A DNA stretch of 64,000 nucleotides from Acorus gramineus. Taxonomy: Eukaryota; Streptophyta; Magnoliopsida; Acorales; Acoraceae. The notes beneath the pieces are model-generated. The model made no database searches and was not told the DNA's origin. It saw nothing but the letters and a program-made list of their open reading frames with translations. Of the stretch, positions 1 to 64,000 are shown piece after piece (position 1 is the stretch's first letter; each line of letters begins with the position of its first letter). The stretch covers positions 9,136,134 through 9,200,133 of the forward strand of contig CM060853.1 in the NCBI GenBank assembly GCA_030737835.1, written 5' to 3'. Both the position numbers and the translations under genes were made by a program.

Positions 1-1494
1 CAAGTACAAACAAGATAGGAAACAAACAACTTAGAAAAACCAACCTAGCCAAGATTTGCAGTAGAAGAGGTATCTATTTGAATCTCGACTCTGAATAAAC
101 ACCAGCCCACACTATTCTCAATCTCAAATTTATCCCCTGTGAATAATACGTGACTTACCTGTACAAAATCAACCGTAATCTTTTATGCACCACACAATCA
201 CCTCCCAAATGTTCTCAACATCCAATGTTGCACCTTTGAAAATGATGTGATTCCACATCAAGCAAACCACCTAAACCACAGCTAAAATATATGGGTGTGA
301 TATTTTTTCTTTCACACTTCTGCCCCCTTTTTTCTCAAGCCCTTTCCTGCCTCCCACATCCCCTCTAGAGTAGAGAAGCTCAGTCTTAGACTAGTGGCGT
401 AATCAAGCACACTCCAATTCTGATGAACAACCGGATACACACAAATGATATGCTCTGTAGCACACAGGAAACCGGTTCTAGGGGCACCCATTTTGCTTTA
501 TAAATCTATTAGCAGCTTGGACTCTTAGCAGAACTTTAATGCCCCATATGTCTTTTTTTTGGGCGCCACGACGTTCAATCTTTGATGATCTTGCCTCCAC
601 CAAGAGTAACATCTCCTGATGAAGAACCCCTCCCTCGAGTTAGGCTTTAATGACCACTACCCATCAAAATAGGTTGACAAGATTAATATTCGGACATGGT
701 TTTCTTAGTGCGTGTTGGGCCACTAAGTATCTTTAGATATGCAGTGTATATAATTTTTAATGAGTGTTGTTGGGCTGGTATAATCTGGAATGCCATGTTT
801 AACGTGTGAACTTATTCTTCATATTCATACGGTCTATATAACTTCCAATTGACATGTCTTATTGTTAACTTCTTTTTGCCATTGGACTGCCCAATCGAAT
901 TCATAGTGACACTCATAATTGTCAATATTGTTCTGATATGCGGTATGCAGTTTGCGTGCGGCTGGGTTACCGCATGTAGTATATGTGGTTTGTGGGAGTA
1001 TATGCGGTTCTGTAATTTTTTATTAATAAAAATTAAAAAATGAATTATTCTATAGTGATGAATTATAAGCAAGAGTTAATAAGATGAATTTCTGCCTAGA
1101 TATATACTGCCTGATAGTGAGTATACAAAGTTAATGAGGTATATAAGACTATATTTAGAATGGTAAACACAACTCATTGTAACACACTCTTGTAATTATA
1201 TGAGAGTGCCAGGTTCGTATTGTTAGAACCCGACAATGAAGCTTCTCGAGCCCTCTACATCCACCTTTACCGAGAGACATATGGAGTCGCTCACCTGACC
1301 ATTGTCCGATCAATCGACCTTGACAGAGAGAGTAACCAAAAGAGAGACCCCTGGAAACTTCAAGACCCCCCTCATCGTCTCCACTGTAAATACCCCCTTC
1401 AATTCCCCACCTCCGCCACCAAAGCATTGTTTCAGATTTCCAAACAAATCAAAAGGTTCCGTCGCATTCTCTCATTTTCTTCTCTCAATCAAAG
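1..1494. other. AT-rich flank without a recognisable gene
   Basis: I see no exon of BTAF1 or any other gene here, only short open frames without family resemblance. Around 930-1010 is a patch with repeated 'atatgcgg'/'ccgcat' words, resembling those at 1820-1910 and perhaps belonging to the same small repeat family. Immediately upstream of the heat-shock pseudogene, GAAACTTC at 1354-1361 fits the core of a heat-shock element (GAAnnTTC), so the pseudogene may have kept some promoter sequence. The stretch may be a large BTAF1 intron or true intergenic DNA; the window cannot decide. Confidence 0.5.
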
Positions 1495-1732
1495 ATGTCG
1501 TTGGTCCCATACATCTTTGGCCACCGAAGCAACGTCTTCGACCCCTTCTCCCTCGACGTTTGGGACCCCTTCGACGCCTTCCGCTCCATTGCCGAAACCG
1601 CCGCCTTCGCCGACGCGCACATTGACTGGAAGGAGATGGCGGAGGCGCACGTGTTCAAAGAGGATCTGCCGGGGCAGTGCCGAAGGAGGAGGTGAAGAAG
1701 TCGGAGGTCAAGGCCATCGACATCTCTGGCTG
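1495..1732 (+). pseudogene. Truncated class I cytosolic small heat shock protein (HSP20) pseudogene
   Basis: The first 60 codons from ATG 1495 read as a plant class I small heat shock protein: [20 protein letters not shown] at the N terminus, then DVWDPF and the start of the alpha-crystallin domain ([14 protein letters not shown]). After LPG the frame runs into arginines and a stop at 1695. A one-base frame change instead gives [18 protein letters not shown] and a stop at 1730-1732, which resembles the family's KKEEVKVEVED...LQISG segment. The rest of the roughly 90-residue alpha-crystallin domain is missing, including the GVL and IxI parts needed for oligomers. Normal members have about 150-160 residues. 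It lies about 550 bp upstream of the first visible BTAF1 exon on the same strand. A chaperone function is very unlikely. Confidence 0.85.
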
Positions 1733-2282
1733 AGCGTCTATGGATGTCCGGGGATGACCTGTTTAACATATCTATTCTTGTGCGCTCGCTTAAACGGGCG
1801 CACATGAGGGATCGGGTCGCATATGCTGCCTGAACCCGCATATACCCGCCTTTTTGCCCAGGTGGTTCGGTCGGTTGACCGAACCACCGTGCAGCCGCAT
1901 ATGTGGCAGCATGGGGCGCTTTTCTAAACATTGATGAAGATCCCATTCAATTTAAGAATTTCGTAACATTGGTCCTGATAAACTCCAATTTATGGCTTCC
2001 TTCCCACTAATTATGTCCACTCCAACTTGTTCCAAAAAAATAGGATTTTGTGTAATAAATTAAGCACTTGTATGTTAAAAAAAAACTTCCCATACAATAT
2101 AATCACAGAACTCCTAACATTTATCTAAACTTGTGTGATTTGATATCAATTTTAACTAAATCTTATCTAAGTCCCAGATTTATGTGTTCCACAACTTCCA
2201 TTTTGTGATGGACTATAATCATTTATTCAAGTTTCCTGTGTTATTTTATTGCCTTTGAAATAATACCTGTCAATCTCTCCAG
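1733..2282. other. Non-coding stretch with GC-rich hairpin before first BTAF1 exon
   Basis: Homology to the heat shock gene stops at about 1732. The next 200 bp are GC-rich and contain a perfect inverted repeat at 1861-1888, with 12-base arms GGTGGTTCGGTC and GACCGAACCACC around a 4-base loop. Nearby words gcatatg, cgcatat and gccgcatat recur. This looks like a small MITE or the end of one, and may have caused the truncation of the pseudogene. From about 1940 to 2282 the sequence is AT-rich and ends in a pyrimidine tract plus AG, fitting the 3' part of a BTAF1 intron. Confidence 0.5.
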
Positions 2283-5200
2283 GAAATGCTTGATGATTTG
2301 CTTGGATGCATCCTTCCTTCTTGTAAAGTTGGATTGGAGGATCCAGATGATGATGTTAGAGCAGTAGCTGCTGAGTCCTTAATACCTACAGCTGGTGCAA
2401 TTGTTACCCTTCAAAGCCAGGCTTTGCATTCAATTGTTATGCTTCTTTGGGATATTTTACTTGACTTGGATGACTTGAGTCCATCTACTAGCAGGTATTT
2501 GCATTCTTATTTTGCCAGCATTAAGGTATTCTAATAACATTAAATTTGTGAGCCAGGTTGTTCTGACCTTGGAGCCTCAAGATTTGAAACATCATCATAT
2601 ATCTAGATAGTATCAGTCACATCCATTACCAAGATGTTTCATATGATATGATAGAATTTAATGTGCCATATCAGGATACATTCTTATTTTTTTTACACGG
2701 ATCATACATTGTAGCTATCTTACAAAACTCCTAAAAATATTCCCCTCTGTAGGGCCTATACTAGAAAACATAATCAAAGAATCTAAGGCTGACATAATTC
2801 TGACCAAGTTTTATGCATCTCATAAATTTATTAGAGTGGTGGAATTATGGGATATACAACTGGGGATAACTGAGGTTACGAATGGATATATTGATCGAAA
2901 CATCAATGTTATTTCTACCAGTGATGGTGGAGGCAGAAAGCATTTCCTTATGTGGTCATGAAGATATATTCATCACCTGCTGATGATTGCCACATATATG
3001 ACCTAATGGCATTGAATGGCCAAGCCATTAACATAAGGAACCACACACCTGTGCCATATATTATCTAGAAAAGAGTGAATTTCTAGATATGCAAACCATT
3101 CAGTTCAACGTATGATGTTTTCTATTAAGAGTTGTTGGCCCAATATTAAACTTGACCAGCAGAGTTGAGGCAGGAAAGCCCTGTGTGGTTAGGAATAGTG
3201 TTGTAATGGTACAAGGGGTAATACCGAGCTCTTCATTTTCAACCTATGATATGATTTTCTTGAGGAAAAGTATGATATAAAATATCAAATTATATATTTA
3301 ACAGATAATAATGGTGTTATTACATATGCTACAATATTGCATATCATGAACTCCTCTTTGTTGAGTAATCTCATTCAACCAATTCATCTACTTCTGTAAA
3401 GGTTGTGATCAACGAAAGTCATAAGAGGACAAAAAATGCGTCTGCGAGAGACAAGATTGAGGCAAGTGCTCAATCATGCCAAAGAGGGGTTTTAGAATGG
3501 AGTGGTTTTCCTCTCTGATGTTCTGCAATTTTGATGGGTGCAAGTGGCTTTAGAGTTTAGAGTGGATGTACCCTTTCTTAATTTATATTGTATAAGCATG
3601 TTTCATTAGCATTTGTGATCTTGTCTCAGGTTGAAACTTAATTTTTAACAGTGAAATATCTGAAATGTCTTCTTTTTTAAATATCTGAAAAGTTGTTCTT
3701 CATGTTGCAGCGTGATGAATTTGTTGGCTGAAATATATTCCCACCCAGAGATGCTTCCAAAAATGTTAGGAGAAGGCAATGCAGTTGAAAAGGAGTTCGA
3801 TCTCAATGAATCAATTCAAGTTGATGAACAAGGTGATGGGAATAAATATGAGGACAATCCATATGTTTTAGCAACCCTAACTCCACGTTTATGGCCATTT
3901 ATGAGACATACTATTACATCAGTTCGCCATTCTGCTATACGTACTATGGTATGTCTTTTTCTGTAGTCTATTATTTCATTGAGCTGCCTCCAATTTTCCA
4001 TCCTCTGGTCAAGCAAATTCCGTTTTTTCCTTATAGGTTTTATTTGTGATAATAAGCTACTGAGGAAATAAATTCCTGTAGGAACGCCTTCTTGAAGTTA
4101 ATTGTAGACAGACGTTCTCTGATCCCACAGCTTGTAATTTCTGGCCTGCTTCGATTTTGGGTGATGCTTTAAGGATCTGCTTCCAAAACCTGCTTTTGGA
4201 AGCAAATGAGGATATTCTTCGTTGTTCAGAGAGGGTGTGGAAGCTCCTTCTTGAGGTGGCTTGTCTTCTGTCCAACTTACATTGGTGGATTGTGGTTATA
4301 GACATCTGTTAGTTTTTTAATTCTCTGATAATCTAATAATGATAAATTTGGTCTCAGTGTCCAGGGCAGGATTTGGAAGCTGCTGCAACATTGTATTTTT
4401 CATCATGGGTGCAGCTCGTTGCCACTCCATATGGTTCTCCCTTGGATTCTACAAAAATGTTTTGGCCAGTAGCTCTGCCACGGAAAAGCCATTTTAGAGC
4501 CGCTGCTAAAATCAGAGCTGCTAAGCTTGATAATGAATACCAGAGAAATCTTGTCTGTGATTCTGCCAAGGAAGCACAGGAGACAAGTGGTGATGTTTCT
4601 GCAAATTTTACTAAGATAATTGTTGGTGCTGATAGTGAAAGGTCGGTTACCCGTACACGGGTGGTTACAGCAACAGCATTGGGTATCTTTGCATCCAGGC
4701 TGCCTGAAACTTCGCTGCAATTAGTAATTGATCCACTGTGGAATGATCTCAAAGCGTCATCTGGAGTCCAACGGCAGGTAGTTCCTTTTTCATTTTTCCA
4801 TTTCATCATAATTTTTTTTTCTATGAATATTACCAATAGTTAAAACGATCATTCTATCAGGTGGCTTCCATGGTTCTCATGGCATGGTTCAAAGAACTTA
4901 GGGTTGTTGATGCTCCTGGAGTACTTGAAAGTGTGGTAAAATTTATGGAATCTATTAGACAATGGCTTTTAGATTTGTTGACATGTACGGATCCAACATT
5001 TCCAACAAAAGGCTCGCTGCTTCCTTATGCTGAGCTATCAAGAACCTATGCGAAGATGCGAAATGAGGCCACGTTGCTTCTTAGTGCTGTTGATTCATCC
5101 TCAATTTTCAAGAATGTTCTGTTAAATGTCAGCCTGAATGTGGACGCACTAAATGTTGATGATGCAATTAGTTTTGCATCAACACTTTCTTTGCCAAATG

Positions 5201-8200
5201 ATCATAATAGTGGAGATGAAACGAATGAAAGACAGACTTCTGATGATATAGAGTTGTCAAAGCAGCGCCTTCTGTCTACGTCAGGCTACTTAAAATGCGT
5301 TCAGGTTTGTATTCTAGATTAGCAACTGACTGGATAAGGCTGGTTGTATGTTCAAGTTACTTTGTCTTGTTATGATCTTCCAAATATGTACTTTCTGTTT
5401 ATACTGGTTGAATTATCATCAACTTAATTAGTTGTTTGTATACCAAATTGCCATTTGCTTCCCACTTTGTGTTTGATAATTTTTTTGTTTTATTATTACC
5501 TGCAGAGCAATTTACACATTACCGTCTCGGCTCTGGTTGCTGCTGCAGTCGTCTGGATGTCAGAGCTACCATCCAAGTTAAACCCCATCATTCTCCCTCT
5601 GATGGCTGCTGTCAAAAGAGAGCAGGTTTGAATATCTGAATTTCTTTGAACTGAAAATTCTGCCTATGAAGAGTTATTTACCTTGTCATTTTCTTAGCTT
5701 TTCATTTAAATTTATATCCAGGAGGAAATTCTGCAACAGAAGGCAGCAGAGGCACTTGCTGAGCTTATTTTTCGCTGCATTTCAAGAAAGCCTAGTCCAA
5801 ATGATAAGTTAATTAAGAATCTTTGCAGCTTGACATGTATGGATCCCTGTGAAACACCCCAAGCAGCCCTTTTGAATTCAGTGGAAATGATTGAAGATCA
5901 AGATTTGTTATCTTTTGGAAAGTCTACCAGTAATCAGAAGACAAAAATCCATATGCTTTCTCCTGGAGAAGACAGATCAAAGCTTGAAGGCTTTATAAGC
6001 AGACGTGGATCAGAACTTGCATTAAAGCATTTATGTGAGAAATTTGGTGGTGCATTGTTTGACAGACTTCCAAAATTATGGGAGTGCCTTACTGAGGTTC
6101 TCAGATCTTGTATTCCTGGAGAAGATCAAGTTATGTCAATAATTGATAATATCAAGGATCCACAGATCATAATAAATAATATGCAGGTTGGTTTTCTCTT
6201 TTCTCCAATTTTTTTTGTTTGAAAAAAAAATGATTTTTGTTGATCTTTCCTGATGGATTAAACTTAAATTCAGCTTTTTGTAAAAATGTTGTGATACTAA
6301 CTTATTGGTTGCCTTTCCTTAATTGTAGAATACATTTGTTAATTATACAGTATATCCTGCCTTATGGTTTGAGTCTTGACTTATATGAATGTGGCTTCCC
6401 ATTTGTCATCATTTGTGATCTGCATATAAAAATTTTAGCTTTTCTGCAGATAATACGTTCACTTGCTCCCATGCTGGATGTATCACTAGAGCCCAATTTA
6501 CTTACACTTCTTCCATGCATCATTGGATGTGTGCGACATTATCATGTTGCCGTTAGATTAGCTGCTTCAAGATGTCTGACCACTATGGCGAAGGCAATGA
6601 CGACTAGTGTGATGGGGATTCTAATTGAAAAGGCCATTCCAATGTTGGGAGATTCTTCCTCTGTTCATGCCAGACAAGGGGCTGGCATGCTTGTTAGTCT
6701 ACTTGTAAAAGGCTTGGGAGTGGAACTGGTGCCATATGCACCTTATCTTGTGGTTCCTCTTCTGAGGTGCATGAGTGATTGTGATCATGCTGTGAGGCAG
6801 AGCGTGACACGTAGCTTTGCCTCCCTTGTACCCCTTCTGCCACTTGCAAGAGGTCTTCCTCCACCCACTGGACCAAGTGATAGTTTGTCAAGAAGTGCTG
6901 AAGATTCTCAGTTTTTGGAGCAACTACTTGATAACTCTCATATTGATGATTACAAGCTTTTCACTGATTTGAAAGTAACTCTAAGAAGGTATGCACATGC
7001 CTTGTTATGTTTTCCTCTTTGATTTGGTTGCTCCGTTTAAATTTATAAATGTTAATTTGCTTGAGATTATTTTTGTCTAAAAAAATAAAAATAAAATAAA
7101 TAAATAAATAAAGTGGTTATGTAATATTTTTGTAGAACTTGTAGTGATTACCTTGAACGCACACCAATGATGTCATTTAAACTTTTACCCAGGATAAACT
7201 GGATATCAATATGCTTATGAGCATTGTATTTTAGTTATTGTCTCTGAATTGAATAATGCTACTCAGGAAGGTGATGGTTATCATTATTTCCCCCCTCTTT
7301 TGTTTGTTTATTCCTATCCGTCGATTGTTCTTATTAGAAGATGGTGTATCATATTCTCGTAACAGCATAGGATTGGAGATTAGTATCTAAATTAGAAATT
7401 AACTTCCTATATAATCTTAGGCTGAAAAATAATGTCATACTTATACCTGTTCATTACAGACTTGGTGGTCTCTAGTGTATTTTTCCTCTAAGTTCCACTA
7501 CTTTTTCTTGGATATAGGTACCAACAAGAAGGTGTCAACTGGTTATCTTTCTTGAAGCGTTTCAAGCTTCATGGCATTCTATGTGATGATATGGGCCTTG
7601 GTAAAACGCTTCAAGCATCGGCCATTGTAGCTTCTGATATTGCAGAACGACGTGGTTGCAAAGATGAGAAAGACCCCCTATCATTGATTATTTGTCCATC
7701 TACATTGGTTGGACATTGGGAATACGAAATAGAGAAGTTCATTGACATTTCAATAATGACTCCCCTACAGTATGTTGGTTCTGCTCAGGAGAGGGCATCA
7801 CTTCGTAAACAGTTTGAGAAGTATAATGTTATTATAACATCATATGATGTTGTTAGGAAAGATATTGATCATCTTGGACAGATTAATTGGAATTATTGCA
7901 TTCTAGATGAAGGGCACATTATAAAAAATTCGAGGTCCAAAATTACTGGTGCAGTGAAGCAGCTAAAAGCTGAGCACCGCCTTATACTGAGTGGCACCCC
8001 CATCCAGGTTGGTTGTTTCCCATAATACTGCATGCCAATTTTCTATTATGCCAAAAGTTCTGCTGAAAAATTGATATCATTTACCTTTCATGTCTTTCAG
8101 AACAATGTGTTGGAACTGTGGTCCCTTTTTGACTTCCTTATGCCGGGGTTTCTGGGGACAGAGAGACAGGTAGGTTTTACACATTATAAAGTAATATGTA

Positions 8201-11200
8201 ATTCATCTCATATCTGCTCTTTCAATTGTTGAAGTTATTTTGTCAATCTTTAGGCCTTTAGAATGCGTGATGGTGTGATACAATATAAATTACTCTTCTA
8301 TATGGTGTTCACTCCTGATAATCTTGCATGGTGCATTCAATTTCTGTGATCCTTTGAATTCTATTTGTGGTTGTTCATAAGTTCAAATGCTGTTAAGTAT
8401 ATGGACATTGTGTCCATAAATATTGAGTGGCACCATATAAAGCTTATGTGGAAATGAAGCCATGATGTTCTTGTGTATTTGTTTATCATGTCAAATTATG
8501 ACTCATCAGTTGCATGCCACCAAAGCTATATAGCATGGGCAGAATGAGTTCTCTAAACTTTGTCAAAGTTGATGATTGTGCACTGGTTTTACAGTTCCAG
8601 GCCACCTATGGAAAACCATTGGTGGCAGCGAAAGATTCCAAATGTTCTGCCAAGGATGCTGAAGCAGGAGCTCTTGCTATGGAAGCATTACATAAGCAGG
8701 TAATATTTTTGTAAACTATTTTGTGTGTTATTTTATTTTTCCAATACTATGCCATTTTGCATTTCTAATGCTTCTGGTCTGCAGGTTATGCCATTTCTCC
8801 TTCGACGGACCAAAGCTGAAGTTTTGTCTGATCTTCCAGAGAAAATTATTCAGGACAGATACTGTGATCTAAGTCCTATACAACTAAAGTTATATGAACA
8901 ATTCTCCGGCCCTGATGCCCGAAAAGAAATTTCCAGCTTAGATGAAGTTAATGGAACGGGTACAGTAGAAGGGACCGGCCCTTCCCCTAGAGCCAGTGTT
9001 CATGTCTTTCAGGTTAGGGATCATCAATTTCATTATAAATGAACAAATTTCAAATTTTTTTGTTGCCCCGCATGCATTTATCTTCATTTTTTGTATTGTA
9101 GGCACTTCAATACTTGCTTAAGCTTTGTAGCCATCCGTTACTTGTCCTTGGGGAAAAACCTCCGGAATCTATCTTTCCTGGATGTGCTGACATCGTTTCG
9201 GAACTTCATGAAATACACCATTCTCCCAAATTGGTTGCTCTCCAAGAGATATTGGAAGAGTGTGGAATAGGAGTTGATTTAGGTTCTGACAGTGCTGCTG
9301 CTACTGTTGGGGAGCACCGTGTTTTGATATTTGCTCAACACAGAGTATGTTATTAATTCTTTACATGGATTTGATTTTTTGTAGTGTCTCTTCTGTTCAT
9401 ATCATTTACCATCTATCATGCTCATTTTGCAGTCCTTTTTAGACATTATTGAGAAGGATTTGTTCCAAGCACGTATGAAGAGGTGAGTGACATTTAAAGA
9501 GGGTTTATTGTCCCTTTTTTCAATCAGTTGTGTCAATGTGATAATTTCTCATGCTGCATATTTTCATATGTGAAATATGATGTTTGTGGAAGAACAAATC
9601 AGAAAAAATACAGAAAAACTGACATTGCATGTTTTAGGTGTCGCATACTTAAGCATGATCATTCAATAGGTTTGGTCCTGGGCTCCTGGATTTCTACTAA
9701 GATATAAGCAAGTGTATGATGAATTGTAGAGTGCAATCTTGCTCTAGGTTGAATATCTGGGTTGGATTGGGACTAAATATTTTATTCTGTCTCTTTTAAT
9801 CTGTCTTGTAAGTAGTAAGCATTAACATTCATTGATATAAATTATAACTTTACCTATCATAACAAATCATTTAGCGTCATATATTTACTTATTATAACAT
9901 TAGTAGATTAGACTTTGATTATAATTCATTTATAGTCAATCATATCTTAATTTCTCAATATCTAGATTTAGTTTCTTGTCTACTTGGCTCTCTATGTTGC
10001 ATCTCATGTTGGCTATCTATCTAATAGTGTGAAATTTTGCTTATCTATCAGTGTCACATATTTGCGGTTGGATGGTTCTGTTGAACCAGAAAAGCGTTTT
10101 GATATTGTGAAGGCTTTTAATTCCGACCCAACTATTGACGTGCTGCTGCTCACAACGCATGGTAAGTTTGACTTATTTTGCTGGTAAATTGAACAAAAGA
10201 GGAAGTTCACTTACATATCTGTAACTGCAGTTGGTGGGCTTGGCCTGAATCTCACATCAGCCGACACCATCGTTTTTGTGGAGCATGATTGGAATCCAAT
10301 GAAAGATCATCAGGTATGCTGTATCTTCCACATAGACTCTTTTCCTTGTAGATTTATTTATATCTTCTTTTCATGTCATGACAGTAATGGAATATAGTTT
10401 TTTCCGTTTGTCCTTTGAGTGTAAGTTGTCATGACAGTGAAGGAATATAGCGTTGTTCGTTTGTCTTTTGAGTGTAAGATGTTAATTATTTGTACGTCCT
10501 TTTTTGGTCTTTTGAAGAACATATCTCTATCTCTCTGTTAGATTTACAACCAGGTTTTACGTGTTGATTTCTGCAGTGATTGTGTTAGACTATCCACCGT
10601 ATGTCCTCTGGGTTTTGCTTTCAAAGCTTGTTGTGTATGCCCATTTGGGTGTGTATTCAAATGTAAATTCTAAAGGGATAGTTGAATAGGACTTGTAAAT
10701 CTTACACCCAAGGTGTTGACATGGTAGTTAAAATAGTTGTGGGAATCCCTAAAAGTCTACATTTCTGCCAAACCTTCCATTGGGATGACGGAGTGAACAA
10801 GAATGCCCAACAAAATTCATCATCCTTCTCTTATTTTGTTTCATTATATTTACTTTTACCTGGCTATGTATCACAACTTTATTTACTGTTATAATGAAAT
10901 TCGGTGTTATGTAGCCTGCTGGTTCGTGTGTGTGTGTGTTATTATCATCATCATCAACTTTTCATTGCCTGTAAAAGAAAAAAGTTCACTGAAAACATCT
11001 CCAATGAAAGATGCATCCCAGGCCTCTCTTTGGAACAGTGCTATGCAAGGAGTTGTGCCGCCACTGTTGCCATACAATTGAAATCAAAATCATAGCGTTA
11101 CTTTTTTCAAAATCATTGGACGATTTCTCTGCTCTTTCATGTTCATTCAAGTGTGATGTTACATTTTCTTCTGTCATTGTTTCTAATACAATGTGCAGGC

Positions 11201-12519
11201 AATGGACAGAGCACACAGGTTGGGCCAGCGCAAGGTTGTGAATGTTCATCGCCTCATCATGCGAGGAACATTGGAAGAGAAAGTCATGAGTTTGCAGAAG
11301 TTCAAGGTATCAGTCGCCAACGCGATCATCAACGCAGAGAACGCGAGTCTCAAAACTATGAACACAGACCAGTTGCTTGATCTATTCGCATCGGCACCAA
11401 CAACCAAAAAGGTTGGTTACCCAGTCTTCACTGCCGGCATCGTTTTAATAGCATCTATAGATCATGTACAAGGACACAATACGACGTAGAGACAGCGACA
11501 CAATAAATCTTGAAAATAAGGACACAGACCCTGCAAAGACACGACAATTAATAATTGAATAAATAGTATATGACACCTTCATAAACTACAAAAAAAATTG
11601 AAATAATTACAATGGTGTGTCAACTATCAGTTGGTGGGGCTTGGTGAGTTGGCTAGCACTATGGGTATGCTGCTTCCCATTGGTGCGTGTTCAACTCCCA
11701 CCCTCGACTTACCCAGATGTCGATATGGAAACTTTCGAGTGGGTCGGTGCGGACACCCGGAGGATTAATCCTTGCCTCGAAGGGTTTGGGATACCTTTGT
11801 TAGCAAAAATAACAAAAAAAAAAAAAAACAAAAAACTCTCAGCTGCGTGAAGATTTTACCATCAGTTGGTTTTATGTGAGCATAAACTTTACAAAGAGTT
11901 ACTAAGAAAAAAGGTTACAATATTATGCTCATAAGTGTTGCTTGTCCACACCACACCCATCATGCATCACTTTTTGGATTCAAGGTCTATGCATTTATGT
12001 AAGACGGATGTATGTAAATTTATATAATGGATTCCTAGATAAAAAAGAGTTTTATTACGGAGTCCTTTTTTTAATTTCACGAATGATGTATACATTTATA
12101 TGAGTGCGTATATATGTTCATATGAAAGTTGATTTATTGTTAATATGTGATTTATATAATCAAAGATAAAAATGATCAAACTAGATTTTTTTTTTTTAAT
12201 AATTTGATAACTTAAGCTAATTTTAAACATGGCCGAACAACATGTTCATTTAAATGTGTGCTTCTTAGAATAGCATCCACACACCTTATCTATTTGTTTC
12301 TGAACCAATTTATCACTATATGCTAACTCCCACTTGCTAATACAGGGTGCAATTCATTCGAGCAATCCTGATGGAGATGCTGACGTGGAATCGAAAGTAA
12401 CACCTGGTGGGAAGGGCCTGAAAGCCATCCTCAGTGGACTTGGGGATCTCTGGGACCAGTCTCAATATGCTGATGAATACAATCTTGACCAATTCTTATC
12501 AAAGCTCAATAAAGCTTGA
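2283..12519 (+). CDS. BTAF1: BTAF1/MOT1 TBP-associated Snf2-family ATPase (3' part of gene)
   Basis: BTAF1/Mot1 uses ATP hydrolysis to remove TBP from promoter DNA in the nucleus. Eighteen exons join in frame to 1458 codons: 2283-2494, 3711-3948, 4082-4255, 4358-4777, 4861-5304, 5506-5625, 5722-6186, 6450-6988, 7518-8007, 8101-8169, 8595-8699, 8785-9012, 9102-9344, 9433-9482, 10052-10161, 10231-10313, 11199-11411, 12346-12519. Visible residues 1-865 are HEAT-repeat sequence (for example LEDPDDDVRAVAAESLIP). The Snf2 core follows: Walker A DDMGLGKT at 894-901, the Mot1-typical DEGH box at 1001-1004, RLDGS in the helicase C lobe, and motif VI AMDRAHRLGQ at 1331-1340. The C-terminal tail ends LDQFLSKLNKA. 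Plant orthologues have about 2050 residues, so roughly 590 N-terminal residues, including the first TBP-binding HEAT repeats, lie outside the window or have been lost. No frame break is seen. Confidence 0.95.
10377..10482. repeat. Two-copy 53-bp tandem repeat in BTAF1 intron
   Basis: Two slightly diverged units begin catgacagtaatgg (10377) and catgacagtgaagg (10430), each ending in tttgagtgtaag. They lie within the intron 10314-11198, so they do not affect coding sequence. Confidence 0.8.
11625..11836 (+). mobile_element. SINE-like tRNA-derived retroposon in last BTAF1 intron
   Basis: The head contains a polymerase III-like box A region (gagttggctagcactatggg) and a box B-like word (gtgttcaactccc) about 40 bases on. 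The body is moderately GC-rich against the AT-rich intron, and it ends in an A-rich tail at 11814-11836. The word atcagttgg occurs at the head (about 11626) and again near 11861, and may be a target-site duplication, although it lies beyond the A tail. It sits within intron 11412-12345 in the same direction as the gene. Confidence 0.55.
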
Positions 12520-13750
12520 CTAAGGGGGAGATGTGATCACCGGCGCGGTGGTGTACAGGAATGTTTATATCGAGAGCGGATTTTTTGTTCAGCTCCAAAA
12601 GATTTTGATGTGCCATCCTCAATTCATTAGTTTCTTTTTCTCCCTTTTTTCACCACTTTTTTTTTTAGGCCCTCCCCTCTGCATTTCTTCTTTTACAGTG
12701 TTAGCATTGTGTATATAAATATATGCTGAGCTATCTATACAGTCAGGTTGGTGAGGTTATTATTCTTTATTCCCAATCAGATTTTTCTTACTGATCTTTG
12801 CATCTTATAAATTGTTTTTTAAGCTTTTCTTAAATGCATGACTTATTTGAGCAGGGATTCTTGGCACATCAATCTTCAGGGTGGTCGATTTCAGTACCTT
12901 GGATCCATGTTTTTTTTTTTTTTTTGGTGAAACCTTGGATCCATTTTGATTTTTGTACCTTGGGACTTCACCTATGCCCAGCTGAATTATATTATTTAGA
13001 GTGGTGTTACACTTTTTTTTCCCAACCCCATTTGCAGTTTCATAGATAGTTGATAGAAAATCATTGAAGTATTTGTTTATATTAAAATACATATGCTTCG
13101 ATAAAAATTTTTTTATATTTTTTATAAATATATCCATGTAATTTGTTAAAGTATATGTTTCATTTTTTATAAAAATATATACTTCATTAGATGAGGTATA
13201 CTATTTTTAAAAAATTTAAAACACATATAGATTCGAATTAGGGATGGAAAAAGGACTGTAAGTAATATTATCCTATTATTTAAGGTTTGCCAGTGATTTA
13301 ATATAGAGTGTTGTTATACTCATTTTTTTTTTTTCAGTCCAAAACACAACACAGTCCTACATACCATTTTAGAAATCCAGTGAAACATATACCTCGTTAG
13401 ATGTTGTATATACGACATTAAAAAATTTCTTACGTGATATACACTTTTTATCAAAGCATATTCTTTATTAGACGATGTTTGTTATTTTAAAAAAAATGAA
13501 AACATTTAAATGTGATTGAGTCTAACATTTTTCTTTAATATATATTAAAACATGGCCAAATGGGCACAACCGACTTTGAAATTTTTTGGATATGGGCCCA
13601 ATGTTGTGACATGGGCCGAACATTACCCACCAGAAATCTAAACTCTCTGACTGATCCTGCCAAGAATCGTCGTACTGTTGGAGGCTTGCAATATCTTACA
13701 TTGACCCGCCCTGTATCTTACCTTTGTAATATATGCATGCTTCTACTACA
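12520..13750. other. BTAF1 3' flank, AT-rich with dispersed repeat pieces
   Basis: The first 200-300 bp after the stop are likely BTAF1 3' untranslated sequence; an ATAAAT word near 12715 could serve for polyadenylation. From about 12980 to 13520 the sequence is AT-rich and carries words shared with other parts of the window, including the near-palindrome ATACTTCATTAGATGAGGTAT (13179-13199) and a related one at 13390. I see no gene. Confidence 0.55.
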
Positions 13751-14056
13751 AAGAGACCGGATCCAATCTGGATCCAGTCAGTTTGGTCAGTAATCAAATT
13801 GAACGACGTGAAAATCGAACTGCACCACCTATAAATTAAACTGTACAACCAATTGTTGGGTATATATTTCACTCTTTTATTAGATACTGATGATACTTAT
13901 GAATTCATATTTTCTCCAATAGTTGATTGGATCCAATAAGATAGTGAAATATATACTCAACAATTGATTGTGCAGTTCGATTTATAAGTGCTGCAGTTTG
14001 ATTTTCGAGTGGTCCAGTTCGATACTGACTGAACTGACCGGACTGGATCCGGTCCC
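13751..14056. mobile_element. Fold-back (long terminal inverted repeat) MITE, 306 bp
   Basis: The two ends are long imperfect inverted repeats of about 115-120 bp. The left arm starts AGACCGGATCC; the right arm, read on the other strand, starts GGGACCGGATCC. Both continue through matching words (AATCGAACTGCA, TATAAAT, CAATTGTTG, GTATATATTTCACT) to a short central spacer. The octamer CTACTACA lies directly on both sides (13743-13750 and 14057-14064) as a possible 8-bp target-site duplication, which would fit a hAT-type or related non-autonomous element. No coding capacity. Confidence 0.8.
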
Positions 14057-14065
14057 CTACTACAC

Positions 14066-14580
14066 ACATGATTGATTGTTGTCAAATAAATATTGTATTT
14101 CAAACAAATTTGTTACATATTGTGTTGCTAATTGGGCTGATGATCCCACTTATAGGCGATCCAGTTAATAGTTATTATGTCGACTCCTGGAGAGTTAAAA
14201 AACAACCGATTGTGCTTGTTCCTCTATTGAGGCAGAATATCGCTGTCTTGCTCTCACTGCTGTTGAACTCGCATGACTCCAAATTCTACTTCGTGATCTT
14301 AAAAATTTTCTTATTTTACATCCAACCATATGGTGTGATAACAACAGTGCCATCTCTCTTGCATCCAATTTAGTTTTTCATGCACGTACATAACAGATTG
14401 AAATTTCTTACCATTTTGTTTGTGAGAAGGTACTGCAAAAGGAATTGGATGTTCGATTTATTTCTTCATCAGATCAGGTGGCTAATATCTGACATCTTCA
14501 GGAAAGTCTTCTCCTCCCCCCGGTTCAAATATCTTCAAGGCAAGCTTATCATCCGTGAGTGACCGTTAGCTTGAGGGGAG
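14066..14580 (+). mobile_element. Ty1/copia retrotransposon remnant: RNase H end and polypurine tract
   Basis: Conceptual translation in shifting frames gives the end of a copia polyprotein RNase H: ANWADDPTYRRSS, then WRVKKQPIV, then DNNSAISLASN near 14340, FHARTK-like sequence, and finally KELDVRFISSSDQVADIF and SPRFKYLQGKL. Several stops and frameshifts break it. A purine run TTGAGGGGAG at 14571-14580 matches the polypurine tract that precedes a 3' LTR. The 5' part, integrase and reverse transcriptase are absent, and I could not define an LTR. Dead element. Confidence 0.85.
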
Positions 14581-15800
14581 TATAATAATTGTACTCACTT
14601 TATCCTTTCAAACATCTCACACCTTGTGCCAATTATCACATCAATTATCATCTATGGAGATATCTCTTCCTCCCAAACAGTATGCAGAGTATGGAACTTA
14701 GGCACAGCCAATGATCATTAACACCCATGATATCAATTATTTAGAAATGTTATAGAGAGTATAAAATATAAACTTAACATGCATGTGGGGTTACAATTTC
14801 CAAAGGGGTCACCCAAGGAGAAATTCTATCAGGTAATGTTAAACTTCATTTCATTATGTAAAGAAAAATAAACAAACATAATTATTTAGTTTTTTGTGTG
14901 TGCTTTGCAATACTGCATATTATTATTTCAATTCACGACTATAATTTTTTTTTAATGAAAATGTGATTATTTCTATTTCATTAATAAAAATGTCTAAAGT
15001 GGATAGAGAAAACAGAGAATTACATAACTAAAATGTAAAGACTAGATAACTAGAAAAAGGGTAAACTGCATCTAGCCTCGCTGGGTCTAAAGGAGGCCTG
15101 ATGGAGCTTTTGGTAGAAAATGCTTCTACCATTCTAACACCCTCGCTACCTCACAAGCCTACCGGTTAACCTCCATCCGTACTCTTTGAAATAAATTCCT
15201 TACGCGCCTGCTAAAGCTTTCCCCCAATCCCTAATCCATCGCCTCATGAGCTCTCCGATTCACAACTACAATTGTCACAGGAAAAATAGCACAGGGTAAA
15301 ATCATGCTATTATGATTATTATTCAAGTATTCATGGACAAATCATGAGGAGCTATGCCAAATATGTAGATGAGTGACACATCGAAACATGTGACACATAC
15401 ATAGCCAGGGCCAAAATCTCAGATAGGCTCATAGCAAAAATTAAATTTACATGAAAAAAATTCCAAAATGCTCCAATAACACACCTACAGATAATTAAAA
15501 AAAAGGCATATTATATACTTCTAATATAATTGTATATAAATGCATGTATTAATTTTATACGTATAATAATGTCAACAATACATAATTTTATAAATGCATC
15601 TTAAAATTATATACACATATATAAAGTCAGCAAAAATATATAATTAAGCTATATCCATATATTAAAATTAAGATATATAAAACGTATGCATTATATATAT
15701 CATTAGCTAATTTTGTATAAACACTTCTATTAATTTTAATTATATCATTTATATAAATATGCATGCATACATTTTATGCTTTGTATAAATGCATATATAT
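14581..15800. other. AT-rich intergenic DNA, no gene seen
   Basis: Strongly AT-rich with many TATATA runs, particularly 15480-15800. The part just after the copia polypurine tract could include a degenerate 3' LTR, but no second LTR is present for comparison. No coding region or RNA gene is recognisable. Confidence 0.5.
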
Positions 15801-16135
15801 TGTTGCGCTATATGCTTTCATTATCGACGTATATACTCTGATAAGGGAGGTATATACATGATTCACAGGGACTGCATATTATCATTCAACTATATATAAT
15901 TATATATATAGAGAGAGAGAGTAATTATATAGTACGGTTCGTGCAGTCCGTGTGAACCATGCAAACACCTCTCTTATCGAGGTATATGCGTTGATAGAGA
16001 AAGTATATCAATTCATCGAAACATATACATAACTGTGCTATATGTTTTATTTATCCACAAATATATCTCGATAAGGAGATATATACGCTGATTCGCACAT
16101 ACTGCGTATTATCATTCTAACTATATATATACGTA
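15800..16135. repeat. Composite direct and inverted repeat block upstream of ferredoxin gene
   Basis: Two direct copies of about 100 bp lie at about 15808-15905 and 16032-16130. They share tgctatatg, a gataag-ggag-tatatac block, gattc and gcatattatcattc followed by an aactatatata run. Between them (about 15940-16010) is a partial copy in opposite orientation, with tgcagtccgtgtgaaccatg and cttatcgaggtatatgc. The pattern suggests nested insertions of one small AT-rich element, ending about 50 bp before the likely ferredoxin transcription start. Confidence 0.65.
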
Positions 16136-16179
16136 TATAATTTAGTATAAGATAAGATATTTATAATGCATACACCCCC

Positions 16180-16309
16180 ACCTCTTTATACACTGTAAAT
16201 CCTTTAAACCCTCTCTCTGTCTCGCCTCCTCACCCAACGAAGAAACAAAACCCTCCCCGCCGCCGCCGCCGCCGCCCGCACTCCCCGACAACACGATCGA
16301 CCTGAGAAG
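16180..16309 (+). promoter_or_regulatory. Likely promoter and non-coding first exon of mitochondrial ferredoxin gene
   Basis: A TTTATA word at about 16183 is followed by a pyrimidine-rich stretch (ctctctctgtctcgcctcc) typical of plant transcription starts, then a (CCG)n run at 16256-16276. No ATG occurs here. CTGAGAAG followed by GT at 16310 is a good splice donor, and an acceptor AG at 17161-17162 lies just upstream of the start codon. The gene therefore probably has a leader intron of about 850 bp. Confidence 0.55.
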
Positions 16310-17180
16310 GTTCTTCCTAGTCCCTCCATGACGATTTATTTTGTTGATCTTGGGTTTTTTTTTTTTTTTTAATACTGGTTTTAGCTTTTTTGATTTATGG
16401 TTTTTTTCCCCCTATTTTTGAACCTCATATATGCCCGTTTGTGTGTGCTTTTGAAAAATGACACTATGATTGGTTTGGTTTGAATTTATAAAAATCTATT
16501 GTGTTTTTTTTTTTTTTTTTTGAAAAATATGAAAATCTGTTGTGTTGAATTTTTGTTGGTCATGTTCTGTTTCACATGATTCATTTGATAACAATTTGAT
16601 GCTCTTTTGACGCCTCGAATGCTCGAATTTCAGTTTTTTATTTTTGGTTTTGGCGGATGATTGTATTTGTATTGTCATCTGCTGAGTTTTGATTTAAATT
16701 GGTTGTTTTCCTTGTTGAGAATGGAAGGATGGAAAATGTGTTCGGACTCTAACATGATATACTCATGTACCATGTATATCTGGCAAAGGCAAATGAATGG
16801 TGGAGGTTTCAACTTCAAACACTAAAGACCTTATGAATAAGCTTGATATAGTAGCTTGATATAGAAATGGTTGTGCGTTTTGGAATCTGTTTATAAAATT
16901 CATTGATTCTGCTGACATTGTCCCTCCCCGAGTCTATATGCTTAATCAATGCCTTTTTTTATTTTATTATGTTTTTTTTTTTCTAATCTGTGCCCCAAGT
17001 TTGGTCAAGCATGGTTTCAAATACAGTCGTGCTTGTTTCAAACAGATTAGGTGTGGAGGATAATGTTGACTAGCCGTTGGGTTTGTTTTTCCTTGAGTCA
17101 TGTTTCTTTGAAGTTTCATGTGTTAATATACATATAATTCAAGATTTTCTGTAATTATTTAGGTTCTGCCTCTGATTGAT

Positions 17181-20100
17181 ATGTTCCTCTCCAAACTTGC
17201 ACGGACCGGAGTTCAGTTGTTGATCAAGGAATCTAATATAGGTATCAGTGAATTTCATCTCTTGGTAATTTGGTTATCTCAGTTGACGAAATGAATCTAC
17301 TGTCTCTATCATTGCACCTCTTCTTATTTCTTTGGTTATCTTATTTGTATGTATTTTTTCATATGTGTTTATTTTCATTTGACTTGAATGATGAATTAGT
17401 TGTCATTTATCCAAATATGTTACTTTTTGCATGAATTTGATGCCACACTTTTTGTCTCACATTTTGGGTTGCTTATGGAATTAATTAGGTTTATAGTTTA
17501 AGGATCCAACTTAGTTGATTTAAATGTAGTTGAAGTGGAGTGCTATGAAATCCAGTTTGATTTAGTTTTGTGATATCAACTTCTCCTTTTGTTGTTTGAC
17601 AAGTTTTTTAGTGTTATCAATTTTACGTGTTTGATATGTTCTTTCTTCTTACCTACAATTTTAACAAGGTGAGCTGTTTCTCTCTTTTCATTTATTCCAA
17701 ACGTTTCTCGTCTTGACAAATTATAAATGTTGTTCAGAGGATGGGAAGCTCCCACCGGTTGCCTTTTGAGACTTTTTAGGTTCTAATATGGTGGCTGGGT
17801 ATGATGCATGGATACTCTCATGGTCAATGTACTTATTTTGATGCTTAACAAGCACAAGTACATTGACATGATATTATATTTAAAGTTAACAATACTTCAT
17901 ACAATATGAACCCAACGATTATCATATGGTTACGTGCTTATTTAATGTTAATGTTATCAATACATTATTTAAATATTTCTAAATGCTTAGCTGCATCCTG
18001 TTGTCATTGCGTGGTTATGTCTGCTAGGCATCTTGAAAGATTGGTGAACACTTGATTACAGTTGCACATAGTGAAGTTTGGTTTGGGTTTACCATAGTTG
18101 AATTAAGAATCAGTCCTAGAATTTTGATCAGTTCTCTAACCATTGTGAAAATAGTTTGATTCATTTCAACTTTCAAGGGTTTAGTTTCTTAATTTTCATT
18201 GCTGTCAGATGACATCAATTGTAATCCAAAAATAATCAGTTTATAATGGTTTTGGATCAGTTCTGTTTTGATAAAATATTGATATCTGAACTATTTCCCA
18301 CATAATCATACCAGTGTTGTTTAAACAAACATTATTTTTTCCTTGGTGGGGGGGTCTTTTGTAATACTGGGCTAATCCTTTCTTGGTTCCTCGGTCCGGT
18401 AACACCTCCTGGTTGAGGTCTTCTCACTAGTTGGTGTGCCGTGCTGAGATGATGTTTTTTTTCCTTTTGTTTTGTATTTCCCTAGGGGCTTTTACTCTTA
18501 GTTATATATGAGGGCAACTGCCTACCATTTAGATCAAAAAAAAAAAAAAAAAAAAAATTATTATCTAATACCATAATAATATCAATTATAATTAATGCAC
18601 AAGATGCAATACAATTTGCAATATAGAAGAAATCTTAATGAAGATAAAGTGTTGGAGGTCCAAGGTTGAGGAGATCTTAATGGAGTTGAATTGTTGGAGG
18701 TCTAAAATCTGTTGAAAACTCTTGAAAACGTGACAATTTCAGCTGAGACAATTTCAGCTGATGCAGAAGATTATTGGATTTGGAACAGAAATTCTGAGAA
18801 AGTCTTCGCAGTGAATCATGTTATGTTTTGCAAAGTCAGGCCAACCCCTTGTGAATATGAGTGAGGTGGATTTAAACATCTTGATGTTCTGTTGGACAAC
18901 CAAATCTCCTCTGAAGGTTCAAGCCTTTATGTGGTTGCTCTGCATGAATAAGACTATCCAAGCTCAAAAGGGAAGTCTGCACAGTAAATTCTTCCTTAGG
19001 CTGTGAGTTGTGTCAATCAAATTTTGAAGCAAATAATCACCTGTTTGTGAAGTGTAGTTTCAGCGGGTGGGTTTGGGAAACGGTGCAGAGAATATGGGGG
19101 AAATCGATCAGCCTCCCCTTTATCAATAGTATGATGAAGAGCCTATCATCCCAGAAGAAGGAAGATGATACAAGCATTCAGAACAAGTTCATCTCCATTA
19201 TACCACTTGCTGGTTGCTTGCTGGGCTATTTGCAAAACTAGAAATGAGAAGCATTTTCAAAACAAGCAGCGCTATGTTGGGAACACATTGTTTCATCTAG
19301 TTTACCTATTGGGGTCTGTTGCAAGTATATCTTGAAGTCTGAAAAACTAATTACAATATCTGAAGGAGGCTTCATTGTGGAGTAAGGGTGCTAAACTAAT
19401 TACAATATCTGAAGGAGGCTTCATTGTGGAGTAAGGGTGCTCTAAGTAGTGGTCCATTTTTTATGTATCACTCACTGGACATGTCTCTCCTTTTTTTTGT
19501 TTCTTCTTTATTTCCAGTACCCTATCAATTCAATTAAATTAGTGGACAGCATCTTCAACCAAACATATAAGATGCAATTTCATTAACATTTAAACACGAT
19601 ACATACTTAGAAGTCTCATGTATCATCCATATTCAGTGAGACATATTTTTTTCTTTCAGCCGATACAAATAGGTATCGAATGGACACCCTACTAATTTCA
19701 ATGCCAATATTTTATTGGTCATTGCAAAATCCGATACTTACACATGGACTAACTCTTGAAACACTAGTCAGGATTGCATTTTTCAGTTTTCGTGTTTTTT
19801 ATCAGTCAGTTTCCCATTAATATTGCAGATATTTCATGTAATTTTGACTATTGTTGAGCTATCATATCTGCTCTATCCTATAATTTGTGAAGGACAATTT
19901 CCTAACCCATTTTTCTGATTCACTTTTCTGATTGGTTTGTCAGGTCAATATTCAATATCCAGAACAAGATTATTACAGGGATCTTCCAGATGGTTTTTTC
20001 AATCGGGGGTCAGTATTTACGTGCAAATTTATGTTGTAATATTTTGTACGCCATAACAACACATTATATTTTGGACTCATTTATAGTGTGATATGATGAC

Positions 20101-23100
20101 CTCCATGTGAAGCAATAATCTTAAATGTTGATTGATCTGTACTATGTCTTTAATCTCATCCTTCTGTGATCATACAACTTGCTGAAAATATTTTGTGTTC
20201 ATGAACATCCTTTCTTGTAAACCCATGTGCAATCTAATGGGGCTCAATATTTTTCAAAACACTGATTACTAATTAAGGAAATTGTGACACCCTAGACCCT
20301 AAAGTTAAGTTAAAGACAATATAAATTTAGCCTCCCCCCTTTATTACAGCTTCTTTTTTGTGCTTGGGTGATGTTGCTCCTTGATGAAGAATCATTTTGC
20401 ACTATCACAGGGATTAATTGGCGAGGGATATTGTATGGGATATTTTTTAGTGTGAGGAGTATTTCCTTTATCTTCAATGTTTTTTTCTGTTTGATTTTTC
20501 GGAGATCTCTCATCTCCAAATGTTCAAGGGGTATCATCTTAATGTGAATGGCTCCAATTTACTTTTCAAAATAAAAAAAGAACCACTTAGCCTTCCTTCA
20601 AGAATTTCTTACAAAATTAAAGACAATATAAACTCTACGAAACTTACTCTCCTCCATGTGACCCTGGAGGATTCATAATTGAAATGGACAATGTCTCCTT
20701 TTTTTTTTTTTTTGACAAAGCACCAACATTTTAATCATCAATCAATAAATCTCTAACTTTGGCATGCCAAATGTAATGAAGGTGAGCTTGCAAATGATTG
20801 TATGAACTATAAATAATGATTGGAAATTAAGGAGAAAGTTGTTGTTGCTTCCCCAAAAAAGGCATCATTAATCCAAAAGGTCACCCAGCTAACTATTATA
20901 TTCAATTTGTTACTGTCTAACTTGCTGGTAAAATTCTCCAAGTTTATGCATATTCTTTCATATTGTTTTCAAAATTAGACATTCTTGAATAATAAAATTT
21001 CTTTTGAATATGGCATGTTGTGTCATGAAATTCATATGGGAGTAGTAGTGAACTTTAATTAGAAATTAAAATATTCCTATTGGATGTGAGTAGTTTGATG
21101 ATTGAATCAAAATGCTAGAGTTTCAAGACAAATTCACTTGCCAACAGGGCCGAGTTTTAATTATTAGTTTCTCTTAGCAAACTCAAATCGTATTCTTTTA
21201 TCTTTTGCTTCTCGTATTAAGATATATATATACCACTTTTTGTAGACACATTTTTTCAGTACGTCTGATGATAAAGCTCATGAAGAAGGGATTAACCAGA
21301 AGGATAAGTAAGTTGTCTTTCATATGCACTATAGCATAGTATTATGGATCATTTTGTTTTCACGCAAACATGTTGCTTCTGTGTTTTTTTTCTTTAATGA
21401 ACTAATTTTGCATTCTTCATAAGGTTATATCGAGGATCTTGTATAATATTTGTTGGTATATGGCCAATAGAGTTAGTTACCAGTGACAAAATAGATGCAT
21501 GTGATTTTCTGTAATTCCTTATCAGATTAAGTGTACAATGTTCTAGTATATTGACTATAAATGGAAAATGTTACACCCAGTCCTGTTTCCAATCCCAAAC
21601 GTTTTCTTTATTTTAAAAATCATATACCTCACCTAATGAGGTATTTAGTTTTATAAAAGGTGAAGTATACACTCCAATTAATTGAATGATATCAGTTATA
21701 GAAAATGTGAAAAATTCCAACGAGGTTGGGACTGTAAAAAAGACTTCAGACTGTAGCAACACTAATTTAAAACTGAAAGGCAATTGCATCATGCAATGGT
21801 CATACCTAATTCTCCAACTTTCTTGGGTAACTTATGCAGAATATCGGTGACATTTGTTGACAAAGATGGAGAAGAGAAGCATATTAAGGTTCCTATCGGA
21901 ATGTCAATGTTAGAAGCAGCGCATGAGAATGACATAGAACTCGAAGGCAAGTTTGTACTTTTCTACACTACAAAATTTATGGTTTATATGCTATTCTCAT
22001 ACTCTTTCATCCCTTCCTGAGACAAGCATTGGAATATCTGCTCCTTTATCACGATGGTGGGTCCTTCTATCTTATATGAAGTGAGAGGAGACAATACTTT
22101 TAAGTAAAATAAAAAATTAACACCCTTGGAATGAAAGCATTCCAATGCAGTAATATTAATCTGTTGTAAATATTTATCTTACACTCTGTGTCTACATATG
22201 GCACCTTGAACCTAACACATGACAGTAGTTGATGTGGGCAGTTGGCATTGCCACATTTTTGTTAGCTATAGTGCAGGTGATGCAACCTAGAGACCGCATT
22301 GCCTAACCCCAAAAAAAACTACCAAACTCTACCAAACCGTGAAGTTTTAAGTTGTTCTTTGATGCATAATGTATCAATTTCAAGATTGAAATACATATTG
22401 GAAAATTCTATAATTATTTGTGATCCCCACATAAGGATGAGGATTTTATTTATTCTTTTCACTTTGATATCAAAAACTCTTATTTCACTACAGTATTTGG
22501 TGAAGAAGCTTGTCACTTCTACTGACTCTTTATTCTGTAAAGCTCCAAATTATATCAAGACACATCTAGGGCATTTTGACAAATTTGGTTGTTTCTTACC
22601 ATCATTCTTAGTATGTGTATTTGGAGAGCAAAGATCATTACTAGTTTTTTTTATATCTCACGATTTCCATGGATATTTAAGAGAGCAACAAAGTTTCTTT
22701 TGTGTGCCAGACCACAACTGATGTTACCCTTAACCATCCCCTTTAACAGCATATTTATGATCATCTATAACTTCTCAAATGAACCCATTTTCGGTAAAAC
22801 CAACATAGAAGTAAGAATGGTTAAGCTTGCTAAATGGACTTTTGAAATTGTGGATGGGGTATCTTTGTCATGCATGTGTGCGAGATCAAGCACTTGGAGA
22901 TTCCATTCATGTGATTTACATGTAGGACGTGGTATGTGAGATTTAATATGATCCCATCACTATGGACAAACTTACCAATGAATGTTTATCCCATCATTTC
23001 CTCTGATTTCAGGAGCATGTGAAGGCTCACTGGCGTGTTCGACATGTCATGTGATTGTAATGGTAGGTTTTGCATTTCAGATTTGTTGGTGGCTAAGTAT

Positions 23101-23452
23101 GCTACTTTGACAATCGGATTTTCATAGCATGATCGGACTCTGGGTAATTTCCATGTCTAGGATATGGAGTACTACAATAAATTAGAGGATCCAACAGATG
23201 AGGAGAATGACATGTTGGATCTTGCATTTGGGCTTACAGAAACGTGGGTATCTTTCATTATCACATATTTGTCACTTTGTGGTTTCTCTTTCTATTTAAA
23301 CCTGACTTCAAAACTCCCCTCAATTGTAAATCTGCAGTTCGCGTTTAGGTTGCCAAGTAATTGCAAAGCCTGAACTTGATGGACTTCGTTTAGCACTTCC
23401 CATGGCCACTCGGAACTTTGCTGTTGATGGATTTGTACCTAAACCTCACTGA
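17181..23452 (+). CDS. MFDX: Mitochondrial adrenodoxin-type [2Fe-2S] ferredoxin
   Basis: Matrix [2Fe-2S] ferredoxins pass electrons from adrenodoxin reductase, for example in biotin and Fe-S cluster synthesis. Seven exons join to 180 codons plus stop: 17181-17241, 19944-20008, 21246-21307, 21840-21946, 23013-23062, 23161-23243, 23338-23452. Residues 1-63 form an Arg/Ser-rich, mostly non-acidic leader ([14 protein letters not shown]...) consistent with mitochondrial import. The ferredoxin fold starts at [20 protein letters not shown]. Cluster ligands are C101, C107 and C110 in [10 protein letters not shown], plus C148 in SRLGCQ. The C terminus VDGFVPKPH is the plant mitochondrial ferredoxin signature. 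ATG 17181 is the first after the likely leader intron. Exon 4 ends GAAG before GCAAGT, a GC-AG intron. Complete and apparently functional; LINE pieces sit only in introns. Confidence 0.95.
18340..18558 (+). mobile_element. LINE 3' end with poly(A) in ferredoxin intron
   Basis: GC-richer sequence than the surrounding intron runs into a pure A tract at 18537-18557. The end resembles a 5'-truncated L1-type LINE 3' UTR. No reading frame remains. It lies in intron 17242-19943. Confidence 0.55.
18640..19340 (+). mobile_element. Degenerate LINE ORF2 tail with zf-RVT domain
   Basis: Translation across two frames gives [15 protein letters not shown] and then [20 protein letters not shown] followed by SGWVWE. 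This is the zinc-binding reverse-transcriptase-associated domain (C-x2-C...H-x4-C) at the end of plant L1-type LINE ORF2. Stops at about 19006 and 19241 break it. It is in the large first coding intron of the ferredoxin gene, same strand. Confidence 0.8.
19344..19441. repeat. Perfect 49-bp tandem duplication
   Basis: The unit starting aaactaattacaatatctga occurs at 19344 and again at 19393, essentially identical, ending gtaagggtgct. It sits at the end of the LINE remnant in the ferredoxin intron. Identity between units implies a recent event. Confidence 0.9.
20310..20577 (+). mobile_element. LINE 3' tail fragment in ferredoxin intron
   Basis: The sequence cggagatctctcatctccaa followed by tgttcaagg closely resembles the LINE tail at about 50040 in the UGGT intron (gagacccctcatctccactg then ttcaaggc). 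It ends in an A-rich run at 20570-20577. Both are likely 5'-truncated copies of one LINE family. Confidence 0.55.
21570..21775. repeat. Small dispersed MITE-like repeat with internal palindrome
   Basis: Begins near tgttacacccagtcctgttt and ends near gactgtagcaacact; the borders are partly complementary. Its centre is the palindrome ATACCTCACCTAATGAGGTAT (21624-21644). Related palindromes occur at 13179, 33325 and 35871 in this window. It sits in the intron just before exon 4 of the ferredoxin gene. Confidence 0.55.
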
Positions 23453-23914
23453 CCGCATTTGTAGAGTGTAAAGATAACATATGGAAATCATTTTTGTAGT
23501 CTTTGCGTCCATTTTTGATCTGCATTTGTTCTCATAAGTTTATTTAAGAGCCGAAGTCTTGTATAAACATATTGTCTTTTGCCATAAAAAGGTTAGCTAT
23601 CTGATGCGTGAGTGATAAAATTCCATGTACAATTGGGTTCAAGTAATATTACACATTGAGACAGTGCTGGAAACGAGTTTGAAAAACAGCTTTTGAAATT
23701 AGCTTTACAGGGAGCAATTTCTTAGATGTCTGAAAAGTTTTTTTTTATATACAACTAATAGTTGTTTTTCACTTTCTTCAAAAGCTGGGACTTGAAGGGG
23801 ACATTAGAAATGTGTTGAGATTATGATATGGTGATGTGAAACAGGGCAGTTGTTTGTCTGAGTGGTTTGCTGAGGACAAAGGTGAATTGCTGAATATCTG
23901 AATGTAATTATATA
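23453..23914. other. Ferredoxin 3' flank
   Basis: Likely 3' untranslated region and downstream DNA of the ferredoxin gene. No further coding sequence seen. It ends at an A-rich tract (about 23915-23960), where the duplicated block begins. Confidence 0.5.
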
Positions 23915-24005
23915 AAAAGAAAAAAAAATACAAAAAGAAAAAAATAAAAAAAAAGAAGCAAAGCTGAATGTAATTATATATATAGATTAAAATCAAAACA
24001 CTATT

Positions 24006-24080
24006 GAGTCATAGACACAAAATGTGGCTCAAGCTTTTCTTGAAACTGTAGGAAGAGTAAGACAAGGAAAATTGAGGCTT
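24006..24080 (-). pseudogene. Remnant of a further LigB-like 3' exon end (downstream of copy 1)
   Basis: Read on the minus strand, this stretch encodes SLSYSSYSFKKS, matching the LigB C terminus [12 protein letters not shown] found at the true 3' exon 250 bp away, but the stop codon is lost and no upstream exon sequence survives. The flanking word gacacaaaatg also matches. It is best explained as a decayed end of an older tandem LigB copy. Equivalents lie at 34348 and 40732. Confidence 0.65.
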
Positions 24081-24271
24081 AATGTAACATGCATCTTTAA
24101 TCACATTATTCTAACAGAAGTCTTGCTACTATTTATGACAACATTATAACATACAAACCAATGAAACTCAGTTTTATTCACACAATAAAACACTTGTGAC
24201 TCACTAAAACATAAATACAAACAATACCAGAAAAAAAAAAAAGAACAGTAGGAGTCAGACACAGAAAATGT

Positions 24272-27240
24272 TCAGGCTTTGTTGAAACGATAGGAAGAGT
24301 AAGACAAGGACTGGTCGGTCCAGCTCTGGTGGATGAGCTCCGCCTTGGCATCGTCTCCGGCCGCCCCGAGCGCCACGTGCAACGGGTGGAAGTGTTCCGG
24401 GTACGGGTGAGCCTTCTTCGCGTACGGCGCCTTCTCCTCGTAGCGCTTCACGTCCTCGTATCTGCGCAATAAAAATGAATTATGAAACAATCTCACGTGC
24501 AGTTCTCACATGTTTTAGTTTTTCCTTTAAGACATCATGCTTCATCCGATATCTTTATTTTCTAAAAAATAAAATTTATATACTTCCATGAATTGCATTC
24601 ATATCTAATCCAATACACTACTACATTTTGGATGTTGTTACATTCAGGTAATTCTACAAACATTCATACAGATATCACATCACGCAACATAGATGAAATC
24701 ACTTAACAAAACATTCAATTCATTTATATGTGTCTTTGTAAAAAAAATGTTAAGTATTAACATTTTCCTAAATTCATTTCATATTGTGCAGTTCATTTTA
24801 CATTCCTAAATGCAATGCAGTTATTATATATATCTCGTTAGTGTTATCATTTAATTAATTCATGTACCCCCCGTTTGGGGTGTGACATAAGGTTATTCGC
24901 CCTTGATAGCTATACTAGGATAGATAACAATCCATGCTGAATAAGTAAATTTTTGTTTGGTTGTCTTTTCTGTTATTCTCATTGGGAAACGTAAAATTGA
25001 ACTTTTTGTTGTTTGGTTCACCTTGGATAAAGTAAGGATAAGTGGTAGATAAGATATGGATAAAAGTTTATGATTTTTTAAATGACAACTATACCCCTGC
25101 ATAAATAATTTGTGTTTGGGGATAAGTATGAGAGATGTATGTGTGATATGATAGATGTGACAGTTTTTGAAATGTGTGCAGAGAGTGTTAGATTAGATAA
25201 AAATTTTAAAATGACAGATAAGGGTATTTTTATCTATTGGCATAGATAAGTCCTGATGAATAATTCCATCATTTTCTTAGAATAGTTATCAGGCCTTATC
25301 CTAGCTACCAAGGTTTATTCTTGTCAAACAAACAGCTGTTTGGGGGCTATTCTACTGTATTCTTCCCTATCCATCATATATTCTCCACCCCAAACGGGAG
25401 GGGGTATATAATTCATCTTTTATAAAAATAATACATGAACAGACTCTGTTTCTTAAAATAAGAACTGGACGTAACATATTCCTTTCATGTTAATATTACC
25501 TTCCATCAAGAAGAGCCTCCGTGAGCCACGCATCAAAACCCGAGGCCCACGATGGAATGGGCCCGCCATCGGGCCCCATGTCCCCCAAATTGTGGGTCGC
25601 ACTACCGGAGCCCATGACGAGGACCCCCTCATCCCTAAGTGGGCCCAAGGCCCGGCCCATCTCGTAGTGATACGTCGCGTCCTTTCGGGCCACGACGGAC
25701 AGCTGGCACACCGGGATGTCCGAGTCCGGGTACATGAACATCAGTGGGACCCACGCCCCGTGGTCCAGCCCACGGGCCTTGTCCTCCTTTACTGGGCCGA
25801 GGCCTGCCCCGTTCAAGAGGCCCACCACTCGCTTTGCTAGGGCTGGAGCTCCTGGTGCTGGGTACTTGAGCTGTACATAGCAAAAACAAATTATTATTAT
25901 TAGGAATTGATGATATCAAATTAATTTTTGCACATGTAAATGAAAATAAAGAAATAAAAAAAGAATTGACAATTTTATGTAAATGATATAATTATGAAAA
26001 ATGTTATAAATTTTTCAACAATATAAATCTCATCTAAAATGCAGACCACATATGTACTTTTATAAAATATGAAATATATGTTCTAATAAATTAAAGAGTG
26101 AAAATTTTTCAACGATATAAATCTCAATACAATGAGTATGAGAGGTTAATAAGATATATAAAATTGTATTTATAACGATAAAAATGACTGAGTGCTCTGT
26201 ATTTATATAAGCAAGCATATGGACAGATGGCCAGATATGAGAATTGATGATATTATATTAATTTTAAGCACGTGTAAATGAAAATAAAGAAACAAAAAAA
26301 AATTAACAATTTTATGCTAATATAATATATTTAGGCAGGCATGTGCACAAAGATTGAATAAAAAACACAGTTTTCTTTTTTTTACTATTTTTTTCTCTTT
26401 TAATATAGATCTCAATAATGACTACATGGTTTGGGGATTCAATATTTTCAACTAATTTTTAGATACTGGTCACATAAATTCATAAAACCAACAAATATAC
26501 TGCATTTCACATTTTCAAACACTGATTTATAATATAATTCTAGTTTTGTTTTTAATTTGGATGACATTAATATAATTTGAAATATGAGAAAACAATTTTG
26601 GGTAAGCTATAGATTTTCATAATAAGTGCATATGAGAAGATAAACCAACCAATATTTTGAAATTCACATTCCCTTGGTTTTATTTTTTTGTATTTCATAT
26701 AAAATAAAAAATTGATTCCATTCATTTATATCTGATAATTACAACAAAATCAAAACTTTCATAAAATCCTTATAAAAAAAAAATCCCAACATTTTCAATT
26801 AAAATTATGCATAATGCACCATCAAAAACAAAACAAAACAATCAAATTTTCGATAGATTCAAAAACCCCAAATCACGAAATCCAGATCGAGAGATCCTAT
26901 CAAAAAAATCAAATTTTTCGATCGACCCATCAGTTATCACGGCCTAAGATTCAAAAACCCCAAATCACGAAATCAAGATCGAGAGAGATCCGGACAACAA
27001 TGGCCGACCGACCTGATACATGGGTTTGGGGAATCCATAGAAGTCGTAGATGGTGGAATTCGGACCGTCGATGACATTCACCGACGGATTGGAGGTCTCC
27101 CAGTGAGCGGAGACGACGAGGATCGCTTTAGGTCTCTCGGGGAGGACCTTCTCCCGCCATGACTTCAAGAAGTGCCTCGCCGGGACGGTCTCGTCGATGG
27201 ACATCGACGGTGCGCCGTGTGATATGAAGAAGGTGTCCAT
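24272..27240 (-). CDS. LigB: LigB-type extradiol ring-cleavage dioxygenase (DODA-like), copy 1
   Basis: Class III extradiol dioxygenases open catechol-type rings with a His-bound metal; plant LigB relatives include the betalain enzyme DODA. Three exons on the minus strand, 27240-27013, 25870-25500 and 24461-24272, join to 262 residues, the usual family length. Metal and acid-base histidines are visible: H8 in FISHGAPS, H46 in SAHWET, H169 in GSGSATHNL, and the HFHPLH cluster at 223-228. The segment [20 protein letters not shown] is typical. SATHNL rather than a betalain-type motif suggests the general plant LigB form, not a pigment enzyme, though substrate cannot be read from sequence. ATG 27240 is chosen because a TATA box lies 133 bp upstream and FISHG follows directly. 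Intact and apparently functional; cytosolic, as no signal peptide is seen. Confidence 0.93.
24867..25404. mobile_element. 538-bp MITE in intron 2 of LigB copy 1, absent from copy 2
   Basis: Copy 2 shows the empty site (catgtatataattc). In copy 1 the site is split by a 538-bp insert that starts CCCCCCGTTTGGGGTG and ends CACCCCAAACGGGAGGGGG, imperfect terminal inverted repeats, flanked by a TA duplication (24865-24866 and 25405-25406). TA target duplication suggests Tc1/mariner, although the GTTTGG-type termini resemble Harbinger elements. No transposase. Insertion followed the duplication, unless copy 2 lost it precisely. Confidence 0.85.
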
Positions 27241-27372
27241 CACAGCCGTTCGATTTGTGAGATTGAAAAGGGAAGGATTTGAAAATGTGATTTGGAAAGG
27301 AATTGTTTTGAATCTTGAAATAAAAAGAGGGATTTTTTTTTTAGGTGGGAAAGAATGGATGGTCTTCAGTGT

Positions 27373-27382
27373 CTATTTATAG
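27373..27382 (-). promoter_or_regulatory. TATA box of LigB copy 1
   Basis: CTATAAATAG on the minus strand, 133 bp upstream of the start codon and conserved in copy 2 at 37209-37218. A transcript starting about 30 bp downstream would have a leader of about 100 bases. Confidence 0.75.
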
Positions 27383-27784
27383 GCCATAGCCATTTTTTGT
27401 TTTGGGGACTTTTTGTGTTCTTTTGTGCCTCAAATGTCCCCTTGTATTTTTATAATATATTGATTCTGCGTTTAAGATTTTGAGAATAATTTATTTTAAT
27501 TTTATAAAAATAAAAAATTATCAGTTTTATTTTTTTTTATATTTGTTAAAATTAAAACAAAAAAAATGTTGAAAAATGTTATTTCAAATTTTAGGTAAAA
27601 TTTAAAAAAAATCATTTTTATTTGAAAATTAGAGCAATCATATACATTTTATGTTTAGTATTTTATAAAAATAAACGAGATAAATTATTTTCTCTCCACT
27701 TATGTGCGCACCTATTCCATTTTTTTTTTTATAAGAAATAATAGATATTCAGTCTTAAATTCATTACCAAAAGAAAGACAATGC

Positions 27785-28138
27785 TCAAAGCATATAAAAG
27801 CGAAATAAGATAAAATCATGTAAACTAACGAGGGTCAGATGAATAGTAAAAGAGATGCCTACTGGACATACCTGGCTCCCACCCAGACAACCCAATGTCT
27901 CAATATAGATCCTTTCGCTCGAGAAGGATACCCTACTTGTACTCGCACAGTGCATACCCCAGTCCATAATGAGACTCACAACTATATTCCAAATGTTTTC
28001 AAAAGACCAAGTGGTTGCATAAGACTCAAAGGGCCCTGGAAAAACTGCAGGGATGACCGTTTTTAGCACCTTAGCCTGTGCACTGTGAACTCTAACCCTG
28101 GAGCGCTTCCGGTCGGCCTCTCCCTTATCTCTACACAT
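27785..28138 (-). CDS. Hypothetical conserved open frame upstream of LigB copy 1
   Basis: A 117-codon open frame lies 0.4 kb upstream of the LigB TATA box on the same strand. It is present in copy 2 as 100 codons, with a 51-base in-frame loss and several substitutions. No domain, signal peptide or known family is recognised; a patch near the start is basic (RKRSRVRVHS). The preserved frame may reflect selection or just the young age of the duplication. It could also be debris of a mobile element. Confidence 0.25.
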   Translation of the reverse strand: MCRDKGEADRKRSRVRVHSAQAKVLKTVIPAVFPGPFESYATTWSFENIWNIVVSLIMDWGMHCASTSRVSFSSERIYIETLGCLGGSQVCPVGISFTIHLTLVSLHDFILFRFYML

Positions 28139-29935
28139 TCCATTGTTAAATTAGCTGGTAAGACTAGTTTGATAAAAGATTAAAATTTTATTATTTAAAA
28201 AAAGATAAAAAGGCTAGTATTTTTGTCCTTATCAATTGACCAGCAGAAATAACATTTTTCAACTGGTCCACAAAAACTAGATTTTTCAAGCAATTATAGA
28301 TATAAATGTAAACAAATCTTTGATTGGATTTCAATTAAGCATTAAACACTTTTTGTATTTATTCAAACACCTTTTTGTGTTTATGTGGACAGTGGGTTGC
28401 TTTCATTTTGAGTTTGTGAAAAAAAAACCATGTTTGATTGGTCATTCAAAACGTCAGCAAGTGCGTTAGAGGTGATGTCTATATATGTATAAATTCAAAT
28501 GAACCCCTGTAAACTGCTAGATATCTATATAACCCCTTTGACTTTTTATAAAATTCATATAACCCACTGTAAACATTTGTGTAAATCTAAAGAACTCCTG
28601 AGTTAAACTTTTATTGATAGATGAGGAATATTCTGTTAATATTTTGTTTGATTAACTCTGATTGAAAATGCAGTATACCAAAAAAACCACTACAATGTGT
28701 TAAAAATGTGAAAAACACTCGGTAAATGATGATTATACTTCTCTAAATAGATTGGATAAAATCGTTATTTATAGAAGATTTTTCACATTTTTAAATTTTT
28801 TATAGGAGTTTTTGATATACTGTATTTTTAACCAAAGTTAACCAAACATAATATTCGAAGAATATTCCTTATTAGTCAACGGAAATTTAACTCAAGGAGC
28901 TATTTGGATTTACATAGATGTTTTCAAGGTGTCATATGGGTTTCAAAAAAAATTAAGGGGTTATTTGGATTTTAGATAGTTTACAAGGGGTTATATGGTT
29001 TTCTCCCATATTTAAAATATGATAAGGTGGTTTTAAAGTTATCATAAGAGATTTGGACTTTGTTGCTTTTTTTTAGGGTTAAAGATATTTAAGTCTTCGT
29101 AAACATAAATAATCTTATATAAGTCCTTACAAACTTGGAGTCGAACATACATATCCCTGCAAACCCAAAAAAATGTCTCATAGATCCCTACCGTTAACCA
29201 TTATTAACTCCCCTATGGTTAAAAATAATTATGAATGTAAATTGACTATAATACTCTCGCACGTGTCTTTCTCCAAAAAAAAAAAATTAAAGATACCTAA
29301 ATCCATATAAATATGCATAATCTCACATGTCCTTTTAAACTTGGTGTCGAACATACATGGTCATGCAAACACAAAAAATATCACATACATTCTTACATCA
29401 ACCATTATTAAGTGTGAATTTACTATTAAGACCCTCCAAAAAAAAAACTTTATTCTTCAAACAAATATTTCAACTGAATCTCTCATTTCTCAATCTCACC
29501 CTCTCACCAACACTATAACGATATAAAATGATTTAATTTTTACTCTAGAATTTATACTAACACTATTTATGCACACGTGCAATACATGTTCTTTGAGGCT
29601 AGAATAATCTAATTTATATTATGCATCTAAAAATAGTGTCTATACAAACTCTAACAACACCAACTTGTTTGGCCATGAAATAAGTCAAAGATAATCCAAA
29701 GTGGAAGAAGACAAGGTTAAAAATAGAAGAAGAGTGAAAATAAGTTTTGAGGATAAAATAGCCATTTAAAAGGACCTATGTGTTTTTTTATGTGTTTTCA
29801 TAAACTTATATGGGTATTTTAATTTTATATGGATAGAATATTATAAAAATATATAGTTAAAATGGATGAAAACTTAACTCATGGATTAAATTAACTAATT
29901 ATAACGGTTTAAAAAACATGTATCTCAGACAATTA
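28139..29935. other. Non-coding AT-rich part of duplicated unit
   Basis: Shared with copy 2 (about 37900-40300, apart from the hAT insertion there). Contains internal imperfect repeats of the phrases 'aacccctgtaaac' and 'gggttatatgg' in opposite orientations (28500-28620 and 28880-29010), suggesting another old fold-back element of about 500 bp. No gene seen. Confidence 0.45.
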
Positions 29936-30434
29936 GGTCTAGTTTGGTAAATGGATAAATATTTAGGATAAGTTAGACTAATTTATGGGGATAAAAAGAT
30001 CATTATTTTTACCCAGATTTACATTTTATAATGTATTTTATTATCTCCATTTTTTGTGTTCTTATCTTTAATTTTGCATTTGAATAGCATGATATAAAAT
30101 ATGAGATATAAAAAAAAATTAAAAATATCAGGTCTACCATTTCTATTAATGGGGCATTAATATTGTTGGTTTTGGTTTAATGAATATTTTTATTTTTATT
30201 TTTTGAGAAGAGCAATCATAAATGTTGTCCATGTTTTGCAAAATGAGGTTAAAAAATGGAGATAAATTCTGTTTCGCCTTTTACCAAGAATAAAATATCA
30301 CCACCTTTTCTTTCAAAATACGGACAATTGTCAATGCTTTATCCTTTTTTTTTTCTTATGCCATATACGATAATATGTGATTTAACTTAATTATTTTCTT
30401 ATCCCAGCCCCTTATTCCAATGCCAAACCAAATT
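29936..30434. mobile_element. Tourist/Harbinger-like MITE
   Basis: Starts GGTCTAGTTTGGTAAATGG and ends, on the other strand, AATTTGGTTTGGCATTGG, with TTA at both borders (29933-29935 and 30435-30437). Imperfect GTTTGG-type inverted termini and a TTA target duplication are the marks of Tourist elements. No coding sequence. Absent from copy 2. Confidence 0.6.
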
Positions 30435-30437
30435 TTA

Positions 30438-30890
30438 GCCCTGTTTGGAACAAGAATAGAGGGTCGGATAACCGGATATAAAGGGGAATAAGGGATTTTG
30501 GGTGTTTGGAAAACACAGAATAGCTAAGGATAAAGTATGCCAAAATAAATTGGTATAAAGTGGTATATGGATTCCATCAACCTCTGGAATTAAAGTTATT
30601 CTAGGTTATTTCACCTAAAGAATATGTGGGCCCACTGTCAAATCAACTGTCATCACCTCTTATAAATCACACGTCAAATCAAATTATTATTATTTTTTCA
30701 CATTTTATAAATCTTTATCGACACTTTATTTACATTTTACCCAAACAACAAAAACTTTTTATTACGTTTTTCAACGAAAATAATTCAAAACACAACCAAA
30801 CACAAAATCACTTTATCCTTATTTATACTCACTTATACAAGAATAACTGTATACTTAAGAATAAATCATATTTTGTAGTCAAACGGAGGC
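30438..30890. mobile_element. Second Tourist/Harbinger-like MITE, directly adjoining
   Basis: Termini GCCCTGTTTGGAACAAG and, on the other strand, GCCTCCGTTTGACTACA, flanked by TTA on both sides (30435-30437 and 30891-30893). The left TTA is shared with the preceding element, so one inserted at the border of the other. 453 bp, non-coding. Confidence 0.7.
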
Positions 30891-31589
30891 TTAATTTGCA
30901 AGGATTTATATAGGATTATGCATGTTTACATGACTTAGAGCGCTTTTATCCTTTTTTTATTGTTATTTTTCCGTCTGGGTTTGAATTACTATTCAGAAAC
31001 AAAGGGAATAAAATTCTAGAAGCTTTGAATTTGATGTGGTAGGCAATGACAAGCATGGAAACCTTTTTTTAATGAAAACGATTTTTTTTTTTTTTTTGGG
31101 TAACAAAATAACATTTTTTAATGAAAACGTGTTGACCACCTAAAATATATAAGGATAAGATGAGATGTTTTCACATGGATTTGAATTATTTTATTATACC
31201 TCATACAACTACAACTCGTACAATTTAAACTATTAAAAATGGTCAACAATTTGACAAAAAGTTAAGCTTATACATGATGGTGGTGGGACAAACCTTTCAA
31301 TTGTGGCATTACGCGTAAAGCTAGCGATTGTGAGATGATGAAGGAGATTTGTGATAGACTTGACTCTGTTTTAGACAGGGTTGATCTTAAAATTAGCCCG
31401 AAGAGATTGGGCTCTAGGCGTGATTTAAAAATGAGGCCCTATATTCACATATATATTTTTTAAGTTGATAGACACAAACAAATTTTGATTATTTGTTTTT
31501 AAATTTTTATCACAAGTAATTATGACAAAAATGAATCACAGTAGAATGAGAAAAAGAGTAAAAAATAAATATAGAAAATAAATGATATT

Positions 31590-31866
31590 TGGAGGTTCCA
31601 TGGTCTAGGCAGAAGGAATTTGGGATGGTGCTATGAGTTTCATTTTTGCTTGGGGATGTTTTTGCATTGGGGCTGATGTGGTGAGGGTGAAGAGGGGCTC
31701 CTTGATGATTGCTCTATAGGTGGTAAGTTTCAGAGATTTCTTTTGGTAGATAGAGGGTCCCCCCACTCTTGTTTTCTCTTCCTCTTCCCCCCTCTTACCT
31801 GCTTTTATTTGTTGCTATGTTTATCGGGCATGTACTCCTTTCTATCTAATCTAATACAAAAAAGTA
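31590..31866 (+). mobile_element. Possible LINE 3' tail
   Basis: GC-richer, G/T-rich then C/T-rich sequence ending in tctaatacaaaaaag, of the type seen at LINE 3' ends elsewhere in this window (33930-34280, 41850-42080). No reading frame is preserved, so the call is weak. Confidence 0.35.
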
Positions 31867-32090
31867 GCAGACCCACTAAGTTCATTTTCTAAGAAAAAAG
31901 AACACTTTGACAAAAAGAGATTATGAGTGCAATTTAGTTGGTTTGGTTCAGCTTATTGTAAACTCAAATTGAATTAAACTATAAACACATCTAACCCGAA
32001 AACTGAATTAAATTGAATTATTAAAAGATACACACACACACACCTAATTATTATTTTTCTTTTACTACTTTACACATCTTAAAAATAGGC

Positions 32091-32158
32091 TATGATTTGT
32101 TGGTGGCTAAATACGGCATGATCTGACTCCGGGTAATTTCCATGTCTAGGATATGGAG
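32091..32158 (+). pseudogene. Fragment of ferredoxin gene: intron 5 end plus start of exon 6
   Basis: The stretch gatttgttggtggctaa ... gggtaatttccatgtctagg atatggag repeats 23078-23169 of the ferredoxin gene, crossing its splice acceptor (AG then GATATGGAG) with one internal deletion of about 20-30 bp. Because intron and exon sequence are copied together, this came from DNA, not from spliced RNA. Too short to encode anything. Confidence 0.85.
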
Positions 32159-32489
32159 GGCTATTATCTTCCCAAAAAAAAAATTGCTAATCACACAAGT
32201 CGTGTGATGACAGAAGGTGGACATCGATATTCCATTTCACCAATCAAATCAAATTTGAATAATTATTGCTAATCACACATTTTGTGTGATAATAAAGTCC
32301 ATGATTACTTGACAATATCCAATAATGAATGGAGTGCCTCATGGCATCGTAGTTGCTTAATCTCATCATATTCATTGTGTTGATTCCAAATTATTTTATC
32401 AATGTGGGTCAATTTTTATTTAATTCTTCTTTCAAAGAAGGGACGGTGGTGCTTTGTTGAAAGGAAAGTTAGGTTTAATGTATCCTTGT

Positions 32490-33205
32490 TCATAACAAAT
32501 GTCTTGTTGTTTGGGCGGGAGAGCTCCCACTGCGGAGTCAATTTCCAGAATTGTATTGTATGGCAGCAAACAAGGCTGGAAAAGTTGCATTGTTTTTAGA
32601 GAGCTAACGTCACCGGCGGAGCTTGGGAGATTTCGTTTCGGAGGAGGAAGCCACTCTCTTAGGCACGCCGCTGGACTGCTTGAGGGGAATGCAAATTATG
32701 CAGGGGAGAACAGACCGGGTGGTTTGGAGTGGTGACACTAGCGGGGAATTTTCGATGAAATCTTGCTATCGCTAAGGCCCTTCGTCATCGGGGTAATCGT
32801 AGTGCGACCGCCAAACTTTCTCAAATCGTAGTTCCCGCGGGTACATGGACTATATGGTTGACTCACAATATGGTCATATTCAAGGGGGTGCATGTCTATG
32901 TAGAGAACATGATTGAGATGGCGATGCATTTCATGGTCGACTGGGTCGTTTTATAGTGAGGGCGCGAGGCGTCGGCTTTGGGGTGGGGGGTGATTATCCA
33001 TCACCATGTAAGGGGTGGCGTGCACAGCCTTGGGTGATGGGTTGATAGATTCTCGTTTACTGACTTATCGCCGGGGTTTTTACTTTAGTTTATGTTCCCC
33101 TCACCTCTAAATTCCCTTCTTTTATCCCTTCCCCTTTTAAACTTTGTATCAATTTAGTTTTAAATCGTAATACAATTTCTACCTTTCGCTAAAGAAAAAA
33201 GAGCA
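32490..33205 (+). mobile_element. Degenerate LINE ORF2 3' end
   Basis: Translation in mixed frames gives DRVVWSGDTSGEFSMKSCYR, the phrase that precedes the zf-RVT domain in plant L1-type LINEs, then TWTIWLTHNMVIFKG, also typical near the end of ORF2. A pyrimidine-rich 3' UTR and a short A-rich end (about 33190-33205) follow. Stops and frameshifts throughout. The part 32841-32990 recurs at 40306-40470. Confidence 0.75.
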
Positions 33206-33929
33206 AATGTCTTGTTGTAGAATGGAGAGAAAACTAAGTTACGATTAATGAAAAATATATATCACTCTATTTTAAATTAAATGAAATCATCTGTAACAAA
33301 TTTAAAAAGAAATTAACGAGATACATACCTCATCTAAAGATGTACTTTTATCTCATTAAGTACTAACTAGACTTATGTCACTAGATTTTTTTTGCTATTG
33401 TATGTGACTTACATTTAGGATGCGAAAAGAATGATGTATAACAAGGCCCATTAAATTGGGAATGAAATGTGACACATTGTTGGAGGTGGGTGGGCAGCAG
33501 CTCAAAATGAACATTGATGTTTCCTTTACATTTATATGAATCATTTGCATTTGCTCTTTGGTGATTCAAATCAGTGTCACCAATAATATAGGGATGTGGA
33601 GATTTTCCCTTCCAATAAGATTGTGACCACTAACTGTTTGACACGCCATATTTTATTGTTATTTCACACAATTTTTTGTGCATGCTTTGGCCTCTAGATT
33701 ATATGTTTGAGCATGTTTTACTTCTAATCATGTTGTATTAGCAGCTTATGAAGGGGCATTTGTCTTTCTTCAGTGTAGCCGTGTGAAAAAAAAATCTTTA
33801 TAATCAATGTTTCGCCACTTACATCATCCATTTATCCTCTCTTCCTATGTGATAGTGATTAAACTTCAAAGAATTTATGATTAAAAACCTTTCTCAAATT
33901 TTTTGTACTCTGATTTGTCTTGTTCTAGA
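33206..33929. other. AT-rich DNA at the end of copy 1
   Basis: 33240-33440 is shared with the third partial copy at 42420-42600, including the motif atacctcatctaa. From 33440 to 33930 I see no gene and no match elsewhere in the window. Confidence 0.45.
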
Positions 33930-34282
33930 TATTATACCAATGTCAGGTATGCATCTCTATGGTGTGTATTCGACAACATCTAGGGATCTACCATGTTATT
34001 CATCAAACGGTGCGGTTATACGTCGGCAGGGGCAAACCAGATTGAGTACAGACAGGGGACACTGTGTATCCTCTGGTAAACTGAACAGATGTTAACACCC
34101 CCATCCCCCTCCCCCCAACTTTCTTCTCTTAGTTTTAGCAATGTTATAATCCTCTTGTAACGTGTTAGTTCTACGCTTCCTTTTTTATCGACATTCAGAC
34201 CAAGTTTATAACTTTCTCCAAGTTTATAAAATGGTCTATCGTTGCTCAAAAAAAAAAAAAAAAAAAAAAATACAAAAAGAAA
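33930..34282 (+). mobile_element. LINE 3' end with long poly(A) at the copy 1/copy 2 junction
   Basis: About 310 bp of moderately GC-rich sequence ends in a run of A at 34248-34270, which merges with the A-rich start of copy 2 (tacaaaaagaaaaaaag). The poly(A) end and lack of a 5' part fit a truncated LINE insertion. Its A tail abuts the duplication border. Confidence 0.6.
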
Positions 34283-34347
34283 AAAAGAAAAAAAAAGAAG
34301 CAAAGCTGAATGTAATTATATATATAAATTAAAATCAAAACACTATT

Positions 34348-34422
34348 GAGTCATAGACACAAAGTGTGGCTCAAGCTTTTCTTGAAACTGTAGGAAGAGT
34401 AAGACAAGGAAAATTGAGGCTT
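34348..34422 (-). pseudogene. Remnant LigB-like 3' exon end (downstream of copy 2)
   Basis: Counterpart of the remnant at 24006-24080, carried along in the duplication: the minus strand again encodes SLSYSSYSFKKS. It shows the remnant predates the copy 1/copy 2 event. Confidence 0.65.
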
Positions 34423-34619
34423 AATGTAATATGCATCTTTAATCACACATTATTCTAACAAAAGTCTTGCTACTATTTATGACAACATTATAACATACAA
34501 ACCAATGAAACTCAGTTTTATTCACACAATAAACCACTTGTGACTCACTAAAACATAAATACAAACAATACCCAAAAAAAAAAAAAGAGAACAGTAGGAG
34601 TCACAGACACAGAAAATGT

Positions 34620-37074
34620 TCAGGCTTTGTTGAACCGATAGGAAGAGTAAGACAAGGACTGGTTGGTCCAGCTCTGGTGGATAAGCTCCGCCTTGGCGTC
34701 GTCTCCGGCCGCCCCAAGCGCCACGTGCAACGGGTGGAAGTGTTCCGGGTCCGGGTGAGCCTTCTTCGCGTACGGCGCCTTCTCCTCGTAGCGCTTCACG
34801 TCCTCGTATCTGCGCAATAAAAATGAATTATGAAACAATCTCACGTGCAGTTCTCACATGTTTTAGTTTTTCCTTTAAGACATCATGCTTCATCCGATAT
34901 CTTTATTTTCTAAAAAATAAAATTTATATACTTCCATGAATTGCATTCATATCTAATCCAATACACTACTACATTTTGGATGTTGTTACATTCAGGTAAT
35001 TCTACAAACATTCATACAGATATCACATCACGCAACATAGATGAAATCACTTAACAAAACATTCAATTCATTTATGTGTCTTTGTAAAAAAAATGTTAAG
35101 TATTAACATTTTCCTAAATTCATTTCATATTGTGCAGTTCATTTTACATTCCTAAATGCAATGCAGTTATTATATATATCTCGTTAGTGTTATCATTTAA
35201 TTAATTCATGTATATAATTCATCTTTTATAAAAATAATATATGAACAGACTCTGTCTGTAAAATAAGAACATATTCCTTTCATGTTAATATTACCTTCCA
35301 TCAAGAAGAGCCTCCGTGAGCCACGCATCAAAACCCGAGGCCCACGATGGAATGGGCCCGCCATCGGGCTCCATGTCCCCCAAATTGTGGGTCGCACTAC
35401 CGGAGCCCATGACGAGGACCCCCTCATCCCTAAGTGGGCCCAAGGCCCGGCCCATCTCGTAGTGATACGTCGCGTCCTTTCGGGCCACGACGGACAGCTG
35501 GCACACCGGGATGTCCGAGTCCGGGTACATGAACATCAGTGGGACCCACGCCCCGTGGTCCAGCCCACGGGCCTTGTCCTCCTTTACTGGGCCGAGGCCC
35601 GCCCCCTTCAAGAGGCCCACCACTCGCTTTGCTAGGGCTGGAGCTCCTGGTGCTGGGTACTTGAGCTGTACATAGCAAAAACAAATTATTATTATTAAGA
35701 ATTGATGATATTAAATTAATTTTTGCACATGTAAATGAAAATAAAGAAATAAAAAAAGAATTGACAATTTTATGTAAATGATATAATTATGAAAAATGTT
35801 ATAAATTTTTCAACGATATAAATCTCATCGAAAATGCAGACCAAATATGTTTTTTTTTTTTTTATATCATATATCTCATCTAATGAGATATGAACTTTTA
35901 TAAAATATGAAATATATGTTCTAATAAATTAAAGAGTGAAAATTTTTCAACGATATAAATCTCAATACAATGAGTATGAGAGGTTAATAAGATATATAAA
36001 ATTGTATTTATAACGATAAAAATGACTGAGTGCTCTGTATTTATATAAGCAAGCATATGGACAGATGGCCAGATATGAGAATTGATGATATTATATTAAT
36101 TTTAAGCACGTGTAAATGAAAATAAAGAAACAAAAAAAAATTAACAATTTTATGCTAATATAATATATTTAGGCAGGCATGTGCACAAAGATTGAATAAA
36201 AAACACAGTTTTCTTTTTTTACTATTTTTTTCTCTTTTAATACATAGTTGGCAACATGTGAACATAAACATAGATCTCAATAATGACTACATGGTTTGGG
36301 GATTCAATATTTTCAACTAATTTTTAGATACTGGTCACATAAATTCATAAAATCATAAAATCATAGTCTTTGGGATGTCTACAAAACAACAAATATACTG
36401 CATTTCACATTTCCAAACACTGATTTATAATATAATTCTAGTTTTGTATTTAATTTGGATGACATTAATATAATTTGAAATATGAGAAAACAATTTTGGG
36501 TAAGCTATAGATTTTCATAATAAGTGCATATGAGAAGATAAACCAACCAATATTTTGAAATTCACATTCCCTTGGTTTTATTTTTTTGTATTTCATATAA
36601 AATAAAAAATTGATTCCATTCATTTATATCTGATAATTACAACAAAATCAAAACTTTCATAAAATCCTTTTAAAAAAAAAATCCCAACATTTTCAATTAA
36701 AATTATGCATAATGCACCATCAAAAACAAAACAAAACAATCAAATTTTTCGATCGACCCATCAGTTATCACGGCCTAAGATTCAAAAACCCCAAATCACG
36801 AAATCAAGATCGAGAGAGATCCGGACAACAATGGCCGACCGACCTGATACATGGGTTTGGGGAATAATCCATAGAAGTCGTAGATGGTGGAATTCGGACC
36901 GTCGATGACATTCACCGACGGATTGGAGGTCTCCCAGTGAGCGGAGACGACGAGGATCGCTTTAGGTCTCTCGGGGAGGACCTTCTCCCGCCATGACTTC
37001 AAGAAGTGCCTCGCCGGGACGGTCTCGTCGATGGACATCGACGGTGCGCCGTGTGATATGAAGAAGGTGTCCAT
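34620..37074 (-). CDS. LigB: LigB-type extradiol ring-cleavage dioxygenase (DODA-like), copy 2
   Basis: Second intact member of the tandem pair. Exons 37074-36844, 35665-35295 and 34809-34620 join to 263 residues with the same intron positions as copy 1. All candidate metal and catalytic histidines are kept ([29 protein letters not shown]). Differences from copy 1 are few: an extra Leu in [12 protein letters not shown] from a 3-base insertion, Asn to Lys in the GLLKGAG loop, Gly to Glu just after THNLGDM, Tyr to Asp before PEHFHPLH, and Asp to Asn near the C terminus. The Leu insertion interrupts a segment (YGFP) usually unbroken in this family and could alter activity. Copy 2 has the Asp form before PEHF. 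Promoter and TATA box are conserved, so it is probably expressed. Confidence 0.92.
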
Positions 37075-37208
37075 CACAGCCGTTCGATTTGGGGGATTGA
37101 AAAGGGAAGGATTTGAAAATGTGATTTGGAAAGGAATTGTTTTGAATCTTAGAAATAAAAAGAGGGATTTTTTTTTTTAGGTGGGAAAGAATGGATGGTT
37201 TTCAGTGT

Positions 37209-37218
37209 CTATTTATAG
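37209..37218 (-). promoter_or_regulatory. TATA box of LigB copy 2
   Basis: CTATAAATAG on the minus strand, 135 bp upstream of the start codon, in the same context as copy 1. Confidence 0.75.
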
Positions 37219-37583
37219 GCCATAGCCATTTTTTTGGAGACTTTTTGTGCCACAAATGTCCCCTTATATTTTTATAATATATTGATTCCGCGTTTAAGAT
37301 TCTGGGAATAATTTATTTTAATTTTATAAAAATAAAAAATTATCAGTTTTATTTTTATTTATATTTGTTAAAATTAAAACAAAAAAAATGCGAAAAAATA
37401 TTATTTTAAATTTTAGGTAAAATTTAAAAAAAAATCATTTTTATTTTAAAATTAGAGCAATCATCTACATTTAATGTTTAGTATTTTATAAAAATAAACG
37501 AGATAAGTGCGCACTTATTCCTTTTTTTTTTAAGAAATAATAGATATTCAGTCTTAATTTTATTACCAAAAGAAAGACAATAC

Positions 37584-37886
37584 TCAAAGCATATAAAAGC
37601 GAAATAAGATAAAATCATGTAAACTAACGAGGGTCAGATGAATAATAAAATAGATGCCTATTGAACATACCTCGCTCCAACTCAGACAACCCAATGTCTC
37701 AATATAGATCCTTTCGCTGGAGAAGGATACCCTACTTGCACTCTCGCACAGTGACCAAGTGGTTGCATAAGATTCAAAGGGCCCTGGAAAAACCGCAAGG
37801 ATGACCGTTTTTAGCACCTTAGCCTGTGCACTATGAACTCTAACCCTGGAGCGCTTCCGGTCGGCCTCTCCCTTATCTCTACACAT
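37584..37886 (-). CDS. Hypothetical conserved open frame upstream of LigB copy 2
   Basis: 100-codon counterpart of the frame at 27785-28138: same start, same basic N-terminal patch and same last 13 residues, but a 51-base in-frame deletion removes 17 codons in the middle. No family recognised. Confidence 0.25.
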   Translation of the reverse strand: MCRDKGEADRKRSRVRVHSAQAKVLKTVILAVFPGPFESYATTWSLCESASRVSFSSERIYIETLGCLSWSEVCSIGIYFIIHLTLVSLHDFILFRFYML

Positions 37887-38024
37887 TCCATTGTCAAATT
37901 AGCCGGTAAGACTAGTTTGATAAAAGATTAAGATTTTGTTATTGAAAAAGGATAGAAAAACTAGTATTTTTCTCCTTATCAATTGACCAGCAGAAGTAAC
38001 ATTTTTCAACTGGTCCACAAAAAC

Positions 38025-39107
38025 TAGGGGTGCAACTTGGGCGGGTTGAACCTGACCCAACCCGACCCAACCCGGCTAGTGGGCGGGTTCGGGTTGGGGT
38101 TTTTTAGCGTCGGGTTCAACCCGACCCGAACCCGAACCAACCCGAACCCAATTCGGGTCGGGTTCGGGTTGGCGTCTCGGGTTGGTCGGGTTGAACCCGA
38201 ACCCGCATATTATTATAGAGGGGGTTAAATCTCAGCCCTTCATCTTTGATATGGAAAAATCATAGCCCTCTATTCCAATTAAACCTAATTCATCCCACCC
38301 CTTTCACTCACTGCCGTCAAACTACACGTCTACACTCAAACCTCTCCAATCGGACCAATCCTCACGGCCTCACCGACCGGGCGACCCTCACCGACCGCCC
38401 GACCCTCCCCGACTCTCGACGGCCCTCACCAACCGCCCGACGTTCACCGATCCACGCCGCCCGACCCTCCCCGACTCTCGACGGCCCTCAGCCCTCACCG
38501 ACCGCCCGACGTTCACCGATCCACGCCGCCCGACCCTCCCCGACTCTCGACGGCCCTCAGCCCTCGCCGACCGCCCGACGTTCACCGAATCACGCCGCCC
38601 GACCCTCCCCGACTCTCGACGGCCCTCAGCCCTCACCGACCGCCCGACGTTCACCGATCCACGCCGCCCGACCCTCCCCGACTCTCGACGGCCCTCAGCC
38701 CTCGTCGACGCAAAAAGAGAGGTTCGTTCAATCATTCACTCTGTGGAGACTTGTTTGTGTGATATAGACCGACCATGGCTTCTAATGGAAAGATATTATT
38801 TACATTTGTGAAAATCAAGATAGAATAAAAAATAAATGTTATCCTAATCTTTACATAAAACTAAAAAAATCAGTAGTTTTTAATTTTGAAATTGGAGTAT
38901 GTTTCCACTTCATCTCAATTTTTTTTTTACCCTCGGGTTCAACCCGAACCCGACCCGAAACCGCGGGTTGAGGTCGGGTTCGGGCTCGGGTTGCACCATT
39001 CGGGTTGAGGTCGGGTTCGGGTTCGGGTTCGGGTTGGGCACTGTATATCGTGGGTTGGGCTTGGACATGTCTTCAACCCGACCCGACCCGCCCGAGTTGC
39101 ACCCCTA
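38025..39107. mobile_element. Non-autonomous hAT-type transposon, 1083 bp, clean insertion
   Basis: Copy 1 gives the empty site (ccacaaaaactagattttt). In copy 2 the 8-bp target ACAAAAAC is duplicated exactly (38017-38024 and 39108-39115). Terminal inverted repeats of about 21 bp, TAGGGGTGCAACTTGGGCGG and TAGGGGTGCAACTCGGGCGG, differ at one place. Subterminal regions are packed with CGGGTT/AACCCG words in both orientations, as in many plant hAT non-autonomous elements. The centre holds a 69-bp minisatellite. No transposase; it would depend on an enzyme from elsewhere. Confidence 0.93.
38409..38705. repeat. 69-bp minisatellite inside the hAT element
   Basis: The word gacgttcaccga recurs at 38439, 38508, 38577 and 38646, exactly 69 bp apart, giving four nearly identical units plus a partial one. 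As 69 is a multiple of three, both strands stay open and read as 23-residue repeats (PSPTARRSPIHAARPSPTLD on the plus strand), but this is a consequence of repeat length and GC content, not evidence of a protein. Confidence 0.92.
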
Positions 39108-40305
39108 ACAAAAACTAGATTTTTCAAGCAATTGTAGAGATAAATGTCAATAAATCTTTGATTGGATTTCAATTAAGCATTAAACACTTTTTGTATTTAT
39201 TCAAACACCTTTTTGTGTTTATGTGGACAGTGGGTTGCTTTCATTTTGAGTTTGTGAAAAAAAAAACCATGTTTGATTGGTCATTCAAAACGTCAGCAAG
39301 TGCGTTAGAGGTGATGTCTATATATGTATAAATTCAAATGAACCCCTGTAAACTGTTAGATATCTATATAACCCCTTTGACTTTTTATAAAATTCATATA
39401 ACCCACTGCAAACATTTGTGTAAATCTAAAGAACTCCTGGGTTAAACTTTTATTGATAGATGAGGAATATTCTGTTAATATTTTGTTTGATTAACTCTGA
39501 TTGAAAATGCAGTATACCAAAAAAACCACTATAATACGTTAAAAATGTGAAAAACACTCAGTAAATGATGATTATACTTCTCTAAATAGATTATAAAACC
39601 TTAGTCGAAGGGGTAAAATCGTTATTTACAGAAGATTTTTCACATTTTTAAATTTTTTATAGGGGTTTTTGATATACTGTATTTTTAACCAAAGTTAACC
39701 AAACATAATATTCGAAGAATATTCCTTATTAGTCAACGGAAATTTAACTCAAGGAGCTATTTGGATTTACATAGATATTTTCAAGGTGTCATATGGGTTT
39801 CAAAAAAAATTAAGGGGTTATTTGGATTTTAGATAGTTACAAGGGGTTATATGGTTTTCTCCCATATTTAAAATATGATAAGGTGGTTTTAAAGTTATCA
39901 TCAGATATTTGGACTTCTTATTTTTTTTTAGGGTTAAAGATATCTAAGTTTTCGTAAATATAAATAATTTTATATAAGTCCTTACAAACTTGGAGTCGAA
40001 CATACGTGTCCCTGCAAACCCAAAAAAATGTCTCATAAATCCCTACCGTTAACCATTATTAACTCCCCTATGGTTAAAAATAATTATGAATGTAAATTGA
40101 CTATAATACTCACGTGTCTTTCTCCAAAAAAAATAAAATAAAGATACCTAAGTCCATATAAACATGCATAATCTCACATGTCCTTTTAAACTTGGTGTCG
40201 GACATACATGGTCCTGTAAACACAAAAAATATCACATACATTCTTACATCAGCCATTATTAAGTGTGAATTAGCTATGAAGACCCTCCAAAAAAAAAAAA
40301 ACTTT

Positions 40306-40490
40306 ATACATGGACTATATGGTGACTCACAATATGGTCATATTCAAGGGGGTGCATGTCTATGTAGAGAACATGATTGAGATGGCGATGCATTTCATGG
40401 TCGACTGGGTCGTTTTATAGTGAGGGCGCGAGGCGTCGGCTTTGGGGGGGGGGGGGGGAGAGGGGGATTATCCATCACCATGTAGGGGTC
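40306..40490 (+). mobile_element. Second copy of LINE fragment 32841-32990
   Basis: Begins at tacatggactatatgg and follows 32841-32990 almost exactly through gtcgactgggtcgttttata gtgagggcgcgagg, then a G run and the phrase gattatccatcaccatgta. Its left edge is the point where copy 2 departs from copy 1, so it marks a deletion junction. Confidence 0.85.
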
Positions 40491-40583
40491 CAGGTCTATA
40501 TTTTCTTGGACCCACCGGGTCCTGTCACGGGTCTAGTCCAGGTCCGCCCTGACCCGACCCGAATCCGACCCGTTGACAGGCCT
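40491..40583. mobile_element. Short fragment of a GGGTCGGGT-type hAT element
   Basis: Starts TAGGGGTCCAGG and ends, on the other strand, TAGGCCTGTCAACGGGTCGG, a terminus type of plant hAT elements. Only about 90 bp remain, so it is probably internally deleted. Confidence 0.45.
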
Positions 40584-40731
40584 AATATAAACTAATGAAA
40601 CTCACTTTTATCCACACAATAAAAACACTTGTGACTCACTAAAACATGAACACAAACAATACAAAAATAAACGAAAAAAACAAAGGAAGCAAAGCTGAAT
40701 GTATAATATAGATTAAAATAAAAACACTATT

Positions 40732-40806
40732 GAGTCACAGACACAGAAAATGTGGCTCAAGCTTTTTTTGAAACTGCAGGCAGGGTAAGACAAGCAAAAT
40801 TGAGGC
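40732..40806 (-). pseudogene. Remnant LigB-like 3' exon end in third copy
   Basis: Same element as at 24006 and 34348: gagtcacagacacagaaaatg then a tail like ctgcaggcagggtaagacaa, complementary to the LigB C-terminal codons. Flanked on both sides by copies of the 3' flank sequence (caatgaaactcagtttt type), one at 40590 and one at 40915. Confidence 0.6.
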
Positions 40807-41040
40807 TTAATTTTTTGATGTAAATCCCATGGAGGCTTTTAATGTAATATGCATCTTTAATCACATTATTCTACAAATGTCTTGTTACTATTTACGAGAA
40901 CATTATAACATACAAACCAATGAAACTCAGTTTTGTTCACACAATAAAACACTTGTGACTCACTAAAACATATACACAAAGAATACCAAAAAAAAAAAAA
41001 AAAAAGAACAGAACAGTATGTATAAATAAAAAACACTTAG

Positions 41041-41335
41041 ACGAACAAGGTTACAGCGACTGGTCACCCTAGTCAGGTCAGACGAAAGTTAGGTCTTCTT
41101 CGGCCAGGTCGGGCGGCTGCCTTATCTTCTGGTCATCTCATTCTGATCGAATGCCCGACCAGCTCTTCATGGACCCATTCTAATGTGTGACTTCATCTCG
41201 TCCTTTAGACATAGTGGGGCGGATAGCCACCTCCCTTTCATGGGCCCTCTAAACAGATAGCCCTGCGAATCAGCGTGGCCTTGCGAATAGACCCATCTTG
41301 TATCTTATTCTCATTTGATTCTAGTTTTCCTGCAT
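41041..41335. other. GC-rich insert of unknown origin in third copy
   Basis: About 295 bp not found in copies 1 or 2 interrupt the third copy. It contains GGTCGGGCGG and related words and may be part of an LTR retrotransposon terminal repeat, but no paired repeat or coding sequence supports this. Confidence 0.35.
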
Positions 41336-41611
41336 ATCTTTATTCCTTAATTCAGTTAACTACGGATTTGGTCTTCCACAATTTACATTTGTCAAAATCA
41401 AGACAAAAAAAATGTTCATTAATATTGTTTTAGGTGGAAACAAAAAAAAAAGCTCATTTTCATTTCAAAATTAAAGCAATTATCTACATTTTATCTCGAT
41501 TATTTTTATAACAAACGAGATAAATTATTCTTCCTCCACTTATACCCACACGACCACACCTATCCCCTTATCTCTACATATTTCATTGTCAAACTAACAC
41601 TTAGGACTATA

Positions 41612-41716
41612 GTTTTTTAAAGATGGGTGCTCCCCTGGATTTGATTTACTGACCTCCTTTACAAAAAGGGGGTATGATGCTAACCAACTAATCAAAGTTC
41701 GATTCGCCCTTAAGAC
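41612..41716 (-). mobile_element. Possible SINE head (tRNA-like sequence)
   Basis: On the minus strand the sequence reads TTAGTTGGTTAGCATCATAC, box A-like, followed about 35 bases later by GGTCAGTAAATCAAATCC, box B-like. It does not fold as a complete tRNA and has no clear poly(A) end, so a SINE fragment is more likely than a tRNA gene. Confidence 0.4.
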
Positions 41717-41844
41717 TAGTTTAACAAGGGATTAAAATTTTGTTATCCTTATTTTAAAGCATAAAAATGCTATCATTAAAACCGCAAAAGTAATATTTTT
41801 TAGAGACCGAGTCCACAAATACTCTCTGAGCTGATCTCACAAAT

Positions 41845-42085
41845 GATCTCACAAATGATCCAGGTGATCGTTGGTGCGCCTTTTAGATGGTGCGAGTGGG
41901 GTCTCGGGGTTAAATGTCTCTTCTACCATAAAGTCTTACCTACCTTCCCCCTATTTTCTTTGTTTTTATTCCATTTTCTCTCGTTTGTTCTCCCTTTTTT
42001 TGTAAATCCCTTTCAAACTCTTATAACTTCGATATCTTAATGAAACAGTTGTCTACCGTTTCTCTAAAAAAAACAAAAAAAACCT
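41845..42085 (+). mobile_element. LINE 3' tail with A-rich end
   Basis: Sequence ending cttcgatatcttaatgaaac agttgtctaccgtttctcta then an A-rich run at 42066-42082 is a common form of plant LINE 3' terminus. No ORF2 sequence is left. Confidence 0.55.
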
Positions 42086-42620
42086 ACCTTTACGTGAAAT
42101 AAAAATGTCTAATTGGCCAAAACGTCAGCAAGTGCGTTAGAGGTGATGTTTATGTACTATAATTTTTAAAATATGATTAGGTGGTTTTAAAGTTATGGTT
42201 TTAAAAGTTGTAATAATATAAGAGACTTGGACCCGTTGTTGTGTTTTTTTTTTTTAATTATTATTTTCCAGTCTGGGTTTGAATTACTATTCAAAAACAA
42301 TGGGAAAAAAATTATGGAAGCTTTGAATTTCAGAAAAATATAAAGGATAAGATAAGATGTTTTCACATAGATTGAATTTTTTATTATTATTATAGCTTAT
42401 ACAGTTATACAACTACAATTACGATTAATGAAAAATGTATATCATTTTATTTTGAATTGAATGAAATCATTTGTAACAAATTTAAAAATAAATTAACGAG
42501 ATACATACCTCATCTAAAAATGTATTTTTATCTCACTAAGTACTAATGAGACTTATGTCACTAAATGTGAAAAGAATGATGTATAACAACGCCCAATATA
42601 AAATTATAAAAAAATGATAG

Positions 42621-43722
42621 GCATTAAGAAAATAATTAGACTCATCTTCTCCCTCTTAAATTAGATATAGAACTCCTAAACTGAACCAAATTGAATTCAA
42701 CTTTGCTCAAGTAAACATAGTCTTACGAAATGCTTAAAAAATATTAAATTTATGAAAAATATTAGAATTAGTCATTTTTATCGTTAAAAACTCAGATCAT
42801 GTTTTTATTTTTTTAAAAAAAACATTAAACATTATCTAATGTATATGCTTTAATAAAAGTTTATATCACTCTATTTCAAGTTGAATGAATGAACTCGTTT
42901 TTAATAAGTATAATAAAAAAATTAATGAGATATATATATATTGTCTAACGATATACATATTTCACTAGATTTCTAACAAGATTTGTAAGACAGGTAAAAA
43001 AAGTGAGTGCAACAACACAAATTTATTAATTCAAATAATGCAAGGACCATACCTTCATATCCTCATTCAAATTCCAATAATTTAAATACACGTGTAATGA
43101 AAAAAAACAAATATATAATATAATATTGATTGGATACTGATATTTTTTCAGAACAAATACCCTTTAGACATCATATATGATATCTGAATCCATATCCAAC
43201 AATTGACAGGGTTAAATGCAGACCACAATGGCCTCAGTTGGCTCAACTGTAGCAAGATGAACATTCACTTGGATGACTATGAGATCATTCAGGCCTAAAG
43301 AAGACAAGAGTGAAGTATAACTAAAATTTTCATTGCATACATAGGAAGAAAATAATGTGTACCCCAAGCAATCCATCTATATAGCTATGACAAAATTTTC
43401 TCACTGCAAGCTGAACAGTTAATCTAACAAGTAAGGGTGACAATCAACTATATTTCATGTCAAAATAAAAATGTTCAAAATTAAGTAACCCCAATAAGGG
43501 ATTTTCTTTATCCATCTTTATCAACTCATGATTCACTTTCTTTCCAGCATGAGCCCCTCCTTTAATCTGCCTGCTTTTGTCCCTCCCAATATAAATTATG
43601 AATAATTCATGATAACCGATGTTTTCCCGGCCATGCAGTAGTTTGTTTTTCCCTTCATGGCTTGATGGATGATGACTTTTGAAGCAGTTTCCACAACAAG
43701 TATAATTAGATTACCTTACGGA
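42621..43722. other. UGGT 3' flank and AT-rich repeat DNA
   Basis: 42840-43020 resembles the AT-rich repeat at 33240-33370 and ends in gtgagtgcaacaacac, similar to other copies of the small dispersed repeat. 43020-43722 probably includes the UGGT 3' untranslated region. No gene seen. Confidence 0.45.
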
Positions 43723-46700
43723 CTATAATTCTGCCTGAGATTCCAGGTCTTCTTGGTCAATGTGATCAGTAGAGCTAATTGGCTTAGGAGGAGATGGAAG
43801 CTCCTCCTGTGGCTCTACCTCTTCACCTGAAATCCTTGCAGTAAACCTTCTTGCCTCGGAATCGAGATCGGTCCACTCTGAAATAATTCTGCGGGCGCCC
43901 TAAGAAAGAAAGAAAAAATAAAAAAAATATCAGAAGCAACATTTGTTAATAGAGGGAATGGAGAGTGATCATTTTATGGAAAATGTAATATACTTTCCTT
44001 TTCTAGTCCCTTCTGCAGCCCGCAGATGTTTTTTTTTATGTATATCTTTGACTAAAGAAGTACATTTTTTATCAAAAAAAATAAAAATGTACATACTTGT
44101 ATCAATTGAATGCATGTATTACGTTTTTTGCAATTTAGGCGATTACCCCGCATTAGTGACATGGCAACTGCAAATGGGGCTACAAAAGGGACTGAGTATA
44201 AGCGACCTTATTTTATGTACAATACCTGAAGCTTGGGCTCCTTTGTCATGGGATTGTTACAAAGATCAATGGTCTTCGCCTTAGATTTGGTAGAATTCCC
44301 ACACCAAGATTCACACCAGAGCCATTCCCGAGGGAGGGAGAAAATTGGCACCTGATGCTGAGCATAGTTGGGAAGATCCTAAAAACAACAAAACAATTTT
44401 CAGATTAAACTTGAAACATAGATAAACAAAATAAACACAAAAAGTAACAACTCTTAAACGCGATCTTGAGTTTGCCTGATCAAGATTGGAGAGACTGTTG
44501 GGGTCCTTGCTGAGTGTCTCGTAGAAGACCCTTAAATTGTCACCTGCCGCCGTTTGTCGGAACCTCGCCAAGTCAACAACATATAGAGCACTGTAGAAAT
44601 CCATAGCATAAGAAACAAGAAACATGTTCATTGTATGATCATACAGATTACAAAGTGATTTTTGGCATGAATATTATTTTGAGACCTTATGTGATATGGC
44701 TTTCCTCGTAGATGTTCATTCCAGAAGCCCTTTAAAAATGAAATTAGCAAGTGAGGAGCACAAATTAATGAACAGAGAATGAAACAATAAAAAAATTAAA
44801 AAAGGAATACCTGTCTCCAAAACCTATAGCCATCCATATCCTTATTATTGTCACAGAAGGGAGTATATGCAAGGGGTCTTCCTTTTATGTCCATGTCATA
44901 GAGCTCTCCCATGTCTGCTCTCACAACTTGGTCAGCATCAACAAATATGACCTGCATACAAAGTAGCAGTAGCGGCGGTCAGAATTTCATCTTGAACGTA
45001 CACACACTATATTATACAATCAACATTTTTGTTCTGACAAGAAAGAAATCAAGTTGAAACTACAAGGAAGCGCTAACTACTCGCAAGCCAGTAAATTGAG
45101 CTCTCTATTTGCTAGCACTGAATGGCCTTTTCAAATGGATTAGTTTCAAATAAATAATTACAATACTACAAAACCAATGGTTCAAGTGTAAAGTTTTACT
45201 GATCAAAATATTAGTGATGTATTTGTAGCATCACCATATCAACATTTTTTTTTTTGTACTGAATGGCTAGGATTTTATGAGCAGGTGAACTATAAATGTT
45301 ATCCAAGCTTGTGAGCATGCAGAAGCTTACTTGCAAACCAAAGCTTACTGGCTAACAAGGATGCTATCATTTTCCTAGAACTAAAATTCTTTGTATGAGT
45401 GCCTCATTAAGAAACTGTAACTCCATAACATGCAACATTATCTACTATGAATGCCTCGTAGTAAATAAAGAAAGAAAACCACAAATTATCCTTGTTCAGA
45501 GTAAACTAACTCAATGTATGAAGGCTTATTGCAATTATCAGTAGAAGAAAAACAAAACAATGAATGAGTTATTTAAAGTTCAGAATGTAGAAATACTGAG
45601 ATGCAACTACCTTCTCCAAGGAAAGAGGGAAAATAACATCAAGAAACAATATCTTGTATGCCCAGATAATTCGCTGCTTCTCTTTCTGTTTATGCAACCA
45701 CGTAGGCCACTTGTATGTTATAAGTTCATATTCAAATCCATATTCCCGTGCCATATGTGGTATGACATCCTGCAAGAGAAACAGTCAATGAGTCTCACCC
45801 AACTTATGCTCTATGGTGGCACAAAGACCATGGATTACTGAAGATAACCTTAAACTGAGGTGAGAGATAATTCTTGATGAACCAGAACTTGACTGGTCGA
45901 TTGGTGTTTTTAAGAACACTAAGAATCATGATTTTGAGAAAACGCTCATATCTGTTAAAAGAGAATGTGAAAATTAGCAAGACTTGTAATTTCATTTGTC
46001 AGTAGAAGGCAAAAACAATAATTGCTATAGGAAGAAAAACAGAACAGATCAAAACTCTTACAGATGTCCCGAAGCAATTGAAAATATGTTGATCGTAGTT
46101 CCATGTCTCCTAGACTTTTCAACACCCTAAATGAAAAGGAATTAGCCCAGTGAATGTGGAAATCATGTTAAGATGATTAACTTTAATCACACTATAGAGG
46201 TGAATCCAGTTTACAAAAATTAACAGGAATTCCAATACCCAGCAAGTTGAGGGTAGCAACCATTTTACATTCATCAATGTTTACCGAATGAGAGAGCAGT
46301 GTGCCTCGGATACATATCATTTAATAGCAAAAATTCAGTTAATTTCCATCTAAATATTTCGCCTATTAATTTCACTGGTACCATTACTGAACTCTACTTC
46401 CTTATAGAACCTATGAAAATTCAACTTTGATTTGACTGATCGATAACTTTTGTGAATGTAGCTCTAGCAAATAATTATATATCCAGTCTAATGAAGAGAA
46501 TACACATTCCATGGGGCATTTGCCAATAGAAAGTTAGAAATTATGTACAGTGTAAACTGTAGTGGCACATGTGCTCTGGGAAGCATAGACATCCTTTATT
46601 ATTATTAACAGATATCCTAATTAGTCTTAATATTAGACTCACATCAGCAACAATGAAATTAATTTAATCTATTAGAAATTATGTTTACCCCAGGAGCACC

Positions 46701-49700
46701 ATCTTTCTTTCTTGTCTGACCACCACCTCCAATCAAATCAGTTGCCCATTTCAATAGATTAGTGTTCCAACTTTGATGATGTACCTACATAAAGATTGAC
46801 CACAAAGTAAATGGCAATAACAAGAATTGCATTGGCATTATAATCAACCTTTAAAAATTCTTTTTTTCAGAATTAGATGATGCAAGTTTAAAAATTCATA
46901 ATCGAAAAGGTAGAATAAGAACTCACCTTATCTCCCTTCAAGGAAACATCATCGGCAGAGGCAGACAACAATTGCTCATGTTCTTTTCCCCTTTTCTTCA
47001 TTACTTCCAAGTGAACAAGTTTGCCTCGTAAATCATTTACAATAATACGTTTTGACAAAGGAAACTGCTTCCTTCCATCTTTAGTTTCCTTCAGTGAATA
47101 GAGATCAGAACTTCTACCCGGTGCAAGCTGCAGATACCACACCCCAGGAGAAATTTTCATTTGCCAGTAACCTAAATTGGCCATAACAAGCGTATCCACC
47201 AAGTGTGGCCTGCTCTTACTACCAAGAATTAACTGTAGGCCCCGTGGAGGATCATGGTCTTCCTCCGCACAATGACCTGGAAAAGCCAGTCTTAAAACCA
47301 AAAAAGTATATGGAGAATATACAAAATTTATATAATTTCCCATAGATCTTTATCAATGAAAATTATAGAGAAGCAAAGAGAACATGTTCATTTACTATTA
47401 AAGACTACCTGTCAAGACAAGGGCTTCAAGTTCAAACACAGCTTGCAAAGTCCTCTCATCTCCTAGGTTTTCAAGCAAGATATTATCAAGATCGTGGCTG
47501 AAAAGGACACCAACCAATTGTAAGAAGAGATGCCTTTCACACTACTTCCTAGAAAAAGTTATGGCCATTTATATAAATATTCCCAATATTGACTACTTTT
47601 GAGGAAGCAACAGTAAACTGCAAACAGAAAAAGAATCCAGAATAATGGAATTTAAACCCACACAGCAATAACTGGCTCAACAAGCCAGGGCTCAGGAACA
47701 TCAAGATTCATGGTCAAGGTCTTTGACAATGGCATGTTTGAAAAAAATGCCTTAGGACCATTTACTGAGTAATCAGTGATGCTAAAGTCATCCTGCACAA
47801 TATGAAATGCATTAGAATTACAAGCTAAAAAAACAAATCCACATTTTTAACACAGCCATGAAACAAAGGCGCAAATTTACCATGGTGGGCACAACATATC
47901 TGTAATAATTTTTTAGCGGAAGGTCCACAAGAGAACTCTGCAAAATAATATATATAAAGTGCCACGAGTCAGTCACTTTTACATATAACAGCTCCAATGT
48001 GAACTGCTCAAGAGCCAATGACATTTTATTTAATTTTGGATGAAAAAAATATTTTGAGGAGTGCAACACAAGGAATTCCCAGGACATTTTATTAGATGAG
48101 CTTGGAACCCACAAGACACAAATACAAGAATCAGAGATGGCCACCATGAATGCAACAACTCAGAAACACATGAATTATAGCATAACTGCTATTGGAAATT
48201 AATCTTGAACAGTGCAGCCTCTCATAATATGGAAGCAAATGCTATATGTTAGAAAATAGGGCCAACCATGGATAAAATACTCAAGATTATAACACGCATC
48301 AGAGCATAAAACTGCGATGGAGAAGAATGGAGTTGTTCAACAGTATTGCATATCGTTTATCGTTTAAGTATTAAATTTTCTAATGGTTGTTCAATAAGAG
48401 ATCAGTGAACGTCTTAAAGGGATTCTCTAACATACTATAGGACCTCAATACAATGACTTACAAAGTTAATGCATCCAGTTCTATCCTTTATTATATAATG
48501 CATCCAGTTCTATCCTTCATTATATAATGCATCCAGTTCTATCCTTTATTATATAATGCATCCAGTTCTATCCTTTATTATATAATGTCATCGTGTGTTT
48601 ATTTATGAACATTTTTAATGAGCATTTACATAATTCGAGAACAGAAGAAAAGTAAATGACGGAGTGAAATAAGGCATTTAATAAAAAAATAAGGTATAAA
48701 ATAAGAATGAAATGGAATACACCCAAAACAAGCATACAAGCGCATTTTCAAAGCATACACAGACAGAGAAGTGAACCATCCTTCTATCTACAGAGAGGAA
48801 AATTTTAAGAAGGAAAGACAAGTATCATAAATCTTTTAAAATAGAACAGTTTGGTTATAATATTAAAAAATTTCCAGAAGTCAACTCACCACTGGATTAA
48901 GTATTATTCTCATGCTGGTCTGAACATATTTCTGAAGTATGCGTAGAAGGGGAGAGAGCTTCTGTCCGGAAGGACTCAATGGATCAATAACAGCATCAAT
49001 GTGAATGCTAGAATTTCCACTGTCCAGAACTACAGCACTGCCAGAAGTTACACACTAGGCATCAGCAATGAATAAAACACATTTTCCCTTTTAATCTGAG
49101 CAGACATTAAAATATGTTAGAAAAACACTAAAAAATGAAATAAAATACGAATTGGAAGGAAGACCGAAGGATCTGCCAAGATTACTTGGAAGTGGTTGGG
49201 ATAGATCAATTCAGGCAGAAGTACGGCAGGAATTGAACTCCTTTGGAGTCTGAGAAAAAGTTATCCAAATGTCATTCAACATTCTGGGCTTCAGAGGGAT
49301 CTGTATCCTGTGTAGGCAGGAGAGGCCTACTACACGTTGGCTGCTCTACATGATGCACAACTTGATTTGGAAGAAGGAAGAAGAAGACATGGTTCTGTAA
49401 GTTGCTACCAGCCTTGGGGTTCTCAGTGAAGTCCTATCCATGGCTTGATATGGACCCATGCAGAATCTTTTATCAGCCCGGGTAACATGCCAAATATGGA
49501 GTGTGTGTACTCCCTGGAAGTGTTTGACAAGACTCTCACAAATGTGAACTAAAACAAGTGGGCTGATGATGGGAACATCTTATGTGAGATGTGCAATACG
49601 AAGGAGAAATCTATGGACCATCTATTTTTTTGTGGGCCATTTTAGTGGATCAGTGTGGACCAAGATTGGGGTGGCGTTAGGTGCACAAAAGGTTTTAGCG

Positions 49701-52700
49701 GCTGGGATGGTTATGTGGGATTGGTTTTGTTGGATGAGAAAAAAGAGTGATAGAAACAAGAAGGATGTTCATTTCCTTTGTTCCTCAATATGTTGGAGTA
49801 TTTGGATTATGCTGAATGATTGAATTTTCAAGGGAAGGTTCATACATGTTGAAAATATTTGGGCTTGTTTCATATCACTTCTTCATGATTGGGCTAATTT
49901 CATTTTCGAGGAAGGATCTGGTTTAGAGTATCATGGGAGATGGGTGGGTTTTGTCATATTTATGCTCCCTCTGTTTTGTGTTTTGTGATGGTAGTGCCTT
50001 GCTCCATGTTTCTGATCGTTTTTCCCTTTATATTGCATTTGGAGACCCCTCATCTCCACTGTTCAAGGCACTGTTATGTATTAACCTAATCAGAAAACTA
50101 CCCCCGCCCCCGCCTCCCCCACCAAAAATAAAAAATAAAAATAAATAAAAAATGTCCATTGCTGAAGAACGCACTTCTAAACTTCTGTCTGAAATCCAAT
50201 TTTTTCACAACAATGGACATCCAAATGTCATCAATAATCTTTCTATCCTACAAGGCATATTCATTCTATCCCTTTTTCTTCTGTGTACAATTTGTGTCAC
50301 TAGAAGCTCACAGAGTCACAATTTTCTGATCATGGTTAGCGAAAGCCTTTTGCTGATTCTATTATGAACAGCATCTTTCAGAAAATTTTCTAAACTATGG
50401 TTTCGTAAAAAGAAGAAGGATAAAATACATGGTTAATACATTGCTCAAATAAAATAATTTTATCGCATCTAAGAACAACTTCATCCACTGATAGCTCCAG
50501 CATCCCAATATATTTCACAAACTTTCCTACTTCTCATAAAGTAGATTTTTTATTTGATATAAATATTCACAGGTTCCCAGTCGGCATCCCACTCAGCATC
50601 TCCATTCAATGTGACAAAACAAACAAAAGAATCTTGAAAATATTCACAGGTTCAGTCCTCCAGTTGATCCAATGTTTTTATACAATTTAAAAGTTAAAAC
50701 ACAATAATTTAAAGGCATTGGGCCACTCTTAGCTAGCTAATGATTGTAAAAATATGCGAAGTTCCATTTTTTCACACATTATGAGAAGTTGGGAACTGAA
50801 CAGGTTACTACACCAAGTACATATGATTATTTAAAAAGATGATAATGAAAGGAGTGGAAATTTTCAGAATAATAATATACAAAAAAATTAGAACAAAGAA
50901 GGTTAGGCAGTTACAAATAGACACACCTGTACTCAGCACTCAGAACTTCAAAACGAGCTTGTTCTGGACCTCGTTGACGGACAGCCATTGAAGAAGAAAC
51001 AAACATAATGACATCACTAATGAATTTGCTGCAAAATCAATAATGAGTTTGTCAAAATCACAAAGACCTCCAAAAGCCACTGAAGAAGTAATTTATTTAC
51101 TAATCCATTAGCAAATTAAGATAACCTAAGATCTGAAGCATATTATAGTCACACTTAGATGATCCAGGAATGGAAGTAAGTATATTTATAAGAGAGCATA
51201 AAAAACCCACAGATAAGAAATTAAATAAAGTTCAGAACAGAACAATAGGAAAAGATGAGTAACATGTTTCTTCCAATGGCAATGCATGTTTGACATGTCA
51301 AACATAAAAAAATAGTATATCAAGATTAGGCAATGGACATGCATAATGGAGTTTTAACCTACGTTTCATGCCCTTTTTTACAGGCAAGCAGGCAGAAATT
51401 GGTAGATGTAGGACGGATCAATTATGCAAAACATTAGCCCCCTTTTATGGAGACTGCATTCTTTAAGTCCATCTCTCGAAGTTTGCACTTTAATAAAATA
51501 ATAAAGTTCTCTATGAAGCCAGCAAAATGGATGAAATAAATTAACCTGCTAAGGTCTGAAAGTTTTTTTCAGACATTGTATTAGTTGGCTGGTCTCGGTA
51601 ATAAAATGTCTATCATTTCTCAAAAACAATAAAATACAAAGGTGTGAAAGCTACATGAAGCCCCACTGAAACCATAAACAACAAAAAGCAACACAATAAA
51701 AAACATGACATTTTTTTATTGAAACTATAACTCAGCTAATATGCTACAACACTGCTTCTTCAGATGCACATGCTCCTTCCCTCATTTCATCAATGATGAA
51801 GATAAAAACCTGAATAATATGAAAGAACAGAGCTGAACAGAACATAATATATTGAAGGAGAAGAAACCTCGTTAGGCTGTCTGGGTCGACATCTTGCCAT
51901 TCCACCTTTTCAATAACTTCAACTATGTGTTTCACTCTCTGGTCAAACTCCAGAGATTCAAGAAGTCGAAGATCATCACTTAGAAAGGAGTTTTCATCAT
52001 TAAGAAGAATTACCTGTCAAGTACAATGAAGCAACAAGGTTTAAAGAAACATGAACAGGTTGCAGGGTTCATAAATATCGCAGTTTGTTCCTAATATGCT
52101 TAAATCATATTTTATTATATTTCTAATATGCTTAAATCATATGTTATTATATTTAAAAGAAATTTTAAATTCATTGAATAGATCAACTACTCAGGTAGGA
52201 TACAAACATATAAACATACTGTCCTGTCTCATATGAGTTTCACAAAAAGGGAGAAAACTTAAGGCTCTGATAAAGATCAATGAACAAAGACTCCAGGAAA
52301 CCAGATTAGAAGCCTCTTAAAACAATGAAAGAGGAAGGAAGAATAGGAAGACCAAAAGGCTTTACTTCACTCACCCTTCCATTGGTAATGACTGCACTGA
52401 CTCCAGACTCTAATCCAAACTGCTTGTCTAACAAGTATGCCACCTGCATTAAAAAACAAACTTTACATGAAATGAAGTACGCCATTGAGCATTTCAATTG
52501 GTCATATATCTTCATTTTGCCAAACCAGAGAATGACAGTAACTTTCAATCTTCAAATAGCATTCAATTATTCAGAAGAAAAAATGTCGGTTACAGATTCA
52601 AAAGTATCAGAAAAGATAAGTGTACCACCTAACTTATATCACAAAACATCATGTCATTTAAGAATCTCTTTTGGGCCCTAGTTAAACTGAAAATCAGAGT

Positions 52701-55700
52701 TCCATAAATATATAGCTTTTTTAACTGCATTCCCAAATATTCGTAGGTGAATGTATTGCAAATAAGCTCCAAATGCTTTTGGTGAGCAATGGAAAAATAC
52801 AGAATACATGAAGAAAAGAAAACTAAACAGTATCATTCTGCATGGGCAAATAAGGAATACATGAAAAAACTAAATCTTGCTCTAGTAAGAAAATCTGAAA
52901 ATTTTTAAATCACCACACACAAAAAGAATCATCTTACCATATAAATTTTAAAAAAATGGTTACGGCTGCAGTTAATGATCAATATTCCTATCCATTTTCA
53001 GAAGAAAAAAAAAACAATAGCTGCTTTTTATATATCCACACTGTTCAACATAATCAATGAAGGAAATTTCAAATAATTGAGTATTATTAATCTGTGACAA
53101 AACACTATCCATAACAGCGCTCACATCAACAATGGAACTCAGATGCATGGGTTAAAAGTACCAATCGAAAACCTTGGAAAAAATCGTTAGGAATGTATGT
53201 GGTATGCCAGAAGTAGAGCAATATCAATGAATCAAAACAGTTATTACTTATTAGTGGCAATCTGCATGGAAAAAAAACTTTCGTAAATTCATTATTTAAT
53301 GCATGAGGAGCAACCCTGAAATTTTTAATTAAAACAAGCAAACCAAAAATATATTACTTCCATAAAATGAACAGAAGTAAACTATAGATGACAGATATAA
53401 CATGAACAGATATACTTGAAAGGTCCAATATCAAAAATTCAGCACAAACGACAGGACAAATTACATCCAAATTTGCTACCAGCATAATAAGTGTAAATGA
53501 TTGAATAATAAATCCTACATGAGATCAAAGTTCACATCGGTACATACTCTATAGCAAAATAGAAAGGATAATTGTACTTGACCAACTGAATTAAAATTTA
53601 AAAGATTCAATCATGACCCACAAAAATAAAAGATTCAATCATGTGATATTCAGAAAACCCAATATTTTATTCAAAAGGAAAATATTTTTAGATAGAAATC
53701 AAACACTGAGTTAATGACATGGTTGCACAGAAATATATACCTTGTTTAAGTGATCCTTTATCTTATCCACAGAAAAGCTCAAAAGAGCTGCTTTATAGTC
53801 CTCAGATGGTAAATCATTTGCCTCAGCAAGCTCACAGACTTTATTCGTGAACAACTGGACACCTTCAGCATCCACCGATGAGTCAAGCATGTATTCACTC
53901 TCATAAAAAGAACACAGTTGATCCAAAAAGTCCAACAATTTCTTCTTATAACTGCATGACATTAATAAGGAAAGATGCTCAAGCACATAGGAAACCTGAC
54001 AGATAAAATATTCTTGACTTACATTAATTAACTGTAATAAGATCATACTGATTTTGGATATTAGAACAACCTGAATGATGTCCCTGTAACTTTGAAAACC
54101 TTTGCCATAAGTATTGAAGGAGAGAGGCTGTCGTCATGGATATTAAACAGAACACCAATTCTACCTATCTTAGATCCCCCTATCTACATCATAATATAAA
54201 AGACCCTTCAGAAAAATTAAAATCAATGTTTTAAAAAGGATTGGTAAAATAAAATAGCATACGAAATTTCATGATTTGAAATCACTGACCAGGTAACGTA
54301 TTCCTTCATGTAACAAGTTCATCCCTTCTTTTGAAGCAGCATTGACGATAAGAAGATGAGTCACAGGCTTCAAATCATCATGAGCTAAAGAAAAGCAAAT
54401 GCATAACATCATATGTCACTAGAAGAAATTGATAATGTATGCACAACTGCAGTTTTCATTTCTAATGAAGTTGACGCTTACTTTCATGAGAATGAATGTA
54501 ACTGATGTCATTTAATATCGAATCACCATCAAGAGCAGAGGCAGAGAGAGAAACAAACTTCTTTTGATCATTCTTTTCTCCAACAATCTATATGCAAACA
54601 CTTCCAATTATTTAAAAAATTAAGATCAATGAATAAAATATATCAATGAAGATGAAGACTACTGATATATTAAAAAAAATGGTAAAAGCCAAAACGACTC
54701 CTTATTGGTCACCTGTGGATTATAACGAGGATGACCACTTTCAGACAACAAATAGTCCAATATATCTGTATAAGAATTAATGTGGCCATAATAAACTTGT
54801 TCTTGAATTTTAGGCATTTCGGCATTCATGGCATTCATTAATGCTCCCTGTAGCAAGAAAACAAATGTGACAATCATATTATGACAAAATATACATAATC
54901 CAGATTAAAGTAGCAAATGAGAAGTTTGAACACCACTGCATAGAAATCAAATATCCGGCTGGCATAAAATGTATCCACAAACAGCACACCTCTAAATATT
55001 GACTTAATATTATGTGACAACAAATGTTTAGTGCACTTCAATACATATATGATTATGTACACCAACAGAACCCTTCAATTATACAGAAGAGGAGTAAAAT
55101 TAACGAAAACATAACAGCATACCTCACTCGTCTCATAGATAAGACCATTCATCAGCATGGAACATTCCAGCTTAGATAACCCTAGCTTATAAATGAATAG
55201 TGAGCTCTCATCAGCCTTTTGTTTGAGCTCTAAATCTTTCTCGATCTTTAGCAATGTTTCTTGGGGAGGAGATTTTGCCTTTGACCTAACAAGTAGACAG
55301 ATATTATATGAAGTACCAAATAGTTACATGCAATGATAAAGATATATTACCCACCCAAAAGAATGATAATGACACAAAATCATATCATTTGTTTCAGAAG
55401 GTTCTCAAAATAGATAATCAAACATAAATATTATCTCCAATGACAACCAAAAAAATATATAATCTCCTATGCCAATAATAAATATGAACAATAAGTCTGT
55501 CGATAGTTATTAAAATCAAAATTGTTACACCACATACGATATTGCCTCAACAAACGCCCCTTCAACATGATGCATTTCAAGGCTTTCTTCACTAGGATCA
55601 CCTGATATAGTCCATTCTTTGTTCACCTGCCTCATAAAAAAAAAAACCTTCTTAAATAATTTTGACAAAAACATCAAAATCCTACACAAGTGTTCTACAT

Positions 55701-58700
55701 AAATATATTAAGAACTATTACATTAGAATAATAATAAGATGGAAGTGCCGACACTTCAAGAATAGTGATAAAATGGATAGAGACTACATTTTTTAGGGAA
55801 TGGAATCACATAATGCCAATTTAGATTAATATAAGCAGACATTGAATAATTCGAGGGAAAAAAAATGGAATCGTCGATACTTCTATATGACTGATAAAAT
55901 GTTGATTGCCATTAGCTATAAAATCTGTTCTTCACTAGCCATCTCACGCATTTAAACATTTTGTACTTTCCTTATAATAATGCACAACTGGATGATGATA
56001 TCATGGATACGCACATTGTTGGTGTTTGACAGATATGGAGTGGGATTCCAACAGTTTGTAGACCACAAACTCTGATCCCGACAAATTCAATTGACCAAAT
56101 GTTTTTCAACCATAAACATTAATCAAGTTTAAAAATTGGGCGCTGTTTTTAGACAATCATTTACAGTCCCATGCGCAGTCCCCTGCATCTCCAATGAGGT
56201 ATATACCACATTAAAAGAAACATATAATTGTTCACTTCTTCTCTAAGTGGTATAATTCATTGGATTATATACTGCTTCGTTACATAAAGTATGTACCAGA
56301 AAGAAAGAAAAAATCGAAGTATGTGAGAACTGCACGTGAGGCTGCAAGCAGGATTGTCCCTAGCATTTTTCTCAATAATATATATATATATTACAAAAAA
56401 GAGTAACTGAACTATGCTTCATTCAGGTGTCGAATAATATTAGATATCAATCATGTATAATTTTTGCTCTAGAGTATATTAACATGAGTCTTTATGCATA
56501 GATCAATTCTATGTGTGCTCATAAATTGCACTTACAAACCTCATTCACATGACATGGCGAGACCATCACCATCCATTCAATGCACCTTTTTGAATGTTAG
56601 CGATCAGATCACATCGTGTGAGGGAGAGTTGTAAGTATAATATGTAAGTGCATAAAGCATTTTCCTCAAACATATACCAAATTGCCAAAAGCATTGAACA
56701 ACTTACACTGCTTAAAAATTGGAAAGCCAACTGAGTTCCATAATTCTCCTCAATAAAACTGAAAAGCCGTATGATCTGCAAAATATCAGTCATCAACCAC
56801 AATAGTCTTGAGTGGAGAGGAAATAATGCAGATACAAAAAAATGAGAAGTATATGATGATAAAAAAAGACTAATCTCAATGTGGAAAACCACATTCAGAA
56901 CCACAAAAAATGCTTTTTTGGAATCTCAGCACTCAGAAAGCCATGGTAACGGAACATTACAGTATACAGAAGAAACCACAAGTTTAGGAAGTGAGGAATG
57001 AATGATATATATATTTAGCTGTCGCATTCAGACTGACTTATGAAACATGTTTCCTCTTTCAGCAATATAACAAAAAATTGCGAATCAAACAAACTACAGC
57101 CCGTTCTAGTCAGGAATTATGTAATCCAAAAGATATAAGAATTCAGAGACACTTGCCCTTTCCATTTCCCCCATTTTTGCAGCATTGCGTATAGGCTGCC
57201 CCAGAAAAACCAGAACAAATGATTAAAAATTTAAGCTACATAAGTGAATGGTCTGAATTTTTCAAGATTAAGGGTGAAACATGGTGGAAATATTTGATTT
57301 TGAATAAAGTGGCTTAAATAAACTCGATTCCTAGGAAACTCACATACTTTTTATACTAAAAGTTGTAACATTTTAATTAAGCTGGCTTTTATCGTTTGGA
57401 AACACGTTTGTGCTTTTCATTTTTTTAAAAGCAGAAGCGCACTCAAATGCGTTTCCAAACACCCCCTAAATAAAAACTGAAATGAGCCAAGTTATATTTT
57501 GAGAATGGTACATTACTACATTGGCCAACTGGGAGTAACTAACATCTGTTGCTGAAAATTATCTAGTCAACATGTACTGCCTGAATCATTAATTTCAAAG
57601 TTGGAAACATAAATTATGCTATGCAACACAGAACTTACCAGACTGGAAATATCTTCTCCAAGATGATTCCCATCCACTCCTGGAGGATGAATGGGAAGTT
57701 TTCCACCATTATGGTCAATTTTCTTTACCACTTTTGTTGAATATAATATAACTCCAAATCTCATAGGAACATTGTTTTCATACATAGATAAAATCAAGTC
57801 AACAGACTGCATCACCAACAAGTGCAAAGAAACCACATCAGAACTTCCACTACAAAACTCAATAAAGGTTGAAAGAAACAAGGAGAATATAACCTAAGAA
57901 AAACAAGTAAACTCACCTCAAGTCCACAAGTAGTTGCTGGATCAATCACATAAACAGCATGAAATATGTTCTTACGAATATAACGGAACTGACCCGGAAA
58001 AACTGGATATAGAAGCTGCACCATCAATGAACTATGTGTAAATGTACAGCAAGTTTCAAGAAAAAGATTGGTGAGCGAGTTTTGGAATATTACCTCATTT
58101 ATGTTGTTTCTCCAACGTTTGTACATTGCATCCTCTTCCAGGTTATTCAAGTAATGTACATGAGTAGAACGAAAATCAACTCGAAATGTATTAGCTTCTG
58201 GTGGAGATGCAGATGATAACAGATTTCTTATTGCACTTCGGGGAATCTGGAACATATTATATCAGAATCAGATCAGGGTTATATACAAACAGAACTACAT
58301 CAGGCTATAAACTTGACAAACATGTCAACTTCATACATTTAACAGTTCGGGAATACATCATGACAGCAAGGATGGCATACTACAAAAAGGGCTCAAGGGC
58401 TTCAAAAATCAAATTTCAGGTATCACCACTCCTTATGCTGGCAGATAAACACTGAACACGATCCTGACTATGATCAAGTCACAAAGCAACCAAAAAACCA
58501 GGCTTGGAACCATAATGACCCCTGCTCAATAATTAAAACCTAACACAGCAGGCTGAGTTTCGAATGATTTTATCTTCCCTTAAGTAGAAGTGTCTAATTT
58601 TAGAACATGTTCAACAAAAGAAAAAAAATGACATCAGTTTTGTTAAATATATCTCTTATTAAGTGGTGAATCTTTTAAATATATATCTTTAAAGAAAATT

Positions 58701-61700
58701 TGAACTTGCTTGATTAAATTGTATCCCAATTAACTGGATGCCGAAACTACAATTAAAATATTGTGTGTTGCTCGCAGACCTGACAGAACCATCGTCAAAA
58801 CTGGCATTAGATGGCGGTCTTGGGATGTTTGTCATCATTTTTGCAAAAATAAAGGTCATGTCCATAATGTGGCTGCTGATGTGTCAATAGAATGATCACT
58901 TTTGCTAAAAAAAATGATCCATTGTCCTTCCGCTATTAATTATTTTCAAGTTTTTTTAAAAGACCCATATTAATAATGTATATCACCTTCAATTTTAAAA
59001 ACTGATCAGCTATTGACAACTCCTCATGAACCATATCCATCAACCTACAAAATGAAAAATTAAATACATTAGAATGCTTTGACAATAAATTATTGCAACA
59101 AAATTACAACCAGACAAGCAATTTGGCATAATTACATAAATAAAATTCACATCATTAGAAGATAATATGCATATTCTGACACAGTATAAGATGAAAGAAT
59201 CAACAAACTCAAACTATTGAGATCTCTCATTTGGGATACTGCTAATCTGCTACTTTGGTAGCTGTATTGCACTCAAGACGGAGGAATAAACAGGCTCAAG
59301 CCTGCAGAAGAAACTAAACATGATGAAAAAGATCAAAGAAGACTAGAAAGAATGGATGTATGTTTAGTTTCGTTTAGTAATGGGGGCTTGTATGCTAATG
59401 TACATGAATAAGTTTGTTTAGGTCTGGTCGGAACTTGGAAGACAACTGGATTTTAATTCCCACACACCCACGCACGCACCCCCCCCCCCCCCAAAAAAAA
59501 AAAAAAAAAAAAAAGAGAAAGTGTTGAGTAATAGAGTAATCCAAACATGGAATCTTAATGTCCTCTTTAAGATGTCTGAGAGGGTGACTTCTAATTCACC
59601 AAATATACCAAAATCTACAGGATTGGTAAAAGGAACAATGCAGGTTTTCAATCATGATATCAGCCGCACGACTAGCAAGAATTACATTTATACACTCTTA
59701 AAAGCAGAAACACATCGCAAACTAATATTACTAACTGAAAAATGGGATCGTAAAGCACGATGTAAGCCACTATTAATGCATCTACAATTTTCTATATGGT
59801 GGTTTGTGACAAGTCAGGTGAAGATTTCAAGTAGCAAATAACTAACAGGACCCACAAAACAATGTCAATATTGAACTAATCCATGTCCCAGCAAACTTTG
59901 TTGAAAGATGGTTAATCATATAATAGAGGTCCAATATAAGATTTCAAGAGAGACAAAAAAGGAAAAGCAACCATTACAGGTAAAGGTCAATATCTTCAAT
60001 ATTGAGTAAAGCACCATTCAGAGCCATTAAAGACTTGCCAGGTGCAACCATACGCTGATTAGCGATGATTTCATCTTTGATTGAAGCATTGAGCTGCAGA
60101 AATTACACATCAAAAGCATGTGAGAATAAGTATATAACAATTCTTTAAAAGTGGATGGTAAAAGTTTCTTTTCATAGGTAAATCAATCTCAATTTCATTT
60201 TTGGACATGGGAACCAGCAATGATTACCTTCATGCGAGATAAAGAAGAAACCACAGTGGGGAAATTTTGATTTATTTCCTGCATGGACTGTAAAGGGTCT
60301 GATGCGTGAATAATTCTTTGTGCTGTCTGGTGTCCCAGATCTAAAGATAAAACAGTAATGCATGTCTAGTTAGAAACTAAAAAATCGCTACTCGCTTTCT
60401 CAAAATTGAATAGATGATTACTTCACAAACCAAAAAAAAATGGCAGTGCCATATGGATATGGTTCCTACAATTAATGATGAGAATTAATACCCTTTAATT
60501 CCCAAACATCAAGAGTGTCTGATACTGTTGCAGATAACAAATAATCCCTGAATGCCATCACCTCAGAAGTCAGCTCAGGTTTCCGATCCTGCATATGCAC
60601 TAAAGTAAGTGAGATTCTATGTAAAGAAGAAGAGTTGAAAATCATTCATCCAAAAAGAAAGATAGAATCATCCATTAATCTGGTCCTCCAACTTCTCTCC
60701 CCATCCGGTCTTTAAACTCTGTCTCACTCCAACTGTTTTCTATGTCCCCATTTGGTTTTTAAACAATTTCATTAACTCATTGAACAAAGTCTCTTCATTC
60801 TGGGTCCGAGATAGATAACTTCGATCATGGATAGTACGGAATAGATTCACTCATTCTGAGTTAAAATGACAAGCATAGGGTATTCACAAGTCATCTGTCT
60901 ACTTTGTCAAATAAAGTTACAACATAAAAGACTGGACCGAAAGAGTGGAAAACAGGCATTCTTCCGTTTACAAAGCCACCAAAATTGCAAGCTTAAATTA
61001 TTTTATAATATGTTGGGAACACACCATGATCTTGGAGAAAATGAAACCTCTGACTTCTTGGCTAAGGTCCTCAGTGTGGGGATCTTCTAATGTGACACCT
61101 GCATCATACAGAGAAAAATGTGGTAACAATTTTAGTGGAAGGAAGAGAAACAAAAATATTTACATAACCCAAGCAATATCTAGTTCAAAGGTTTTACAGG
61201 GACATTCTTTGCAAACAAAAGAAGAAAATATTGATGTTTTGGCATTACATAATTATATAGTTTTTAAGAGAACTTCCACCACATAAATATATTTTATTGG
61301 TAGGTAACATATATACTGTCACATGTCTCTGTATTCCAGAATCCATGATAGAGTACGATCACATTTAAGCTATCCTTAGAGATGAACAAAGTTCTAAAAG
61401 TTTAGTACAACACACATTAACATGAAATTGATATGGTAAATCTTCTCAACACAAAATTATGGTTCCACACTAGCAATCAAGTTCCTCGGAAAGAATACAC
61501 AGGCCAATGTTGTGCATGGGACTTTCAAATTCAAAAATAATAATAATAAATAACTGTTTTCCTTCCTAAGTGGCTTTGATGTGGCACTGCCACAAGCTTC
61601 CTTGAAATGCTTCACTTTTATAATAGATTTTGATCGGACAGCTGTGGTGATACCACATAACCACCTGTTTGGATAACATGAAACTCAGATGGAAAATTTT

Positions 61701-63614
61701 TCAACACAAATATATGGACTTCATGCAAGCAATTGAGTTCCATTGGAAAATAAGCACAGTTCAATCATTCAATGTTGTGCATGGGACTTTAATAAAACAT
61801 AAATGTTAAACAAACAGTATATGAAACTATTATCCAAAGTGGTGTTCATGTGGCATCACTACCGCTTTCCTTGAAATTGTCCACTTTTATAATAGATTTA
61901 GTAGTGTCACATCAAAACCATTTTGGATAACAGTTTTAAATACCATCTATTTAGCATTGCTCTTCATATAAAATATTAAATGCAGATGGTTCCAACAGAG
62001 TTGATAAAATTTGAGCGATGTTTTTTGCAAGAAACAAAAATTGAGCTGCTATACCGTACTAGAGTTGCAATTCTAGAGTTGCAGTGAGTCTTTTATTCAA
62101 GATTAAGAAGCCAACCTTTCTTTACCGTACTGTCATCCATAGCTTTGTATTCCATGTTCTTCAAAGCAAGTTCTACACCATATCCACCCAAGTTTAGAGC
62201 ATCCTGAGTACCAACGGAAGCACAACTGCCAGTCACAGCCTCACATCCCGAAGGCAATACAGGTCTAACCACATATCTTACTCTTCCCTGATGCAAGACA
62301 AGCCCTTATGAGAAACCATGAGCACACAAGAAGGCAAGGCGGTGTACAAACAGAATTATCAAATCAATGATCACCATAAAAGGACAAGTAGCAGTAAATC
62401 ACACACAATGAGAAGGAAGTGGAATAACAGTGATTTTCCTGCCAAAGCACAAGTCCAATGAAGGATGTAAAAAGGCATCAAGATCTGAATTAGAAATTTC
62501 ATCATATATGCTTGTGGTTTACAATGAGAAGGCTAAACAAAGCTATACAAGAGATGAAGAAAGCAACTACAGCTTTACGACAAATATAAAAAATAAAAAA
62601 AAGCAACCCTACAAGGGATAAGTTATACACCAATGGAAAGGGTGATCCATTTGTAATGTCAAGTCACAGTCGATATATTTCATTCAAATGTTGTATATTT
62701 GCAAAATCTATAAGGATGATTAAAATGGATAATGATCTGTGTCCAAAAATATATATATATATTTGATAAAATATGCATGTTGCAGGTCTGCCTAGATAAT
62801 ACTCTGTTCACGTATGCATATATTTAGAAGGAAAATAACCTATATACACGTGAAGTGAAATGTACAATTGCATGCAAATGTAACAACAAGAAAAATGCAT
62901 TCTGGCCATGTTGGACTGGCGCTCTTCACCTTCTTGGATGAATCTGCAAGGACAGCATGGAACTCTTTAAAACAATCTGTCCCAAGAGCCCCATATAATA
63001 TTGCGACTGGACTTGATTTGCTTGAATTCAAATGCACATGATCAAAGTCAAATATTTCAGGCTGTTCAGAAGAATCCTCAGCTCTGCCAACAAACAAGAT
63101 CTATATTTCAAACATGGGTCTACAATTATGGTATGAAGTCTTAGACACTAAGCAAGTACATTTAACTTACAATTTAGTAGGTGAGCTAAGCCACTTAAGG
63201 AGTTCAGGAAGATCAAAAAATAATGCAGCACCGGTATCTACCCAGCAACATTTTCCTCCAGGACTCTTTGGGTTCACATTCGTGAGTAAACTCTCTCCGA
63301 TTTTGCTTCCAGAGCTTGCATAGGATTTCAAAGCATCCTCCTCATATAATAAATTGGTTTCATCTGCTAGAGGAAAAGAGGATAGGGAATCCACAGCCAA
63401 CTGCCGATAAACCACCAGGTGAGGAGAGGCTGACCGAAGAGTGAGAGAAAATTCAAATATTGAGCCCAATGGCTCACTTAGGAGGAAGCGCCCATGTTTG
63501 ACAATTTTCTGAAGGCAACACTTTGCAGTCAAACAACTAGCATCATCATTTGAATCTACCCAAATTCCAATGAACTCCCAAAATAGATCCTTCCACTCTT
63601 TAGATAATAACTCG
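43723..63614 (-). CDS. UGGT: UDP-glucose:glycoprotein glucosyltransferase (lacks first exon)
   Basis: ER-lumen folding sensor that re-glucosylates misfolded N-glycoproteins so calnexin/calreticulin rebind them; the Arabidopsis orthologue is EBS1. Thirty-six exons join in frame to 1590 codons. By low-high coordinates, from 5' to 3': 63171-63614, 62930-63083, 62116-62287, 61025-61098, 60492-60588, 60228-60340, 59978-60093, 58987-59044, 58094-58246, 57917-58015, 57639-57806, 56707-56775, 55538-55626, 55123-55285, 54713-54847, 54482-54587, 54290-54384, 54071-54183, 53741-53951, 52375-52443, 51868-52013, 50927-51028, 48890-49037, 47881-47937, 47662-47792, 47409-47497, 46927-47276, 46689-46784, 46062-46126, 45849-45951, 45611-45769, 44811-44951, 44686-44729, 44476-44590, 44226-44378, 43723-43899. 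Residues 1-1270 are the thioredoxin-like sensor region; the GT24 catalytic domain follows with the DAD metal motif at 1386-1388 (VIFVDADQ). It ends QAEL, a weak K/HDEL-like signal. About 40-60 N-terminal residues, including the signal peptide, lie beyond the window. Confidence 0.95.
48471..48587. repeat. 29-bp minisatellite, four units, in UGGT intron
   Basis: gcatccagttctatccttta repeats at 48471, 48500, 48529 and 48558, with one base different in unit 2. It lies in intron 47938-48889. Confidence 0.92.
49430..50155 (+). mobile_element. LINE ORF2 3' remnant in UGGT intron, antisense to the gene
   Basis: Plus-strand translation gives [20 protein letters not shown], the zf-RVT domain (C-x2-C...H-x4-C), followed by FSGSVW and [12 protein letters not shown], standard for the end of plant L1 ORF2. 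A 3' UTR with [14 protein letters not shown] sequence and an A-rich tail (50125-50151) follow. Stops at 49824 and elsewhere show it is dead. It enlarges UGGT intron 49038-50926. Confidence 0.85.
52091..52154. repeat. 32-bp tandem duplication in UGGT intron
   Basis: ctaatatgcttaaatcatat occurs at 52091 and 52123, the units differing at one base. Confidence 0.9.
57394..57460. repeat. Short hairpin repeat in UGGT intron
   Basis: GTTTGGAAACACGTTTGTGC at 57394 pairs imperfectly with GCGCACTCAAATGCGTTTCC and the following AAAC at 57460, around a T/A-rich loop. The GTTTGGAAAC/GTTTCCAAAC arms resemble the ends of common plant MITEs, so this may be a tiny deletion derivative. Confidence 0.6.
59472..59516. 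repeat. Low-complexity poly(C) then poly(A) tract
   Basis: A run of about 15 C is followed by about 22 A, preceded by cacacacccacgcacgcac. Such runs are prone to length errors in sequencing; it lies in UGGT intron 59045-59977. Confidence 0.9.
61428..61935. repeat. Diverged tandem duplication of about 265 bp in UGGT intron
   Basis: Two units share caacacaaa, atgttgtgcatgggacttt (61507 and 61770), then a tgtggca block and tccttgaaat, and cacttttataatagattt (61611 and 61878). Spacing is 263-267 bp and identity is clearly partial, so the event is old. In intron 61099-62115. Confidence 0.85.
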
Positions 63615-64000
63615 CTGTTGTTAAGCACACAAACAACTTCAGTCACAGTTTTTAAAACAAATACTCAACTTGAAAGAGTTAAGAGAGCATAATCATTAGT
63701 TCATAAAAAAATTGCAGTTGAAATTTGAAAGCCAATGAATGTTTGTTATTAAAAAGATCATGATGAAAATATGAGGCATTTCAAAATCAAGCAAAAACAT
63801 AAAAAAATATCTTTATACTAATATAAATTTAATAAGTTAAAAGGCACCCCAAGACTATAGAGACTGAATGACCAAAGTGACGCAAAAAAAAAAAAAAAAA
63901 ATTAGGTCTTTGTAGATAGTTATTTTGTTAACAACAATTGCATGAGCGGCAATTAGTTGAGAACCTCCCTATATGGATCGAGATCACTAGTCCAGCTCCT
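63615..64000. other. Upstream intron of UGGT
   Basis: The most 5' visible UGGT exon is preceded, on the minus strand, by cttaacaacag, a good acceptor. No signal-peptide exon is recognisable in the remaining 386 bp, which hold an A run at 63884-63901. The first exon is outside the window. Confidence 0.6.

Follow-up and report, generated by a model that had tools for sequence, protein, structure and literature searches.

Plant LigB proteins are extradiol, non-haem-iron dioxygenases that cleave aromatic rings; the family is the source of the beet-pigment enzymes elsewhere, and LigB relatives act in stizolobic acid synthesis in Mucuna. The studied Class I case is AtLigB (AT4G15093) of the arabidopyrone pathway. 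In the available part of PMC4557044, the LigB/DODA lineage is described as among the most highly duplicated in the Caryophyllales, with rates substantially above those of outgroups. At the Beta vulgaris LigB locus on Chr4, a Class I LigB gene and a DODA-like gene lie about 7.6 kb apart, and beet LigB exons 1, 2 and 3 measure 246-260, 371-378 and 190-193 bp, respectively (PMC4493658, partial text). No LigB duplicate outside the Caryophyllales was recognised among the literature matches listed, most subscription journals lying outside the search. The preliminary description of the locus held LigB to be usually reported as single-copy outside the betalain-producing Caryophyllales; the phrase 'single copy' does not occur in the available text of PMC4493658 and PMC4557044.

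We analysed a window of 64,000 nucleotides of Acorus gramineus (the whole stretch of DNA under study; contig CM060853.1), which lies on a 24.7 Mb contig of the 399 Mb assembly. Between a BTAF1/Mot1-like and a UGGT-like open reading frame, the window carries an array of LigB units (Table 1), for which the preliminary description had accurately given positions 23915-42620. Its claim of two complete same-strand LigB genes about 10 kb apart was likewise borne out: both gene models are intact, with GT-AG introns and a single open frame in each, and the matching blocks of units 1 and 2 are spaced 9.7-10.9 kb from start to start. A genome-wide PF02900 search, in which 8/8 candidates were scored, returned nine matches that correspond to three genes of three exons: the tandem pair and an intact, diverged gene on contig C3 (209/262 aa; dS 0.61-0.86). 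All three proteins matched Pfam LigB over the full length with 193.8, 196.4 and 192.2 bits against a gathering cut-off of 26.3 (E-values of 3.9e-57 for copy 1 and 6.3e-58 for copy 2). Exon sizes are 228-231, 371 and 190 bp in all three genes; exons 2 and 3 fall within the beet ranges of PMC4493658 (partial text), and exon 1 is slightly below. The locus resembles that of beet in having same-family neighbours at similar spacing with a similar exon structure, but the beet neighbours belong to different classes, whereas the window holds two almost identical copies, both outside Class II.

Table 1. Features of the LigB array, in window coordinates
Feature	Position	Strand	Details
Array unit 1	23914..34251	-	3' flank, gene, promoter and long upstream part; upper limit set at the start of unit 2, 33387-34251 having no match in the other units
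Array unit 2	34252..40584	-	40307-40488 kept (matches 32842-33014)
Array unit 3, decayed	40585..42566	-	3' flank 40585-41011, promoter pieces 41382-41823, upstream pieces 42094-42566
LigB copy 1	24272..27240	-	exon 1 27240-27013, exon 2 25870-25500, exon 3 24461-24272; 262 aa
LigB copy 2	34620..37074	-	exon 1 37074-36844, exon 2 35665-35295, exon 3 34809-34620; 263 aa
Exon-3-tail relic, unit 1	24029..24068	-	87.5% over 40 bp, E 1.5e-6
Exon-3-tail relic, unit 2	34371..34410	-	87.5% over 40 bp, E 1.5e-6
Exon-3-tail relic, unit 3	40757..40794	-	79% over 38 bp, E 0.004
Insert in intron 2 of copy 1	24865..25403		540 bp; 78% identical to C3:9511930-9512460; dispersed element
Insert upstream of copy 2	38018..39107		about 1.09 kb (1091 bp); G+C-rich 69 bp minisatellite at 38422-38703
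Low-divergence tract, copies 1/2, around gene body	24404..27354		candidate gene-conversion tract

The iron ligands His15, His53 and His229 and the catalytic His119 and His175 of BvDOD (PMC11926856, partial text) have equivalents in all three proteins, so copies 1 and 2 probably encode active dioxygenases that, like AtLigB, act on a catechol-type substrate. Two positions make this activity uncertain. The Arg of the Class I motif H-N-L-R that follows the catalytic His (PMC4493658, partial text) is replaced in all three proteins (HNLG, HNLG and HNLM), with H-N-L kept, and the tandem copies carry Ala at the position of BvDOD Thr17, where a Thr-to-Ala mutant lost much of its function (PMC11926856, partial text). 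The DODA-alpha/Class II features, Pro after the catalytic His and P-(S,A)-(N,D)-x-T-P, are absent, Asn following the His in 3/3. At site 227, which distinguishes DODA-alpha (Trp) from DODA-beta (Ala) in the available part of PMC4557044, all three have Ala, within a KAP(Y/N)A segment; the column is taken as 227 by inference from the Trp that PDB entries 8in2, 29ky and 9j2l carry there. All three proteins are thus in the non-alpha state at both of the diagnostic sites given in PMC4557044. These entries (4,5-DOPA dioxygenase extradiol, their class inferred from His-Pro) belong to the same family and share the catalytic His, with 157/258 residues identical to 8in2, but they have His-Pro and Trp where the window proteins have His-Asn and Ala. 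We read the tandem pair as Class I-like LigB, not betalain-type DODA. PF02900, the active-site His and, apart from the Arg, the His-Asn-Leu motif described for Class I in the available text of PMC4493658 are features in common with Class I LigB, of which AtLigB is the studied case.

The preliminary description had further proposed a third unit that keeps the order of the flanking pieces and has lost the coding exons, which our comparisons confirmed. Unit 3 gave 11 blastn matches (E <= 1e-4, identities 68-94%) to unit 1 (23900-34250), all on the plus strand although both were searched, and collinear apart from the 3' flank, which is repeated internally. In a plus-strand control search, 50 first-order Markov shuffles of unit 3 together yielded one match. 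Exons 1 and 2 left no trace detectable in unit 3 by blastn and tblastn up to E 10, and the sequence in place of the coding exons (41012-41381) is unmatched. A relic of the exon 3 tail lies in all three units downstream of the present or former place of the real exon 3, and the three share a 3' boundary, an A/T-rich tract at about 23914, 34252 and 40641. Identity in the 3' flank was 81.5% between units 1 and 3 and 79.9% between units 2 and 3, against 97.6% between units 1 and 2 in the block holding the 3' flank; by this measure unit 3 is the outgroup to units 1 and 2 there. Most of the upstream part of unit 1 (29454-32841) lacks a counterpart in unit 2, and two stretches of that part and beyond, 30952-31252 and 33232-33386, match unit 3 with no unit 2 match found. 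Origin of unit 3 from dispersed repeats was considered and rejected, its five pieces giving a single match (82 bp, 77%) when compared with 140 kb from elsewhere in the same genome. Two of the unit 3 anchors may be repeats: positions 42431-42511, inside the anchor 42411-42566, match a stretch of C1 at 77%, and the unit 1 counterpart of this anchor also matches 42850-42984 at 72%. In the 140 kb, three matches were found for the 540 bp insert, three for 28281-29453 and two for 29454-30951; to judge from these, parts of unit 1 do contain dispersed elements.

Units 1 and 2 differ at 128 of 4823 ungapped aligned columns of 23914-29453, and by indels of at least 8 bp comprising the 540 bp and 1091 bp inserts and nine of 11-67 bp. 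The mismatches are unevenly distributed (introns 16/1559, upstream 94/2117; Fisher p 2.3e-10), so that the 'very few differences' reported earlier hold for exons and introns but describe the 2.2 kb upstream less well. Within the low-divergence tract there are 21 mismatches in 2330 columns, compared with 107/2493 outside; the longest identical run, 488 columns, was equalled in 0/5000 permutations, and the tract itself in 0/200, a test in which the permutation grid was coarser than the data grid and significance thereby favoured. In coding sequence, dN is 0.0067 and dS 0.028, dN/dS being about 0.24 from just nine changed codons, and 258 of the 262 aligned residues are identical between the proteins. 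Copy 2 has one additional codon in exon 1, Leu70, beside the FP segment, as well as one change particular to it and two whose direction is ambiguous; a Glu replaces Gly a few residues past the catalytic His.

A heterozygous plant can show 1-4% divergence with indels, which is the range seen here, and the copy number is read from the assembly; units 1 and 2 might be alternative haplotypes of a single locus that were assembled head to tail. We regard this as very unlikely. In a self-comparison of the window, the outer flanks (before 23914 and after about 42600) yielded no more than short matches, for example 43 bp from 23127-23169 to 32116-32158 and a weak one from 42801-42888 to 21601-21689 at 69%, and this lack of a long duplication runs contrary to what unmerged haplotypes predict. 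All three units start at the same A/T-rich boundary; unit 3, with about 80% identity in the 3' flank, is a more ancient copy of that unit; and unit 1 shares with unit 3 the two stretches for which unit 2 gave no match. A true tandem array of LigB units at this locus is therefore supported. Within it, the uneven divergence points to probable gene conversion between the gene bodies of units 1 and 2, although indels of up to 540 bp inside the tract make a single, very recent conversion of the whole tract too simple. The conversion step alone may be wrong, a possibility that we consider doubtful but take seriously, if the gene body is otherwise conserved or the flanks mutate faster, for example as methylated repeats. 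Transitions make up 65 of the 94 upstream mismatches and 8 of the 16 in introns, and the upstream part includes a dispersed repeat, both speaking for this alternative; a four-fold constraint on introns would be unexpected, however, and transversions alone also differ (29/2117 upstream and 8/1559 in introns, as raw counts).

The tandem pair had also been put forward as a natural comparison for the origin of DODA. That link is weak: a third, diverged gene is present on C3, the diagnostic residues are not in DODA-alpha states, and the proteins are nearly identical. That the copies are splitting functions, with the copy 2 changes or the diverged upstream region providing a new substrate or expression domain in parallel to the origin of DODA, appears unlikely to us. 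It would accord with the upstream divergence and the 1.09 kb insert, with the position of Leu70 and of the Glu shortly after the catalytic His, and with a preliminary report, mentioned in PMC4493658 (partial text), that some non-Caryophyllales LigB proteins carry out DOPA 4,5-cleavage in vitro; set against it are the protein identity, the low dN/dS, albeit on nine codons, the missing DODA-alpha residues, and a Dianthus Class I protein that gave no pigment in the assay described in the same available text. Still more improbable, in our judgement, is that, in a plant without DODA-alpha, the three-gene family lacking the Arg of H-N-L-R has acquired a lineage-specific ring cleavage and that the tandem pair, set apart by the inserted residue and the acidic change close behind the catalytic His, stands at an early stage of divergence resembling that before betalain DODA.

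The array very probably arose by local tandem duplication of a Class I-like LigB gene. The duplicated unit would have comprised the 3' flank, the gene and several kb of upstream sequence; one copy, the present unit 3, would have lost its coding region by deletion, and a later duplication of the surviving unit would have given units 1 and 2, whose gene bodies were probably then homogenised by conversion. We count the uneven identities of the unit 3 matches against this explanation. With an assumed rate of 6.5e-9 per site and year, the pair would date to roughly 2 My (dS 0.028), unit 3 to roughly 16 My (3' flank) and the C3 split to a rough 47-66 My; gene conversion would make the tandem pair look younger. 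Since a diverged LigB gene is present on C3, the array does not mark the first time that a single gene was duplicated. The array on C7 and the C3 gene were also considered as a whole-genome-duplication pair, which found no support: across 100 kb of C3 (blastn, E <= 1e-6) the LigB exons matched, and the remaining matches were taken as dispersed elements.

By itself the array is no test of the origin of DODA. It looks like a recent local duplication of an ordinary kind, with no sign yet of new function; the enzymes are probably active, and the duplication probably alters mainly dosage or expression. It would add a LigB tandem array that is young, clearly bounded and outside the DODA-alpha lineage, bring together copies of different ages in one genome (the pair, the decayed unit and the C3 paralogue), and offer a baseline for the behaviour of LigB duplicates where a DODA-alpha gene was not found.

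The assembly (398.6 Mb, 137 contigs; window at C7:9136134-9200133) was searched as a whole with the LigB profile PF02900 in six frames at E ≤ 0.001, a search that more decayed fragments would escape. Nine matches were obtained, corresponding to three genes of three exons each: copy 1 (24272-27240) and copy 2 (34620-37074), both on the minus strand of the window, and one gene on another contig, C3. The exons measure 228/371/190 bp and 231/371/190 bp in the window genes, with GT-AG introns, and 228/371/190 bp in the C3 gene. All three proteins match the profile over almost its full length. The structure of the LigB genes, together with the closest solved proteins, points to a plant nuclear genome. 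Since in each of them the catalytic His is followed by Asn, no DODA-alpha gene was shown in the genome by this search. From their domains, we read the left neighbour of the array as a putative BTAF1/Mot1-like gene and the right one as UDP-glucose:glycoprotein glucosyltransferase-like. An ORF near the C3 gene (C3:9481307-9484590) is presumably SET-domain Rubisco-methyltransferase-like.

Features of the LigB array, its neighbours and the third LigB gene
Feature	Coordinates	Strand	Evidence
Third LigB gene, intact	C3:9484590-9481307		PF02900 six-frame search
Exon 3 tail relic, unit 1	24029-24068		
Exon 3 tail relic, unit 2	34371-34410		
Exon 3 tail relic, unit 3 (weakest of three)	40757-40794		E 0.004
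Left neighbour: SNF2 and DUF3535 in ORFs	4.9-8.0 kb	plus	domain matches
Right neighbour: UDP-g_GGTase, Thioredoxin_12 and Thioredoxin_14 in ORFs	46.9-63.6 kb	minus	domain matches

The proteins of copies 1 and 2 are identical at 258/262 residues (dN 0.0067, dS 0.028-0.030); nine codons differ (four replacement, five silent) and copy 2 has one inserted codon. The C3 protein agrees with each at 209/262 residues, with dS of 0.61-0.86. Outside the exons, the array and the C3 gene gave no match to each other, and blastn over 100 kb of C3 revealed no conserved neighbour.

The alignment of units 1 (23914-34251) and 2 (34252-40584) extends from the 3' flank, through the gene, to a point some 2.2 kb upstream of the start codon. 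It is interrupted by two inserts, one of 540 bp in copy 1 (intron 2) and one of 1.09 kb upstream of copy 2. The latter insert holds a G+C-rich 69 bp minisatellite (38422-38703; 4.1 copies, 96% matches). Upstream of the two copies, 28502-28992 and 39341-39848 match each other also in reverse orientation (~72%) and have relatives in both orientations at C3:9441191-9441521; this stretch has the look of a mobile element able to form a hairpin. Positions 30434-30867 share 86% identity with C3:9523231-9523665 on the opposite strand and are probably a dispersed element.

Over aligned, ungapped columns, copies 1 and 2 mismatch at 0/228, 3/371 and 6/190 positions in exons 1 to 3, 16/1559 in introns, 9/358 in the 3' flank and 94/2117 upstream. 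The best low-divergence segment, 24404-27354 (21/2330 mismatches inside, 107/2493 outside), was equalled in 0/200 permutations, whose grid was coarser than that of the data, which favours significance; independently of this test, introns and upstream region differ with a Fisher p of 2.3e-10. Probable homogenisation of the gene body by gene conversion is the simplest reading, weakened by indels within the tract and by an upstream region that possibly mutates faster.

Between unit 3 (40585-42566) and unit 1, 11 matches reach E ≤ 1e-4, every one of them in plus orientation. They cover the 3' flank and, after it, counterparts of 27536-27703, 28122-28278, 28416-28495, 29008-29042, 30952-31252 and 33232-33386. 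When 50 first-order Markov shuffles of unit 3 were searched in the same way, but limited to the plus strand, they yielded a single match between them. The anchor at 42411-42566 may be a repeat. The counterpart of 24246-27535, with the entire coding region, is missing, as the preliminary description had claimed for the coding exons, and about 370 bp without a match (41012-41381) lie in its place. Absent from that description is a detail common to the three units: the tail of exon 3 recurs as a relic, along with a 3' flank of its own, downstream of where the real exon 3 lies or, in unit 3, lay. From these relics and an extra 3'-flank copy in unit 3 (40585-40682) we infer a partial duplication older than the array. 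That units 1 and 2 are a false duplication created in assembly is very improbable: the outer flanks of the array gave only short matches in self-comparison, one boundary is common to all three units, and unit 3 is an older copy.

Residues were mapped on Beta vulgaris DOD (BvDOD) via PDB 8in2, taken as the protein of PMC11926856 because its numbering fits (His15, Thr17, Lys26, His53, His119, His175, His229, Asp254, Tyr260). The Fe-binding and catalytic His and Tyr260 are kept in all three proteins. Thr17 is replaced by Ala, Ala and Ser and Asp254 by Thr throughout (copy 1, copy 2, C3), which, as both matter in BvDOD (PMC11926856), speaks against BvDOD-like working. After the catalytic His the proteins read HNLG, HNLG and HNLM, whereas YgiD (2pw6) has HNLR, the Class I motif in PMC4493658, and the plant DODA chains 8in2, 29ky and 9j2l have His-Pro. 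Closeness to DODA in PDB is uninformative on class, because none of the 4 PDB matches is a Class I-type chain. AtLigB contributes to the synthesis of arabidopyrones and is able to cleave L-DOPA, with muscaflavin as the product (PMC12138177). According to PMC4493658, a Dianthus Class I protein gave no pigment when assayed, but the paper also refers to a preliminary report in which DOPA 4,5-cleavage is ascribed to some LigB proteins from outside Caryophyllales. Together with the residue comparison, these reports suggest that a catechol-cleaving role without relation to betalains would be most likely. In Caryophyllales, LigB genes lying next to each other and repeated duplications of them are already known (PMC4493658, PMC7384185, PMC4557044); the array of Acorus gramineus contains a young Class I-like LigB pair.
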